A stretch of 51,382 bases of DNA from a virus (IMGVR_UViG_3300003690_000177:1-51382), one strand, 5' to 3'. Counted from the stretch's first letter, positions 1 to 51,382 are shown. Numbers and translations: made by a program. The notes: generated from the sequence alone by a model not told the origin.

Positions 1-1
1 A

Positions 2-133
2 GAACAGTTTAGAGATATTTTTCAGTATACACTAGACGAAGGATTGGAGGAAGAACTTGATGGCACAGAAGAAGAATTTGACGGCACAGAGGAAGAAGAA
101 AAAGAAGAGCACCAAAAATCATTATTTTACTAA
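2..133 (+). CDS. C-terminal end of an acidic protein (5' partial)
   Basis: An open frame enters from the left edge and stops with TAA at 131-133, giving 43 visible residues. It is very acidic: after FRDIFQYTLDEG come two copies of an E-E-L/F-D-G-T motif and a run of glutamates, ending HQKSLFY. It overlaps the start of the next gene by 74 bases. In this purine-rich GAAGAAG tract one frame gives Glu and the other Lys, so the acidic tail could be a compositional artefact. The unbroken frame and the well-placed ribosome site for the next gene inside it suggest two coupled genes. I do not recognise the protein. Confidence 0.4.
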   Translation, partial: EQFRDIFQYTLDEGLEEELDGTEEEFDGTEEEEKEEHQKSLFY

Positions 134-779
134 AGTTCATGAAGACGCAATCGTTAAATATGCCAATACGACCGACATTGAACTAAGGTCTAAACTTTAC
201 ATAGAATATATTCAGCCGGCTCTTGACCAAATGGTGGATAAAATTATCTACACATATAGATTTACAAGCTTACCTAACATTGATTATTTGAAGGACGACT
301 GTAAAGTGTGGCTTACCACTATACTAAACAAGTATGATCCCTCGAAAGGATCAAAAGCCTTTTCTTATTTTTCAGTTGTAACAAAAAACTGGTTTATCCA
401 TAAAGTTAAAAAAACTCAGAAACGAAATAAAACTGAGGTTTTTATGGAAGATGTTTTAAACGAGCTTGAAGAAAATTTGATTTCGTCCGCTCCCACATAT
501 GAACAGAAAAGAACAGACGTGGAGTTTTGGGGGTCTCTCTATCAGGAAATTGATACTTGGGATTCTTTTATGCTCAAAGAAAATGAAAAAAAGGTTCTGA
601 TGGCTGTTCGAATACTAATGGACTCCGCCGATACTATAGAAATTTTTAATAAAAAAGCTATTTACTTATATCTTAGGGAGATCACGGGATTGAATACCAA
701 ACAGGTTGTCAATAATCTCAACAAGCTAAGAAAAAGATATAAGGTGTTTAAAGGAAAATGGGAAAACGGCGAAATCTAA
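60..779 (+). CDS. Late-transcription sigma factor, T4 gp55-like
   Basis: The product (239 aa) is a probable phage sigma factor that would direct host RNA polymerase to late promoters. A sigma region 2-like segment near residues 75-120 contains YDPSKGSKAFSYFS, then VTKNWFIHKVKK and a basic KRNK stretch. This parallels the T4 gp55 segment in which an 'F-D-x-x-K ... A-Y-I-T' motif precedes a basic helix. The N-terminus is lysine-rich, and residues 165-235 look helical and could be a reduced clamp- or core-binding region. ATG at 60 is preferred over TTG at 57 because GGAGG at 46-50 lies nine bases upstream. It overlaps the following gene by 22 bases. Size is close to T4 gp55 (185 aa) plus an N-terminal extension. 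The family call rests on motif pattern only. Confidence 0.65.
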   Translation: MAQKKNLTAQRKKKKKSTKNHYFTKVHEDAIVKYANTTDIELRSKLYIEYIQPALDQMVDKIIYTYRFTSLPNIDYLKDDCKVWLTTILNKYDPSKGSKAFSYFSVVTKNWFIHKVKKTQKRNKTEVFMEDVLNELEENLISSAPTYEQKRTDVEFWGSLYQEIDTWDSFMLKENEKKVLMAVRILMDSADTIEIFNKKAIYLYLREITGLNTKQVVNNLNKLRKRYKVFKGKWENGEI

Positions 780-1063
780 ATTTAGATGATTATATAGAAG
801 AGACGACCACAAACATTCGCGAAGACCGCGCGATGGCCAAGACTTTACTCTTAGATGCCATCAGTGATATGAAGATATCAGACTCAGCTCGCAAGGACCT
901 GGGCCCGATCGCAGCAAAATACGTAGAAAATCTTCAACGCTCCAATGAACAGTTAGTTAAGTTGGCAGCCCTCCTACAGAGGCAGACATCCACACAGTTT
1001 GGTCTCTCAGCCGACGATAAAGAACAGCTTTATGATTTATTAAACACCGAGGAGGATGACTAA
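758..1063 (+). CDS. Probable terminase small subunit (gp16-like)
   Basis: This is a 101-aa helical protein. Residues 25-80 contain LLLDAISDM, then SARKDLGPIAAKYVENLQ, then NEQLVKLAALLQ. The pattern parallels the central oligomerisation region of T4 gp16 (L-x-D-A, short break, S-x-R, then N-x-E-x-L-K-L). TerS recognises DNA ends and stimulates TerL during packaging. If correct, TerS is about 44 kb from TerL in this window, unlike T4 where they are adjacent. The acidic end, EQLYDLLN followed by EEDD, could instead be a sliding-clamp-binding tail like that of the late co-activator gp33, which would suit its position after the sigma factor. The start overlaps the sigma gene, and the nearest Shine-Dalgarno match (AAGGA, 751-755) is very close to the ATG. 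Confidence 0.4.
   Translation: MGKRRNLNLDDYIEETTTNIREDRAMAKTLLLDAISDMKISDSARKDLGPIAAKYVENLQRSNEQLVKLAALLQRQTSTQFGLSADDKEQLYDLLNTEEDD
1051..1055 (+). promoter_or_regulatory. Ribosome binding site that selects a GTG start at 1065
   Basis: GGAGG lies directly against the ATG at 1056, too close to serve it, but nine bases before the in-frame GTG at 1065. The GTG is therefore the better start for the M15 peptidase gene. Confidence 0.5.
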
Positions 1064-1064
1064 A

Positions 1065-2231
1065 GTGTCTAAAGAGTCGGGCGGTAAACTTAATTTAGGC
1101 AAACTTAAACAGGGTACGTTAAATGATGTGGGGGATACCTCCATTGAAGGATCGGGGGATCCGCGCCGCACCACCGTTATGCAGTGGCTTTTCCGAGCCA
1201 CTTCGAATACAGCCCAAAAAAGCGCACTAGAAAAGATACAGCAGTTTGATGGGATTGTCGTAGGATCGAAAGAAGTTCCCAGTATTGCATTGGGGAACAA
1301 AGAGACATGGCTTAAGGGCTATACCAAAATGAGTTTGTTCGATAAGGCTGGCGATGTTTTTAAAAACATGTTCAGCGACGGAAACGAGATTGCGTATTAT
1401 GTATTCATTCCCGAGATAGAACCGCGTCCGGCGCCCCAAGGTCCAGATGATCCCGTTATTAAGACGTATCAGCTTGTACGGCACCCAGAACATGACCCAG
1501 ACCAACTAAGTTATGGACAACTTGTAACTGTTACATTCGAGAATTTTAAAACTTTACATAATCCCATTATTATAAAAGTTGGAGAGGTAATCGATCTTGA
1601 CGCAGAAGCCGCCGCCGAAGGCGCACATGGTGATGGAGTGCCCTCGGTCTCTCCCGGCCGCGCCGCAAGCCCACCAGCACCGGCAGATTTCCCCAGGATT
1701 GCGCCTGAAAAAATTCTACAGGAGGCGAAATGTTATGAGACAGCGAATATACCTAACAAATCCCAGCAAACGGGGGTACTGAACAGTCTGCACCCAGATT
1801 TCGCGCCGTATGTTAAAGTATTTATATGTAAATGTTGGGAGAAGGGTATCACAATTCGGTTAAATAGTGGGTACAGGTCTCCGGCGAAACAGAGAAGGCT
1901 TTATAATGCGTGGCTAGCCGGCGGGAAAAGAGGCCCAGCGCCGTCCTCGGGCATGAGTTATCATAATTTTGGAATGGCGTTTGATTTTAATCCCACGCTG
2001 GCGAATGGTCAAGTACTGACCTCCCGCATCGGTAAGAGGAGATGGAACGAGAGCGGGGTTGTGGGGATTGGTGAAGCAATTGGGTTGTACTGGGGAGGGC
2101 ATTTTAGGACCAACTATGATCCAATTCATTGGGACGCACGTTCGACCATCATGCCACGTGGTAACCGCAGCGCTTTTGCACAGGCTGCAGATGCTGCCGG
2201 CAACGATCGGAATAGGCATCCCCTAGTATAA
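1065..2231 (+). CDS. Baseplate hub protein with C-terminal M15 D,D-peptidase
   Basis: This is a probable tail-associated cell-wall hydrolase of 388 aa. The N-terminal half (about residues 40-170) is beta-rich, ending in GQLVTVTFENF and IIIKVGEV, like the OB-fold of T4 gp5 hub proteins. A low-complexity Ala/Pro linker follows at about 175-210. Residues 225-375 form a VanY/M15 zinc peptidase: SGYRSPAKQ, then SYHNFGMAFDF with H300 and D307, then PIHWD with H355, giving the His, Asp and His zinc ligands. M15 enzymes cut D-Ala peptide cross-links. In T4 the hub carries a lysozyme in the equivalent place, so this looks like a swap of the cutting module. The neighbours downstream are baseplate genes. 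An alternative start is ATG 1056, but its ribosome site is badly placed. Confidence 0.75.
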   Translation: MSKESGGKLNLGKLKQGTLNDVGDTSIEGSGDPRRTTVMQWLFRATSNTAQKSALEKIQQFDGIVVGSKEVPSIALGNKETWLKGYTKMSLFDKAGDVFKNMFSDGNEIAYYVFIPEIEPRPAPQGPDDPVIKTYQLVRHPEHDPDQLSYGQLVTVTFENFKTLHNPIIIKVGEVIDLDAEAAAEGAHGDGVPSVSPGRAASPPAPADFPRIAPEKILQEAKCYETANIPNKSQQTGVLNSLHPDFAPYVKVFICKCWEKGITIRLNSGYRSPAKQRRLYNAWLAGGKRGPAPSSGMSYHNFGMAFDFNPTLANGQVLTSRIGKRRWNESGVVGIGEAIGLYWGGHFRTNYDPIHWDARSTIMPRGNRSAFAQAADAAGNDRNRHPLV

Positions 2232-2246
2232 GGAGAAGAAAATCTA

Positions 2247-2873
2247 ATGGCGGATATTAATTTAAAAGACGAAGTAGCTAATCCAGGCGAAGACAAGGCG
2301 ATTGACCTTAGTCTCATGTCACAAGTAGATCGAAAGCTCTATGATTCGCTAGACGCCAAAGGTCGCGCAGAATACAACGGTTTTGGCGGTGGCGCGAGAG
2401 TGGGGCACTCTTATGACTCCCCCACAAGAGTGGCACGCCCCGGAGACCACCTTACTGAGTGCAACGGATGTGTTATTTCATTACAAAAAGACCGCGAAAG
2501 CAACATGTTTTCCGGAACGGGAGGCACTGAGAACACCCACGCTGCAGCAATTGATCTGGTAGCGGGCCCAATGGGCTACTTGGGACGTAGTCACACAAAA
2601 AAGAATAAAAAAGTTTTTGTAGATCCAAGTTTTACAAGAGATGCCGCGAGAGTTTATATATCTCAAAAAGCAGATGTGGACAAATATCTTAATCTAACCG
2701 AAGGCATCCTCACCGAAAAGTGCTGTTGTCCTAAAAGCAGACGTGGTCCGTATCGTCGGCCGCGAAAACATAAAACTAGTAACCAGGACCGATGCCGAAA
2801 ATTCTCAAGGCGGAGGCCTCAGCGGCGCATATACTGGCGACTATGGCATACAATTGGTAGCGATGAACGATGA
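2247..2873 (+). CDS. Spike-like baseplate protein, part 1 of 2 (frameshifted)
   Basis: This is the N-terminal part of a structural protein whose frame breaks near 2716-2719 (AAAA). Meaningful coding ends at about 2717 with GILTE. The remaining residues, a run of Cys and Arg/Pro, are an out-of-frame read. Removing one base joins it to the next entry as a 336-aa protein. Visible segments are a polar N-terminus (DINLKDEV), a Gly-rich RVGHSYDSP block, CNGCVISL, and SGTGGTENTHAAAIDL. Two Cys flank a short turn at CNGC. Its position between the M15 hub and the wedge genes suggests a role in the central spike or hub. I do not recognise a named family, so the function is inferred from context. Confidence 0.6.
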   Translation: MADINLKDEVANPGEDKAIDLSLMSQVDRKLYDSLDAKGRAEYNGFGGGARVGHSYDSPTRVARPGDHLTECNGCVISLQKDRESNMFSGTGGTENTHAAAIDLVAGPMGYLGRSHTKKNKKVFVDPSFTRDAARVYISQKADVDKYLNLTEGILTEKCCCPKSRRGPYRRPRKHKTSNQDRCRKFSRRRPQRRIYWRLWHTIGSDER

Positions 2874-3258
2874 GTCTGATCTTCAGCCAATGGTTAAGGG
2901 GATAAACCTACAAGATTGTTTGAAAGAGATAATAAACAGTGTTAATGACCTAAGAGAGTTATTTAAAAACTTCGTAGTAGAAGACCGAGCGCTGACTCAG
3001 GCTCTGATTAAGCATACTCATCGCTCTCCGTTTTACGGGATTATGACAGCACCAGATTTTGAAGGCCTTATGCCTGACGGCATCGAGACCATGGTAAACA
3101 AGCTTACTAACGTAACTAACGTAGAGCTTCAGCTAAATACGCAGATGCAAAAACTGAACTCGGTGCAGCTAAGCTATCTAGAAACACCAGGCGGATCAGA
3201 ATCCACTGTTGACTGCAAAGGAAAATTTATATTAAGTAAATATAATATTACCAACTAA
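2719..3258 (+). CDS. Spike-like baseplate protein, part 2 of 2 (frameshifted)
   Basis: This is the C-terminal part of the protein begun at 2247. In frame from 2719 it reads SAVVLKADVVRIVG, REGIK-like RENIKLVTRT, then GIQLVAMN and DLQPMVKG. The alternating hydrophobic strands with short turns resemble the beta-helical spike strands of phage hub proteins. A helical segment follows (NLQDCLKEIINSVNDLREL), then HTHRSPF, TAPDFEGLMPDG and a C-terminal helix. It probably belongs with the preceding M15 hub protein as a spike or spike-associated component. The GTG at 2743 is the first start codon in this frame but is probably not used. The family is not identified. Confidence 0.6.
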   Translation, partial: SAVVLKADVVRIVGRENIKLVTRTDAENSQGGGLSGAYTGDYGIQLVAMNDESDLQPMVKGINLQDCLKEIINSVNDLRELFKNFVVEDRALTQALIKHTHRSPFYGIMTAPDFEGLMPDGIETMVNKLTNVTNVELQLNTQMQKLNSVQLSYLETPGGSESTVDCKGKFILSKYNITN

Positions 3259-3260
3259 CG

Positions 3261-6200
3261 ATGGCAGCACAACTCAATCTATTTAAAGAATATACCTCCA
3301 ATCCCTTAAACATCCCCTTTAGGGAAGAAGGAAAATCTGTATATCGACTTAAGATAAAGACAAAAAAATATAGATCCCCGAAGGCCGTTCACGACGATGC
3401 CGATCGGCTTATTCAAATAGCACTTAACAAGTATATCACTCACTATTTTCCAGAGTTTTACTTACGTCTTTATGATGAAGATTTATACATACAGAATGGG
3501 GGCAATGAAGAAGTTTTTGTGACCCTTCGGGATCAACTCACTGAAGAGATTACAATCGAAAATCCTGGCCGTTCTGCGGCGCCCCTTCCGGATAGAAGTA
3601 TAATTATTTTTAAGCTTGAGTTGCCGCTCTTTCAAATCCGCCGGGAGTTGGTGTGCAACACATATTTAGATCCAGAAGATTACGCATCACTTGACGAGAA
3701 TACCGAACAGCTGCCGCCTTTTGAGCCCAATCTGATATATTTTAATGAAAAGAACGAGATAGGGCCTACGCTGTATCAATGTGAATTTGATATTTTATCT
3801 TTGACACAAACTGCAAATTCTTTGTCAGATGTATTGAAAACTTTTTCAAAGCAGCAGAAAAATGGCCAAGGCCCTGCGCTCCTCAAGCAGTTCGATTTTC
3901 ATTTTTTGAGCAACTCAGTTAAAAAGCTCATCATTAACGCGTTCAAAGAGATAATGGAGGAGGTAACCGCCGGGGATCCGCATTATAAGTTTTTAAAAGG
4001 GGACACGGTCACTTTTTACTTTGCACAGAAGGGTCCAGATAAGGCCGCCCCAGGTATAGCGTTATCTCAGATAACTTTTCGATCTGTCAATTTCTCGATT
4101 GCTAATGAATATATGGTTGTGGGGTATTTTTCGCTGGTTCGATATAACAAATATTTTAAAGATCAACTCACCCTGCACACTCTTAAAGATTACGACAGAG
4201 TCCTGCAAAAGAAACGCGACTCCGCGGCAGAAGGAAACCCTTTTTCGGTGTGGGAGTTTCTCACCGTTACTGCGCCGCAGATGCTTGACGAATTGGGCTA
4301 TGACCCTGGCGGCCTCTACAAGTCCGATACAACAGAACCGGGGGATAATGGAGAAAATAATGATTTGCTGAATGCGGCTATTGAGGTGGGGGTCATCGAA
4401 GTGGGGAGCACTAGTGATCTTGAAACTTCGGCAAATGCTTATACAGCCGAGGAAATCTTGGTTCTTAGAAATGAGATTGTAACCAATTCTGAGCTTTATG
4501 AAAAAGCCGACGAGAAACAACAACGGCGCTCCCTTACAGTAGGTATCGACATTACAGCAAAGATGGGAAACCTAGGCGACGCTGCTCCGTTTGCCGAATC
4601 AGGCCAAAACGAGCTGCTAGATGCCGCAGGCCTCGGTGGTTCTCTAGACCAAATACTTAGAAATTTTGGTCTTAAACAATTGGCGCGCGAAGCACTGCTT
4701 TGTTTGGGTTTCGGAATAGATTTTGAGATGGCACGCCTAAGGTTGGCCATGGAAGCATCCATGGAATGTCAACTTCTTGCTGGGGGGAATACTCGACCCT
4801 ATTTTGATCCTGCCGATATGTTCCCAATGTTTTTAATTACCGGAGATTTACGTCAAGAAATTCTCAAGATCATTCTGTCGGAGCTACAAAAAACCATATT
4901 AGCAATAGTTTTAAAGCTGGCAGAGATGCTAAGAGAAGCCTGCCGCCGAAAAAACCCGTATGCATCAAACTATGGCGATCCGAGGAATAATCTTAATGAT
5001 TTTATAAATCTTAGCGGCCCTAAGATTGGAAGCTCTCCCTTTGATCTAGATGGGGGCCCGAGTCTTCCTGGCAGCGGTCTTCCACAGGGAGGCGGCCCGG
5101 ATGCACCCGGACAGGTACCCCCGGGCCCGCATGGTCTTAGTCCGTCTGAAACCATGGATTATTTGGACGGCTTGTCAGATATTTTAAGCGGCGTTGATGT
5201 TTGCACACTTCTTATCAATCGCGAATCAGTATCAGATGACTTGTTAGATCGGATTATCGAGTTTAATGAATCATATGAGAACGAGAACGTATCGGCAAAC
5301 TTTACCACCCCTTCTCGCGTGTTAGAAATGTTTGGATTCCTAGGCTCTATTGCGGATAGAGATAAGGTTATTGCACTGTGCAACGAAATTGCTAATGCTT
5401 TTGTGGTTCTCAACCAGAATAATATTTGTTTAACCGAAGACGACCTTAGGTCTTTGGACATTGATGAACAGAACAACCTAGAAGAACTCCTAGACCTTAT
5501 TGAAAACGGTCTTGATCCATATGGTAATGGCTCGGGCACTCCAGGCGCTCCCGGAGGTGGTGGCTTGGGCCTTCCTCCTCCTGTTTTTAACTTTGATTGC
5601 CCAGACCTTCCTAACTACATCAACGACCCCACTATCACGAGAATGTTGCCTGAAACGTTTAGCAATCTAGTTGAGTTTGTGGAGCTGCAGTTTTTGTACT
5701 CGACCGACTCAATCAAAAACATATTGTTAGAGCCCAAAATCAGTTCTGAGCCTTCTCCCACTTTTCCCTTCCCCCCTGACATGCCGCCGGGCGACGCAGC
5801 CAATGACTGGCCTGAACTTCCTAAGCCTAATCCGGCCGGCATGGACTTCGTTCTTAATATGATATTGGGCCCCCTTAAAAATTCATCTCAGCTCGTTGGG
5901 CTTCTTACTCAGTGTATCGCAGATAACCCCGATCTCGTGGGCCTTGAGGCCGCGGAAGTCGGCGCGAACGTAGCTGCAGGGGCGAACATCGCCGGCGCCA
6001 TTGCGAATGCCATCACGGGTACCGGAGCAGCGGGATTCCAGGCGGCCATTGATGGTCTGGATGAAAAGGTATCGGAGATCGCGGCCTCCGCGACGGATAA
6101 TCCCACAAGTCCCATAACTACCAAATATGTATTTAACCGTAATTTTTATGATGCTTTTATCAATTATGTGAACATAGATGATAGAAGCTGGAATTCTAGC

Positions 6201-8567
6201 AAGAAAAAATATACAATCAAAAACCACATATTGGGAGAATATATTGGCCCGGGCCACCGACTATATAACAACAATGCGCGCGAAAAGATGACATTTTCTT
6301 TTCCCAAGTCTGGACATCCAAAATCACAGAATATTCAACTAAACTATGTCGCTTATGAAGATGTTGGTAAAAAAGCGGCCTATACAAATCCAATGAGTGT
6401 TAATCTGTCTAAAATCTTAGATACCACAAATCAAGGAGAATTTAAGTCAGAGGTTGTTGAAGATTTTAATGACTTAAGTCTTGTAAAATTTGTTGATTCT
6501 GCTATAGCTACGTCGACCAATACTGAAAGCATAGCACCCTGGTATGCTCAACAAATACTGTTTCCCTATACTTATGCGTTAATTACTGATTATGTGTTTG
6601 ATTATTTCATTAAGAATGGTATCTTTGATGCAGCTGCCCTGCAAGCAGTTGCTTTTTTCCACGATAATAAAAACTGTGCCGTAGGGGACGTAGCAGATTT
6701 GTTGGACGTGCAAGGTATCTTCGACCAAATGCAGGAAGAATACTTGGAGGCCGCATGTCAGGACAAGGACACCCCCGCGCGCAACCGATTAAGAGATGTT
6801 ATTAAGATGGGGATGTTTCTTTTACTTATTCAGGTTCACGTAGCCGAGTTTATCATTAAAAACATTTTTGTATTTTCAGCTGTTAAACTTGATGGTCTTT
6901 TCGGAAAAGAATTTATTGTTACTTATATGAGAGATCAAATTAGGGAGTCTATTAGAAGATTTTTTGATACCGTCGATGCCCGGGCCGCTGCCGCGGCCAC
7001 AGCCGAAACTTTGGCTGCCAAAGAAGCCGCGGGCGATTGTCCGGCTACGCGCGGCAAATATAAAGAAATCCCTCAATATACAGAAGCCGAGCAGATTAGA
7101 AACTCAATAATAGATATTTTTAATCGAAAGGTAAAAAGGCTGTCTGCCGGCGGCATCCCCGGGATCAGAGATATGGACGGTGACATTGTATTTCCAGAGG
7201 GAACTGTTTTTGAATATAACGACCAAGATTTTTACAATATTATTGACTTTTTGACTGAAGAAAGAATCAGGCGATCCATGGGAACGGCCGCGGCGCCGGG
7301 CCCCGTTTCAAATGCTGTCACCGCGGCCACCCCAATGACAGATGAAAAAACGATGGAAGAAATTTTCTTATCTTCCCTGCCGGCTTATACTGTTCCCCGG
7401 CCCCCGACCGACCTGAGCACAAGAGCCGCCCGTCGGACGCGTAGCATAATCGGCGCCACTGGATGGAAAGCTCAGCTTAAAGCTCGAATCGCCGGTACTC
7501 CTCGGGCCTTCGGCGCAGACCGCCAACGCCCCGCGCAGCCTCCGGAGTTCGCTAGCTCACGCATATTTTGGACTCGCACATATTCACTCCCCACCGCCCG
7601 GTCCCTATCCGCATATTCAGAATTTAAGCTTTGGATGAACTTACCCCGAGGCAATGGAGCGAATAACCTTATTCTTCTTCTGGAAATAAAAGAAAAACTA
7701 CCTTTAGCACCCGATCAAGGTCGCACCCTCCCGGACATGACATTTGAACAACTGCCATTAAATAATACCGAGATGAAACATATTCTGGCGCAACCCGAAT
7801 ATCAAGAATATTTTTCTACCGTTTTTGCTCAAGAACTTATAACCCTGCTTCCAATCATCCAGAATTTTTATCTCACAAACCAATACTTTGGTGGCATTGA
7901 AAAGGCGATGCAGACCACCAAGGATAGAGTGATAGGGATTCTCTCACAGACTATCCAAAATCAGGATCATTTTGATACGCAGCCGCGGATTAATCGTAAT
8001 GCCGCTCGAACTACAGCCCTGAATATGGATACACCCAATACCGATACCATGGCAAGAGATTATATTTTGAAGATGCTTATCATGACCCCGATTAATATTT
8101 TAAAGGGTATTATCGAAATGATTGATCCACATGTGGTGGTGACTAAACTTATTAAAACAGGCACCGGCGCGGCCTTTAATGAGCTGTCTCGTCTTTTTAA
8201 TCAACTTCAAATCCCCGGCACCAACGCTAGCGGCGAAGATCTTCTTAAACTTATTCTTTGTTTGATTGCCGCGGCCATGAGAGATTTTCCCACACCACCC
8301 GGCTTCCCTCCCCCGCCCGATAACTTCTTCCCGCGTATATCAGAGGATGGTATTGACTTTACAGGAACAATCAGCGGCATGTTAATGATTCCCCCCACTC
8401 CATTCGGATTGATTTATTTGTTACTCTCACTAATTAATATCGAGCTGCCCGGACCCGACGCCAACCTAGGTCTAGACTTTGGTTATGGTGGAAACGTAAA
8501 TGCTGAGGTTGGGCCAGGCGCTACAAGTTGTCCAGATGATGATATACTATCAGGGGAAGGGGAATAA
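3261..8567 (+). CDS. Giant baseplate-region structural protein (1768 aa), orphan
   Basis: I do not recognise a family. The protein is intact and is flanked by spike-like and gp25 genes, so a baseplate or tail-assembly role is likely. The N-terminal 320 residues are mixed alpha/beta. Three Pro/Gly-rich linkers lie near residues 595-635, 755-785 and 830-865, separating helical blocks. An Ala-rich block occupies about 890-945. Residues 1230-1310 and 1375-1430 are Ala/Arg-rich and GC-rich compared with the AT-rich core, suggesting expanded loops. The C-terminal 120 residues are hydrophobic with Pro runs (GLIYLLLSLIN) and end in a short acidic tail. Such length would be unusual for a T4 baseplate component (gp7 is 1032 aa). 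No clear Shine-Dalgarno precedes ATG 3261. The next gene follows after a short gap with a good ribosome site. Confidence 0.7.
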   Translation: MAAQLNLFKEYTSNPLNIPFREEGKSVYRLKIKTKKYRSPKAVHDDADRLIQIALNKYITHYFPEFYLRLYDEDLYIQNGGNEEVFVTLRDQLTEEITIENPGRSAAPLPDRSIIIFKLELPLFQIRRELVCNTYLDPEDYASLDENTEQLPPFEPNLIYFNEKNEIGPTLYQCEFDILSLTQTANSLSDVLKTFSKQQKNGQGPALLKQFDFHFLSNSVKKLIINAFKEIMEEVTAGDPHYKFLKGDTVTFYFAQKGPDKAAPGIALSQITFRSVNFSIANEYMVVGYFSLVRYNKYFKDQLTLHTLKDYDRVLQKKRDSAAEGNPFSVWEFLTVTAPQMLDELGYDPGGLYKSDTTEPGDNGENNDLLNAAIEVGVIEVGSTSDLETSANAYTAEEILVLRNEIVTNSELYEKADEKQQRRSLTVGIDITAKMGNLGDAAPFAESGQNELLDAAGLGGSLDQILRNFGLKQLAREALLCLGFGIDFEMARLRLAMEASMECQLLAGGNTRPYFDPADMFPMFLITGDLRQEILKIILSELQKTILAIVLKLAEMLREACRRKNPYASNYGDPRNNLNDFINLSGPKIGSSPFDLDGGPSLPGSGLPQGGGPDAPGQVPPGPHGLSPSETMDYLDGLSDILSGVDVCTLLINRESVSDDLLDRIIEFNESYENENVSANFTTPSRVLEMFGFLGSIADRDKVIALCNEIANAFVVLNQNNICLTEDDLRSLDIDEQNNLEELLDLIENGLDPYGNGSGTPGAPGGGGLGLPPPVFNFDCPDLPNYINDPTITRMLPETFSNLVEFVELQFLYSTDSIKNILLEPKISSEPSPTFPFPPDMPPGDAANDWPELPKPNPAGMDFVLNMILGPLKNSSQLVGLLTQCIADNPDLVGLEAAEVGANVAAGANIAGAIANAITGTGAAGFQAAIDGLDEKVSEIAASATDNPTSPITTKYVFNRNFYDAFINYVNIDDRSWNSSKKKYTIKNHILGEYIGPGHRLYNNNAREKMTFSFPKSGHPKSQNIQLNYVAYEDVGKKAAYTNPMSVNLSKILDTTNQGEFKSEVVEDFNDLSLVKFVDSAIATSTNTESIAPWYAQQILFPYTYALITDYVFDYFIKNGIFDAAALQAVAFFHDNKNCAVGDVADLLDVQGIFDQMQEEYLEAACQDKDTPARNRLRDVIKMGMFLLLIQVHVAEFIIKNIFVFSAVKLDGLFGKEFIVTYMRDQIRESIRRFFDTVDARAAAAATAETLAAKEAAGDCPATRGKYKEIPQYTEAEQIRNSIIDIFNRKVKRLSAGGIPGIRDMDGDIVFPEGTVFEYNDQDFYNIIDFLTEERIRRSMGTAAAPGPVSNAVTAATPMTDEKTMEEIFLSSLPAYTVPRPPTDLSTRAARRTRSIIGATGWKAQLKARIAGTPRAFGADRQRPAQPPEFASSRIFWTRTYSLPTARSLSAYSEFKLWMNLPRGNGANNLILLLEIKEKLPLAPDQGRTLPDMTFEQLPLNNTEMKHILAQPEYQEYFSTVFAQELITLLPIIQNFYLTNQYFGGIEKAMQTTKDRVIGILSQTIQNQDHFDTQPRINRNAARTTALNMDTPNTDTMARDYILKMLIMTPINILKGIIEMIDPHVVVTKLIKTGTGAAFNELSRLFNQLQIPGTNASGEDLLKLILCLIAAAMRDFPTPPGFPPPPDNFFPRISEDGIDFTGTISGMLMIPPTPFGLIYLLLSLINIELPGPDANLGLDFGYGGNVNAEVGPGATSCPDDDILSGEGE

Positions 8568-8570
8568 AAA

Positions 8571-8963
8571 ATGGCTTCAGGATTATCAGCTAAACTTCCC
8601 TTAAGTGTTAGTAACGCTTTTGGTCCCTATGATCTTAATAGGACTTTCGAGGACTTAGCTAAACAAAATCTAAAAATGCTGATATTGACAGTTCCTGGCG
8701 AACGTATCATGTATCCTACTTTTGGAGTGGGGCTAAAACAGTATTTATTTGAACAAAATGATATAACAACTTATTCGGATGTAGTAGACCGGATCAAGTC
8801 CCAGGTGGCCATTCATTTACCTTATATAAGAATTGATAAGATTGATTTCGGTATTCCAGAATCTAATCCTGATTTATATCCGCATGACTTAAGTTTATCA
8901 ATATTCTTTACTATTGTGCCCTTACAGCAAAATACGCTACTAGAAATTAAGGTAAATAACTAA
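8571..8963 (+). CDS. Baseplate wedge protein, gp25-like
   Basis: The 130-aa product matches the GPW/gp25 family, a small wedge subunit that shares its fold with the sheath-docking end of contractile machines and starts sheath polymerisation. The signature is clear: DLNRTFEDLAKQNLKMLILT, then PGERIMYPTFGVGL, then LFEQND, and a later helix and strand (VVDRIKSQV, IRIDKIDF). The length agrees with the T4 protein (132 aa). AAGGGG upstream of ATG 8571 is a good ribosome site. It is directly followed by a gp6-like gene, as is typical for contractile phages, which strengthens both calls. Confidence 0.9.
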   Translation: MASGLSAKLPLSVSNAFGPYDLNRTFEDLAKQNLKMLILTVPGERIMYPTFGVGLKQYLFEQNDITTYSDVVDRIKSQVAIHLPYIRIDKIDFGIPESNPDLYPHDLSLSIFFTIVPLQQNTLLEIKVNN

Positions 8964-8979
8964 TTAATGAGACACCGCT

Positions 8980-10779
8980 ATGCCTAAGAAATTACAACCC
9001 ATAGATTATACAAGCAGAGATTTCGATTCGATTCGAAAAGATCTTGAAAACTACGCTAAAAGATATTATCCCAATACGTATAAGGATTTTAATAAAGCTT
9101 CCTTTGGTTCTCTCATGCTTGATACTGTGGCATATGTCGGGGATATCTTATCATTTTACTTAGATTATCAGACAAACGAAAGCTTTTTAGAGACCGCCGT
9201 CGAGTATAATAATGTACTACGACTCGCACGACAAATGGGCTTTAAACTTAATAGAAGTCCTTCATCGTACGGAGTACTCACTTTTTATGTTCAAATTCCG
9301 GCCAACTCTAATGCCGCCGGCCCCGACCTCAACTATGCTCCGGTCTTGAGCGCCGGCGCGGTGATGGCATCAAGCGGAGGGGGGTCTTATACTTTACTAG
9401 AGGATGTGGACTTTGGCCAATCTGGCAATCAGATTGTGGTTGGAACGGTTGATACCACTACTGGTAATCCTACTAACTTTGTCATTAGGGCACAAGGACG
9501 CGCCGTCTCTGGGCGCGCCTCGTTTAAAGAGTTCGCTGTTGGAGCATTTGAGCGATTTCGAAGAGTAGATCTGGGACTTACGAATGTTGCCGCGGTATTA
9601 AGTTGCATTGACACAGAGGGCCACGAATATATTCAGGTGGATCACTTGTCACAAAACGTGATATACAAAGGCATTCGTAATACCAATACGGCCACCAACA
9701 GTACTGTAAGAAATGTTATGAAAGCGGTGCCTGTGGCACGCCGGTTTGTGGTGGAGTCGGCCGACACCACAACGTACCTACAGTTTGGATATGGATCAGA
9801 CTCAGAACTTTTGTCTAACTCGTTTGTTGATCCTGCTGGCTTGGTATTAGATATGAACGGCCGCGAGTATATCACCGACCAAGACTTCGACCCTACCAAC
9901 CTGATCAGCACTGATAAGTTCGGGATCGCGCCTGCAAATACAACATTGCGTATTGGTTTTCGAATCAACACCGTGGATGACGTTAATGCTGGCATTGGCA
10001 CCATTAGTACTGTTGATTCCGCGCGCTTCAAATTTATTGGTCAGTCTCTGCTTCCCGCTACAACCCGCGCTAGCATTCAGAACTCCTTGGAGGTCACTAA
10101 CGAAGAACAGTTTGTGGGGGATATCTCTCTACCGTCCTCCGATGAAATCCGCCAGCGCGTGTATGGGTTTTATGCGACACAAAACAGGGCAGTCACGATT
10201 CAAGACTACCAGTCCATTTGTTATGCAATGCCAGGAAAGTATGGTTCCCTAAAACGAGTGGCTATAGATAGAGACTTCAGCTCAATGAAGAGAAACATAA
10301 ATGTTTATACTATGTCTGAAGATTCTAGTGGGAAACTCACTATCCCGAACGTGACGCTAAAAAATAATTTAAAAACATGGCTCCTTCAATATAAAATGAT
10401 CAATGATACTATAGACATATTAAATGCGGTTATTGTTAACTTCGGGATCAATTACATAGTGGCTTTAGATTTGAATGCCGATCGGTTTAATGTGATTAAT
10501 AGAGCAAATGCTGCTCTCCGGGGTTGGTTGAGTAATAATCAATACGAAATCGGGGAGGCGATATTAATAACAGAATTCTATAAAGTTTTACAGAAAGTTC
10601 CTGGTGTCATCGACGTGATAGATTTAGAAATAGTGAAGAAAGCCGGCGGCTCGTATGCTAACATTGACTACGATTTTGATGATAAACTAACAGCCGATGG
10701 CCGCCGCATTTTGGCAGATGTCAACGCTGTGTTTGAAGTGAAGTTTCCTAATATAGACATTAAGGGCTCTGTTCAATAA
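8980..10779 (+). CDS. Baseplate wedge protein, gp6 / baseplate J-like
   Basis: The 599-aa protein is a wedge component that forms the inner ring of the baseplate. The N-terminus has the characteristic PIDYTSRDFDSIRKDL, then a SFGSLMLDTVAYVGD helix and YNNVLRLARQMGF, typical of gp6/J-family proteins. The middle (about residues 95-370) is beta-rich. A conserved C-terminal block, RAVTIQDYQSICYAMPG, KYGSLKRV and ITEFYKVLQKVPGV, matches the baseplate J fold. The length is similar to T4 gp6 (660 aa). Its stop overlaps the next start (TAATG). Position immediately after gp25 agrees with T4-like gene order. Confidence 0.88.
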   Translation: MPKKLQPIDYTSRDFDSIRKDLENYAKRYYPNTYKDFNKASFGSLMLDTVAYVGDILSFYLDYQTNESFLETAVEYNNVLRLARQMGFKLNRSPSSYGVLTFYVQIPANSNAAGPDLNYAPVLSAGAVMASSGGGSYTLLEDVDFGQSGNQIVVGTVDTTTGNPTNFVIRAQGRAVSGRASFKEFAVGAFERFRRVDLGLTNVAAVLSCIDTEGHEYIQVDHLSQNVIYKGIRNTNTATNSTVRNVMKAVPVARRFVVESADTTTYLQFGYGSDSELLSNSFVDPAGLVLDMNGREYITDQDFDPTNLISTDKFGIAPANTTLRIGFRINTVDDVNAGIGTISTVDSARFKFIGQSLLPATTRASIQNSLEVTNEEQFVGDISLPSSDEIRQRVYGFYATQNRAVTIQDYQSICYAMPGKYGSLKRVAIDRDFSSMKRNINVYTMSEDSSGKLTIPNVTLKNNLKTWLLQYKMINDTIDILNAVIVNFGINYIVALDLNADRFNVINRANAALRGWLSNNQYEIGEAILITEFYKVLQKVPGVIDVIDLEIVKKAGGSYANIDYDFDDKLTADGRRILADVNAVFEVKFPNIDIKGSVQ

Positions 10780-12323
10780 TGGCTATTGTAAGATATACAG
10801 CTAGCGCCGACACTACGATAACTAATGCGTATGAGGACAACTTGCGCCTAAGAGGAACTGGTTCCAACATGGGTTATGCAGACTCTTTAGCAATTTTCTC
10901 TATTTATGGTCAAGAATCTGGATCCACGACGGGGCAGTCTCAAGAGTTATCTCGCGCGCTTGTTCGGTTTCCTATTTCTACCATAGCAACGCAACGGACA
11001 GCCGGCGCTATTCCAGCTTCCGGTAGTGTTTCTTTTTATTTACGAATGTTTAATGCAGAACATCCATGGACATTGCCCCAAGGATTCAATCTAGTTCTTG
11101 CTCCGGTTTCTCAGTCGTGGATTGAAGGCACTGGTCTTGATATGGATAACTATCAAGATTTTGGCACAGCAAACTGGAGTAAATCAGATGACAGCACTTT
11201 CTGGACCTCAATCGGGGGTGACTACCTTACTGCGTCCAACTATAATATAGCATTCCCACAAGGATATGAGGATATTGAGTTAAATGTAAGCCAAATAGTA
11301 GAAGAATGGATAAAATATCTGGATACTACACCAGCTCCTGGTGTTATTAAGAACTATGGTTTTGGTATTCACCTGACAGCGAGCCAAGAAGCATATTTTT
11401 CTAGTTCTACAGGACAGGATACTGCTGTTCTTATTGATAATCCCCAAGGTGCCGATCAGTCGTACTACATCAAGAAATTTTTTGCCCGCTCTACTGAGTT
11501 TTTCTTTAAGCGGCCTCTGGTTGAAGCGCGCTGGGATTCCCGCGTAACGGACAATAGAGAGAACTTTTATTATTCTAGCTCTCTAGCTCCCGCAGCCGAC
11601 AATCTTAATACCTTATACCTTTATAACTATATTCGCGGTCGCTTGGTAAATATTCCAACGGTTGGAACGAACAACTTGTTGGTTTCATTTTATTCTAGTT
11701 CGAACAGCGTCCCGGTCGACTCTAAGTTGTCGCTTCCTGCTGGGGGAGGTGTTGTTGCTGCGGGAGACGTTAATATCACAGCCAGCTATGTAAGCCCGGG
11801 CGTATACAAGTGTCAGACGGCCCTCACAGCCGCCTCAACGCGTTTGTTGGCCACACATGATGTTTGGCACTCCGGAGGCGTAGAGTTCTCTACGGGCTCT
11901 CTGTACCCCTCTCTGTTCCCTGCGTATTCTTCGGCGCCAACTTTCAAGAAAATCACCTCTTGCACAAATCTGAAGAAGAAGTATTCCCCATCGGAGAAAT
12001 CTAGATTTAGATTTTTTGTTAGGGACAAAGATTGGAGTCCCACCCTTTATACTGTTTCGACCGCCAATAATCCGACGGAGATTATTGAAAGCGCATCTTT
12101 CGCAGTAACAAGGGTAACTGATAACTATAATGCCATCCCATATGGCACTGGCTCAGATCTTTCCACATATCTTTCATATGACGACGCTGGTAACTATTTT
12201 GATTTGGATATATCGATGTTGGAGCCAGATTATATGTATGAAATCAAGCTCGCCTACTATAACGACAGCATAGGATCATGGGAGGAACAACCACAGGCGT
12301 TCAAATTTAGGGTTGAAGAATAA
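10779..12323 (+). CDS. DNRLRE-like structural protein of the tail
   Basis: The 514-aa beta-rich protein opens with VRYTASADTTITNAY, followed by GYADSLAIFS, then RALVRFPIS, SVSFYLRMF and SQSWIEGTG. This order (A-D-T-x-I, a 'R-A-L-x-R-F' strand, then an S-x-S-W-x-E-G turn) resembles DNRLRE domains, beta-sandwich modules known from surface and carbohydrate-associated proteins. The second half has Ser/Tyr-rich strands and ends in a strand-rich domain of about 130 residues. Transcription is coupled to the gp6-like gene. I infer a peripheral baseplate or fibre-attachment role because of its position, but the domain match is by eye. Confidence 0.6.
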   Translation: MAIVRYTASADTTITNAYEDNLRLRGTGSNMGYADSLAIFSIYGQESGSTTGQSQELSRALVRFPISTIATQRTAGAIPASGSVSFYLRMFNAEHPWTLPQGFNLVLAPVSQSWIEGTGLDMDNYQDFGTANWSKSDDSTFWTSIGGDYLTASNYNIAFPQGYEDIELNVSQIVEEWIKYLDTTPAPGVIKNYGFGIHLTASQEAYFSSSTGQDTAVLIDNPQGADQSYYIKKFFARSTEFFFKRPLVEARWDSRVTDNRENFYYSSSLAPAADNLNTLYLYNYIRGRLVNIPTVGTNNLLVSFYSSSNSVPVDSKLSLPAGGGVVAAGDVNITASYVSPGVYKCQTALTAASTRLLATHDVWHSGGVEFSTGSLYPSLFPAYSSAPTFKKITSCTNLKKKYSPSEKSRFRFFVRDKDWSPTLYTVSTANNPTEIIESASFAVTRVTDNYNAIPYGTGSDLSTYLSYDDAGNYFDLDISMLEPDYMYEIKLAYYNDSIGSWEEQPQAFKFRVEE

Positions 12324-12330
12324 TTAGAAT

Positions 12331-15300
12331 ATGAGCATCAAGAAGTATTTTGAGATTGCCGAAAACATTCAGTCTCTCTCTAATAAGTCTGCTGCTGAGA
12401 TCGCGGATCAAGTTGAATCCGTTGGTTATCAAGAGCAAGATATTATTGAAGAAGAAAGATTTATACCTCACGTTGATTTTTCCAAGCCCGGAAACTTCGC
12501 TAGGTACGGCTCTGCGGTTTCTTATTACAAACAATCTCTAGAGCGCGTTTATAACACTTATCCCTATGATGGCTCGCTAAAGGAACGACTGGAGTGGATG
12601 AATGAGTCCACTTATTTAGATCTTTATATTTTTGACAATCGGTATCCTCGTACAAATGGGTATGTCATTCTCACCGCGGATGGGTATGGCTCAGTTGGGA
12701 CCATGGTTGATGGCTATGGTCCCAACACAGACTCAGCTGATTATGAATATATTCATATTAAAGGAGGTCCCAACGTTAACCCAGATGGCATGTCTCCCCT
12801 TGCTACTGCTTTTACAGGGTCTAACTATTATGAGCCCACTAAAAATAGAGGGTCCAATTTAGAATTTGATCTAGCTTCTAATGGCGCTACTATCGAGTTT
12901 TGGCTCAAGAAAGATGAGTTTATCATCGGATCCACAGAAAAAGAAGTTATCTTTGATATGTGGAATGGTGTTATTTCATCATCGGGGGATTATACGCGCC
13001 TTCGTGTTGAGTTAACAGGAGCTACGGATGGCTTGAGCCCCTTTCGGCTGACAGCATATTCGGGCTCGACCGGGTTTTTCAACCAGAGTATTTCTTCTAC
13101 TGCTTTTACTACCGCTTCTGTTGCTGATGGTAATTGGCATCACTATGCTATAACGATGAAATCAGCGCCTGCTGGTGTGACTACTCGTTTTTATGTAGAC
13201 GGGGGTCTTAATAATGAAGCAACTTTAGGTACCGCGGAAGTAGGTGATGCAGAAAACACAAGCCTTCAGGCTTATATTGGAGCGCTTATAGGTGAGCCCT
13301 CTGGCTCGACTGCTACAGCCGGCGCCGGTAAACTCTCGGGATCTCTCGATGAATTTCGATACTGGAAGACTCAAAGAACATCACAAGATATTGGCCGTTT
13401 TTGGTTTACACAAGTAGGGGGTGGGGTAAATAGCGACCCCACACCATTTATAGAAACAAGCGAAACGGCCAATGTAGATTTGGGGGTGTACTTTAAGTTT
13501 AATGAGGGCATTACGGGCGTTGCTGCAACCGATAGTATTATTTTAGACTCCTCCGGCCGCTACTCAAATGGAGCATGGACCGGCTATGGGACAAACTCTC
13601 GTAATATTGGGTCCGCAATAGTTTCTTCGTCAGCCGCGATCAAAGAATTTAAAGATCCCATTATTTATTCTTTTCACCCGCTTGTTGCGGCCCTGTCAGC
13701 CGAGCTTGAGCTAAGCGGATCAGAGCACGATGCTAACAATAATGCTTCGATGTATGGCTCCATTCCTTCGTGGATAACCGAAGAAGACGATGAAGGCTCT
13801 GGCGATGCGAAGAAGTTAACCCAGATTCTCTCAAGTTATTTTGATACTTTACACCTTCAGATAGGTAGTCTTAACAAGATTAAAGATATTAGTTACCCAA
13901 GTGGCAGCAATAAGCCGATTCCTTTTGCAGAGAGGTTTTTAGGTGGATATGGTTTTGTAGCACCCGACTTGTTCGTAGATGCTGATGTATTAGAAAAGCT
14001 AGCAGATCGAAGTGAAAACAAGGTTTTTGAAAAGTCGCTACATGACATCAAGAATACCATTTATCAAAATATCTATAACAATTTAAACTACATTTATAAG
14101 TCTAAGGGTACCGAAAAGGCCTTTAGAAACCTTATTCGGTGTTTCGGGATTGATGATGAGCTGGTCAAAATCAATATGTATGGCGATAATATCGAATACG
14201 AAATGCGAAACAGTCGCAGAAATGTAATAGTTACAGACAGATTTGTTAATTTTAATACCCCCGAAAACCAATATGCTAGTGTATACAACTACGAAGACAC
14301 ATCGAACGCTAATTCGGTAAACTTTATCCCGGCCGTTACTTCTCTAACGGCTGGTTATTCCTACACGTTAGAGACCGAGCTTTTGATGCCCAAAAAGCTC
14401 GACCCAGATTCTACTGTTTATTTTGATACAAATGTACTAAGCGCGTCATTATTCGGTATTCACGGCACTGAGGAAACCGCAGCGCCCGCCGCGCCATTGT
14501 GGCCATCACCTGATAGAGTTAATTTCCAAGTTTATGCTCTTAGAGATGAAGTAAGCTCTGATAATGTTAGATTTATGCTAACCGGCACTGCCGGAGGTTT
14601 TGTTCCTCGCTTGGAATCCCCTCTTTATGAGGGAGTATATGACAATACTCGATGGAACCTGTCGGTTCGTGTTCGTCCCGAGAACTATCCTGTTGCTGGC
14701 TTGGGGACTGGATCAAATAATGGCAACTATGTGGTCGAGCTTCACGGTGTCCAAGCAGAAGCTGGCGATATTATGCAAGAGTTCACGGTTTCCGGAACCG
14801 TTACTGCGCCCCCCGCCGGGTTTATGACAGGTTCCCGACGCGTCTATATCGGCGCTCATCGACAAAACTTCTCAGGGAACGTATTAAAAACCTGCGATGT
14901 TAAGGTAAACGCGTGCCGCTTCTGGCTTGATTATCTGGATGACGAAACCCTGCAGGGCCATATTTTAGATACTGAGAACCATGGCGCCCTGCAGCCACAC
15001 TTGTATGCGTTCCAGTTTGATACTAGCGGCTCCAACGGCTATATTGCTAAATTTGATTCATTGGTGTTTAACTGGGAATTCTTAACTAATACTGGATCGA
15101 ACGCAAGCCAGCAGTTTGTGGTAGATGATTTAAGCTCTGGATCAGCAGCCTTTACAAGATTTGGCGATCTAGGCCCGATCCTCAATAAGCAGTATACCGG
15201 CCTAGGCAACGACTTCTTGGCGTCCTCGACTACTCCGATAGATAAAGATTTTGTTGTTTCGTCGAAGCTAAATCTCCCAGAGAATATGGTTTCTGCGGAC

Positions 15301-17868
15301 ATGATTTCGGTCCTTAGCACTCAAGAACAGAACGCTTTTACGTCTGAAACACGCCCAACCAACTTCTATTTCGCTTTCGAAAAGAGTATGTATCAGGTTA
15401 TATCAGAAGAGATGATTAACTACTTCGCGAATCTTAAAGATTTACACAACTTGATTGGCGATTCTGTTGAGAAATACCGACCGGAATATAAACAACTTAA
15501 CTTCTTAAGACAAAAGTTTTTCGAAAAAGTAGCTAACGATACTTTAGATTTTAATAGATTTTATGAGTTCTATAAGTGGTTTGACTCTTCCCTTTCCACC
15601 ATGCTGCAACAGCTCATCCCGGCCTCCGCTGATTTCTCAGAAAATATTCGGACAATTATTGAAAGCCACTTGCTAGAACGGCCCAAATATCGAAGGATTT
15701 TTCCTTTCTTGGAGCGTGTGGGCGCTACAGATATAACGGCTTCTTTTAATGGTATAAATATTATTGACAGCACTGCCGGCGGTTCCCCCGACGATCTTCC
15801 GGCAGGCACGCTTTTGTTCTCCAATACCTCACCGACCAAGAGACAGATCGGCTCATCTAACCCCACCCAGATAAGCAACTGGAAACATGTTCATGCTCCA
15901 GTACACCCGATATACGACACCACTTACGATTATTATAATACGAAGTATACCGAATTCATCAAACCCGGATCCGCTATTTCGATTGGATTTGACGTTCCAC
16001 TCGATAGTTCGTGGTCCACCCCGACCGACTTTACTTGGTCTGGGTGGCTAAAGTTTGATCCATCAGATGGCGAAAGAACTTGGTTTCAGTTTGGAGATGC
16101 GGGCTTCCGCGAGGCGCTCCTGCTGTCTGGCGGTGAAATACAATTTGTAGTTGGTTTTGATGGCACCCCCGGCACATGGACGACAACAGATGCCAGCTTA
16201 TCCGGGGCTTCTTGGCGTCATATAGCTATAGCCTATGATGGCACTTCCACCTCAAATGTGCCCGCCATTTATGTTAACGGTGTTGCAAAGACTGTTACGA
16301 CAAACACGGCCCCCCTAGGTACGATTGACACTCCCGACGACGATGGCTTAATCGGCGGAGCACTGGATTTAGACAATAGCTTTGATAATACTTTCCGAGA
16401 TGGCGAAATTGCCACAATGAGCTTCTGGGGCAAGAAGCTAAGTGCTGCGGAAGTAACAGAGATTTATAATAAGACCACTGGGTTCGCTCCCGCAACCGGT
16501 TTCAACCCAGGACCACAAAATCTTACAACTCATTCGGCTTATTCTGATTTAATTTCATGGTGGCGTTTCGGCAGCTCCCCGGCCGACTTCATTTCTGGAC
16601 CTGGCGGGGCCACCATCTATGATCAAAAAGGCTCAAATGACGCAGCCGGCAACTGGGGGGCAACGGTTGGTGAGTTTGCTGCCCTACGCACCCTCGCCTA
16701 CAACAGCTCCACCGCTGTCCTGGGTGGCGGCACCTATACAGTTACAACAGATTATCAAGAGAATAAGAACGTTTACTGGTGGCGTTATGTGGCTGAGAGA
16801 AGCGATCTTCCTCTTTCCAATAGCCTTAATCCAGTTCGCGCGGATCTGCTAAATGCAATCCGTCAATCATACGATCGCCGAATCGGAGCGCCATATAGGT
16901 TTGACGCCGAAGGAGCGGTGACATTTGGTGGTGTTGGGCGCCCCCCCATTAACCGCCCGAACGCTTTGTTCCCTGCTATCGAGCCTTTCGGCCCTGTTGT
17001 GCGGGGGTCCAATGTTCCAACCAACATCATGTTGTCTTTTGATACTGATGTCGAAAGTTTGATTGAAACCGTCGACGAGTATCACCCCACCTTCAAACAA
17101 CGACTAGGTTTCTCCATCGATCCAAGCATTAATACGTTAGATCCTCCGTATGATACTCGAGATCTGAAAAACAACGGAAACATCTACGCACCCTTTAGTC
17201 TTTATAGTTCTTCGGTCACTACTGGTTATAACTTAGAGGTGGTCGAACAGTGGAAGTCTGGGACAATGATTACCAACTTGCACGATGACTTTGTTGCAGA
17301 CCATGACGTGCCGGCCCAAGGACCCTTTACTGAGAAATTTGTGGGTGGCCGAAAGTATCGACATACCGAGATCAACCCGGGAACCGATACTCGCGAATCC
17401 CGTGCGGAAGGTTTCCGACTTACTTTGGGTATGAATGCCGCGGATACTACAGCCACCGCTGCGGGGTATCTGGGCGCTCTCGGTATTGTGCCGGCAAACT
17501 ATCCATTTGAAAACACCCCCTCTGGAGCGGCCGAACTTGGTTATTTGCCCGAACTTCCAATGGCTTACAGATTTAGAGATGAAACCGCAAAGCGCGCCGT
17601 AAATATCAAGAACATTTTGATGACGTCAGCCTCGGTGGGTACACGCTTAAGCGGCACCATACTTCATAATCCGATTGGCAACTACCAGAAGAACTACCAG
17701 GTTATTAATACTGGCGGCAGAATAATCAATGATCCGTTCTTCCAAGATCAGTCGTTTGACTTTGCGATGCATCCACAGAAACCCGGGCGGCGCTCTAGCC
17801 CCAGCGGAATCTTTTCGCGCACGAAACATAACTGCAGCTACCTTCTCGGCTGTTGGCTCGCCCGGTGA
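12331..17868 (+). CDS. Giant LamG-domain tail protein, part 1 of 3 (frameshifted)
   Basis: This is the first part of one 12.5-kb gene (12331-24809) whose corrected product would be 4158 aa. Coding is meaningful to about 17785. Concanavalin/LamG-like beta-sandwiches are seen near 12885-13400 (ATIEFWLKK, NWHHYAITM, LDEFRYWK), 14320-14950 (a more divergent one), and 16030-16485 (FTWSGWLKF, WRHIAIAYDG). At 14085-14150 the motif YKSKGTEKAFRNLIRCFGI resembles the gpI-type phage tail module (K-G-T then L-x-x-x-G). The gene follows gp6, the slot of T4 gp7, so it may be a baseplate wedge protein that has gained glycan-binding domains. LamG folds often bind sugars. The reading frame is lost at 17782-17788 (CCCGGG). 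Confidence 0.75.
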   Translation: MSIKKYFEIAENIQSLSNKSAAEIADQVESVGYQEQDIIEEERFIPHVDFSKPGNFARYGSAVSYYKQSLERVYNTYPYDGSLKERLEWMNESTYLDLYIFDNRYPRTNGYVILTADGYGSVGTMVDGYGPNTDSADYEYIHIKGGPNVNPDGMSPLATAFTGSNYYEPTKNRGSNLEFDLASNGATIEFWLKKDEFIIGSTEKEVIFDMWNGVISSSGDYTRLRVELTGATDGLSPFRLTAYSGSTGFFNQSISSTAFTTASVADGNWHHYAITMKSAPAGVTTRFYVDGGLNNEATLGTAEVGDAENTSLQAYIGALIGEPSGSTATAGAGKLSGSLDEFRYWKTQRTSQDIGRFWFTQVGGGVNSDPTPFIETSETANVDLGVYFKFNEGITGVAATDSIILDSSGRYSNGAWTGYGTNSRNIGSAIVSSSAAIKEFKDPIIYSFHPLVAALSAELELSGSEHDANNNASMYGSIPSWITEEDDEGSGDAKKLTQILSSYFDTLHLQIGSLNKIKDISYPSGSNKPIPFAERFLGGYGFVAPDLFVDADVLEKLADRSENKVFEKSLHDIKNTIYQNIYNNLNYIYKSKGTEKAFRNLIRCFGIDDELVKINMYGDNIEYEMRNSRRNVIVTDRFVNFNTPENQYASVYNYEDTSNANSVNFIPAVTSLTAGYSYTLETELLMPKKLDPDSTVYFDTNVLSASLFGIHGTEETAAPAAPLWPSPDRVNFQVYALRDEVSSDNVRFMLTGTAGGFVPRLESPLYEGVYDNTRWNLSVRVRPENYPVAGLGTGSNNGNYVVELHGVQAEAGDIMQEFTVSGTVTAPPAGFMTGSRRVYIGAHRQNFSGNVLKTCDVKVNACRFWLDYLDDETLQGHILDTENHGALQPHLYAFQFDTSGSNGYIAKFDSLVFNWEFLTNTGSNASQQFVVDDLSSGSAAFTRFGDLGPILNKQYTGLGNDFLASSTTPIDKDFVVSSKLNLPENMVSADMISVLSTQEQNAFTSETRPTNFYFAFEKSMYQVISEEMINYFANLKDLHNLIGDSVEKYRPEYKQLNFLRQKFFEKVANDTLDFNRFYEFYKWFDSSLSTMLQQLIPASADFSENIRTIIESHLLERPKYRRIFPFLERVGATDITASFNGINIIDSTAGGSPDDLPAGTLLFSNTSPTKRQIGSSNPTQISNWKHVHAPVHPIYDTTYDYYNTKYTEFIKPGSAISIGFDVPLDSSWSTPTDFTWSGWLKFDPSDGERTWFQFGDAGFREALLLSGGEIQFVVGFDGTPGTWTTTDASLSGASWRHIAIAYDGTSTSNVPAIYVNGVAKTVTTNTAPLGTIDTPDDDGLIGGALDLDNSFDNTFRDGEIATMSFWGKKLSAAEVTEIYNKTTGFAPATGFNPGPQNLTTHSAYSDLISWWRFGSSPADFISGPGGATIYDQKGSNDAAGNWGATVGEFAALRTLAYNSSTAVLGGGTYTVTTDYQENKNVYWWRYVAERSDLPLSNSLNPVRADLLNAIRQSYDRRIGAPYRFDAEGAVTFGGVGRPPINRPNALFPAIEPFGPVVRGSNVPTNIMLSFDTDVESLIETVDEYHPTFKQRLGFSIDPSINTLDPPYDTRDLKNNGNIYAPFSLYSSSVTTGYNLEVVEQWKSGTMITNLHDDFVADHDVPAQGPFTEKFVGGRKYRHTEINPGTDTRESRAEGFRLTLGMNAADTTATAAGYLGALGIVPANYPFENTPSGAAELGYLPELPMAYRFRDETAKRAVNIKNILMTSASVGTRLSGTILHNPIGNYQKNYQVINTGGRIINDPFFQDQSFDFAMHPQKPGRRSSPSGIFSRTKHNCSYLLGCWLAR

Positions 17869-19288
17869 TAACGTTTTATATTACTTCACGCCTCCCTCCA
17901 CTATGAATGACAACAATGCGGAAACATTTATATTTTGGATAAAGATACCCGATACTAGTGGGTATCAGCGAATTTTTAACGAGAGTTCGGCCCGACGATT
18001 TGGAATCAATGATTCCACCTCTGATACCTGTCCGCGTAAGTTAAGGTTCCGCGCTTTTTGCTCTGGAGACGATGGAATCTGGAACACTGTTGATGATTTC
18101 CCCGAAAATGAATGGACGCACGTGGCCATTGCTTATGATCACAGTAGCCTTACTAACAAACCCGATATCTATATCAATGGAGCAAAACAAGCAATTGTAA
18201 CAGTTTCCCAACCAGATAATACGCCGGGTGATTTTGACTCGACGTGTTATTTCGGGTACACCTCCTCGGGGGCGCTGAGTGGTTATATATCCGATATGGC
18301 TTTTTATAATACCACCCTTACTGCAGATGAGATTCTAGGCATATATAGTTATTCTACTCTAGATTTGGAGAACTATGGCCCAACTAGAACAAGCGCCAAT
18401 CTTTTATTATGGTGGAGAATGGGCGACGGCCCGGGTGATTCTGCTGCCAGTATTATCGATCAAATGGGCAGCGCCAATTTAACAGCAGGAGGCTCCCCCG
18501 CTGGTACCCCGGCACTAATAGATCTTGCTTTTGGTAATTGTTTTCGATCTCCGGGCAACTTTGCCCTTCCCGACCGTACCGGCGCGAACTCTAACCAAAC
18601 CGTTATCGTCAATCACTTTAGTTCTCCGGGAGACTATAAGACTTTATCGCGCGGGTACTTGGATCCCGCTCACGAAGAGCTTTCAGTATACAACGCTGCT
18701 CCCTATCGCAATAGAGAAGTTATTGATTTCGGATTCCAGGGAAGCGCATCGCTAGACCCCTCAATTCAGGGCTCGATTCGCGTGGTCGATCAAATTGGCA
18801 AGAATCGCGGCCTCAATCAGCTTGCTACATTACACTGCGGGCCGTTTGGTTCAGACGCCGCATATGGTTCTGTCCCAGCTCTTTCCTATGTTACAACGCC
18901 CTCGTATCAGAAGGTTAATAGGAATGCCAAAACACGCATAGAGGGCGCCCGTGGAAATGCTGGTGAATTTAACGGTACCAATACTATTATAGATATAGGT
19001 TTGCCTGGTACCTGGGATGCACTCATCGGCGGACCCACCGCGAATGCTATACCATTTACATTTGGCGCGTGGGTTTATCCTCGATCACTTGGCGACAGCA
19101 ACGACGGCCGGATCTTTGAATTTGGTGCAGGCAGCGATCGACGCTTAAGTATCCAGAGTGGCTATAAAGCTTATTTTAGAATATCCGGCGGTAGCGCCAA
19201 TGCATACTCTAGTGCCGGTTCTTTGCCCCTTCACAAATGGACTCACGTTTTGGTGACCTATAGCGGCGGTCCCGGCGGCAACAACTAG
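17783..19288 (+). CDS. Giant LamG-domain tail protein, part 2 of 3 (frameshifted)
   Basis: This is the continuation of the protein begun at 12331, in the frame one base later. It starts at PGGALAPAESF and reaches NN-stop at 19288. It holds a LamG-like domain at 17910-18360 (ETFIFWIKI, EWTHVAIAYDH, YINGAKQ, GYISDMAFYN) and the first half of another from 19055 (FTFGAWVYP, LHKWTHVLVTYS). The repeated W-T-H-V strand and Y-I-x-D-x-A-x-Y/W turn are the family hallmarks. The frame is lost again at 19271-19279 in a CCCGGCGG run in the middle of a domain. The interruption inside a conserved fold is the reason I treat it as an error rather than two genes. Confidence 0.7.
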   Translation, partial: PGGALAPAESFRARNITAATFSAVGSPGDNVLYYFTPPSTMNDNNAETFIFWIKIPDTSGYQRIFNESSARRFGINDSTSDTCPRKLRFRAFCSGDDGIWNTVDDFPENEWTHVAIAYDHSSLTNKPDIYINGAKQAIVTVSQPDNTPGDFDSTCYFGYTSSGALSGYISDMAFYNTTLTADEILGIYSYSTLDLENYGPTRTSANLLLWWRMGDGPGDSAASIIDQMGSANLTAGGSPAGTPALIDLAFGNCFRSPGNFALPDRTGANSNQTVIVNHFSSPGDYKTLSRGYLDPAHEELSVYNAAPYRNREVIDFGFQGSASLDPSIQGSIRVVDQIGKNRGLNQLATLHCGPFGSDAAYGSVPALSYVTTPSYQKVNRNAKTRIEGARGNAGEFNGTNTIIDIGLPGTWDALIGGPTANAIPFTFGAWVYPRSLGDSNDGRIFEFGAGSDRRLSIQSGYKAYFRISGGSANAYSSAGSLPLHKWTHVLVTYSGGPGGNN

Positions 19289-22200
19289 TGCCGGCTTCAT
19301 CCAGAATGATAACTGTTATATAGGGAATCGAGTCACGAACGGCGCCGAGCCGTGGGACGGTTACATAGATGATGTGGCAATTTGGGATCGCGCACTTACA
19401 CCTACGGAAATCAACGCGCTCTATAATGGTGGTTATGTTGCAGACATTAGCAATAAGGCAATGTATAGTGTTAGCACTTTAGCCACAAATCTGATCGCAT
19501 GGTATCGATTTGACGAGAGCCTTGGAGATACGGACTCAACGGTTGTGAATCGTGCCCCATCCCCACCTGCCTTGACTGATGGAACAGGAACAAACTTGGT
19601 GTTACAGACCGTCGTGACACCGCCCACTGCATACCAAGCTATAGTATACGACAACCTTTATATCCAACACCAGATTCCACAGTCAGAACAGCAGTATTCG
19701 TGGGTTACGGCGTCTTTGATTGAGGGAGAACGCATTTATGGTCTTGATGCGCCGTCATGTGCTGAGGCATCAGCAATGACCACTCAAGTAAAAGAAACGA
19801 GTTATCCTTATTATCCGGGAAACCTCTCCAGCTCCGACGTCCCACGCGTGTGGGTGAACAATTATGTTGGATTTGTTGGAAATTTGATCATTGATCCGGC
19901 CTCTAAGGAGCTACACGTTCAGGGTATTGACGGCACTCTTAAAGCCCATGCCGGCACACCTTCAGGGGAGTTTTCTGGCTTAGTTGGCGATGGTACCTCG
20001 GTGCACCTTGGCCCCGGGTCCAACTCGGCCCTCGGCGGCCCCTGGAATGACCTCATTGGTGGCGCCGACGGCGCATCGATCAACTTCGCCTTTGTAGCTT
20101 GGATATACCCCAGAAGCCGCGGCGCCGGCGATGCCGAGAATGAAGACTACGTGACGGACACCGGCACCGGTAGGGTGATTGATATCGAAGGCAAGAAGAT
20201 GCTGACCCTGACCGTGCCCTCGATGGCCGACGTCGACCCCGACAAATATCGACTTCGTTTCATTGTAGACGATGGCTCCCTTCCCGGCGCCGCTAGCGCA
20301 TATATGGTGGAGAGTAGCGATCTTCTACTAAATGAATGGACCCACGTCGTGTGCCAGTACACCTACAACGAGTTCTCGACCGGGACCTGGTACCTCTATC
20401 TGACGATGTTTATTAATGGCCAGGTCGATGACGTGTACCAGAATCTTACCTCCCCCACGGTCCCTCTCCTCGACGAAAAGCAAGCCCCTGTTGTTGGGAA
20501 CAACGGACTCGTATACGCCACCGGCCAGGCCGCGGCGCAGGGCGCCCTCGGTAACCTGGGCTTTGATGGTTATATTGCTGATCTCGCTGTTATACGCCTT
20601 CCCAAGGCCGGCCAGCCCCTGCAGGTGTTGCCCCAGGCCGTCGTAGACGAGTTGTATAATAACGGGGTCCCAAGGAGGCCTTCTGTAGCACTTGGCAAGT
20701 ACGAGGCCGGCCGTATTTGCGCGGAGTACACTTTTGATCCCTTCGGTCGAACCGAATATCCTAGCGCTAGCGTCTCCGTTCCCAACCCGATTCCCGGAGA
20801 TCAGCTGGCCGTAGCTATTGACGGTGAGAGATCTTACACGATTATGAATAGATCCCCAGCAGCCTACGGCACCGCGACCCGCGCCCCCGACGGCGCCGCC
20901 ACGAATATATACCTCGCTCGATTTGCTCCTCGCAACAGCGTTGATTCTTTGAACATTCTTACCAACAATCGTCATGGCCCCTATGGCTGGCCGACGTGGA
21001 AACAAATTCGTACAGGCGAAACAAAGGTCGCTCGCCTCATGCGCAATGCCAACTTAATCGGCACCACGATTGCTCCAAACAAAGTCCCAAATATTATTAA
21101 CGGCAAGACGGTCGGCTTTATCCAGCCCACCCAGCCAAACGATTTTATTGATTTTGTTGAGGCTCCTATCCAGCAAGAAGCCTCTCCTTTCTACTTTTAT
21201 TTCGAAGACAACACAGAAGAAGCGAACCCCGAGAACAATATCATGTTGAAAGCTCCGTCTTTCTCCAATGAATATGATTATTTCTCACACGCCGCCCTTA
21301 ACAACAGGCTCGGATTAAAGATTGATCTTGAACAACCCAAGGTATATGATTCGATTGTTGATTTTGCTTTGAACAGCGATCTTAGCTTAATGATGAATTA
21401 TAGCCAAAGGATTTACCCATCAGCCGAAAGCGCTTTTAGGGCAACTGTCCGCGGCCGCACAGCTTACGATATTAATAATATTTATAACTCAAGTCGGATA
21501 TATCGAAGCTTGCGCTATGGGGGGGTCGTAACTTTTGGGCAGGACCGCGCGCCCGCCGGGCCCGTGTCGTCGTCCGGGGAGATCGGTGCACTGTGTTCTG
21601 CGTCGAGTACGTGGCCCCTCGACCCGCATCTGTACTACTCAGCCATTGCCTCTGTGACCGCATCTGATGGTTCCGGTGAGCTTATGAACCTGTATGGAAC
21701 GTACCAACAAAATCCTATTACTAGCAGCAAGGCTCAAGATTACCCTACCCCATTTTCAATGCCCACATATGCTTTGAGGGTGCCAGCTGGCCAGCAGGTT
21801 TCTGGGTCCGACCACGGCCTTTCTCTTCCAACTGGCGCCGTTGCCTTTGGTGGAGATACAGAGTGGATAGCTCCTGTCCAAGCTGGCAAGGATCCTTATA
21901 AAAATTATACATTAATCTCGGATCGAATTCGAAGCATTGCTAAAGATTATTCTATCTTGCCTGAATTCCGTATAAGTTCTCATATGAAGTATTTTTTGAA
22001 AGAGAACTCAGGTGATTTTCTTGCACCGCTTGATAACATTTTTGAGTTATCTGGAGCGGCAGTTAGTAACAGCACAAAGTCAACATTCTATAAGACCTAT
22101 ACAAATGCCGATTTCTTGAAATATTTCAAAGTCGTTGATGAAGATTTAAATGAAAAGAGATCAGGAAACCTTCAAATAGTGCGAGATAAAGTATCCTTAA

Positions 22201-24809
22201 AGTGTGATGCCATCTTGAAGTTCGTTCCCTATAAGGGTTTTTACCCGGCAGAAAGAGCCCTTGAAATAGGCGCAATCTTTTCTCAATCTTATGGGCCGTC
22301 ATTGATGTATTTAACGTGTTCCTTCGTTAACCTAGGCTACGGCCAGATCGACGTTCATCAGCAGTTTAATGGCTCCGAGGCTTACCGGCTACGCCCAATG
22401 ATGGAGCCTCTTATGTCCCCGGGCATTTTGTTTAATACAATTAAATCCGGCCTCGCCACCAGCGATGTTGTGGTGGTGGGCACCACGAATCGTGAATATC
22501 CATGGCTCCGAGCTTCTTATATCGCAACAGGGTCCCAAACAAGTCCAGATAAGGATGGTATTTTTTACAGCACCACACAGCAGCCTGACCAGGGTCGCAC
22601 CGCTGCTAACGAGTATGTGGCCTCAACGCCGGGCAACGTGCTCTGGTTTGGCTCTAGCTCCAACTGTCAGCTGTTCGGCTCGTGGACCTACCCCAGCACC
22701 ACTATGTTGACAAAACTACCCTTTGAAGCTATCTATAGTCCGGCACAGTTTTTTAATGAGAACTGGCTTAGTAACAGAGCTACAGTTCCTGTCGCCGGCC
22801 TTGACGGTCCCGCGGGCCAGGGCGTAGTTTATGATAGGTGGCCTTCTGGGAGCATGGCGATGGCATCGCTGGCATATGGTCAAACACCATCTCCTTTCGC
22901 TGCCGGCACCACCTCGTACGTCAGCTATCAAAGTAATCTAGTATTTACAGGAAGCGCCGGGGAGAGCATTTGGCCAAAATACATGAATCGTTCTGGATCG
23001 TCTTTAGTTGGTCCCCTTTATACTCATGCTATCGACAACTTTTTGTGTGAGACAACAAACATGTTCATAAGCGATCTTACAAGTTTTCAATCAGCTCGGG
23101 AAGAAGATTTCCGCCCCGTTGTTGCCGGCACCACTTATTCAATGGTAATGCGTCTTTATCGCTCTGATAACCAGCAGTCCAGCTTTTCCGACCCCGCCGC
23201 GATTGACGAGGAATCTGCCTTTGAAATGTATTCCCGTCGTAGCGCTTTTGGTCCACCTGTGGGTGCTAACATTCGCATAAACAATGACCAGCCCGTCGTC
23301 ACCGGACTGAGCTATTCACATGTTACTCCACCATATTATGACGGCGAGGCTAAAGTAACATTTACTTTTTCTGCCTCCTGGGATGGATACCCTACATTAA
23401 ATGATATTATCTCTAATACAACTTTGGAATATCAGAGAGATGAACTCACCCCGAATCTTAATGCCCAGCGCGCGCAAGATTCTTCAGGCCAGGGCGCTGG
23501 AGATCCTAATGCTGATGTTCGTATGCAAATAGATAGTAGTTTCAATCTTTTAGAGAGGCTTCAAGAAGTTCCCGATGGCACCGTTACTCTGAAAGATAGA
23601 TGGCTAATTCAATCTAAGTTTGAAACTCCCATTCTTAACTTTGCTGGAGTCTCTACTGGGTCGGTTCCTAAAGAGACCTATACGGCGACAACTGCGACGG
23701 CGAGTGCTGCGCAAATAACAACACGAGGCATGTGGCATCAATATGGTGCTGTTTGTACAGGCTCATCTGGTGTATGGGCAACACTTGAAAATGCTTCCGG
23801 GAAATCTTTGGCCGAGGTTGTCGGCTTCCCGGTCGGTACCCCACAGCGAGTTGGTGAGCCCACGAAGGAGTACAAACTTGAAGAGGCCATTGTTGCAGTT
23901 CCATTTAAGACTGTAGATAATCGTCGCGAATTTATTAAGTTCCCCGAACAAGAGGTCCGGATTGTTTCCGAAGACGGAATACTTTTAGAATCATACACAC
24001 AGCCCGATCCTCGCTCGCAAACTTATAAAAACTTGGTTGCCGCGATGGACAAATATGTGTTTCCCCCAAGCCTTAATTTTGTAGAGTTTACCCAGCCAGA
24101 TGCGATCTTAATGTATATCTTTGAATTTCACGCCATGCTCAATCAGAACGATATCACGGATATATGGCAGAATCTGCCCCCCTTTATAGGAGAAACTTTT
24201 GAACAAGAAGAAACAGAGGTGGAAGAAAAAGAGCTTGTGGATCTTATTCTGGATAAAGATGACAGCATTCAGTGGATGGTCTTTAAGGTAAAGAAGAAGG
24301 CCAAGAAGGATTTTGAAGTATATCGTCGTTCTCTGGTTACTGATAACCTTTCCGCCATGACCCCTCGGATTACGTCGCCTTATAGCTATAACTGGCCGTA
24401 TGATTACTTCTCTTTGATCGAGCTAGCCAAGATTGAAGAAGAGGTACAGTATGTGTCGGCCGACATGAAGGAGGGTGTCGATCTAACAGAGGCCGAGTTA
24501 CTAACAATAACAAAACCTGATCCTGCAGGACGCGTGCCACCCCAACAGCCACCGGGAACCACCGATATATCTATAGCTCCGACACGCAAGAGACGGGGGC
24601 CCTCAACAAAGCCAAGGAAACCTTCGAAGAAGCCCGCCCGTTCTCCAACGAAGCCGAGAAAACGAACATCTTTGCCCTGGAGATCTCCTCGTAAGAAATC
24701 TACCACAAGCAAATCCGGTATTAAAACAATAACTAAGGTACTTAAGAAGAGCCCCGCGAAGTCTAAAGTTAAGAAGAGAACGCGCAAATCTAGGTATGGT
24801 AAGAAATAA
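19272..24809 (+). CDS. Giant LamG-domain tail protein, part 3 of 3, Lys/Arg-rich tail
   Basis: This is the final part of the gene begun at 12331. Reading from 19272 it completes the fourth obvious LamG domain (GYIDDVAIWDRALTPTEI) and has another at 20075-20665 (FVAWIYPRS, EWTHVVCQY, GYIADLAV). The following 1300 residues carry no recognised motif; they are beta-rich with Ser/Thr/Tyr strands. An acidic segment (EQEETEVEEKEL, about 24205) is followed by KVKKKAKKDF. The last 75 residues, coded at about 24580-24806, are histone-H1-like: short KPRKPSKKP, SPTKPRKR and KKSPAKSKVKKR units. The GTG at 19374 is the first start in this frame but is not needed if the gene is one. It overlaps the next start (TAATG). 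Confidence 0.75.
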   Translation, partial: PAATTSAGFIQNDNCYIGNRVTNGAEPWDGYIDDVAIWDRALTPTEINALYNGGYVADISNKAMYSVSTLATNLIAWYRFDESLGDTDSTVVNRAPSPPALTDGTGTNLVLQTVVTPPTAYQAIVYDNLYIQHQIPQSEQQYSWVTASLIEGERIYGLDAPSCAEASAMTTQVKETSYPYYPGNLSSSDVPRVWVNNYVGFVGNLIIDPASKELHVQGIDGTLKAHAGTPSGEFSGLVGDGTSVHLGPGSNSALGGPWNDLIGGADGASINFAFVAWIYPRSRGAGDAENEDYVTDTGTGRVIDIEGKKMLTLTVPSMADVDPDKYRLRFIVDDGSLPGAASAYMVESSDLLLNEWTHVVCQYTYNEFSTGTWYLYLTMFINGQVDDVYQNLTSPTVPLLDEKQAPVVGNNGLVYATGQAAAQGALGNLGFDGYIADLAVIRLPKAGQPLQVLPQAVVDELYNNGVPRRPSVALGKYEAGRICAEYTFDPFGRTEYPSASVSVPNPIPGDQLAVAIDGERSYTIMNRSPAAYGTATRAPDGAATNIYLARFAPRNSVDSLNILTNNRHGPYGWPTWKQIRTGETKVARLMRNANLIGTTIAPNKVPNIINGKTVGFIQPTQPNDFIDFVEAPIQQEASPFYFYFEDNTEEANPENNIMLKAPSFSNEYDYFSHAALNNRLGLKIDLEQPKVYDSIVDFALNSDLSLMMNYSQRIYPSAESAFRATVRGRTAYDINNIYNSSRIYRSLRYGGVVTFGQDRAPAGPVSSSGEIGALCSASSTWPLDPHLYYSAIASVTASDGSGELMNLYGTYQQNPITSSKAQDYPTPFSMPTYALRVPAGQQVSGSDHGLSLPTGAVAFGGDTEWIAPVQAGKDPYKNYTLISDRIRSIAKDYSILPEFRISSHMKYFLKENSGDFLAPLDNIFELSGAAVSNSTKSTFYKTYTNADFLKYFKVVDEDLNEKRSGNLQIVRDKVSLKCDAILKFVPYKGFYPAERALEIGAIFSQSYGPSLMYLTCSFVNLGYGQIDVHQQFNGSEAYRLRPMMEPLMSPGILFNTIKSGLATSDVVVVGTTNREYPWLRASYIATGSQTSPDKDGIFYSTTQQPDQGRTAANEYVASTPGNVLWFGSSSNCQLFGSWTYPSTTMLTKLPFEAIYSPAQFFNENWLSNRATVPVAGLDGPAGQGVVYDRWPSGSMAMASLAYGQTPSPFAAGTTSYVSYQSNLVFTGSAGESIWPKYMNRSGSSLVGPLYTHAIDNFLCETTNMFISDLTSFQSAREEDFRPVVAGTTYSMVMRLYRSDNQQSSFSDPAAIDEESAFEMYSRRSAFGPPVGANIRINNDQPVVTGLSYSHVTPPYYDGEAKVTFTFSASWDGYPTLNDIISNTTLEYQRDELTPNLNAQRAQDSSGQGAGDPNADVRMQIDSSFNLLERLQEVPDGTVTLKDRWLIQSKFETPILNFAGVSTGSVPKETYTATTATASAAQITTRGMWHQYGAVCTGSSGVWATLENASGKSLAEVVGFPVGTPQRVGEPTKEYKLEEAIVAVPFKTVDNRREFIKFPEQEVRIVSEDGILLESYTQPDPRSQTYKNLVAAMDKYVFPPSLNFVEFTQPDAILMYIFEFHAMLNQNDITDIWQNLPPFIGETFEQEETEVEEKELVDLILDKDDSIQWMVFKVKKKAKKDFEVYRRSLVTDNLSAMTPRITSPYSYNWPYDYFSLIELAKIEEEVQYVSADMKEGVDLTEAELLTITKPDPAGRVPPQQPPGTTDISIAPTRKRRGPSTKPRKPSKKPARSPTKPRKRTSLPWRSPRKKSTTSKSGIKTITKVLKKSPAKSKVKKRTRKSRYGKK

Positions 24810-25747
24810 TGGGATTTTTCGATAAAAAAGAGGACGTTATCGATTTCAAGTTAACGGAATATGGCAAGTATTCACTAGCAATTGGAAAACTAAATCCGTC
24901 TTATTATGCATTTTTCGATGACGACATCCAATATGATGTAAGCGGCTCGGGATTTGCAGAAAATCAAAATGTGGCTGAGGTTCGTATTCAAAATGATACC
25001 CCTAAGCTAAAGATTATTCCCACTCGTACCGGCGCAGAAACTAGAGTTTCACAGTTTTTGAACAACTTACAAACGGCTGTCGGCAACAGCAACTCCGACC
25101 CTGCAGAGAACGTTGAGGCATTTAAACAGCAAACATTCGCAGAAAAAGGCAAAATTGATGCCTACCCGCTTGGCAACTCTTCTTTAATGTCACAATATAG
25201 TGCTGCGTGGCAAATCGAGCTGCTTTCGCAGCCCGAAATCTCATCCTCTACGCCTTATCTTAATGAAGATGATTTTATTAATAATATCCCACAACTTAAT
25301 ATTAATATAGATTATGAAGTATTCTTTAAGGCCGGCGATCCTAATAATTCCGCGCTTTCAATCAGCGATGCCTTCGGGGACACAGATATATACTTGGCAC
25401 TTAATGAAAAATATTTGATGTTGGAGATAACCGAAAACAATACAGAGTTTTTAAAAGAGAACTTTGACATGCAGGTTTATCATTCATCGTCGACTGGTTA
25501 TGTGCAAAAATCATATACCCCCGAAGACCCTGATGACTTTATGTCTTCGACCCCAAATAATATAGAATACTATATGAATATTTTGGTTGATAATGAGATC
25601 CCGCAAGAAGTTATCGAGGAACTAAATATATCTGAGAAGGCCTTGAGCACCTCGGCCTCTAGATTGAAGCTAAACCGAGACCTATATACTGCCGGTACCG
25701 GTATCGCCGGCGTCGGCCCCGATGGCGAAAATGAGGAGCCCTGTTAA
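24809..25747 (+). CDS. MGFFDK-type virion structural protein
   Basis: The 312-aa protein starts MGFFDKKEDVIDFKLTEYGK, then LAIGKLNPSYYAFFDDDIQYD. This opening is shared with the protein at 31160 (MGFLDN, LTDLGRKRL, KYALGDDEIDYG), so the two are paralogues. The middle contains mixed strands (NINIDYEVFFKAGDP, YLALNEKYLMLEI) and the C-terminus is a short acidic/Gly tail. I do not know the function. It is embedded in tail/fibre genes with overlapping start and stop codons on both sides, so it is probably a virion component or adaptor. The name describes the N-terminus only. Confidence 0.65.
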   Translation: MGFFDKKEDVIDFKLTEYGKYSLAIGKLNPSYYAFFDDDIQYDVSGSGFAENQNVAEVRIQNDTPKLKIIPTRTGAETRVSQFLNNLQTAVGNSNSDPAENVEAFKQQTFAEKGKIDAYPLGNSSLMSQYSAAWQIELLSQPEISSSTPYLNEDDFINNIPQLNINIDYEVFFKAGDPNNSALSISDAFGDTDIYLALNEKYLMLEITENNTEFLKENFDMQVYHSSSTGYVQKSYTPEDPDDFMSSTPNNIEYYMNILVDNEIPQEVIEELNISEKALSTSASRLKLNRDLYTAGTGIAGVGPDGENEEPC

Positions 25748-28611
25748 TGGACATTTCTAATGGGCCATACCTAAAAGGAGGAACGGTTCCCTTTGTTAAC
25801 ATTCAAGGAATCATGATCACCGGCCATACCCGCAACAAAGATTTGTGGGTACAACTAGATATTTCTAACGAGAAGGACAACTTTTTTAAGGATAAGGTCA
25901 CTTTTTCTAATTTTGTTTATATTACAGAAGATATCAAATATTTAAGCAAGCTTTGTTATGATAGAGCAGAGCTGGTAAAGAGAATAAAAACCTTTAAACA
26001 AGGAAAGCATGGCTATAAGCACCCTCGACTTAAAAAAACTCTGACTCTGCAAAAGAAAGAGTATACGATAAAGGCGCGCACCTTGACGGTAGGAGGAAGG
26101 GAGACTCCAATTTGGCACCACTCGTATGTAGAGCGGTTTAGAGTAAAATATCAGCCCACTCTTTATGTCTTAGTGGCTTCTTACCGCATTTATAAAAACA
26201 AGATTGAAGTCAATAATGTGGTTAAAGATACTATTCTTTTAAATGGCCGCGTTCCTCCAACTGCAAACTTATATCGATTGACAGAATCGATGGCTGGATT
26301 TGGCGCCGCCGGTACTGTGTGGCCAGGCGCAGTCCATGAGATGGATAATAGAGTTATGGCCGGCCTTACGCACACAATAGCTAAGCATCCCGAAGTTAAA
26401 CCCCTTCCTATATTAAGCATTAAAAACGTTGATGGAAGGATTTTACAAGCTTCAAGGCGCTTGGAGATTGATATGAAGCCTCCACCTTTTAATAGTTCGC
26501 CGAGCACATATATATCGGAGCCGACTTTATCTCGAAACGGTGAAGGACTTATTCATGGCTTCTTTTCGTTTGATTTGTATAAATATAGCCAGAATGAGAC
26601 CGAGCTTGGCCGCGCATTCAAATCTGGTGAATCCCTCCAGGCCGCCAGCCGAGTAAAAGATCTTGTTATTTATTCTAAGCTCGCCGGCGAGAGTATAAAG
26701 GGCAATTCTCTTACGCCAGGAAACCAAGGCGAGTGCTATTGTGGCACAGGTAAAGTAGACAAATATAAGAGAGTTGCTTCCTTGGGGAACAACCTGGACA
26801 TTATTAGCACCAGCAATAATGGTAAGATATTGAATGTTGCTTTTATGGATAGAAGCGCTGTCAACCATTCTGCTGGGCACATGCAATATAAAGTAGAGGT
26901 TCTTTTGGTTGATGATACCAGGGAAGCACTCATTAGTATTATTCGAAATTTAGCTAGCGCCGTATCTAAGTTTGAAGGACTGCCGCCGGTGATGTTGCCG
27001 CGTCTGCCATGGCCGCGACTTATTGACCAATATATAGCTGCCTTAATTTTTATGTATGGAGATGAAGAGATCGAGGGATATAATATCGGGTATTGGAAGA
27101 AAAATCTATTATCTTTAACTTCAAAATTTAATCAAGATACTTCAATTGATGGTTATGGACTTTTTTTGCAGTCTGTTCGGATATTCATTGCCAAATTATC
27201 ACGCCTTACTAGTCCTAAATATTCTTCAAAAACCAATAGCGCCGCCGCGAAATCTCGACTTGGAAGTTCAAAAAGAGGACCATTCCTTAGGATTGAAAAA
27301 GAGTTTAAGGAAAAATTTGAAATTCAAGGGAATAGAAACGTAGGTCTCAATTATCTAGAGGCTAACTTGTCCAATGTGTATGGAGTAATACCGGTGATCA
27401 GTTATGAAGACATGGCATCTCGGGTTCAGGGGGAAGAAGAAAAGTTTTCTGTCAGTAACCCTAAAGGATCGGCCGTAAATAGTTATGGATTTTTAACACC
27501 AGCGGCCGTTAACCTAGAAAGTTCTGGAAAGGGAGTTTCTACGACCGGGCTGCAGGCTAGTACAGACAGCCTAACTCCTCTATTGAGGAATAAATCTGTT
27601 AACACTACGAAAGTTTTGGGCCTTCAAAAATCTGTAAGTGCGGAAAGCAACAAGAAATCTGTTTTAAGTGCCGTCGGAATCTCAGCAACTCCATTTAAGT
27701 CTAACTTGAAAAAACTAGTAATGAATAAAAGACTCGTCAAGGCGAAGACGAGCGATGCTAGCTTCGCCATCGGAGACGTCTTTGCTGAAGGAAATACAAA
27801 GGCCACAGCAGCATCAGGCTCAGCACAATCTATTATTAAAAGTTCGTTTACTGTTGCCAACTCAGCACTTGTTAATACAATTGTTAATAAACAAGCCGCC
27901 GGCTTTAAAAAGAAGATTGCCATTACTAACGCCGGCAATATAGCCGGTTCTCTTGCATTAATGAAAGTTAACGAGAACGAAGGGATAAACTCAGATCTCA
28001 ATTCTGTTTCAAATATTATTAACTTCGGTTCTTTAGTAAGAGTAGAGTTTTTAGATGGATTTGTTGAACGTTTGGGGGTAAGAAATCCGATATGGTCGCC
28101 GTTGACAGTGAAGCATCATAAAACTGCTGAAGAAGAGGAAGAAGCGTTGGTATGCCGCCTGGTTACTTTAACAAATACAATAAATGTCGGCCAAGGCTTA
28201 GGGGTAAAGCCATTGTCTACCTTATTTATTATAGGAGGGCTAGGACAAAGCTATATGGAGCAGAGCAACTATAAAGAACAGCTTATAAAAAACAATGCTG
28301 TCGTCCGCGGCCTTGTACCTATGAGTCCCATTACACGGACATCCGTCGCTTTGTATGCTAGGAACTCTCCTCTTTATCCAATGCCTCCTGAGCCGCCCCC
28401 GCCGGCCCCCAAAAAACCATCACGATTTTCTCGTAGGTCGAAGCCACTGAGCATTAAAACCGTTAAAAAAGCAGGCAAAGCCGCCGCCAAACAAAGTATT
28501 AAGACAGCTAAGAAGGCCGCGGCCACCGCTCGCAAGCAAAGCACAAAGAAATCATACAAGCAAAGCACAAAGAAATCATACAAGAAGCCAAAGATGAAGG
28601 GAAAGTATTAG
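25747..28611 (+). CDS. Structural protein with lysine-rich C-terminal tail (954 aa)
   Basis: I do not recognise the family. The N-terminal 150 residues read like a virion beta-domain (VPFVNIQGIMITGHTR, DLWVQLDIS, then VRYQP-like VKYQPTLYVLVASYRI). Residues 560-760 are Ser/Asn/Lys-rich with repeated short helices and look low in complexity. The final 60 residues are basic: repeated K-K-A, K-Q-S-I-K-T-A-K-K-A and a tandem eight-residue repeat KQSTKKSY, coded by the 24-base repeat at 28534-28581. This tail resembles the one at the end of the giant LamG protein upstream. A nucleic-acid or phospholipid contact, or a condensed assembly tether, is possible. Context points to a tail or fibre protein. 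Confidence 0.6.
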   Translation: MDISNGPYLKGGTVPFVNIQGIMITGHTRNKDLWVQLDISNEKDNFFKDKVTFSNFVYITEDIKYLSKLCYDRAELVKRIKTFKQGKHGYKHPRLKKTLTLQKKEYTIKARTLTVGGRETPIWHHSYVERFRVKYQPTLYVLVASYRIYKNKIEVNNVVKDTILLNGRVPPTANLYRLTESMAGFGAAGTVWPGAVHEMDNRVMAGLTHTIAKHPEVKPLPILSIKNVDGRILQASRRLEIDMKPPPFNSSPSTYISEPTLSRNGEGLIHGFFSFDLYKYSQNETELGRAFKSGESLQAASRVKDLVIYSKLAGESIKGNSLTPGNQGECYCGTGKVDKYKRVASLGNNLDIISTSNNGKILNVAFMDRSAVNHSAGHMQYKVEVLLVDDTREALISIIRNLASAVSKFEGLPPVMLPRLPWPRLIDQYIAALIFMYGDEEIEGYNIGYWKKNLLSLTSKFNQDTSIDGYGLFLQSVRIFIAKLSRLTSPKYSSKTNSAAAKSRLGSSKRGPFLRIEKEFKEKFEIQGNRNVGLNYLEANLSNVYGVIPVISYEDMASRVQGEEEKFSVSNPKGSAVNSYGFLTPAAVNLESSGKGVSTTGLQASTDSLTPLLRNKSVNTTKVLGLQKSVSAESNKKSVLSAVGISATPFKSNLKKLVMNKRLVKAKTSDASFAIGDVFAEGNTKATAASGSAQSIIKSSFTVANSALVNTIVNKQAAGFKKKIAITNAGNIAGSLALMKVNENEGINSDLNSVSNIINFGSLVRVEFLDGFVERLGVRNPIWSPLTVKHHKTAEEEEEALVCRLVTLTNTINVGQGLGVKPLSTLFIIGGLGQSYMEQSNYKEQLIKNNAVVRGLVPMSPITRTSVALYARNSPLYPMPPEPPPPAPKKPSRFSRRSKPLSIKTVKKAGKAAAKQSIKTAKKAAATARKQSTKKSYKQSTKKSYKKPKMKGKY
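28534..28581 (+). repeat. 24-base tandem repeat, two copies
   Basis: A 24-base unit beginning AAGCAAAGCACAAAG occurs twice in perfect tandem at 28534-28557 and 28558-28581. It codes KQSTKKSY twice within the Lys-rich tail of the 954-aa protein. In-frame length means copy number could vary without breaking the gene. Confidence 0.9.
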
Positions 28612-28612
28612 A

Positions 28613-30664
28613 ATGGGAATGCTGCAGCTAAAGGAGAACAAAGATTGGCTCCTGATAGTAGATGAAGATCAGGTTGGCCCCAAGCAAAGGCTGAATCGGA
28701 TTTCTCCTTCGCCCCACCCAATGGTGAGAGACGATTGGGAAACTATTGACAGCCTCAGGGGAGTTTTGGGAGATTATTATACAATTTATAACAGCTCAAA
28801 AGGTCCTATGTTGTATAACTATGGCTCTGAGCATGCAAAAACAAGATCAAAAGCTTGGGACCACCGACCCTCGCGTTTGAAGAGGCTTCGGAAACAACTT
28901 GAAAAACCAGTTTTAAAATATAGCTATGTTGACGATGGGACCACCGAAACCTTGATAGTAGAGCGCGAATCTGCGAATTGGAATAAATACTCTGAAAAAG
29001 CAGCTTCCTCTGTAAACTTTCTCGCTGGCAGCGGCTGGACTACTCGTTTTTACAATTTTATTTCTGGAACGTATGGGTTTACCGGCGATACTGTGTTTGA
29101 TGGGGTTTTAAACTATATCGCCGGAGTACCACTAAGTGATCATACTGCGCAGTTTTTTCTACCCTCTTCAAACGCAGAAATGCGTCTTGAGTCGGGAATG
29201 AACCTGTCTGTTGAGCCGGTTTATAACTATTATGATGCATCTGTGCCCGTATATGAGACCACAATAGCTGATTTACATATAAAAGAGTATCATTTGCCTA
29301 ATGTTTATTTTCTCCAAGCCGAGTTAAACAATACAAGCAGTACGCTGTTAGCCACATATCATCTGCCAGCCCTTACGCTGGATCAGACAATAGAATGGTT
29401 TACGGTGTCAAACGCACAAACAGCGACTGAAACAAATGTCGGAGAATACTACCAACTTTATTCGAATAAGCTTTCTAGGTTAACGTTTAATACTCCGGAG
29501 TATGTTGAAATAGACTCTAGTCTCAAGCAGAATAATAGAAATTTTGCTGTTTTGTATTCAGATCTGGGAGTTCTTAGAGAAGGTGATATTCAAACGTTAA
29601 CGATGCCTTTCTATACAAAACTCGTCATGGGCTTTGATGGTGATTCTCGTACTGGAAAACGCGCCGAGCTATCCCTTCTGCGACAGCTAGCCACATATCC
29701 AGATACAAAAGATTTTATTGATATGCTACAGTTTCAAACTGTGGTGAAACTATCACAAGAGACAAATGAAGCAGAAAGCCTTTCTTTCCAGCGCACATTC
29801 TGGAAGAAAAAGTTTAATGATAGCAACCCTAAGTTTTCGACTGGATTATCTGAATATCCAGTTGTATATGATTTAGAAGAAATAGTGGAAGACTTACTAA
29901 CGGGCCCGAACGCCAACGTGTTGGCGGCCACTATCAATAACTTTACTTCTTTCGATCCAGACGCCCAATCTGATGCGGAAACGCCCTCGTTTAGACTTCT
30001 TAGAGACTATAAGCGAGACCCCGAGGAGATGTTGATTGACCCCCAGCATGCCCAAAATGCCAATTTGGATTTATTTGAGGATCCGGGCGGCCCAGTCGAT
30101 GTTGCGCAAGTTATAAAAACGTTCGAAGAGGTACTGGGCGGCGTGCGGTGTCACACCGAAACTTTGATGTACATAATAAAAAAGCGACCTGTCATTGGGG
30201 GTCTCTTACAGGCACCGATTCAAACATATTATATTTCTGAGCAATTTCCACAAGTTTTTCCGATTACTTTATTCGATTCTCAAGTTAAATATAATCAAAA
30301 ATACATATATGATATTGATAGAGTGGTGTTGGTGTTTGGCAACGAATATGAATATGATGGTATGCAGAAAGTTTATGGCGGGACAAAGGGTGGCAACACC
30401 GCGCACATTCCCATTTTAAATAATGCCAGCATTAAAGCTATGGTTGTTCCTTATGTGGTGGGTGGCATGCCGGCAACTATCCTCGATAAACCACCGGTAC
30501 CACCAGAAATATCATTTTATCCGGCTCGCGGGATTGACAACCAGGTGAGGATACTTCTCAACTCTAGTACGGGAGAACTAAATGCCAAGCCAGTCGTAAT
30601 ATTGGACGAAGACAAAGCCTTTTTTGAAGAAGAGTATTTGGCACAATATGGGATGCCCCTTTAA
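28613..30664 (+). CDS. Fibre/structural protein with FN3-like end, part 1 of 2 (frameshifted)
   Basis: This is the first 683 residues of an apparent 836-aa protein. It opens MGMLQLKENKDWLLIVDED and contains an all-beta/helical core without a recognised name. Near the end, PPVPPEISFYPARG resembles the start of a fibronectin type III-like sandwich (P-P-x-P-x-I, then VRILLNSS), which continues in the next entry. The frame is lost at 30656-30664 (CCCCTTTAA), where one base appears to be missing. Adding a base makes the sandwich strand PLTVNPSYG continue directly. The gene begins one base after the stop of the previous gene and lies within the structural block, so a virion role is inferred from position. 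Confidence 0.65.
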   Translation: MGMLQLKENKDWLLIVDEDQVGPKQRLNRISPSPHPMVRDDWETIDSLRGVLGDYYTIYNSSKGPMLYNYGSEHAKTRSKAWDHRPSRLKRLRKQLEKPVLKYSYVDDGTTETLIVERESANWNKYSEKAASSVNFLAGSGWTTRFYNFISGTYGFTGDTVFDGVLNYIAGVPLSDHTAQFFLPSSNAEMRLESGMNLSVEPVYNYYDASVPVYETTIADLHIKEYHLPNVYFLQAELNNTSSTLLATYHLPALTLDQTIEWFTVSNAQTATETNVGEYYQLYSNKLSRLTFNTPEYVEIDSSLKQNNRNFAVLYSDLGVLREGDIQTLTMPFYTKLVMGFDGDSRTGKRAELSLLRQLATYPDTKDFIDMLQFQTVVKLSQETNEAESLSFQRTFWKKKFNDSNPKFSTGLSEYPVVYDLEEIVEDLLTGPNANVLAATINNFTSFDPDAQSDAETPSFRLLRDYKRDPEEMLIDPQHAQNANLDLFEDPGGPVDVAQVIKTFEEVLGGVRCHTETLMYIIKKRPVIGGLLQAPIQTYYISEQFPQVFPITLFDSQVKYNQKYIYDIDRVVLVFGNEYEYDGMQKVYGGTKGGNTAHIPILNNASIKAMVVPYVVGGMPATILDKPPVPPEISFYPARGIDNQVRILLNSSTGELNAKPVVILDEDKAFFEEEYLAQYGMPL

Positions 30665-31122
30665 CCGTAAACCCCAGTTATGGTATACCCGGTGAGCATA
30701 TCGATAAGATTGAACCTAATAAAAAATACTACTATTGTGTCCGGTCTATTGACATGCACAACAACAAATCTAATCCTACACATATTTTCGAAATAGAAAT
30801 GGTTAATAATAATGGGCAGATTTTCTTAAAGCAAGAGATATTTAACTTTGAGAGCATACCAGAGATATATATCAAATCAGGAAGAAGATTTTTATACGTG
30901 GAGCCGGCTCTGCGTCAAGTTATTTATGATCCGTCGACCGCAAGCCCGGGCGCAGTGGCTCTGGATATCGCGCCTCCAACTAATACTTTATTGGGCGCGC
31001 CAGATATTGATAGAGTGTGGGGCAAAAATTTTAAGGTTCGAGTGATGAGTAAAAAAACAGGAAGGAAAATAGATCTTAATATTACTTTCAAGAATAGTGG
31101 TATAGTAAAACCTAGCGAATAA
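30661..31122 (+). CDS. Fibre/structural protein with FN3-like end, part 2 of 2 (frameshifted)
   Basis: This is the C-terminal part of the protein begun at 28613. From 30661 it reads LTVNPSYGIPGEHIDKIE, then KKYYYCVRSIDMHNNKSNP. The strand 'K-Y-Y-Y-C-V-R-S-I-D' followed by a polar loop is typical of the F-G region of fibronectin type III-like domains. About 110 more residues follow, with a YVEPAL strand and a Lys/Arg-rich stretch (KTGRKIDLNITF). The ATG at 30754 is the first start codon in this frame, but the match with part 1 upstream of it argues for a joined gene. It is followed by a 37-base gap before the next gene. Confidence 0.6.
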   Translation, partial: LTVNPSYGIPGEHIDKIEPNKKYYYCVRSIDMHNNKSNPTHIFEIEMVNNNGQIFLKQEIFNFESIPEIYIKSGRRFLYVEPALRQVIYDPSTASPGAVALDIAPPTNTLLGAPDIDRVWGKNFKVRVMSKKTGRKIDLNITFKNSGIVKPSE

Positions 31123-31159
31123 TGATATTTAAGACTATTTATATGAAGAGGACACACAC

Positions 31160-32125
31160 ATGGGATTTTTAGATAACTCCGGCGATATTATATTAGACGC
31201 CGTTTTGACAGATTTGGGTCGAAAAAGATTGTCTGAGGGCAATGGCAAATTTAGGGTAGCTAAGTATGCTTTGGGCGACGATGAAATAGATTATGGACTA
31301 TATGAAAAAAACAATCCTAGCGGCTCTGCTTACTACGATATTAGTATTTTACAGACCCCTGTATTTGAAGCTTTCACCAATAACATGTCAAGCATGAAAT
31401 CCCGACTTATTTCTTACACAGAAAATGATTTGCTTTATTTACCTGTAATAAATCTCAAGAACTCGGGCGACTCGTCTTTTGCTACAGGCCAGTCGCCGGC
31501 ATTGGCAAGCTATATAGTTTTAGTCGATGAGACTACGGTCAATGCTTTAACGACTGATAATAATAGCTTAGATCTCGGCCTTCTAAATGGGTTTCGGCCC
31601 GACCTTGGTTCCATGTTGGTAAGGTGTGATCAGGGTCTTGATACGAACGAGTTGTCGGCCGAGGACTTTATAAACCCCACATTGCTGGAAACACAATATT
31701 TTGTTCAGATTGATAATCGACTCGCATTCCTCCGCGGCCCAACGGCCGCCCGGAAGCGAACTGCTGAAGAGGGGGAGTCTGCCTTTACGCCTACCTCGAT
31801 CGACGATGACGATGTCGCCACGTATATCTTTACAGATACGGACGAGGCCGGCGTTGTAACGAGGCTCTCTCCTTCCGAGGACTCCTCTATTCAAGGCCCC
31901 CGCGGAACTCGCGTTTCGCTCAAGTTAGCTTCCAGTTTAGAACTTAAAACTAGCACCTATTTATTTGGTCAGCTGGGAAGCACAGGGACCGCCGACATTG
32001 TTAGCGGAGTGAAGACGCTCGCCGCGGCAGATTACCAATTTATTGATTCTACTTTAAGAATCTCCGGAGTATCAACAGGTTATACCTTAGATATTCCGTT
32101 ACGTTTCGTTAAGAAAACTAATTAA
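31160..32125 (+). CDS. MGFLDN-type virion structural protein, paralogue of 24809
   Basis: The 321-aa protein opens MGFLDNSGDIILDAVLTDLG and continues KRLSEGNGKFRVAKYALGDDE. The shared pattern with 24809-25747 is M-G-F-x-D, then L-T-[DE]-x-G, then Y-A-x-x-D-D. After that the two differ. The rest is beta-rich and includes LRLA-like SLKLASSLELKTST and a final strand IPLRFVKKT. AGAGGAC (31146-31152) is a good ribosome site before ATG 31160. I infer a baseplate or fibre adaptor role for both paralogues, without a named family. The small conserved N-terminal domain may be the docking part and the variable remainder the specific part. Confidence 0.65.
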   Translation: MGFLDNSGDIILDAVLTDLGRKRLSEGNGKFRVAKYALGDDEIDYGLYEKNNPSGSAYYDISILQTPVFEAFTNNMSSMKSRLISYTENDLLYLPVINLKNSGDSSFATGQSPALASYIVLVDETTVNALTTDNNSLDLGLLNGFRPDLGSMLVRCDQGLDTNELSAEDFINPTLLETQYFVQIDNRLAFLRGPTAARKRTAEEGESAFTPTSIDDDDVATYIFTDTDEAGVVTRLSPSEDSSIQGPRGTRVSLKLASSLELKTSTYLFGQLGSTGTADIVSGVKTLAAADYQFIDSTLRISGVSTGYTLDIPLRFVKKTN

Positions 32126-32140
32126 GATAAGGATACACAG

Positions 32141-33238
32141 ATGGCTACTTCATTTAAAACTTTTGATCCCGGAAAAGATTCGGTTGTAACAAGAAACTTG
32201 CTTCACGAGGCCATCCCGATTACGGGAACGATCGTTTCAGGAACGTATGCAGATGCGAATATTAAAAACTATGGCCATGGAATGTTCCAATCAGTTTATG
32301 ATTATCCTTATCTTAGCTCCTCGGCCAATCATATTTTTGATATAACGTGTGGTTTCGCCGCAACGTCTGTGCTTTCGTCGTCGACGAATGTCCAGAATCC
32401 AAAGAAGATGAACATTTATAATGAAATGGCGCAGGTATTGGTTGGGTTTGACGAGAACGGCGCGATAAGAAAGTTTGATGAGGATGGTGATCTAACTGGC
32501 GGAACTAAGTTACTAGAGAATTATTTCTTTAACTTCACTCGGCTTTTGTCTAAGGACGAAATCAAAAAGGGCAGCTTCAGTATAACATTTGCGCTATCAA
32601 CCGATTATTCTTTGGCCCTCTCTGAAAGCGTCACCCTAACCGACTTGAGTGGCACGAACGGCTACAAAGTAAACTCCCCAGCCGGCGAGTATGGGATTCT
32701 GTATGCGTCCGGCTCGGGCCTCGCCTACCGCGGCGGCACCGCAAACGTTGTGGATTCCAAAGGCTATGTGAAGGCAGGCTTGATTTATTATCAGGCCGGC
32801 GTAGCAGTTGTCTCGGCCTCTTTGTTTACCACTTCTTCACAAGGCGGCATTGCAGGATTCCCTCTCGAAATGGGCGAGACTGTTGGTGTCGATCAATATG
32901 CCTATAACGCGCTGACCGGGTCTACTATTCAGGCGAACATGGACCAGATCCGTCGGCGCCTTACCGGGATTTCTTTTAATAATACAACGGAACTCAACTC
33001 AACGGTTTACTTCTGCCGGGCAAACAATACTGATTTCAACTATTCGGCTAATACAACTTATCTGAGTAGCAGTAAGATGGTGGTGAAAAATAATTCACAG
33101 GACTTACCAATTTCGTATGTGACCACAGTTGGATTATATTCACCAGATAACGAACTATTGGCAGTTGCGAAGTTGTCGGAGCCTCTTAAAAAAGATCCTA
33201 CAACCGAGTTTACTATTAGAGTTCGGCTAGACTATTAG
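32141..33238 (+). CDS. Virion structural protein with shared C-terminal beta domain (A)
   Basis: The 365-aa protein begins MATSFKTFDPGKDSVVTRNL and is beta-rich, with many Ser/Asn/Gly and the strand pairs GILYASGSGLAYRG and GLIYYQAGVAVVSAS. The last 35 residues (TVGLYSPDNELLAVAKLSEP, then FTIRVRLDY) match the end of the next gene in pattern: I-G-I-Y-D-x-x-x-x-L-I-x-I-A-K-L-A-x-P, then F-x-x-K-I-K-L-D. The two therefore form a paralogous pair with a common C-terminal docking module. AAGGA before ATG 32141 is a suitable ribosome site. A tail or fibre component is inferred from context. Confidence 0.65.
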   Translation: MATSFKTFDPGKDSVVTRNLLHEAIPITGTIVSGTYADANIKNYGHGMFQSVYDYPYLSSSANHIFDITCGFAATSVLSSSTNVQNPKKMNIYNEMAQVLVGFDENGAIRKFDEDGDLTGGTKLLENYFFNFTRLLSKDEIKKGSFSITFALSTDYSLALSESVTLTDLSGTNGYKVNSPAGEYGILYASGSGLAYRGGTANVVDSKGYVKAGLIYYQAGVAVVSASLFTTSSQGGIAGFPLEMGETVGVDQYAYNALTGSTIQANMDQIRRRLTGISFNNTTELNSTVYFCRANNTDFNYSANTTYLSSSKMVVKNNSQDLPISYVTTVGLYSPDNELLAVAKLSEPLKKDPTTEFTIRVRLDY

Positions 33239-33258
33239 AGTGCGTACATGGTTATGGC

Positions 33259-34497
33259 ATGCCTTATTATAAGTTTAACAAAAATGATGTTTATTCAAAC
33301 ACGTTAAAAACATATCCAAGTGTTAAATTTATAATCTATAGCGGCTCTGCCTTTTACAATAACGCTCCCAATATATCAGGCGCCTTCGCCGATCCAATCA
33401 GGCTTACAAATGCCGGTTATCTTTCGCTTTATGAACTGAATGTAGACAGAGCAGAGAGCGCAACCGGCCGCCTAATCGGCCCCCCGAGTCCAGCCGAAGA
33501 CCAAGAAACTCCAGATAATGGACTGATTTATTCTTTTGTGGTGAAGAACGGCTCACGAATTGGCTATCGAACTCAGGCGGCCGCCACCTTTAATGCTTCC
33601 AATTATGGTGATGTATTGATTAGCTCATATCCTTATACATCCAGTATTGGGAAAGAGTATTATTCTACTACCACTCCTAGAACTTCAATAGGGTATGTCT
33701 CACACTTACATGCTTTAAAAAATACCATCGATTATTATCGTTATTTAAACCCTAACTTTATTTATAGCGCGTCCAATGGAACGGTGACGAGAGATCTGGA
33801 TTCGGTTGAAGTTGGTCTTCTTAATGTTCCTAGTATTTTTTATGGGTCGCAAATTAAAAAAGGAACGATAGATTTAAGATATTATATTACTGGCACATTA
33901 GTTGGTCGAGCCACAGATAAAAATCGCGATGGTGCGCTGTATTCTACTTATGGAGTAGGTTCCGGAAGTGTTATTGGGATCGCTCTTTATAATGAAGGGT
34001 TTTTAGTACTGACGGCATCGGATGCTCTGTCTCCCTCTGCAACGGATGCTTATACCAGTTCCGTAGATACCCCGGCCGGCGATGCGCCGGCATGGATCTT
34101 CTTCGGACAGTCAATTTTGGGGGGTATTATAGCGCCCAGTTCTTCTTTTATTATGGAAATGAGTGGCACCACCTATACCCAGACTCTTACAATGTTCGCG
34201 ACATGCCCCAAAGGTCAGCTTAACCAATCTAATAATCCCACGTTTCTAGCTTACTCGACAGGCAGCTTCAGTGCGACAGGCTCACGATCATATATTGAAA
34301 ACGATAAAGCTGTTATCAAAAACGTTGTAAGTTCATCTTATATAGACCCCACAGCATCATTTGAAAAAACAACATACATATCTAAAATTGGAATATATGA
34401 CACTCAACAAAACCTCATTGGTATTGCGAAGCTGGCTACCCCTGTTCGAAAGACTGCAAATCGAGACTTTACATTTAAGATCAAGCTAGATATCTGA
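33259..34497 (+). CDS. Virion structural protein with shared C-terminal beta domain (B)
   Basis: The 412-aa protein begins MPYYKFNKNDVYSNTLK and is rich in Ser, Tyr and Gly beta strands. Its end (SKIGIYDTQQNLIGIAKLAT, then FTFKIKLDI) is homologous to the end of the preceding 365-aa protein. Its middle differs, with TSIGYVSHLHALKNTIDYYR and ASNGTVTRDLDS. ATG 33259 is the only in-frame ATG near the start; two other ATGs just upstream (33248, 33254) are in another frame. Neither homologue is identified by name. It ends the structural block; the next gene encodes a nuclease, so a change of function happens at 34500. Confidence 0.65.
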   Translation: MPYYKFNKNDVYSNTLKTYPSVKFIIYSGSAFYNNAPNISGAFADPIRLTNAGYLSLYELNVDRAESATGRLIGPPSPAEDQETPDNGLIYSFVVKNGSRIGYRTQAAATFNASNYGDVLISSYPYTSSIGKEYYSTTTPRTSIGYVSHLHALKNTIDYYRYLNPNFIYSASNGTVTRDLDSVEVGLLNVPSIFYGSQIKKGTIDLRYYITGTLVGRATDKNRDGALYSTYGVGSGSVIGIALYNEGFLVLTASDALSPSATDAYTSSVDTPAGDAPAWIFFGQSILGGIIAPSSSFIMEMSGTTYTQTLTMFATCPKGQLNQSNNPTFLAYSTGSFSATGSRSYIENDKAVIKNVVSSSYIDPTASFEKTTYISKIGIYDTQQNLIGIAKLATPVRKTANRDFTFKIKLDI

Positions 34498-34510
34498 TAT
34501 TATAGTTTAT

Positions 34511-35044
34511 ATGATTTTAGGTCTAGACATATCAACCAGCATTACGGGCTATACAATATTAGATTATGAGGGCAACATTCTTGCCTGTGATCATATTGAT
34601 TTGCGAAAAGAAAAGAATTTCTTCAAAAAAATACAAATCGTAAACCTTCATCTTGAATCGATAAACGAGGAGTATGATATAGATCAGGTATATATTGAAC
34701 AATCGCTTCAGTCGTTCCGCTCCGGTTTTTCGTCGGCTCAGACTTTATCCCTTTTATCAAAAATAAATGGCATTGTATCGTGGTTATGTTATAATATGTT
34801 TTACGGCGACCCCAAGTACCTCGCCGCCACATCCGCCCGCAAACTATGCGGCATCAAGATCCCCAAGGGCCAGAAAGCAAAAGCTGTTTCTTTGCAGTTT
34901 GTTGTTGACAATGTGCCCGGGTTTGAGGTAGAATATACAAGACATGGAAATCCCAAGGCCGGCTATGCCGATCGGTCGGATAGTTATGTTATAGCAAAGG
35001 CTGGCTGGCTAAATGAAAGACAAGAAACTCAAAATACTGACTAA
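34511..35044 (+). CDS. RuvC-like Holliday junction resolvase
   Basis: The 177-aa protein is a probable structure-specific endonuclease of the RNase H/RuvC fold that cuts recombination junctions, perhaps to clear branches before packaging. The catalytic acids fit: D6 in ILGLDISTS, E63 in YIEQSL, and D154/D157 in ADRSDSYVIA. The helix SAQTLSLLSKINGIV with G-x-x-x-x-L follows the family pattern, and a basic KIPKGQKAKA patch could bind DNA. The length matches RuvC (173 aa). It overlaps the primase gene by 32 bases. No Shine-Dalgarno sequence is visible before ATG 34511. The bases 34498-34510 are AT-rich. Confidence 0.85.
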   Translation: MILGLDISTSITGYTILDYEGNILACDHIDLRKEKNFFKKIQIVNLHLESINEEYDIDQVYIEQSLQSFRSGFSSAQTLSLLSKINGIVSWLCYNMFYGDPKYLAATSARKLCGIKIPKGQKAKAVSLQFVVDNVPGFEVEYTRHGNPKAGYADRSDSYVIAKAGWLNERQETQNTD

Positions 35045-35687
35045 TGTGTTGGGTCCCCCCTACAGGACCAATAACGAGTTTCTTTTCAAATGCCCATATT
35101 GCGATCACCATAAGCGCAAGTTCTCCGTAAATCTCGACAAAGGCTACTATAAGTGCTGGGTTTGTGATACGCGTGGAAAGAATTTGTATCGCGTCGTCCG
35201 GCGCTTTGGGTCAAATCATGACAAAGCACAGTGGCGAGAATTTACCTCCGAGATTGACTATGACAAACTTGAAGATTTATTTGCCGAGAAAATAGAAGAA
35301 AAACAAATACTTGAGATGCCTCCGACATTCGTGTCTCTAACAAGTAAAGACGTCCCCCCTACCGGCTTCGCTGCAAGGAACTATCTGCGTAAGCGTGGCA
35401 TCAGCAAACAAGACATTGTTTGGTGGAAGATGGGCTATTGTTGCGGAGGAGAATATGAGGGGAGAATCATTGTTCCATCGTTTGATGAGGAAGGTGATTT
35501 AAACTATTTCATTTCTAGATCGTATGATCGCGCCTTTTACCCGAAGTATAAAAACCCTCCAGTTAGTAAGAATATTATTTTTAACGACTTGTTCGTAGAT
35601 TGGAGTTCCGATATAGTTTTGGTCGAAGGCCTTTTGATGCGATCGTTGCCGGCCGTAATGCGGTCCCTATCCTTGGTTCTACTCTAA
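35013..35687 (+). CDS. DNA primase, DnaG-type, part 1 of 2 (frameshifted)
   Basis: This holds the zinc-binding domain and most of the primase core. Four Cys form CPYC (27, 30) and CWVC (48, 51), the zinc ribbon that recognises template. Meaningful coding runs to 35630 with DIVLVEG, which is the start of the Toprim fold. The expected VEGPFDAI motif is recovered when one base is added at 35631-35633 (the CC/TTTT junction). The joined protein would be 311 aa, about half of bacterial DnaG, so it lacks the C-terminal helicase-binding domain, as do many phage primases. It makes RNA primers for lagging-strand synthesis. It overlaps the RuvC-like gene. Confidence 0.85.
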   Translation: MKDKKLKILTNVLGPPYRTNNEFLFKCPYCDHHKRKFSVNLDKGYYKCWVCDTRGKNLYRVVRRFGSNHDKAQWREFTSEIDYDKLEDLFAEKIEEKQILEMPPTFVSLTSKDVPPTGFAARNYLRKRGISKQDIVWWKMGYCCGGEYEGRIIVPSFDEEGDLNYFISRSYDRAFYPKYKNPPVSKNIIFNDLFVDWSSDIVLVEGLLMRSLPAVMRSLSLVLL

Positions 35688-35947
35688 ATCAGAACTCGGT
35701 TTTGCTTCGCAAGATCGTTAAAGAAGACGCTGGAGTTTATGTCGCGCTGGATCCTGACGCAAAGAAGAAAGAGCTTGAGATTATCAAGACTTTATTGGAT
35801 TTTGATATTGAAGTTTGGAAGGTAGATATCGGGGATAATGAGGATGTTGGCTCTATGGATAAAGAGCATTTCCAGAAATGCCTGGAAAATGCGACTCTTA
35901 TCACTCCGGATAACTATTTATTGTTGACGCTTGCAATGTCTGTGTAG
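35633..35947 (+). CDS. DNA primase, DnaG-type, part 2 of 2 (Toprim end, frameshifted)
   Basis: In frame from 35633 the sequence reads FDAIVAGRNAVPILGSTLN, continuing the Toprim domain from part 1. VYVALDPDAKKKE supplies the D-x-D metal-binding pair. The remainder is a short helical end (NEDVGSMDKEHFQKC) that stops at 35947. No separate start is needed. The junction defect at 35631-35633 is a missing base; with it restored the two parts form a complete zinc-ribbon plus Toprim primase. The next gene begins nine bases later behind AGGAA. Confidence 0.8.
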   Translation, partial: FDAIVAGRNAVPILGSTLNQNSVLLRKIVKEDAGVYVALDPDAKKKELEIIKTLLDFDIEVWKVDIGDNEDVGSMDKEHFQKCLENATLITPDNYLLLTLAMSV

Positions 35948-35956
35948 GAACATACT

Positions 35957-36286
35957 ATGAAATTGATAATGGAAAACTGGAAGAAGTTTCTGACCGAAGG
36001 CGAGCTGGGGGCCGAATTGGTGAAGCTCCGCCTCAGTCGTGTTGACCACGAAAGGCTCGCTAGTGTGGGAGGATCGGTTCCCGAGTTGGGCCCCGAGGTG
36101 CCTCCCATGAGTTGGAATATTAATAATAATGTTTTGGCTGTGGTGGACGATGAGGCGGGCCACTGGTTTTTGCGGCCCCATCCAGAAGATCAGTTTGATA
36201 AAATTGATATCGCGCTTCCAGAACTAGAGGGAATGGGCTTTAAACAGTCGGACCAAGTCCCGGTTCCTGTATGGAGAAATCAGTGA
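35957..36286 (+). CDS. Leader-tagged small protein, MENW-type leader
   Basis: The 109-aa protein starts MKLIMENWKKFLTE, then G. This 14-residue amphipathic leader recurs at 50172 (MKLLMENWRRYLKE). The end of the leader, L12-T-E14, fits the [L/I]-x-E cleavage pattern of T4 prohead protease gp21, and the segment resembles T4 internal-protein leaders (MKTYQEFIAE). The mature remainder would be about 95 residues, with strands NNNVLAVVDD, HWFLRPHPED and FDKIDIALPEL. The function is unknown. AGGAA (35946-35950) is six bases before ATG. It heads the run of leader-tagged genes and its stop overlaps the next start (GTGA). A packaged internal protein is an inference. Confidence 0.6.
   Translation: MKLIMENWKKFLTEGELGAELVKLRLSRVDHERLASVGGSVPELGPEVPPMSWNINNNVLAVVDDEAGHWFLRPHPEDQFDKIDIALPELEGMGFKQSDQVPVPVWRNQ
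36273..36276 (+). promoter_or_regulatory. Ribosome binding site that selects a GTG start at 36283
   Basis: GGAG at 36273-36276 sits six bases before the GTG at 36283 and overlaps the upstream ATG 36271, which it cannot serve. The leader homology also begins exactly at this GTG, so the two lines of evidence agree. Confidence 0.6.
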
Positions 36287-36678
36287 AAATCTCAGCTGCC
36301 CGTTTGAAGCAAATTATTAAGGAGGAACTCTTTTATCGAGAGTTTCATCGTGAGACGAAAGAGCTTGTAGAAGTAGAAACAGAGAAGCAACAACGCTATA
36401 TGTGCGCGATGAAAGCCGACGATGCTGATAGACCTAAGGGGTTGTCGCAAGATAAGGCTGAAGAAATGTGTACGGCTCCCGTGAAGGAAACTTTGGGGAG
36501 TACCATTCGCCGCAGCGCCACAGCTCACCAAAATCTGGAAACTATAGAGCTGGCGAAGAAGACACAGCAAAGCCTGATAGATCAGTTAAAGGCGTCCGAA
36601 GATCCCGGTGAACAAGAAAAAATCGAAAGACGATTAAAACTCTTGCTACAGCTAATCAGCGACTTAAAATTAGGATAA
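36283..36678 (+). CDS. Leader-tagged small protein 1, IIKEEL-type leader (131 aa)
   Basis: This starts at GTG with MKISAARLKQIIKEELF; the leader is the most divergent of the six IIKEEL leaders. I12-K-E14 fits the prohead-protease pattern. The body has two Cys (MCAMKADD, then EMCTAP) flanking a Lys/Asp-rich turn, and a helical C-terminal half (QQSLIDQLKAS, ERRLKLLLQLISDL) likely to form a coiled coil. The function is unknown. It overlaps the preceding gene by four bases (GTGA). The alternative ATG at 36271 would add four residues before the conserved leader and lacks a ribosome site. Confidence 0.6.
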   Translation: MKISAARLKQIIKEELFYREFHRETKELVEVETEKQQRYMCAMKADDADRPKGLSQDKAEEMCTAPVKETLGSTIRRSATAHQNLETIELAKKTQQSLIDQLKASEDPGEQEKIERRLKLLLQLISDLKLG

Positions 36679-36685
36679 GAAAACT

Positions 36686-36733
36686 ATGAAAATCACCAAA
36701 CAAAGACTCAAAGAGATTATCAAGGAAGAGCTT
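36686..36733 (+). repeat. Leader repeat, copy 1 (48 bases)
   Basis: The 48 bases starting ATGAAAATCACCAAACAAAG code for the leader MKITKQRLKEIIKEEL. They are identical to copy 3 (37988-38035) and differ from copy 2 (37096-37143) at two positions. The sequence diverges immediately after. Confidence 0.85.
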
Positions 36734-37096
36734 TCGGAGGCCTCCGAAGCAAGTATCCGCGCAGACCTAGCTCGCCCAGCCGGCACCCCGCGGCCATCTT
36801 TAAACCCAGAATGGGACAAGGCAGGCAAAATTCTGAGCGACTTAGTGTATCTTGCAGACGACCTTGAGAACAGTTCTAACGCCGATCCGGCACAGCTAGC
36901 ACTCGCAATCGTTAGCAAACTCCGCGAAGCCGTCGATGCCATGGAGAGCCGCCTGAACGAAAAGTTTGCTGCTGCAGCAGAAGACGAGGTGTCCGACGAA
37001 GAAGCCCTGGTACTTAAAGGACCCCGGTTCGATCCACTTGGTGATTCCCCAGCGGCACTACGACAGCGCGCCTCGGTGCGCCGGGGAGGTAACTAA
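36686..37096 (+). CDS. Leader-tagged small protein 2, IIKEEL-type leader (136 aa)
   Basis: The leader is MKITKQRLKEIIKEELSE, with I12-K-E14 and L16-S-E18 as possible cleavage points. The body has an Ala/Pro-rich segment, then helices (KILSDLVYLADDLEN, LAIVSKLREAVDAM), then an acidic patch and the C-terminal motif GPRFDPLGDSP followed by a basic end. That motif recurs as PKHDPLDISS in small protein 4, indicating shared ancestry of the bodies. The leader DNA is nearly identical to that of proteins 3 and 6. The stop overlaps the next start (TAATG). The function is unknown; a cassette of packaged proteins is inferred. Confidence 0.6.
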   Translation: MKITKQRLKEIIKEELSEASEASIRADLARPAGTPRPSLNPEWDKAGKILSDLVYLADDLENSSNADPAQLALAIVSKLREAVDAMESRLNEKFAAAAEDEVSDEEALVLKGPRFDPLGDSPAALRQRASVRRGGN

Positions 37097-37143
37097 TGAA
37101 AATCACCAAACAAAGACTCAAAGAGATAATCAAGGAAGAACTT
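37096..37143 (+). repeat. Leader repeat, copy 2 (48 bases)
   Basis: This copy differs from copies 1 and 3 only at two synonymous sites (ATT/ATA for Ile and GAG/GAA for Glu). The differences are silent, which points to constraint on the leader peptide. Confidence 0.85.
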
Positions 37144-37386
37144 GAGACCGTGAGTGTGGGCGCTCCTATTGAAGACTTCCCAGAATCAGAAGAAGTCGAC
37201 GAACCCGATCTTGGACTCGGCACCCCCGAAGAGACGTTGTTGACTCTAATGCGTGCTCGGAAGATACTTGATCAGTATGGATCCTTTGAGGAACTGGCAG
37301 CTGCTTTCCCCGAGATCGAGCGCGACCGGGATACTGCGCGCTGGGTTGCCGCCATTAAGGCGAACCCAATGTATGGGAGTAGCTAA
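37096..37386 (+). CDS. Leader-tagged small protein 3, IIKEEL-type leader (96 aa)
   Basis: The leader MKITKQRLKEIIKEELET is coded by DNA with only two mismatches to that of protein 2 over 48 bases. The body is acidic (DFPESEEVDEPDLG) followed by helices LLTLMRARKILDQY and FEELAAAFPEIE. The mature part would be about 80 residues. A strong ribosome site (GGGGAGG, 37083-37089) is six bases before the ATG, which overlaps the stop of protein 2. Function unknown. No detectable similarity to the bodies of its neighbours, though the leader is the same. Confidence 0.6.
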   Translation: MKITKQRLKEIIKEELETVSVGAPIEDFPESEEVDEPDLGLGTPEETLLTLMRARKILDQYGSFEELAAAFPEIERDRDTARWVAAIKANPMYGSS

Positions 37387-37387
37387 A

Positions 37388-37699
37388 ATGAAGATTTCAA
37401 AGTCACAACTTAGACAAATTATCAAGGAAGAGCTTGGAACTCTTGCCGAGAATGAACAGCCAGAAATCGAGCAGCTGCTAGCAGCCGCCATTGAGGCAAT
37501 CTCGGAGCACCAGACTTCAATGCCCGAACCGGCGAATCAGCTTACTTATGCACTAGAACAGCTTAACGGTGTGATGGGATTGCTTCGCTCCGGAGAAGAG
37601 CCTTTGCGCCTTAGCAAACCAAAGCACGATCCACTGGATATATCTTCCGCCGGGCAGCGTACTCGACGACGATTACAAGGGAGGGGGAGAATCCCTTAG
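37388..37699 (+). CDS. Leader-tagged small protein 4, IIKEEL-type leader (103 aa)
   Basis: The start is ATG 37388, giving MKISKSQLRQIIKEELGT, not an upstream start. GGGAG (37376-37380) supports it. The body is helical (IEQLLAAAIEAISEHQ, LTYALEQLNGVMGLL) and ends with the PKHDPLDISS motif plus a basic tail (TRRRLQGRGR) also seen in protein 2. I12-K-E14 fits the cleavage pattern. Proteins 2 and 4 appear to be diverged copies of the same gene. Function unknown; the basic end could bind DNA in the capsid. Confidence 0.6.
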   Translation: MKISKSQLRQIIKEELGTLAENEQPEIEQLLAAAIEAISEHQTSMPEPANQLTYALEQLNGVMGLLRSGEEPLRLSKPKHDPLDISSAGQRTRRRLQGRGRIP

Positions 37700-37703
37700 A
37701 CAA

Positions 37704-37991
37704 ATGAAAATCACCAAATCACAACTTAAACAGGTCATCAAGGAGGAGCTTTTAGAAGCGCTTACCGCGGGGCCCGAAGGGAGGCAGCTGGAACAAGGAA
37801 TCCCGACAGCTTCATTTTCCTTAGTGAAAAACAAGCTCGAAGAGCTTCTTTTAGCGAAACTGGCCGAAAACACATCTACACATGGTAGCGAGGCTGAGTG
37901 GTATGCATCGATAGAAGATCGCCTAGGAGATTTACAAGAGCTATGGAACTGGCTAGCCGGCGAATCGCTCCGAGAAGGGATAAAAAAATGA
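37704..37991 (+). CDS. Leader-tagged small protein 5, IIKEEL-type leader (95 aa)
   Basis: The leader is MKITKSQLKQVIKEELLEA, a sixteenth-position variant with V11. I12-K-E14 and L16-L-E18 both fit [L/I]-x-E. The body is helical with SLVKNKLEELLLAKLAE, then a Trp-containing segment (EWYASIEDRL, LWNWLAG). The stop TGA overlaps the next start (ATGA). Function unknown. The leader DNA differs from that of proteins 2, 3 and 6 at about a dozen positions, so it belongs to a second sequence class along with protein 4. Confidence 0.6.
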   Translation: MKITKSQLKQVIKEELLEALTAGPEGRQLEQGIPTASFSLVKNKLEELLLAKLAENTSTHGSEAEWYASIEDRLGDLQELWNWLAGESLREGIKK

Positions 37992-38035
37992 AAATCACCA
38001 AACAAAGACTCAAAGAGATTATCAAGGAAGAGCTT
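37988..38035 (+). repeat. Leader repeat, copy 3 (48 bases)
   Basis: These 48 bases are identical to copy 1 although 1.3 kb apart. Direct repeats this long could support homologous exchange, or deletion of the genes between them. Confidence 0.85.
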
Positions 38036-38260
38036 GGGCCTCTGCGTGAGGGTGAGTGGGATACCCTTGATCAGGCGTTTGCCGGTTATCTTGCTGAATA
38101 TAAAAAGGCCGCCGCCATGGCGCAAGGCGAGGAAGGGCTGAACGCTTTGTGGGACCATACAACAGACCAAATTAGGGAGCTAACAGATGAAGAATCTTTT
38201 CGCGCTCACGGCAGAATGTCCGCTGGATCCACGGCATCCCGAAAGCTTAGGCAGTTATAA
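37988..38260 (+). CDS. Leader-tagged small protein 6, IIKEEL-type leader (90 aa)
   Basis: The start is ATG 37988, giving MKITKQRLKEIIKEELGP. The first 48 bases match those of protein 2 exactly. The body follows with LREGEWDTLDQAFAGYL, a helical stretch and a basic, Ser-rich end (STASRKLRQL). It is the last of the tagged genes. A separate promoter begins 15 bases after its stop. Because the leader DNA is the same as in protein 2 but the body is not, a recombination event between leaders is a simple explanation. Function unknown. Confidence 0.6.
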   Translation: MKITKQRLKEIIKEELGPLREGEWDTLDQAFAGYLAEYKKAAAMAQGEEGLNALWDHTTDQIRELTDEESFRAHGRMSAGSTASRKLRQL

Positions 38261-38274
38261 AATCAAAATAATCC

Positions 38275-38302
38275 TTGACACCACCTACCCATCCTGTATA
38301 CT
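38275..38302 (+). promoter_or_regulatory. Sigma-70 promoter for the Mre11-Rad50 fusion gene
   Basis: A perfect -35 TTGACA (38275-38280) is followed after 16 bases by TATACT (38297-38302), one mismatch from the -10 consensus. It lies in the only sizeable gap between + strand genes in this area, 27 bases before the TTG start. A host-type promoter implies early transcription of the recombination gene, independent of the gp55-like sigma. It also marks a transcription boundary after the leader-tagged genes. Confidence 0.75.
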
Positions 38303-38307
38303 AGTAT
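38298..38307. promoter_or_regulatory. Palindrome overlapping the -10 region (possible operator)
   Basis: ATACTAGTAT is a perfect 10-base palindrome that overlaps the -10 hexamer and expected start site. A dimeric repressor could bind here, but the palindrome is short and the second half may be chance. Confidence 0.3.
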
Positions 38308-38315
38308 CATAGCTT

Positions 38316-38320
38316 AGGGG
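38316..38320 (+). promoter_or_regulatory. Ribosome binding site for a TTG start at 38329
   Basis: AGGGG lies eight bases before TTG 38329. An in-frame stop at 38302 and the absence of ATG or GTG between them make TTG the only start that gives the complete phosphoesterase motif. Confidence 0.6.
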
Positions 38321-38328
38321 ATAACTGT

Positions 38329-41300
38329 TTGTACAAGATAGCACATATAGCAGATACACACATAAAGAATTTAAAGTTTCACTACGAGTATAAGATTGTT
38401 TTCGAGCAACTATATGAAACACTACGAAAAGAAAAAGTAGATTACATCGTTCACTGCGGCGACATCGCCCACACAAAGACTCAGATTTCACCAGAGTTCG
38501 TTGAGCTTTGCTCCGACTTCTTTTCCAGTCTGGCGAGCATCGCGCCCACCTACATCATCTTGGGCAACCACGACGGCAACTTAAAGAATAGCACGCGCCA
38601 GGACGCCCTCACACCCATTGTGAAGGCTTTGAATCTACCGGACCTACATCTGCTCAAGAACGCAGGAGAAGTCCTTGTGGGCCCGCACATTGCCTTCAAC
38701 GTGCTCTCGGTTTTTGATGAGGATAACTGGGTGATGCCGAGTGATCCCGAGAGGATCAACATTGCTTTGTATCACGGCTCTGTGTCTGGTGTGAAGACCG
38801 ACACTGGCTGGGTGATGACTCACGGGGATCACGACGTGAGTATTTTTGGTGGTCATGACTTCGCGATGCTCGGAGATATTCATAAGACCAATCAAGTCCT
38901 TGATGACGAAGGCCGCGTGAGGTATCCCGGCTCAACCGTTCAACAGAATCACGGCGAGACAAACGACAAGGGATTTTTGATTTGGGAAATTGAAGACAAA
39001 GACACGTTTCGCGTGAGTCATCATGTTTTGCTCAACCCAAAACCATTTGTAACAATCGATCTTACTCCCAAGGGAAGGATCCCAAAAGGAACTAAGGTGC
39101 CCCCAGGTGCGCGACTGCGTCTCGTCAGCAACAATAACCTACCGCTTGATGTGATGCGCAAGGCTGTTGATGTTGCGAAGCAGCGCTTTGAGCCAGAAAG
39201 TATCACATTTTTGAATCGCGCCGCCGGCGAACGTGGTACTGTGAATATTGGCGCCGGGTTCAAGGTAGAAAATCTTCGAGATCACGGAGTCCAAGAAAAT
39301 TTAATTCGTGAGTATTTAACAGACTATGAACCAAGCGAAGGAATGCTACAGCGGGTATTTGATTTAAATCGAAAGTATAACTCACAGATTGAAGAAACCG
39401 AAGAAGTCGCACGAAATGTTAATTGGAATATTAATCGGTTTGAATGGGATAATCTTTTCAATTATGGTGAAGATAACAGTGTTGACTTCGCAAACTTGAA
39501 TGGGATTGTTGGGATTTTCGGCAAGAACTACTCAGGAAAATCTAGTATTGTTGATGGTCTTCTTTACACGATGTTTAATACAACATCTAAGAATGAGCGT
39601 AAAAATTATAATATTATTAACCAGAACAAAAAGGACTGTCGAGGAGTTGTTGAACTTCAAATTGGAGATAAAACATATACGATCGAGCGCTCTTCTGAGA
39701 AATATGTAAAGAAACTTAAGGGCGAAGTTACAAACGAAGCCCGTACGTCTCTGGACTTCAGTGGCTATGATCCCACTATTGATGAAGTCGTGAGCCTGAA
39801 TGGCACGACACGCACAGAAACAGATGCGCATATTAGGAAGCGATTTGGGACAGTCGAAGACTTTTTATTGACCTCTATGTCGAGTCAGCTTGACAATTTA
39901 TCCTTTATTAAGGAGGGTTCCACTCGTCGTAAGGAAATCCTTGCTAAGTTCTTGGATTTAGATATTTTTGAAAGAAAGTTTAAGCTGTCTCAGGAGGACA
40001 GTGCGGACCTTAAAGGTGTCTTACGGCGCTTCGGAGAAGTTAACTACGATAATGATATAGCTCTTGCACAGGTTCGGTGGCAAGAAGCGCAAAAAGAACT
40101 AGATGAAGAAGTCGTGATTCATGCCCAGGCACGTCAGGATATGGCTGAAGCGCATCATAAATATGCCGAGCTAACCGAACAGATAGAATCAATTCCAGCG
40201 GAAAGGTTGGATATTAGGGCATTATTGGAATCTAAAACATCGCTGCAAGAAAAGATAGAAGAAACCAATATTAATATTGTCGAACTTAAGAACGAGAATG
40301 GGGAACACGAGAAGAAACTAAAAGAATATGATGATTTTCTTACGACTATTGATATTGAGGATCTTTTAGAAAAGAAAAAAGAGTATGATGATTTTAAGCA
40401 GAAGTATGATGATACAGTAAATCATGCTCGTCTTTTGGATAATGAATATAAAGCCATGAGTAAGAAAGTCGACCTGTTGGATGAAGTTCCGTGTGGCAAT
40501 AGATTTCCAATGTGTCAATTTATTAAGGATGCACATTTAGCATCTGTGGAACTGCCTTCACTTGAGGTAGAAATCATAGATCAGATAAAAGATGCTAAGA
40601 ACTACAAGTCAAAAGTGGTGTCCGTAAACTCAGCAGAAATGATTGAAGTAATCGACAGCTATAACAACACCATTATTAGTAAAAATAATATTGAGATTGA
40701 AAAGAGAGACAACAAAGTATGGATTGAAAAATTGTATGCGAAGATAAAGTCTTATCGTAATGATCTTATAGAAGTAGATACAAAGATCGATCTCTATGAG
40801 GAAAAGAAAGATCTTATTAAAAATATTGAGAATCTTCTTTCTTCTAGAAACCAGGTTCAAAAAACTATTGAACTTACCAAGGAATCGATTATTTCTTTAG
40901 AAGATTTGATAAATGATCATCATCATCAGATCGGCTCGCTGGAACAAAAGGTTGAAACTCTTGAGGAAAAGAAAGAGGATCTTCGTAACATCCGTGAAGA
41001 ATATGCGGCCTATGATTTATTCATGCGCTGCACTCACTCTAATGGAATTGCTTATGATATCATTAAGAAGAGGCTACCTGTCATTAATAGCGAAATCGCC
41101 AAGGTACTTTCTAATATTGCTGATTTTGAAATCTTCTTTCAAGAAGATGGAAGAAAGTTGGATATTCTTATTAAGCACCCGAAGCACGATCCGCGTCCTA
41201 TTGAGATGGGCTCCGGCGCCGAGAAGACTGTAGCTGCTATGGCTATTCGTCTAGCCCTCCTTTCGGTTTCGTCGTTGCCCAAAGGCAATATTTTTATCCT

Positions 41301-41481
41301 TGACGAACCAGGCACCGCTCTGGATGCCGAGAACATGGAGGGGTTCATTCGAATTCTTCAACTTATAAAAATGTATTTTAAGACGGTCATCCTCATTTCG
41401 CATTTGGATTCTTTGAAAGATATAGTTGATATTGAGATTTGCATAGATAAGAGCAGAGGATATGCTCAAGTCAATCATTAG
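38329..41481 (+). CDS. Mre11-Rad50 (SbcD-SbcC) fusion, gp47/gp46-like nuclease
   Basis: The single 1050-aa chain joins the two parts of the recombination nuclease that T4 makes as gp47 and gp46. Residues 1-340 are the Mre11/SbcD metallophosphoesterase: HIADTHI (D9, H11), HCGDIAH (D45), LGNHDG (N80-D82), GGHDFAMLGDIHK. Residues 385-1050 are Rad50/SbcC: Walker A GKNYSGKSS (398-406), coiled-coil arms, a hook, signature GSGAEKT (about 961-967), Walker B ILDEPGTALD (D992, E993) and the H-loop LISHLD. The hook has two Cys, C722 and C729 (CGNRFPMC), spaced C-x6-C instead of the usual C-x-x-C. The enzyme resects DNA ends to feed recombination-dependent replication. It has its own promoter and ends by overlapping the convergent J-domain gene by 11 bases. 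Confidence 0.9.
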   Translation: MYKIAHIADTHIKNLKFHYEYKIVFEQLYETLRKEKVDYIVHCGDIAHTKTQISPEFVELCSDFFSSLASIAPTYIILGNHDGNLKNSTRQDALTPIVKALNLPDLHLLKNAGEVLVGPHIAFNVLSVFDEDNWVMPSDPERINIALYHGSVSGVKTDTGWVMTHGDHDVSIFGGHDFAMLGDIHKTNQVLDDEGRVRYPGSTVQQNHGETNDKGFLIWEIEDKDTFRVSHHVLLNPKPFVTIDLTPKGRIPKGTKVPPGARLRLVSNNNLPLDVMRKAVDVAKQRFEPESITFLNRAAGERGTVNIGAGFKVENLRDHGVQENLIREYLTDYEPSEGMLQRVFDLNRKYNSQIEETEEVARNVNWNINRFEWDNLFNYGEDNSVDFANLNGIVGIFGKNYSGKSSIVDGLLYTMFNTTSKNERKNYNIINQNKKDCRGVVELQIGDKTYTIERSSEKYVKKLKGEVTNEARTSLDFSGYDPTIDEVVSLNGTTRTETDAHIRKRFGTVEDFLLTSMSSQLDNLSFIKEGSTRRKEILAKFLDLDIFERKFKLSQEDSADLKGVLRRFGEVNYDNDIALAQVRWQEAQKELDEEVVIHAQARQDMAEAHHKYAELTEQIESIPAERLDIRALLESKTSLQEKIEETNINIVELKNENGEHEKKLKEYDDFLTTIDIEDLLEKKKEYDDFKQKYDDTVNHARLLDNEYKAMSKKVDLLDEVPCGNRFPMCQFIKDAHLASVELPSLEVEIIDQIKDAKNYKSKVVSVNSAEMIEVIDSYNNTIISKNNIEIEKRDNKVWIEKLYAKIKSYRNDLIEVDTKIDLYEEKKDLIKNIENLLSSRNQVQKTIELTKESIISLEDLINDHHHQIGSLEQKVETLEEKKEDLRNIREEYAAYDLFMRCTHSNGIAYDIIKKRLPVINSEIAKVLSNIADFEIFFQEDGRKLDILIKHPKHDPRPIEMGSGAEKTVAAMAIRLALLSVSSLPKGNIFILDEPGTALDAENMEGFIRILQLIKMYFKTVILISHLDSLKDIVDIEICIDKSRGYAQVNH

Positions 41482-42175
41482 TCTCTATAAGATCTAATCC
41501 ATAATTTTGTTGGAAGTAACATTTCAAAGCATGGAGTTTGGCGTTGTCATCGCCGGCGTACCATACCCAGACAATGGTCCCAGCAATTCTAGCGATTTCG
41601 CCAAGAGTGTTTTGAATATCTTCTTCTACCCAGTTGATGTTATCTTGATCTGGATCGGGGAGTTCGATGTTCAAGTCAAAAGCGATAGAATGTAGAATAT
41701 ACCAGCTTTCGTCATCGTAAGCTTTTTTAGCACGTATAAAGATTTTTTCCAAGCGCGCCCTTTCAACACTAGAAATACCTTTAGCGACTGCTTTATCGGG
41801 GTGTGTAAGAGTGGCGATACGACGAAAAAGGTTTTTAAGTTCGGACTCTTTTTCTGGTTGCTCGCTTTCTTGGTTGCTTCCTTCTGCTTCGGTATCCTCA
41901 TCGGACGGAGGGTCTGTGTCTGCATCGTTGGTTTCGGGCTGGCTTGAGTTTCGTCTTACGTCCAGTTCCTTTTCGAACTCTTTTTGGCGTATGTCGTCAG
42001 CCGCTCTAATCGCATTTTTATCATCATCAGAAAGTTCTTCAATAATTTTTGTGATAGCATCAGCAAAGTGCTGCTTCGCTTCGGGCAAAAGTTCTTCGTG
42101 ATACTCTAGGTCGGCATGTGTAAAGTCAGCTTTTTTCAATATTTTTTTAAACTTCAGTTTAAGTTGTTTAGACAT
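41471..42175 (-). CDS. J-domain (DnaJ-like) protein, only minus-strand gene
   Basis: The 234-aa protein has a J-domain-like segment near residues 112-165: LKNLFRRIATLTHPDKA, with the HPD motif at 125-127, followed by a second helix (RLEKIFIRAKKAYDDES). J domains stimulate Hsp70 (DnaK). An acidic, disordered linker (about 76-111) precedes it, and a Lys-rich N-terminus (KLKFKKILKK) opens the protein. Residues 175-234 are a further helical domain (VEEDIQNTLGEIARI, LKCYFQQNY). The usual helix I start of DnaJ is replaced, as the HPD lies mid-protein. Its orientation opposes the window. Its stop lies inside the end of the Mre11-Rad50 gene. It could recruit host DnaK for phage assembly or replication. 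Confidence 0.65.
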   Translation of the reverse strand: MSKQLKLKFKKILKKADFTHADLEYHEELLPEAKQHFADAITKIIEELSDDDKNAIRAADDIRQKEFEKELDVRRNSSQPETNDADTDPPSDEDTEAEGSNQESEQPEKESELKNLFRRIATLTHPDKAVAKGISSVERARLEKIFIRAKKAYDDESWYILHSIAFDLNIELPDPDQDNINWVEEDIQNTLGEIARIAGTIVWVWYAGDDNAKLHALKCYFQQNYGLDLIETND

Positions 42176-42200
42176 CCCTGACTCCCCAGGCTAATTAGTA

Positions 42201-42209
42201 GGAAGGAGG
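42201..42209 (+). promoter_or_regulatory. Strong ribosome binding site of the membrane-protein gene at 42215
   Basis: GGAAGGAGG is the strongest Shine-Dalgarno sequence in this part of the window, five bases before ATG 42215. It implies efficient translation of the first gene of the probable lysis group. Confidence 0.6.
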
Positions 42210-42214
42210 ATAGC

Positions 42215-42400
42215 ATGAGACATATTATAGATAAGGGGCTCAACAAACTAGTGTCCCGCAAACTGATGGCTTGGGCCACCGCTACGGGCTTATTGCTCTT
42301 TGCCGACTTGGCGTCAGGTGATTGGGTAATCATTACTTGTGTTTATATTGGTGGGCAGACAGTTGTAGATACAGTTGCTCGACTTCGTGGGGTTAAATAA
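42215..42400 (+). CDS. Small two-helix membrane protein, possible holin
   Basis: The 61-aa protein has a basic N-terminus (MRHIIDKGLNKLVSRK) and two likely membrane helices: LMAWATATGLLLFADL (17-32) and WVIITCVYIGGQTVVD (36-51), joined by a short polar turn, and ends in a charged tail. This is a class II holin-like layout. Holins permeabilise the inner membrane to time lysis. The next two genes also code membrane-associated products, and starts and stops overlap (TAATG), giving a compact group. No free endolysin gene is seen in the window; the hub M15 domain is the only wall hydrolase visible here. Confidence 0.45.
   Translation: MRHIIDKGLNKLVSRKLMAWATATGLLLFADLASGDWVIITCVYIGGQTVVDTVARLRGVK
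42224..42229 (-). promoter_or_regulatory. Possible -10 element for the J-domain gene
   Basis: On the minus strand 42229-42224 reads TATAAT, 49 bases upstream of ATG 42175. No good -35 lies 16-18 bases upstream, so this is a weak candidate. It lies inside the first codons of the divergent gene at 42215. Confidence 0.25.
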
Positions 42401-42825
42401 TGACACTTTTGAAGATTAAGTTAATAGCAAAAAAAACCTGGTTATGGGCTAAAAAGTTTTGGTGGGCGATTATACTGTGTTTACTGTTTATTGCGGCCGC
42501 CCTTATCGGGGCGCTCACGCGAAATGGAGCATTTATTGCGGGCTTATTAGATTTGATGGACGTCAAGAGAGACGCACACGATCAAGAAATGGAGACCCTT
42601 GCTCACATACATAACACAGAGGTTGCTGAAAAGAACGCTAGATTGAAAGAACACCTAAAAAGAAAGGCTGAAATTGAAGAAGAGCTTCAAAAACGAGGCG
42701 AGACTCTTGACAGAAAAAAAGAAGCAGAGCTTAAAAGATTAGTAGACGAGGGGTATAATGACCCAGAGAAGTTGGCTAAAGAATTAGCCGAAGCTTTTGG
42801 GCTAAACAGTTATGAGAATGATTAA
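42400..42825 (+). CDS. Membrane-anchored coiled-coil protein, possible i-spanin
   Basis: The 141-aa protein has a single N-terminal membrane helix (WWAIILCLLFIAAALIGAL, about 21-39) after a basic KLIAKKTW lead. The remainder is a long charged coiled coil (EMETLAHIHNTEVAEKNARL, KAEIEEELQKRGETL). The layout of one inner-membrane helix plus periplasmic coiled coil is that of Rz-type inner-membrane spanins, which join the envelope membranes at lysis. Its start overlaps the upstream stop and its end overlaps the next start. It could also be another membrane tether. No sequence motif proves spanin function. Confidence 0.45.
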   Translation: MTLLKIKLIAKKTWLWAKKFWWAIILCLLFIAAALIGALTRNGAFIAGLLDLMDVKRDAHDQEMETLAHIHNTEVAEKNARLKEHLKRKAEIEEELQKRGETLDRKKEAELKRLVDEGYNDPEKLAKELAEAFGLNSYEND

Positions 42826-43285
42826 AAAAATATTATCATTTTATTTGGTGGCTTTTTTGATATCTCCTACGGTTGCTTTTGCCGAAGAAGAGACAGAGAC
42901 CTTTCCCGATTACGTGGTTCTTCCGGTAGAGGCGGGCGACATCGTTCCCTTTGACGGGGGTCTTTTATCTCTTGACGCTGCAGCCAAGATTGCTACAGAG
43001 AAGAAGTTCGAGGATGCCGAATGCGACTTGCGTATTGGTTATGAGCTAAACCTTCAATATGAAAGATTCCAGCTTCAATTAGATTATAAAGATATTGAGA
43101 TTACTTCGTGGAAGGATAAGTATGAATCAATGATGATTTTGAAGGTTGCCGAGAATGATCGTTTAGAAAAACTTATACTTAAACAAAATCCGAATAAGGA
43201 GCCGTGGATGGTGGCGCTTGGGTTTGGGATTGGCACGCTAACTTCCTTGGGGATTTTTGCGTTGTCCACTGAAATAGTAAAGTGA
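42812..43285 (+). CDS. Exported protein with signal peptide and C-terminal membrane helix
   Basis: The 157-aa protein begins with a Sec-type signal peptide: MRMIKK, hydrophobic ILSFYLVAFLISPTV, then AFA before EEE, a likely cleavage at AFA. The mature part contains VVLPVEAGDIVPFDGGLLS, a two-residue-spaced acidic helix region and a coiled-coil-like stretch (YERFQLQLDYKDIEI). A C-terminal membrane helix follows (VALGFGIGTLTSLGIFAL). There is no lipobox Cys, so it is not a typical o-spanin. Position after the possible i-spanin suggests a lysis partner. Function unknown. It overlaps the i-spanin-like gene by 14 bases. Confidence 0.5.
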   Translation: MRMIKKILSFYLVAFLISPTVAFAEEETETFPDYVVLPVEAGDIVPFDGGLLSLDAAAKIATEKKFEDAECDLRIGYELNLQYERFQLQLDYKDIEITSWKDKYESMMILKVAENDRLEKLILKQNPNKEPWMVALGFGIGTLTSLGIFALSTEIVK

Positions 43286-44199
43286 GTATCGAAGAGGTAT
43301 CATCCAGGCAGCGACTGCTGGCCTTTGTGGAAAAATATTTCACCGGTGCGCAGGGAGATTGGTACATTCCCGCCGGCAGCTATTTAAGAATCGGCGACGT
43401 GGCGATCGCCACAACCAGTGGCAACGAAGTCATCCTTGGCAGCGCAGCAACGAGCAAAACGCTTGGCTTGTATAGCGCCGCTGGAAAAGGTCTCTCCATC
43501 GATGCCGCCGGCGACGTAGAGGTCCTTCTTGGCGACCTAACTGTAACGGGCGTGCTATCAGCTACTGATGCCCTAGGAACTTATGTTAACACCGATTTGA
43601 TTTGCGCGGGAAACACCATAAAGAGCAGTACCCTTGCTACTGTATTAACATTCTCCAACGCCAATACAACAGTTTCCGCCGACCTAACTGTGACCGGCGA
43701 CCTAACTATAAATGGTCAGCCTGCGGTGTATGCTTATATGAACTCTGAACAAGATCTGAATCCAGACACGAATTGGGAAGATGTCAGGTATAATGATGAG
43801 GCAACCACGAACGATACCGCATTTGATGTGGGCAGCGATTATAATACGAGCACAGGGGTATTTACAGCACCAGCAGATGGTAAATATTTAATATCGACGG
43901 AGGTTATGTTAACGAACGTTCCTACTAGTGTGGCCGCGTGGCAGTACATCCTCCTTCAATTGATTACTACCAAGAGCGCCGCAGATAGTGTAGGTCAATA
44001 CGCCGGCCGACGCAACCCAAAGGACACCTTGACCGGCGAAACGGACTACTATCAGATTGCAGGCACATGGCTAGCGAATATGGCGGCGAATGATACCGCC
44101 TCTATACAAGTCCGATGCACCACTGCCGATGCTGATACTAAAATTTATGGTGACCCGGGTGCATCTTATACCCGCTTACAAATAATAAAAGTTGCTTAG
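43282..44199 (+). CDS. Tail-fibre-like protein with C-terminal C1q-like domain
   Basis: The 305-aa protein starts with GTG 43282 (GTGA overlap). The N-terminal half is a shaft-like beta region, with repeats such as GDLTVTGVLS, TVSADLTVTGD and LTINGQP at 170-190. Residues 165-305 form a jelly-roll of the C1q/TNF type: AYMNSEQDLNPDTNW, YNTSTGVFTAPADGKY (the typical F-T-A-P-x-D-G-x-Y), then strands ending YTRLQIIKVA. Such domains trimerise at the ends of phage fibres and bind host receptors. Its position after the lysis group is unusual for a fibre and could reflect a host-range gene. The domain call is confident by motif; the function is inferred. Confidence 0.7.
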   Translation: MSIEEVSSRQRLLAFVEKYFTGAQGDWYIPAGSYLRIGDVAIATTSGNEVILGSAATSKTLGLYSAAGKGLSIDAAGDVEVLLGDLTVTGVLSATDALGTYVNTDLICAGNTIKSSTLATVLTFSNANTTVSADLTVTGDLTINGQPAVYAYMNSEQDLNPDTNWEDVRYNDEATTNDTAFDVGSDYNTSTGVFTAPADGKYLISTEVMLTNVPTSVAAWQYILLQLITTKSAADSVGQYAGRRNPKDTLTGETDYYQIAGTWLANMAANDTASIQVRCTTADADTKIYGDPGASYTRLQIIKVA

Positions 44200-44208
44200 G
44201 AGAAGATT

Positions 44209-44406
44209 ATGAAAACAATTACTTTAGAATTTGAAGATTTAGACTGGAAGATTTTGGAGGATGGGATTGTCGACCCTACTGGGTGGATTCAAAACGCCGC
44301 CAACGTCCGGATGGGAAAAGTCAAAAAGGACATACTCCTTAAAGAACAGACCCGGCTGAGATGGGCCTCAGCGCAAGAAGTTGTCCTCCTGCCTCCAAAT
44401 GAGTAA
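44209..44406 (+). CDS. Small hypothetical protein (65 aa)
   Basis: The product reads MKTITLEFEDLDWKILEDGI, then WIQNAANVRMGK and a Lys-rich helix ending VVLLPPNE. GAGAAGA upstream of ATG 44209 is a suitable ribosome site. No family is recognised. It precedes a zinc-ribbon protein, with which it overlaps by 8 bases, and is probably cotranscribed. The N-terminal strand-helix pattern is common in small phage proteins; function cannot be given. Confidence 0.55.
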   Translation: MKTITLEFEDLDWKILEDGIVDPTGWIQNAANVRMGKVKKDILLKEQTRLRWASAQEVVLLPPNE

Positions 44407-44782
44407 AGACCCCAACTACATAGCAAAACTAGAGAAAGCAATCTCACAAAAATATGGTTCCGAAACTATTAATAATCCGAGACAGTTATGGGACGAGACA
44501 AAAGAAAAAGAGTACATACAACAATCCCAAGCCCAGCAACAGAAATTTGCGAAACTTGCCGAAACTCAAGACAAAGTAGAACAAGACGGATTTTTAATAA
44601 ACAAAAAACTACTTACTAGAGACCATAATAGGACATGTCCTGTTTGTAAAAAATATTCTTTTCATCCGCAAGATGATTTGTATATGAACAAGTTTGAAGC
44701 CTGCTTCAAATGCTATGTACAATATGTCGAGGATCGGGAAGAAAGATGGGCGAATGGGTGGAGACCAATAAAGGAACAATAA
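44399..44782 (+). CDS. Small zinc-ribbon protein upstream of terminase
   Basis: The start is ATG 44399, overlapping the upstream stop (coupled translation), rather than TTG 44381. The 127-aa product has a helical, Gln-rich N-terminal half (EYIQQSQAQQQKFAKLAET) and a C-terminal zinc-ribbon: CPVC near 85 and CFKC near 105, followed by YVEDREERW. Two C-x-x-C pairs would bind one zinc. Such ribbons occur in nucleic-acid-binding phage proteins. Proximity to TerL suggests packaging or assembly, but there is no direct evidence. Confidence 0.55.
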   Translation: MSKDPNYIAKLEKAISQKYGSETINNPRQLWDETKEKEYIQQSQAQQQKFAKLAETQDKVEQDGFLINKKLLTRDHNRTCPVCKKYSFHPQDDLYMNKFEACFKCYVQYVEDREERWANGWRPIKEQ

Positions 44783-44783
44783 A

Positions 44784-45332
44784 ATGGCAACTGTATACGA
44801 AATCATTCAGGGAATAAATCAGGCGGCAGCAAATGCATATGATGGCGCTCATGAAGAGAGTCTGCAAGCCGATGGTAAGGCTCGAAAGGTCGGCCTAGCC
44901 CGCGAAGACGGACATTATATTAATGACAGACGCGTCATGGACGGGTTTCAGGTGCAGTTTCATGGGCCTATTTTAAGAGTAAAATATCAGGCAGAAATTC
45001 GGATTAAAGACGTTAAAAACAGTGGCTTCGAAAATGAAATTGGTAGTCGGCTTGCTGACATTGTTAAGTTTCTTAAAAAAGAATATAAATCTATAACCGG
45101 AAATGCCGTCACTCTTACTAAAGAGGGCGATCACCACATCCTTGTTCAAAGGATTTCTAATTATCGGACTGACTGCCAGGCTCACTGCGACTATCGTATT
45201 GGCGGCCTCAAGGATATGCCGGAGGTTGAAGCGGGAAGTAACGAGGAGCGCCTCGACGCAGCGGTTAAAAAGTGGCTGGCACTGGGGCCCAAAAACAAGC
45301 GACCTTCAAACGACACCCGGAAAGGCAAATAA
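44784..45332 (+). CDS. Hypothetical protein upstream of TerL (182 aa)
   Basis: The product starts MATVYEIIQGINQAAANAYDG and has a strand-helix core: VQFHGPILRVKYQAEI, then SRLADIVKFLKKEYK, and a strand ILVQRISNY. It contains CQAHC (two Cys spaced C-x3-C). The C-terminus is basic (KNKRPSNDTRKGK). The gene lies between the zinc-ribbon gene and TerL, one base after the upstream stop. I do not recognise the family. A head or packaging role is only inferred from position. Confidence 0.55.
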   Translation: MATVYEIIQGINQAAANAYDGAHEESLQADGKARKVGLAREDGHYINDRRVMDGFQVQFHGPILRVKYQAEIRIKDVKNSGFENEIGSRLADIVKFLKKEYKSITGNAVTLTKEGDHHILVQRISNYRTDCQAHCDYRIGGLKDMPEVEAGSNEERLDAAVKKWLALGPKNKRPSNDTRKGK

Positions 45333-45340
45333 AAAATGTC

Positions 45341-46927
45341 ATGGGGAATGCCCTTACTAAAGAAGAAATATTAAGAGAGATTGTTAAAGCCGGCAAAGAC
45401 CCGGTTTATTTTACAATAAGCTATTGCCGCATTTCACACCCACAGCGCGGCCTTATCCCCTTTAACGCATACGATTATCAAAAAGAACTATTAAAAGATT
45501 TTAGCGATTATCGTTTTAATATTATTCTTAAAGCTCGCCAGCTTGGTATTTCTACCATTACAGCTGCCTATGTCGCGTGGTTGATGCTCTTCCATCGGGA
45601 TAAAAATATTTTAGTTGTCGCGACCAAGCTTCAGACAGCTACCAATCTTGTAAGAAAAGTCAAAGCAATTATCAAACATCTCCCGGATTGGATGAGGATA
45701 TCAGAAATTATTGTTGATAATAGAACTTCGTTTGAACTTTCAAATGGATCCCAGATCAAAGGATCTTCAACATCCTCAGATGCTGGTCGATCAGAAGCTC
45801 TTTCGCTGCTCGTGGTTGACGAGGCCGCACACGTTGAAAAGTTAGGAGAGTTGTGGACAGCGCTTTACCCTACCTTATCAACCGGTGGCCGATGTATTGC
45901 TCTTTCTACTCCTAACGGTGTAGGGAATTGGTTTCACCAAAATTGTGTTGAAGCCGAAGCGGGCACAAACGCGTTTCACATGACAACCCTTCTGTGGGAC
46001 GCTCACCCGGATAGAGACAAGACCTGGTTTGATAAAGAGACCAAGAACATGTCCAAGCGCCAGATCGCACAGGAGCTAGAGTGCAACTTCAATGTTTCAG
46101 GAGAAACAGTTATTCATCCAGACGACATTCAATGGTACTTGGAGAGAACTGTGGCACCCGAATATAGAACAGGGTTTGATCGAAACTACTGGATTTGGAA
46201 AAAATGTATTACCGGAAAGCCATACTTAATCGTTGCGGATGTGGCTCGCGGCGACGGCAAAGACAATAGTGCGTTTCATATTTTTGAACTTGAAACAATG
46301 GAGGTGGTAGCTGAATATGTTGGCAAGGCCACCCCCGATGACTTTGCAGATATTTTGTATAATGTTGCTGCCGAGTATGGGAATCCTATGTTAGTGATAG
46401 AAAACAACAACATAGGTTATGCAGTACTTAAAAAGTTAATAGATAAAGGGTATCCTAATATATATCATTCTAGCAAAGGAGACCACCACTATGTAGATCC
46501 TGTGGCAGCCCAGTGGCAGTCGAATGTTATTCCAGGGTTTACAACTTCTTCAAAAACAAGACCTTTGATAGTAGCTAAGATGGAAGAGTTTATGAGAAAC
46601 AAACTAATTAAGATTAACTCGAATCGTTTGCTTTCTGAAATGAAAACGTTTATTTGGCATAGCGGAAGGCCACAGGCGATGCGTAGCTATAATGATGATT
46701 TGGTAATGTCGTTTGCTATCGGGTGTTGGGTAAGGGATACCGTGATCGTGGAAAGTCAAAAAAGTATCGAGTACAGCAAACAGTTTTTATCTTCCATCAG
46801 CACATCAAAAACAGATATTTCAACAACGATTCCTGGGATGCAGGGGCACAAGGTAACAAAAGAGAACCAGAGAAGCTACGAAGCGGAGACATTTAACGAG
46901 CAATATCTTGCTCTGATAAAAGGATAA
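45341..46927 (+). CDS. Terminase large subunit (gp17-like packaging motor)
   Basis: The 528-aa motor pumps DNA into the prohead and cuts concatemers. ATG 45341 is the best start by content. ATPase domain: Walker A-like KARQLGIST (64-72), Walker B LLVVDEAAH (D160, E161), and ALSTPNG coupling motif. Nuclease domain (RNase H fold): D300 in VADVARGD, E354 in LVIENNN and D452/D453 in YNDDLVMS. The order and spacing match T4 gp17 (610 aa), with a shorter N-terminal region. It is followed by the portal gene after three bases. Ribosome site is weak (AAAGG, far). An alternative short frame at 45336 is discussed under rejected items. Confidence 0.92.
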   Translation: MGNALTKEEILREIVKAGKDPVYFTISYCRISHPQRGLIPFNAYDYQKELLKDFSDYRFNIILKARQLGISTITAAYVAWLMLFHRDKNILVVATKLQTATNLVRKVKAIIKHLPDWMRISEIIVDNRTSFELSNGSQIKGSSTSSDAGRSEALSLLVVDEAAHVEKLGELWTALYPTLSTGGRCIALSTPNGVGNWFHQNCVEAEAGTNAFHMTTLLWDAHPDRDKTWFDKETKNMSKRQIAQELECNFNVSGETVIHPDDIQWYLERTVAPEYRTGFDRNYWIWKKCITGKPYLIVADVARGDGKDNSAFHIFELETMEVVAEYVGKATPDDFADILYNVAAEYGNPMLVIENNNIGYAVLKKLIDKGYPNIYHSSKGDHHYVDPVAAQWQSNVIPGFTTSSKTRPLIVAKMEEFMRNKLIKINSNRLLSEMKTFIWHSGRPQAMRSYNDDLVMSFAIGCWVRDTVIVESQKSIEYSKQFLSSISTSKTDISTTIPGMQGHKVTKENQRSYEAETFNEQYLALIKG

Positions 46928-46930
46928 AAA

Positions 46931-48862
46931 ATGGCCAAGACCGAGAAAAACACACGAAACCCAGCATCACCGTTATTCAAAAGATTAACTCGGATGTTGT
47001 CCGGACCGATCGTAAACTATCGGTCCCAAGTTGCTCGACAGGAACGGCGAGGTAATTTAGATAAATATCGATATAGGATTAAATCTTTAAGCGGCCAGGA
47101 GTTCAAGCGCTCTGACAACAACATGTCGCAGAATTATAATCTGTATACTTCGGCAGCCTTCCGCAACCAGAACCGCGCCGAGCGCTATACTGATTTTGAA
47201 CAGATGGAGTATATGCCGGAGCTTGCGTCTGCATTAGATATATATGCCGATGAAATGACAACTTCAAATGAGTATGATCGCCTTTTGAATATCGATTGTA
47301 AGAATCATGAGATTAAGACTATTATTGAGGCTCTTTTTTATGACGTTCTTAATATTGAATTTAATGCATTTGGCTGGACACGGTCTATGTGTAAGTACGG
47401 GGATTTCTTTCTTTATTTAGACATTGATGAAAATCTTGGGATTACCTCGGTGATTGGAATGCCCAACAATGAAGTCGAGAGACTAGAGGGCCAGGATGCC
47501 ACCAATCCCAACTACGTCCAATATCAGTGGAATGGAGCAGGCATGACTTTCGAGAACTGGCAAGTTGCACACTTCCGTATTTTGGGCAACGATCGTTATT
47601 CGCCTTATGGAACATCTATTTTCGATCCCGCTCGCCGCATTTGGCGTCAGCTTGTTCTTTTAGAGGACGCGATGATTGCCTATCGAGTAGTCCGCGCTCC
47701 GGAGCGTCGCATCTTTAAAATTGATGTTGGCAATATTCCTCCGCAAGATATCCCTCAGTATATGGAAAAAGTAAAGACCGAGATGAAGCGCAATCAACTA
47801 ATTGATGCATCAACCGGGCGCGTAGATCTTCGGTATAACCCTCTATCTTTGGAAGAGGATTATTTTATTCCTATTCGTGGTGGGGTGGGGTCTGATATTA
47901 CCTCTCTTCAGGGTGCATCTAGTCTCAATGATATTGATGATGTTAAATACTTACGCGATAAGCTTTTTGCCGCCATCAAAATCCCACAGGCGTATCTTAC
48001 TAATTTAGAAGGCGGTGACGAAGATAAAACCACTTTAGCTCAAAAGGACATTCGTTTTGCTCGGACCATTCATCGTCTTCAAAGATCGGTGGTTTCCGAA
48101 CTAGAAAAGATGGCGATAGTTCATCTCTATACTCTAGGATATCGAGGAGAGGATCTCCTCTCGTTTAAAATAACTCTTAATAATCCATCCAGATTAGCAG
48201 AGCTACAGCAACTTGAATATATGAGAACAAAGTTTGAAACCGCAACAGCAGTCCCAGAAGGAACTTTTAGCAAGCGCTGGGTTGCATCTAATATCCTCGG
48301 TCTTTCAGATTCGGAATTCTTGCGCAACCAGCGCGAGACATATTATGATCGCAAGTATCAGCAGGAGCTTGAGGGCCTTGCAGAAGAGGCTGCAGCCGAT
48401 GAAGCCGGCGGAGGCCTAGGCGATCTCGGCGGTGGAGACCTCGGGGGTGATCTTGGGGGTGAAGACCTCGGGGGTGAAGACCTCGGGGGTGAAGACCTCG
48501 GGGGTGAAGACGAATCGGCTCTTTTGACAACCCCCGGCCGTCGTGAAGATGGTCACCTAAGCGAAGAAGGAGAAAGAGTATATGATCATGGGACATACAC
48601 TCCTGTTACTGTAGATAATCGAGATCTCGGAGGAATGCGACGCAACATCGCCAATACGGCGATGCCTGAAATCCCGTCAGGCCGCGGCCGCGCAAAGACA
48701 CCCCCTGGTAAGATTCTAGATGTAACGTTTGGCACGAAACAATATAAGGAATCTATTTATAATAAAGATGAAACCACTTTATTTGAAAACACAACAAAAG
48801 TAAGGCGCTTGGTTGAACAAATGGAAAGGAAATCACGGGAGGTAGACGAAGATGAAGCATAA
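46931..48862 (+). CDS. Portal protein (gp20-like)
   Basis: The 643-aa protein forms the dodecameric ring at the capsid vertex through which DNA enters. Gp20-type features: YMPELASALDIYADEMT (about 98-114), KYGDFFLYLDIDEN, AHFRILGND, a central helix, and the channel region ending AFRTIHRLQR-like ARTIHRLQRSVV. The Gly-rich tract GDLGGEDLGGEDL (residues about 500-527) is an in-frame repeat. A Lys/Arg-rich end follows. T4 gp20 is 524 aa, so it is extended, mainly by the Gly/Asp tract and the C-terminal region. Start ATG 46931, immediately after TerL. Confidence 0.9.
   Translation: MAKTEKNTRNPASPLFKRLTRMLSGPIVNYRSQVARQERRGNLDKYRYRIKSLSGQEFKRSDNNMSQNYNLYTSAAFRNQNRAERYTDFEQMEYMPELASALDIYADEMTTSNEYDRLLNIDCKNHEIKTIIEALFYDVLNIEFNAFGWTRSMCKYGDFFLYLDIDENLGITSVIGMPNNEVERLEGQDATNPNYVQYQWNGAGMTFENWQVAHFRILGNDRYSPYGTSIFDPARRIWRQLVLLEDAMIAYRVVRAPERRIFKIDVGNIPPQDIPQYMEKVKTEMKRNQLIDASTGRVDLRYNPLSLEEDYFIPIRGGVGSDITSLQGASSLNDIDDVKYLRDKLFAAIKIPQAYLTNLEGGDEDKTTLAQKDIRFARTIHRLQRSVVSELEKMAIVHLYTLGYRGEDLLSFKITLNNPSRLAELQQLEYMRTKFETATAVPEGTFSKRWVASNILGLSDSEFLRNQRETYYDRKYQQELEGLAEEAAADEAGGGLGDLGGGDLGGDLGGEDLGGEDLGGEDLGGEDESALLTTPGRREDGHLSEEGERVYDHGTYTPVTVDNRDLGGMRRNIANTAMPEIPSGRGRAKTPPGKILDVTFGTKQYKESIYNKDETTLFENTTKVRRLVEQMERKSREVDEDEA
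48437..48510 (+). repeat. 15-base tandem repeat in the portal gene
   Basis: Three perfect copies of a 15-base unit starting GAAGACCTCG occur at 48461-48505, and degenerate copies extend left from 48437. The unit codes EDLGG. Being in frame, it can expand or contract. It falls in a flexible tail of the portal. Confidence 0.9.
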
Positions 48863-49664
48863 TAAAAAAAGAAATACAGCTTTTATTTACGAAACTCTTG
48901 CTTATGAGCTTACCCAAGCTATTATTAAGAAAGACTCTGCACGAAAAGAAAAGATAGTGTCGGTGATTAAACAGTTTTTTAATAAAGGAAATATATTAGC
49001 TGAAGAGCTACATCTTTATAGGGTTCTCCTAGAAACAAAACGACTTCATGAGGCTGTGGCAGAAAGACTCCTTCATGAAACAAAAGCTTCCTATAGACGC
49101 CTCGACGCGACGACTATTTTTACTGCGCAATCAGATATTATCTCCACTATTAATAAGACATTGGGGAAAAAGGTGTGGGCTAACTTTGTTCCTAACTTTA
49201 AAAGCTTGGCGTCAGTGAATGCTGTTTTTAGCAACGGCACCCCTGTAAAGAAAAAAGTTTTATTTGAACAGTCTATTGTTGATGGTATGAGTTCTAAAAA
49301 GTCAATCACCGAATCATTTCACATGGAACCTCTAGATAATTTAACTTATAATTCATTTATAAAAAAGTTTAATAACAAATATGATGACCTTCTTCAAGAG
49401 CAAAAGGAGCTTCTAAATCGTTATATTACAAGTTTTGCAGATGAGGGCCTTGAATTGCGCGCCTATCTTAATGAAGAACTCGCGCGCCTGAAAGAGCAGA
49501 TTGCACAGGCTGCAGGAGTATCCCACACACCTCTCTTAGAGGAGAGACTTAAGAACGTGTTAGAATACCTAGAAGAATTTCGTAGAAGGGATTTTTCCGA
49601 TGAAGACCTCAACAAGGTGTTAAAAACACAAGAACTTGCTAAAGAGGTTTTGGTCAATGATTAA
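48852..49664 (+). CDS. Helical head-associated protein, possible prohead core/scaffold
   Basis: The 270-aa product is almost wholly helical: RNTAFIYETLAYELTQAI at the start, SVIKQFFNKGNILAEELHLY, and a long coiled coil at 180-265 (LLQEQKELLNRYITSF, ELARLKEQIAQA, LKNVLEYLEEFRRRDF). It overlaps the portal gene by 11 bases and in T4 this neighbourhood holds prohead core genes (67, 68, 22). I infer a core or scaffold function. Several [IL]-x-E sites exist in the chain. No sequence family is recognised and no leader of the tagged type is present. Confidence 0.5.
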   Translation: MKHNKKRNTAFIYETLAYELTQAIIKKDSARKEKIVSVIKQFFNKGNILAEELHLYRVLLETKRLHEAVAERLLHETKASYRRLDATTIFTAQSDIISTINKTLGKKVWANFVPNFKSLASVNAVFSNGTPVKKKVLFEQSIVDGMSSKKSITESFHMEPLDNLTYNSFIKKFNNKYDDLLQEQKELLNRYITSFADEGLELRAYLNEELARLKEQIAQAAGVSHTPLLEERLKNVLEYLEEFRRRDFSDEDLNKVLKTQELAKEVLVND

Positions 49665-50163
49665 AATCAAGATTGGTGGACCACAGGCGACTGTCGAGTT
49701 ATATGCCCGCAAAGCATTAGACGGCTCGCTTCTTATAATGGACCATCAAAAAATTGATATCGTGGTGATGCCGGGTAAAATGAAAATTAGCACCTTCCCC
49801 AAAAGCAATGCCACCGAAGATGTGTATGAATATCAGAACAGATTACTAGAACTTCTTGCCGATCGAGGAATCCTTGACCGTAGCAGCATCCAAGGGGGCA
49901 ATATCTTTCGTTCCTTAGAGGGCGAAGTTTTCGAGAACACCCAAGTCAATCCGCTTCAGGCAGCAGTTTTTGTTATATCAGAATACATTGAAATAGAGGC
50001 CCAGCATGAACACATTGCTGATCAGTACGAGAAAGAGCTTGAAGATATGTATACTCATCCCGACGACCGCGAGTCAACAGAATACGGAGAGGTGCCACAA
50101 TCTGCCGACAAGGGCTCCATGCGCCCGGGCTATTATTACTATCCATTAAGGAACCGATATTAA
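49657..50163 (+). CDS. Hypothetical head-region protein (168 aa)
   Basis: Start ATG 49657 gives MIKIKIGGPQATVELYARKA; AGAGG (49643-49647) is suitably placed and the ATG overlaps the upstream stop. The alternative start at 49636 is unlikely. Strands KIDIVVMPGKMKIST and helix EYQNRLLELLADRG are visible. Later, VFVISEYIEIEAQHEHIADQ is a helix, and the end is acidic, then Tyr-rich (GYYYYPLRNRY). It precedes the tagged membrane protein and overlaps its start. Function unknown; a head or internal protein is likely by position. Confidence 0.55.
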   Translation: MIKIKIGGPQATVELYARKALDGSLLIMDHQKIDIVVMPGKMKISTFPKSNATEDVYEYQNRLLELLADRGILDRSSIQGGNIFRSLEGEVFENTQVNPLQAAVFVISEYIEIEAQHEHIADQYEKELEDMYTHPDDRESTEYGEVPQSADKGSMRPGYYYYPLRNRY

Positions 50164-51353
50164 TGTCTGACATGAAACTATTGATGGAGAACTGGCGCCG
50201 GTACCTCAAAGAAAACGAGGAAGCTGCCGCGCTTATTGATGACAATGTGCTGTTAATTGAAAACCAACAAGTAGTTGGAGAAAAGAACTTTGATGTTTTG
50301 TGTGAGGAGGCTCGCCAAGGAGTGCTCACCGAAGAGCAGTTCTTTAACATTTTAAACGAAGCATCCGAGCATGAGTGGGGCCTTATTGAAGAAACTCTTT
50401 TCTTAGAAGAAGGGATGGACCTCGAAGCTGTTAAAAAGTGGGGCAAAGAAAAGTGGGCTAAGCTTAAAAGCGCTGCAATCACCAAAGGTTTTAAGTTTGT
50501 AATAAATGCAATAAATCGCATTATTAAGATTCTCGCGAGCATGCTTGATACTTTTGGGATGAAATTATATCTCGGCGCGATGAAGCTGATAGGCACTGCC
50601 GCAAAGGGCGCCCGCAAGATAGCACCTTATATTGGGCCCGGACTCTGGGTCTTGGGTGCCATCCTGATCTTTGTTGCTGCCTACAGCGGAACTCTTGAGG
50701 TTCTTACGGACCAAGCCGGCGAAGCCATTCAGGCACTAGCAAGTGGAGACATAGATGCCTCTCAAGCTCAAGCGGCAATGATTTGTGAGTTCCAGTGTAA
50801 TGGTGAAGTTATAGAAAAGAATATTTTAGCATCCGCAGTGGATCTTTTGACACGCGATTTATACGGAAACCTTGGTGGCGAAGCTGGAATTGAAGAAGAG
50901 TTGTTTGTAAGCTATCAAGAGGAGGTAACGCAGAACGATGAGCTAGTAAAGATGGTAGATTATCTTTTAATTGATGAAAAATTCAATGAAGCCAACGTTA
51001 CGGTTGATGCTATCCAAGGACTCTCGATGGATCTACATGATATGATAAGCAAAGGCGACGAGAAGCTTCACCTTAAGTTAGCCGACTTCCATCCCATGGT
51101 CGCTGAAAAGATTGAAGCTGCTATTGAGATGGCAACCGAGATGAGAGAACTAGATCCCGAAATGGCAGATGCTTCTGCAGAAGCCGGCGAAAAAGTTAAG
51201 ACCCTATGGAGCGGAAAAGTAGAAGGAACATTTAAAATGTTGGACACGCAACACACAAAGATAGTTGGCGGCGAAACGGTTGTTGATGACTTCACCAGTA
51301 GTGTTTCGGACTTCACCATGACTAAAGGGAAGGACGTCCCCGTCCGCGGCTAA
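50163..51353 (+). CDS. Leader-tagged membrane protein, MENW-type leader (396 aa)
   Basis: The product begins MSDMKLLMENWRRYLKENEE. From the internal Met at residue 4 it matches the 35957 leader, with L-K-E at leader residues 12-14. A second acidic stretch (FLEEGMDLEA, about 80-90) contains further [FL]-x-E sites. A basic amphipathic region (KGFKFVINAINRIIKILAS, about 115-135) leads to a hydrophobic helix APYIGPGLWVLGAILIFVAAY (about 159-178). The C-terminal 200 residues are helical and acidic. A capsid-packaged protein that enters the cell membrane with the DNA is a tempting inference. ATG 50163 is preferred because AAGGA lies ten bases upstream, and no ribosome site precedes 50172. The last 29 bases of the window hold AGAAGGA, a probable ribosome site for a gene beyond the edge. 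Confidence 0.6.
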   Translation: MSDMKLLMENWRRYLKENEEAAALIDDNVLLIENQQVVGEKNFDVLCEEARQGVLTEEQFFNILNEASEHEWGLIEETLFLEEGMDLEAVKKWGKEKWAKLKSAAITKGFKFVINAINRIIKILASMLDTFGMKLYLGAMKLIGTAAKGARKIAPYIGPGLWVLGAILIFVAAYSGTLEVLTDQAGEAIQALASGDIDASQAQAAMICEFQCNGEVIEKNILASAVDLLTRDLYGNLGGEAGIEEELFVSYQEEVTQNDELVKMVDYLLIDEKFNEANVTVDAIQGLSMDLHDMISKGDEKLHLKLADFHPMVAEKIEAAIEMATEMRELDPEMADASAEAGEKVKTLWSGKVEGTFKMLDTQHTKIVGGETVVDDFTSSVSDFTMTKGKDVPVRG

Positions 51354-51382
51354 CTGCCTCTATTACGAAAGAAGGATTCTTG

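Follow-up and report, generated by a model that had tools for sequence, protein, structure and literature searches.

Between the primase gene and the gene for an SbcD-SbcC fusion protein, the viral fragment analyzed here (an IMG/VR contig of 51,382 bp, called the window below) carries seven short, tightly packed genes on the + strand whose N-termini are closely alike. What does this shared start do for the proteins that carry it? The upstream flank of the cassette, a DNA primase (35013..35947, +; phrog_47), is split into two frames in the window and is one intact ORF in the relative G001; the downstream flank is the SbcD-SbcC fusion (38329..41481, +; 1050 aa; phrog_77 and phrog_100, with synteny). 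The first of the seven genes (35957..36286, +; 109 aa) has a leader of the MENW type, MKLIMENWKKFLTE, at 35957-35998, with W8, F11, L12, and E14, and continues with GELG. The other six are of the IIKEEL type, and in each the leader is followed by EL. These are gene 2 (36283..36678, +; leader MKISAARLKQIIKE, 36283-36324), which has a GTG start and an in-frame ATG at 36271; gene 3 (36686..37096, +; 136 aa; leader MKITKQRLKEIIKE, 36686-36727); gene 4 (37096..37386, +; 96 aa; MKITKQRLKEIIKE, 37096-37137); gene 5 (37388..37699, +; 103 aa; MKISKSQLRQIIKE, 37388-37429); gene 6 (37704..37991, +; 95 aa; MKITKSQLKQVIKE, 37704-37745); and gene 7 (37988..38260, +; 90 aa; MKITKQRLKEIIKE, 37988-38029). Their leaders have the consensus MKI[TS]xxxL[KR]x[IV]IKEEL, and the total lengths of the seven proteins are 90 to 136 aa.

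A sequence-only reading of the same DNA had listed these seven genes, and all seven are where it placed them, each with [IL]-x-E at residues 12 to 14 of a 14-residue leader. It overlooked an eighth leader gene of the MENW type (50163..51353, +; 396 aa), which begins with MSD followed by MKLLMENWRRYLKE (leader at 50172-50213) and then NEE. This gene sits downstream of the T4-type large terminase subunit gene (45272..46927, +; phrog_2), which starts the head module, and the gene for the T4-type portal protein gp20 (46931..48862, +; phrog_213; PF07230, E = 3.5e-80), and it has a homologue in contig L004 that is 81% identical and has the same leader. The view that the bodies behind the leaders are mostly unrelated also stands, with one significant pair, a 26-residue C-terminal stretch common to the proteins starting at 36686 and 37388. 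None of the seven bodies matched a Pfam or PHROG family above noise.

The two leader types differ in sequence, as had been claimed, but they align in a single register (W8 with L8, F11 with I11, L12 with I12, and E14 with E14), and because of this shared register they appear to be two versions of the same signal rather than separate families. The pattern common to both is a hydrophobic residue at 8, another at 11, I or L at 12, and E at 14. Among strict MENW leaders, W8 is present in 158 of 158, F or Y stands at 11, L, I, V, or M at 12, and E14 is found in 157 of 158; IIKEEL leaders have L8, I11, and I12, with E14 in 272 of 273. The search patterns fixed some of these positions; they left open where the W falls in the register, and they allowed D as well as E at position 14. 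Conservation of the IIKEEL leader extends past the proposed cut, with E at residue 15 (P1′) in nearly all cases and a hydrophobic residue at 16. The leader sequence contains no hydrophobic signal peptide.

This layout matches that of the capsid-targeting sequence (CTS) of T4, as the sequence-only reading had suggested. Mutagenesis of the T4 IPIII tag, MKTYQEFIAE, showed that residues 4 and 7 mainly target the protein and that residues 8 and 10 govern processing (PMC9026906). The spacing of Y4, F7, I8, and E10 in that tag equals the hydrophobic-x-x-hydrophobic-[IL]-x-E arrangement of the leaders, and both leader types thus have the targeting and processing residues at T4 spacing. T4-type CTSs are N-terminal propeptides of 10 to 19 residues on unrelated proteins, and the 14-residue leaders fall in that range. 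As a positive control, a DNA pattern for the CTS layout recovered the two MKTYQEFIAE genes of T4 and no other T4 gene; the same pattern also picks up MENW genes in several leader phages.

Both leader patterns are widespread in viral contigs, with at least 120 stretches each. Among the matches listed, we found 433 distinct complete leader ORFs, 275 of the IIKEEL type and 158 of the MENW type, and removal of the leaders left about 320 body clusters. As a random control, an arbitrary 14-mer was used to pick 120 viral loci (1.04 Mb), which contained no strict match to either leader and one loose match of the MENW type. The IIKEEL DNA pattern had three matches across 257 Gb of genome sequence from bacteria and archaea, all in metagenome-assembled genomes; two of these three genomes also carry a gp21-type protease, and the matches may therefore be phage contigs binned with the host. 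The IIKEEL pattern was absent from T4, phiKZ, SPO1, RM378, immuto, Mel-JY01, S-MbCM7, and Melnitz, and among the phage records tested only the uncultured LR756508 (484 kb) has IIKEEL leaders, two in number. A short tblastn search of cultured phages with the leaders found no matches, the queries being too short to be informative.

If the tag is cut in the manner of T4, leader phages should have the corresponding enzyme, and the presence of leaders in phages without a gp21-like protease had been named as a finding that would speak against the idea. Of the 35 leader contigs that reach 100 kb, 28 (18/22 and 10/13) encode Peptidase_S77 (PF03420, the T4 gp21 family), versus 2 of 8 random contigs (Fisher P = 0.006), a control of eight contigs only and unmatched for habitat. 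The capsid protein gp23 is present in 29 tested leader records, all of which also have the protease except G061, in which gp23 lies ~5 kb from the contig end. The remaining protease-negative long contigs either lack gp23 and, where tested, portal or terminase, or break off inside the head module; in five long leader contigs the whole head module is absent. Since protease-negative long contigs lack gp23 or end within the head module, the refuting case was not seen among leader contigs with an intact T4-type head module, and the metagenomic search that had been proposed places both leaders in the same phages, together with the gp21-like protease. This co-occurrence of a gp21-type protease and a gp23-type capsid protein is evidence from relatives; the window itself ends upstream of its own protease and capsid genes. 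In G001, a putative gp22-like scaffold gene lies at 41984-43132. The capsid proteins of leader phages contain near-invariant L[TA]EG, LLEN, and L-[LV]-[RK]-E motifs, and the last of these ([LV]-x-E or L-[RK]-E), read from the sequence, is N-terminal and near the place equivalent to the T4 maturation cut. The T4-like late promoter motif TATAAATA was not enriched on the coding strand.

The leaders also behave as modules. Homologous bodies were found with either leader, in keeping with the claim that the two are interchangeable: L046:1985 (MENW) and L068:2754 (IIKEEL) have bodies that are 75% identical and switch at E14, and L100:5359 and L373:2581 have different leaders on bodies that are 62% identical. 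Leader-like cores at internal or C-terminal positions of leader ORFs number 15, versus 1.04 expected, and a second [LIM]xE occurs at residues 20 to 22 in 30% of IIKEEL proteins, versus 2% expected. The body of window gene 2 holds a recurrent module, S/T-EKQ(R/Q)xxxCA...LSxxEAEEMC, which elsewhere lies behind N-terminal leaders, internal leader cores, or unrelated domains. Just before it is a second putative cleavage motif, L-V-E (36364..36372, +), followed by VETEKQQRYMCAM; L28, E30, and V31 are invariant in seven homologues. An [LMV]-x-E immediately precedes the module in 15 of 15 distinct copies, a count that is not a probability because the copies are homologous rather than independent. The residue between the fixed L and E is variable, as a protease site would leave it.

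In relatives, the interval between primase and SbcCD varies in content, and it is probably a site where cargo bodies come, go, and replace one another while the leaders ahead of them are conserved. G001, in which the flanking proteins are ~80% identical, has four leader genes in this interval, with a clearly conserved body only in the counterpart of gene 2. The interval holds three leader genes in G005, one in G006, and none in G058; in G010, five lie immediately upstream of SbcCD, and G007 has about eleven if the contig ends join. Near-complete genomes have 7 to 15 leader genes each, with additional clusters, mainly of the MENW type, elsewhere. This hot spot resembles the internal protein loci of T-even phages, for which at least ten internal proteins (IPs) with a common signal sequence have been reported (PMC12373910).

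Outside the window, leader proteins contain Nudix, protein kinase-like, GNAT, DUF192, YkuD, DnaJ, guanylate kinase, zeta toxin-like, LigT/2H-like, HD_4, GDSL, and M23 domains. By motif reading, several resemble ADP-ribosyltransferases (ARTs); L047:797 has an ART-PolyVal Pfam match below the cutoff (E = 2.8e-4), and for the ART-like cargo in L022 the AlphaFold model has a pLDDT of 52 and a fold search gave no significant match. The protein starting at 50163, likewise ART-like by motif reading, gave a model with a pLDDT of 39. ART, Nudix, and 2H proteins have independently been predicted to be packaged in myovirus heads (PMC9503650), and the agreement between those classes and the leader cargo counts in favor of the cargo being packaged. 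The bodies are mostly acidic, with a median pI of ~5.0 and 4.9 for the two sets and values above 8 in 19% and 11%. T4 IPs are basic, and we found no body homology to known IPs; the leader proteins are thus not members of the T4 IP family itself.

T4 IPI to IPIII (PMC9026906, PMC3012670, PMC12373910) are among the closest known systems and have in common with the leader proteins a short N-terminal propeptide, an equally spaced hydrophobic-hydrophobic-[IL]-E arrangement, one tag on unrelated bodies, variable loci, and a gp21-type protease with gp23. The leaders differ from that tag in being four residues longer and of two sequence types, and the bodies in being mostly acidic and often enzymes, with no sequence similarity to the T4 IPs found; near-complete genomes here have 7 to 15 such genes. 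T4 Alt, a packaged ADP-ribosyltransferase, is cut by gp21 at both ends, its C-terminal propeptide at LTE (PMC5694885). It is a packaged enzyme with [IL]xE propeptides; some of the present proteins look ART-like and some have a C-terminal leader copy, although the resemblance to ARTs is weak (a single Pfam match below the cutoff and a poor structure model). In phage P1, an N-terminal segment of DarB suffices for capsid entry of this host-directed protein (PMC9024508), a role like the one predicted for the leader; however, the Dar proteins have no common consensus, and P1 apparently has no separate scaffold. Polyvalent proteins (PMC5512222) are likewise predicted to be packaged and to act on the host with several enzyme activities, but they are defined by fused domains without a shared leader, whereas the leader proteins are mostly single-domain with a few leader-joined chains.

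Taken as a whole, these data make it quite likely that the leaders are T4-type capsid-targeting tags, removed by a protease, on proteins that are packaged and probably injected. During prohead assembly, an amphipathic N-terminal helix would dock on the scaffold core via its hydrophobic face (residues 8 and 11), and a gp21-like prohead protease would then cut after E14 of [IL]-x-E and, in some proteins, also at downstream [LIM]-x-E sites. The mature body would remain beside the DNA inside the head and would probably be delivered to the host at infection. Docking, cutting, entry into the head, and injection are all steps that we infer from sequence, as are the roles of individual bodies and an effector function of the seven window proteins. 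Targeting to the head is the part that we regard as very likely; removal of the leader appears likely, and delivery of the bodies into the host is probable, at a lower level of confidence. The acidic bodies, the conserved residues 15 and 16, and the lack of enrichment of TATAAATA were counted against this reading.

The closest competing explanation is that the leader docks the protein into the prohead and stays on, with [IL]-x-E conserved because it caps the helix or takes part in binding. Cutting can be uncoupled from targeting, since D10 in the T4 tag blocks the first and leaves the second intact (PMC9026906), and the E at P1′ of IIKEEL leaders and conservation as far as residue 16 fit a tag that is not cut. 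However, position 14 keeps E and not D, the second LxE at residues 20 to 22 is strongly enriched, the gene 2 module is always joined via [LMV]xE, whose middle residue varies, and the phages have both a gp21-like protease and capsid proteins with conserved LxE sites. We therefore consider an uncut tag unlikely. That the leader instead sends proteins elsewhere (to the tail, the membrane, or a phage-made compartment) or shields them like an antitoxin is very unlikely: toxin-like and enzyme cargo domains could need shielding, yet the residue layout equals that of the T4 head CTS, the presence of leaders tracks the T4-type head module, and the leader has no hydrophobic signal peptide.

A different kind of explanation places the function in the nucleic acid, with the 5′ repeat acting as a recombination handle or an enhancer of translation start and the peptide being incidental. 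Three window leaders match each other at 46 to 48 of 48 nt, with no difference between those at 36686 and 37988; such similarity would help recombination. Across phages, however, the codons at conserved leader residues differ while the residues are kept, which places the conservation at the protein level; furthermore, two unlike leaders hold the same four positions, and in-frame internal and C-terminal copies exist. Because the codons vary and these internal copies are in frame, we reject a DNA-level or translation-start role, to which we give almost no weight.

The capsid-targeting sequences of T4 are already known. The two leader families, carried by a large T4-like group of mainly uncultured phages, appear to be new, as we found no paper, in mainly open-access literature, that contains the string KITKSQLKQIIKEEL or describes them; so do the exchange of leaders on homologous bodies, the linking of domains by internal and C-terminal copies, and the variety of enzymes among the cargo. 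We lean slightly toward the broader view of a large uncultured T4-like lineage in which a single modular tag, existing in two interchangeable forms and occurring at N-termini as well as inside or at the ends of polyproteins, would load 7 to 15 proteins per particle, with cargo including kinase-like, Nudix, zeta-toxin-like, HD, and 2H phosphoesterase-like proteins, acetyltransferases, and DnaJ. In that view, the tag would make the injected effector set directly readable from sequence.

To our knowledge, proteins that enter the cell alongside phage DNA are known in only a few model phages. If the proposed role is true, a simple motif would single out candidate injected proteins by the hundred in uncultured T4-like phages; most have no known function, and they would be directly testable as early host-takeover or counter-defense factors. 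It also suggests that head cargo may evolve at defined hot spots, with one body replacing another behind an unchanged tag, and that single ORFs may supply several cargo domains linked by protease sites.

Among the contigs compared, MENW leaders precede kinase-like proteins at L010:10001-10975 and L169:6125-6853, which contain the loops GRGHYGVVYE and GRGMFRTVYQ, respectively. The former gave a Pkinase match in Pfam (1.8e-6) that covers only a short stretch of the N-lobe, and no Pfam match was found for the latter. A MENW leader also precedes an HD_4 domain protein (L388:910-1584), whose HQGQTRRGGEPYITHP motif is reminiscent of (p)ppGpp hydrolases. In multi-domain proteins of five contigs (L032:2708-3133, L029, L006, L474, and L480), the SEKQRRWACAQ module lies behind an internal leader-like helix; these proteins are possibly polyproteins that are cleaved into individual pieces of cargo.

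Upstream of the leader cassette, the window primase is split into two frames (35013-35687 and 35600-35947) that overlap at 35600-35687, while that of the relative G001 is one uninterrupted ORF of 318 aa. The split is a frameshift or an assembly error. In Microcystis phage Mel-JY01 (L190), an annotated ribosomal protein S21 gene (18551-18778) lies within the head gene module, flanked by protease and capsid genes.

The eighth leader gene (window 50163-51353) has a homologue, 81% identical, in contig L004 (9986-11188); there the homologue adjoins a RecA/UvsX-like gene rather than the portal gene. Given these different neighbors, the eighth leader gene may have been relocated as a unit.
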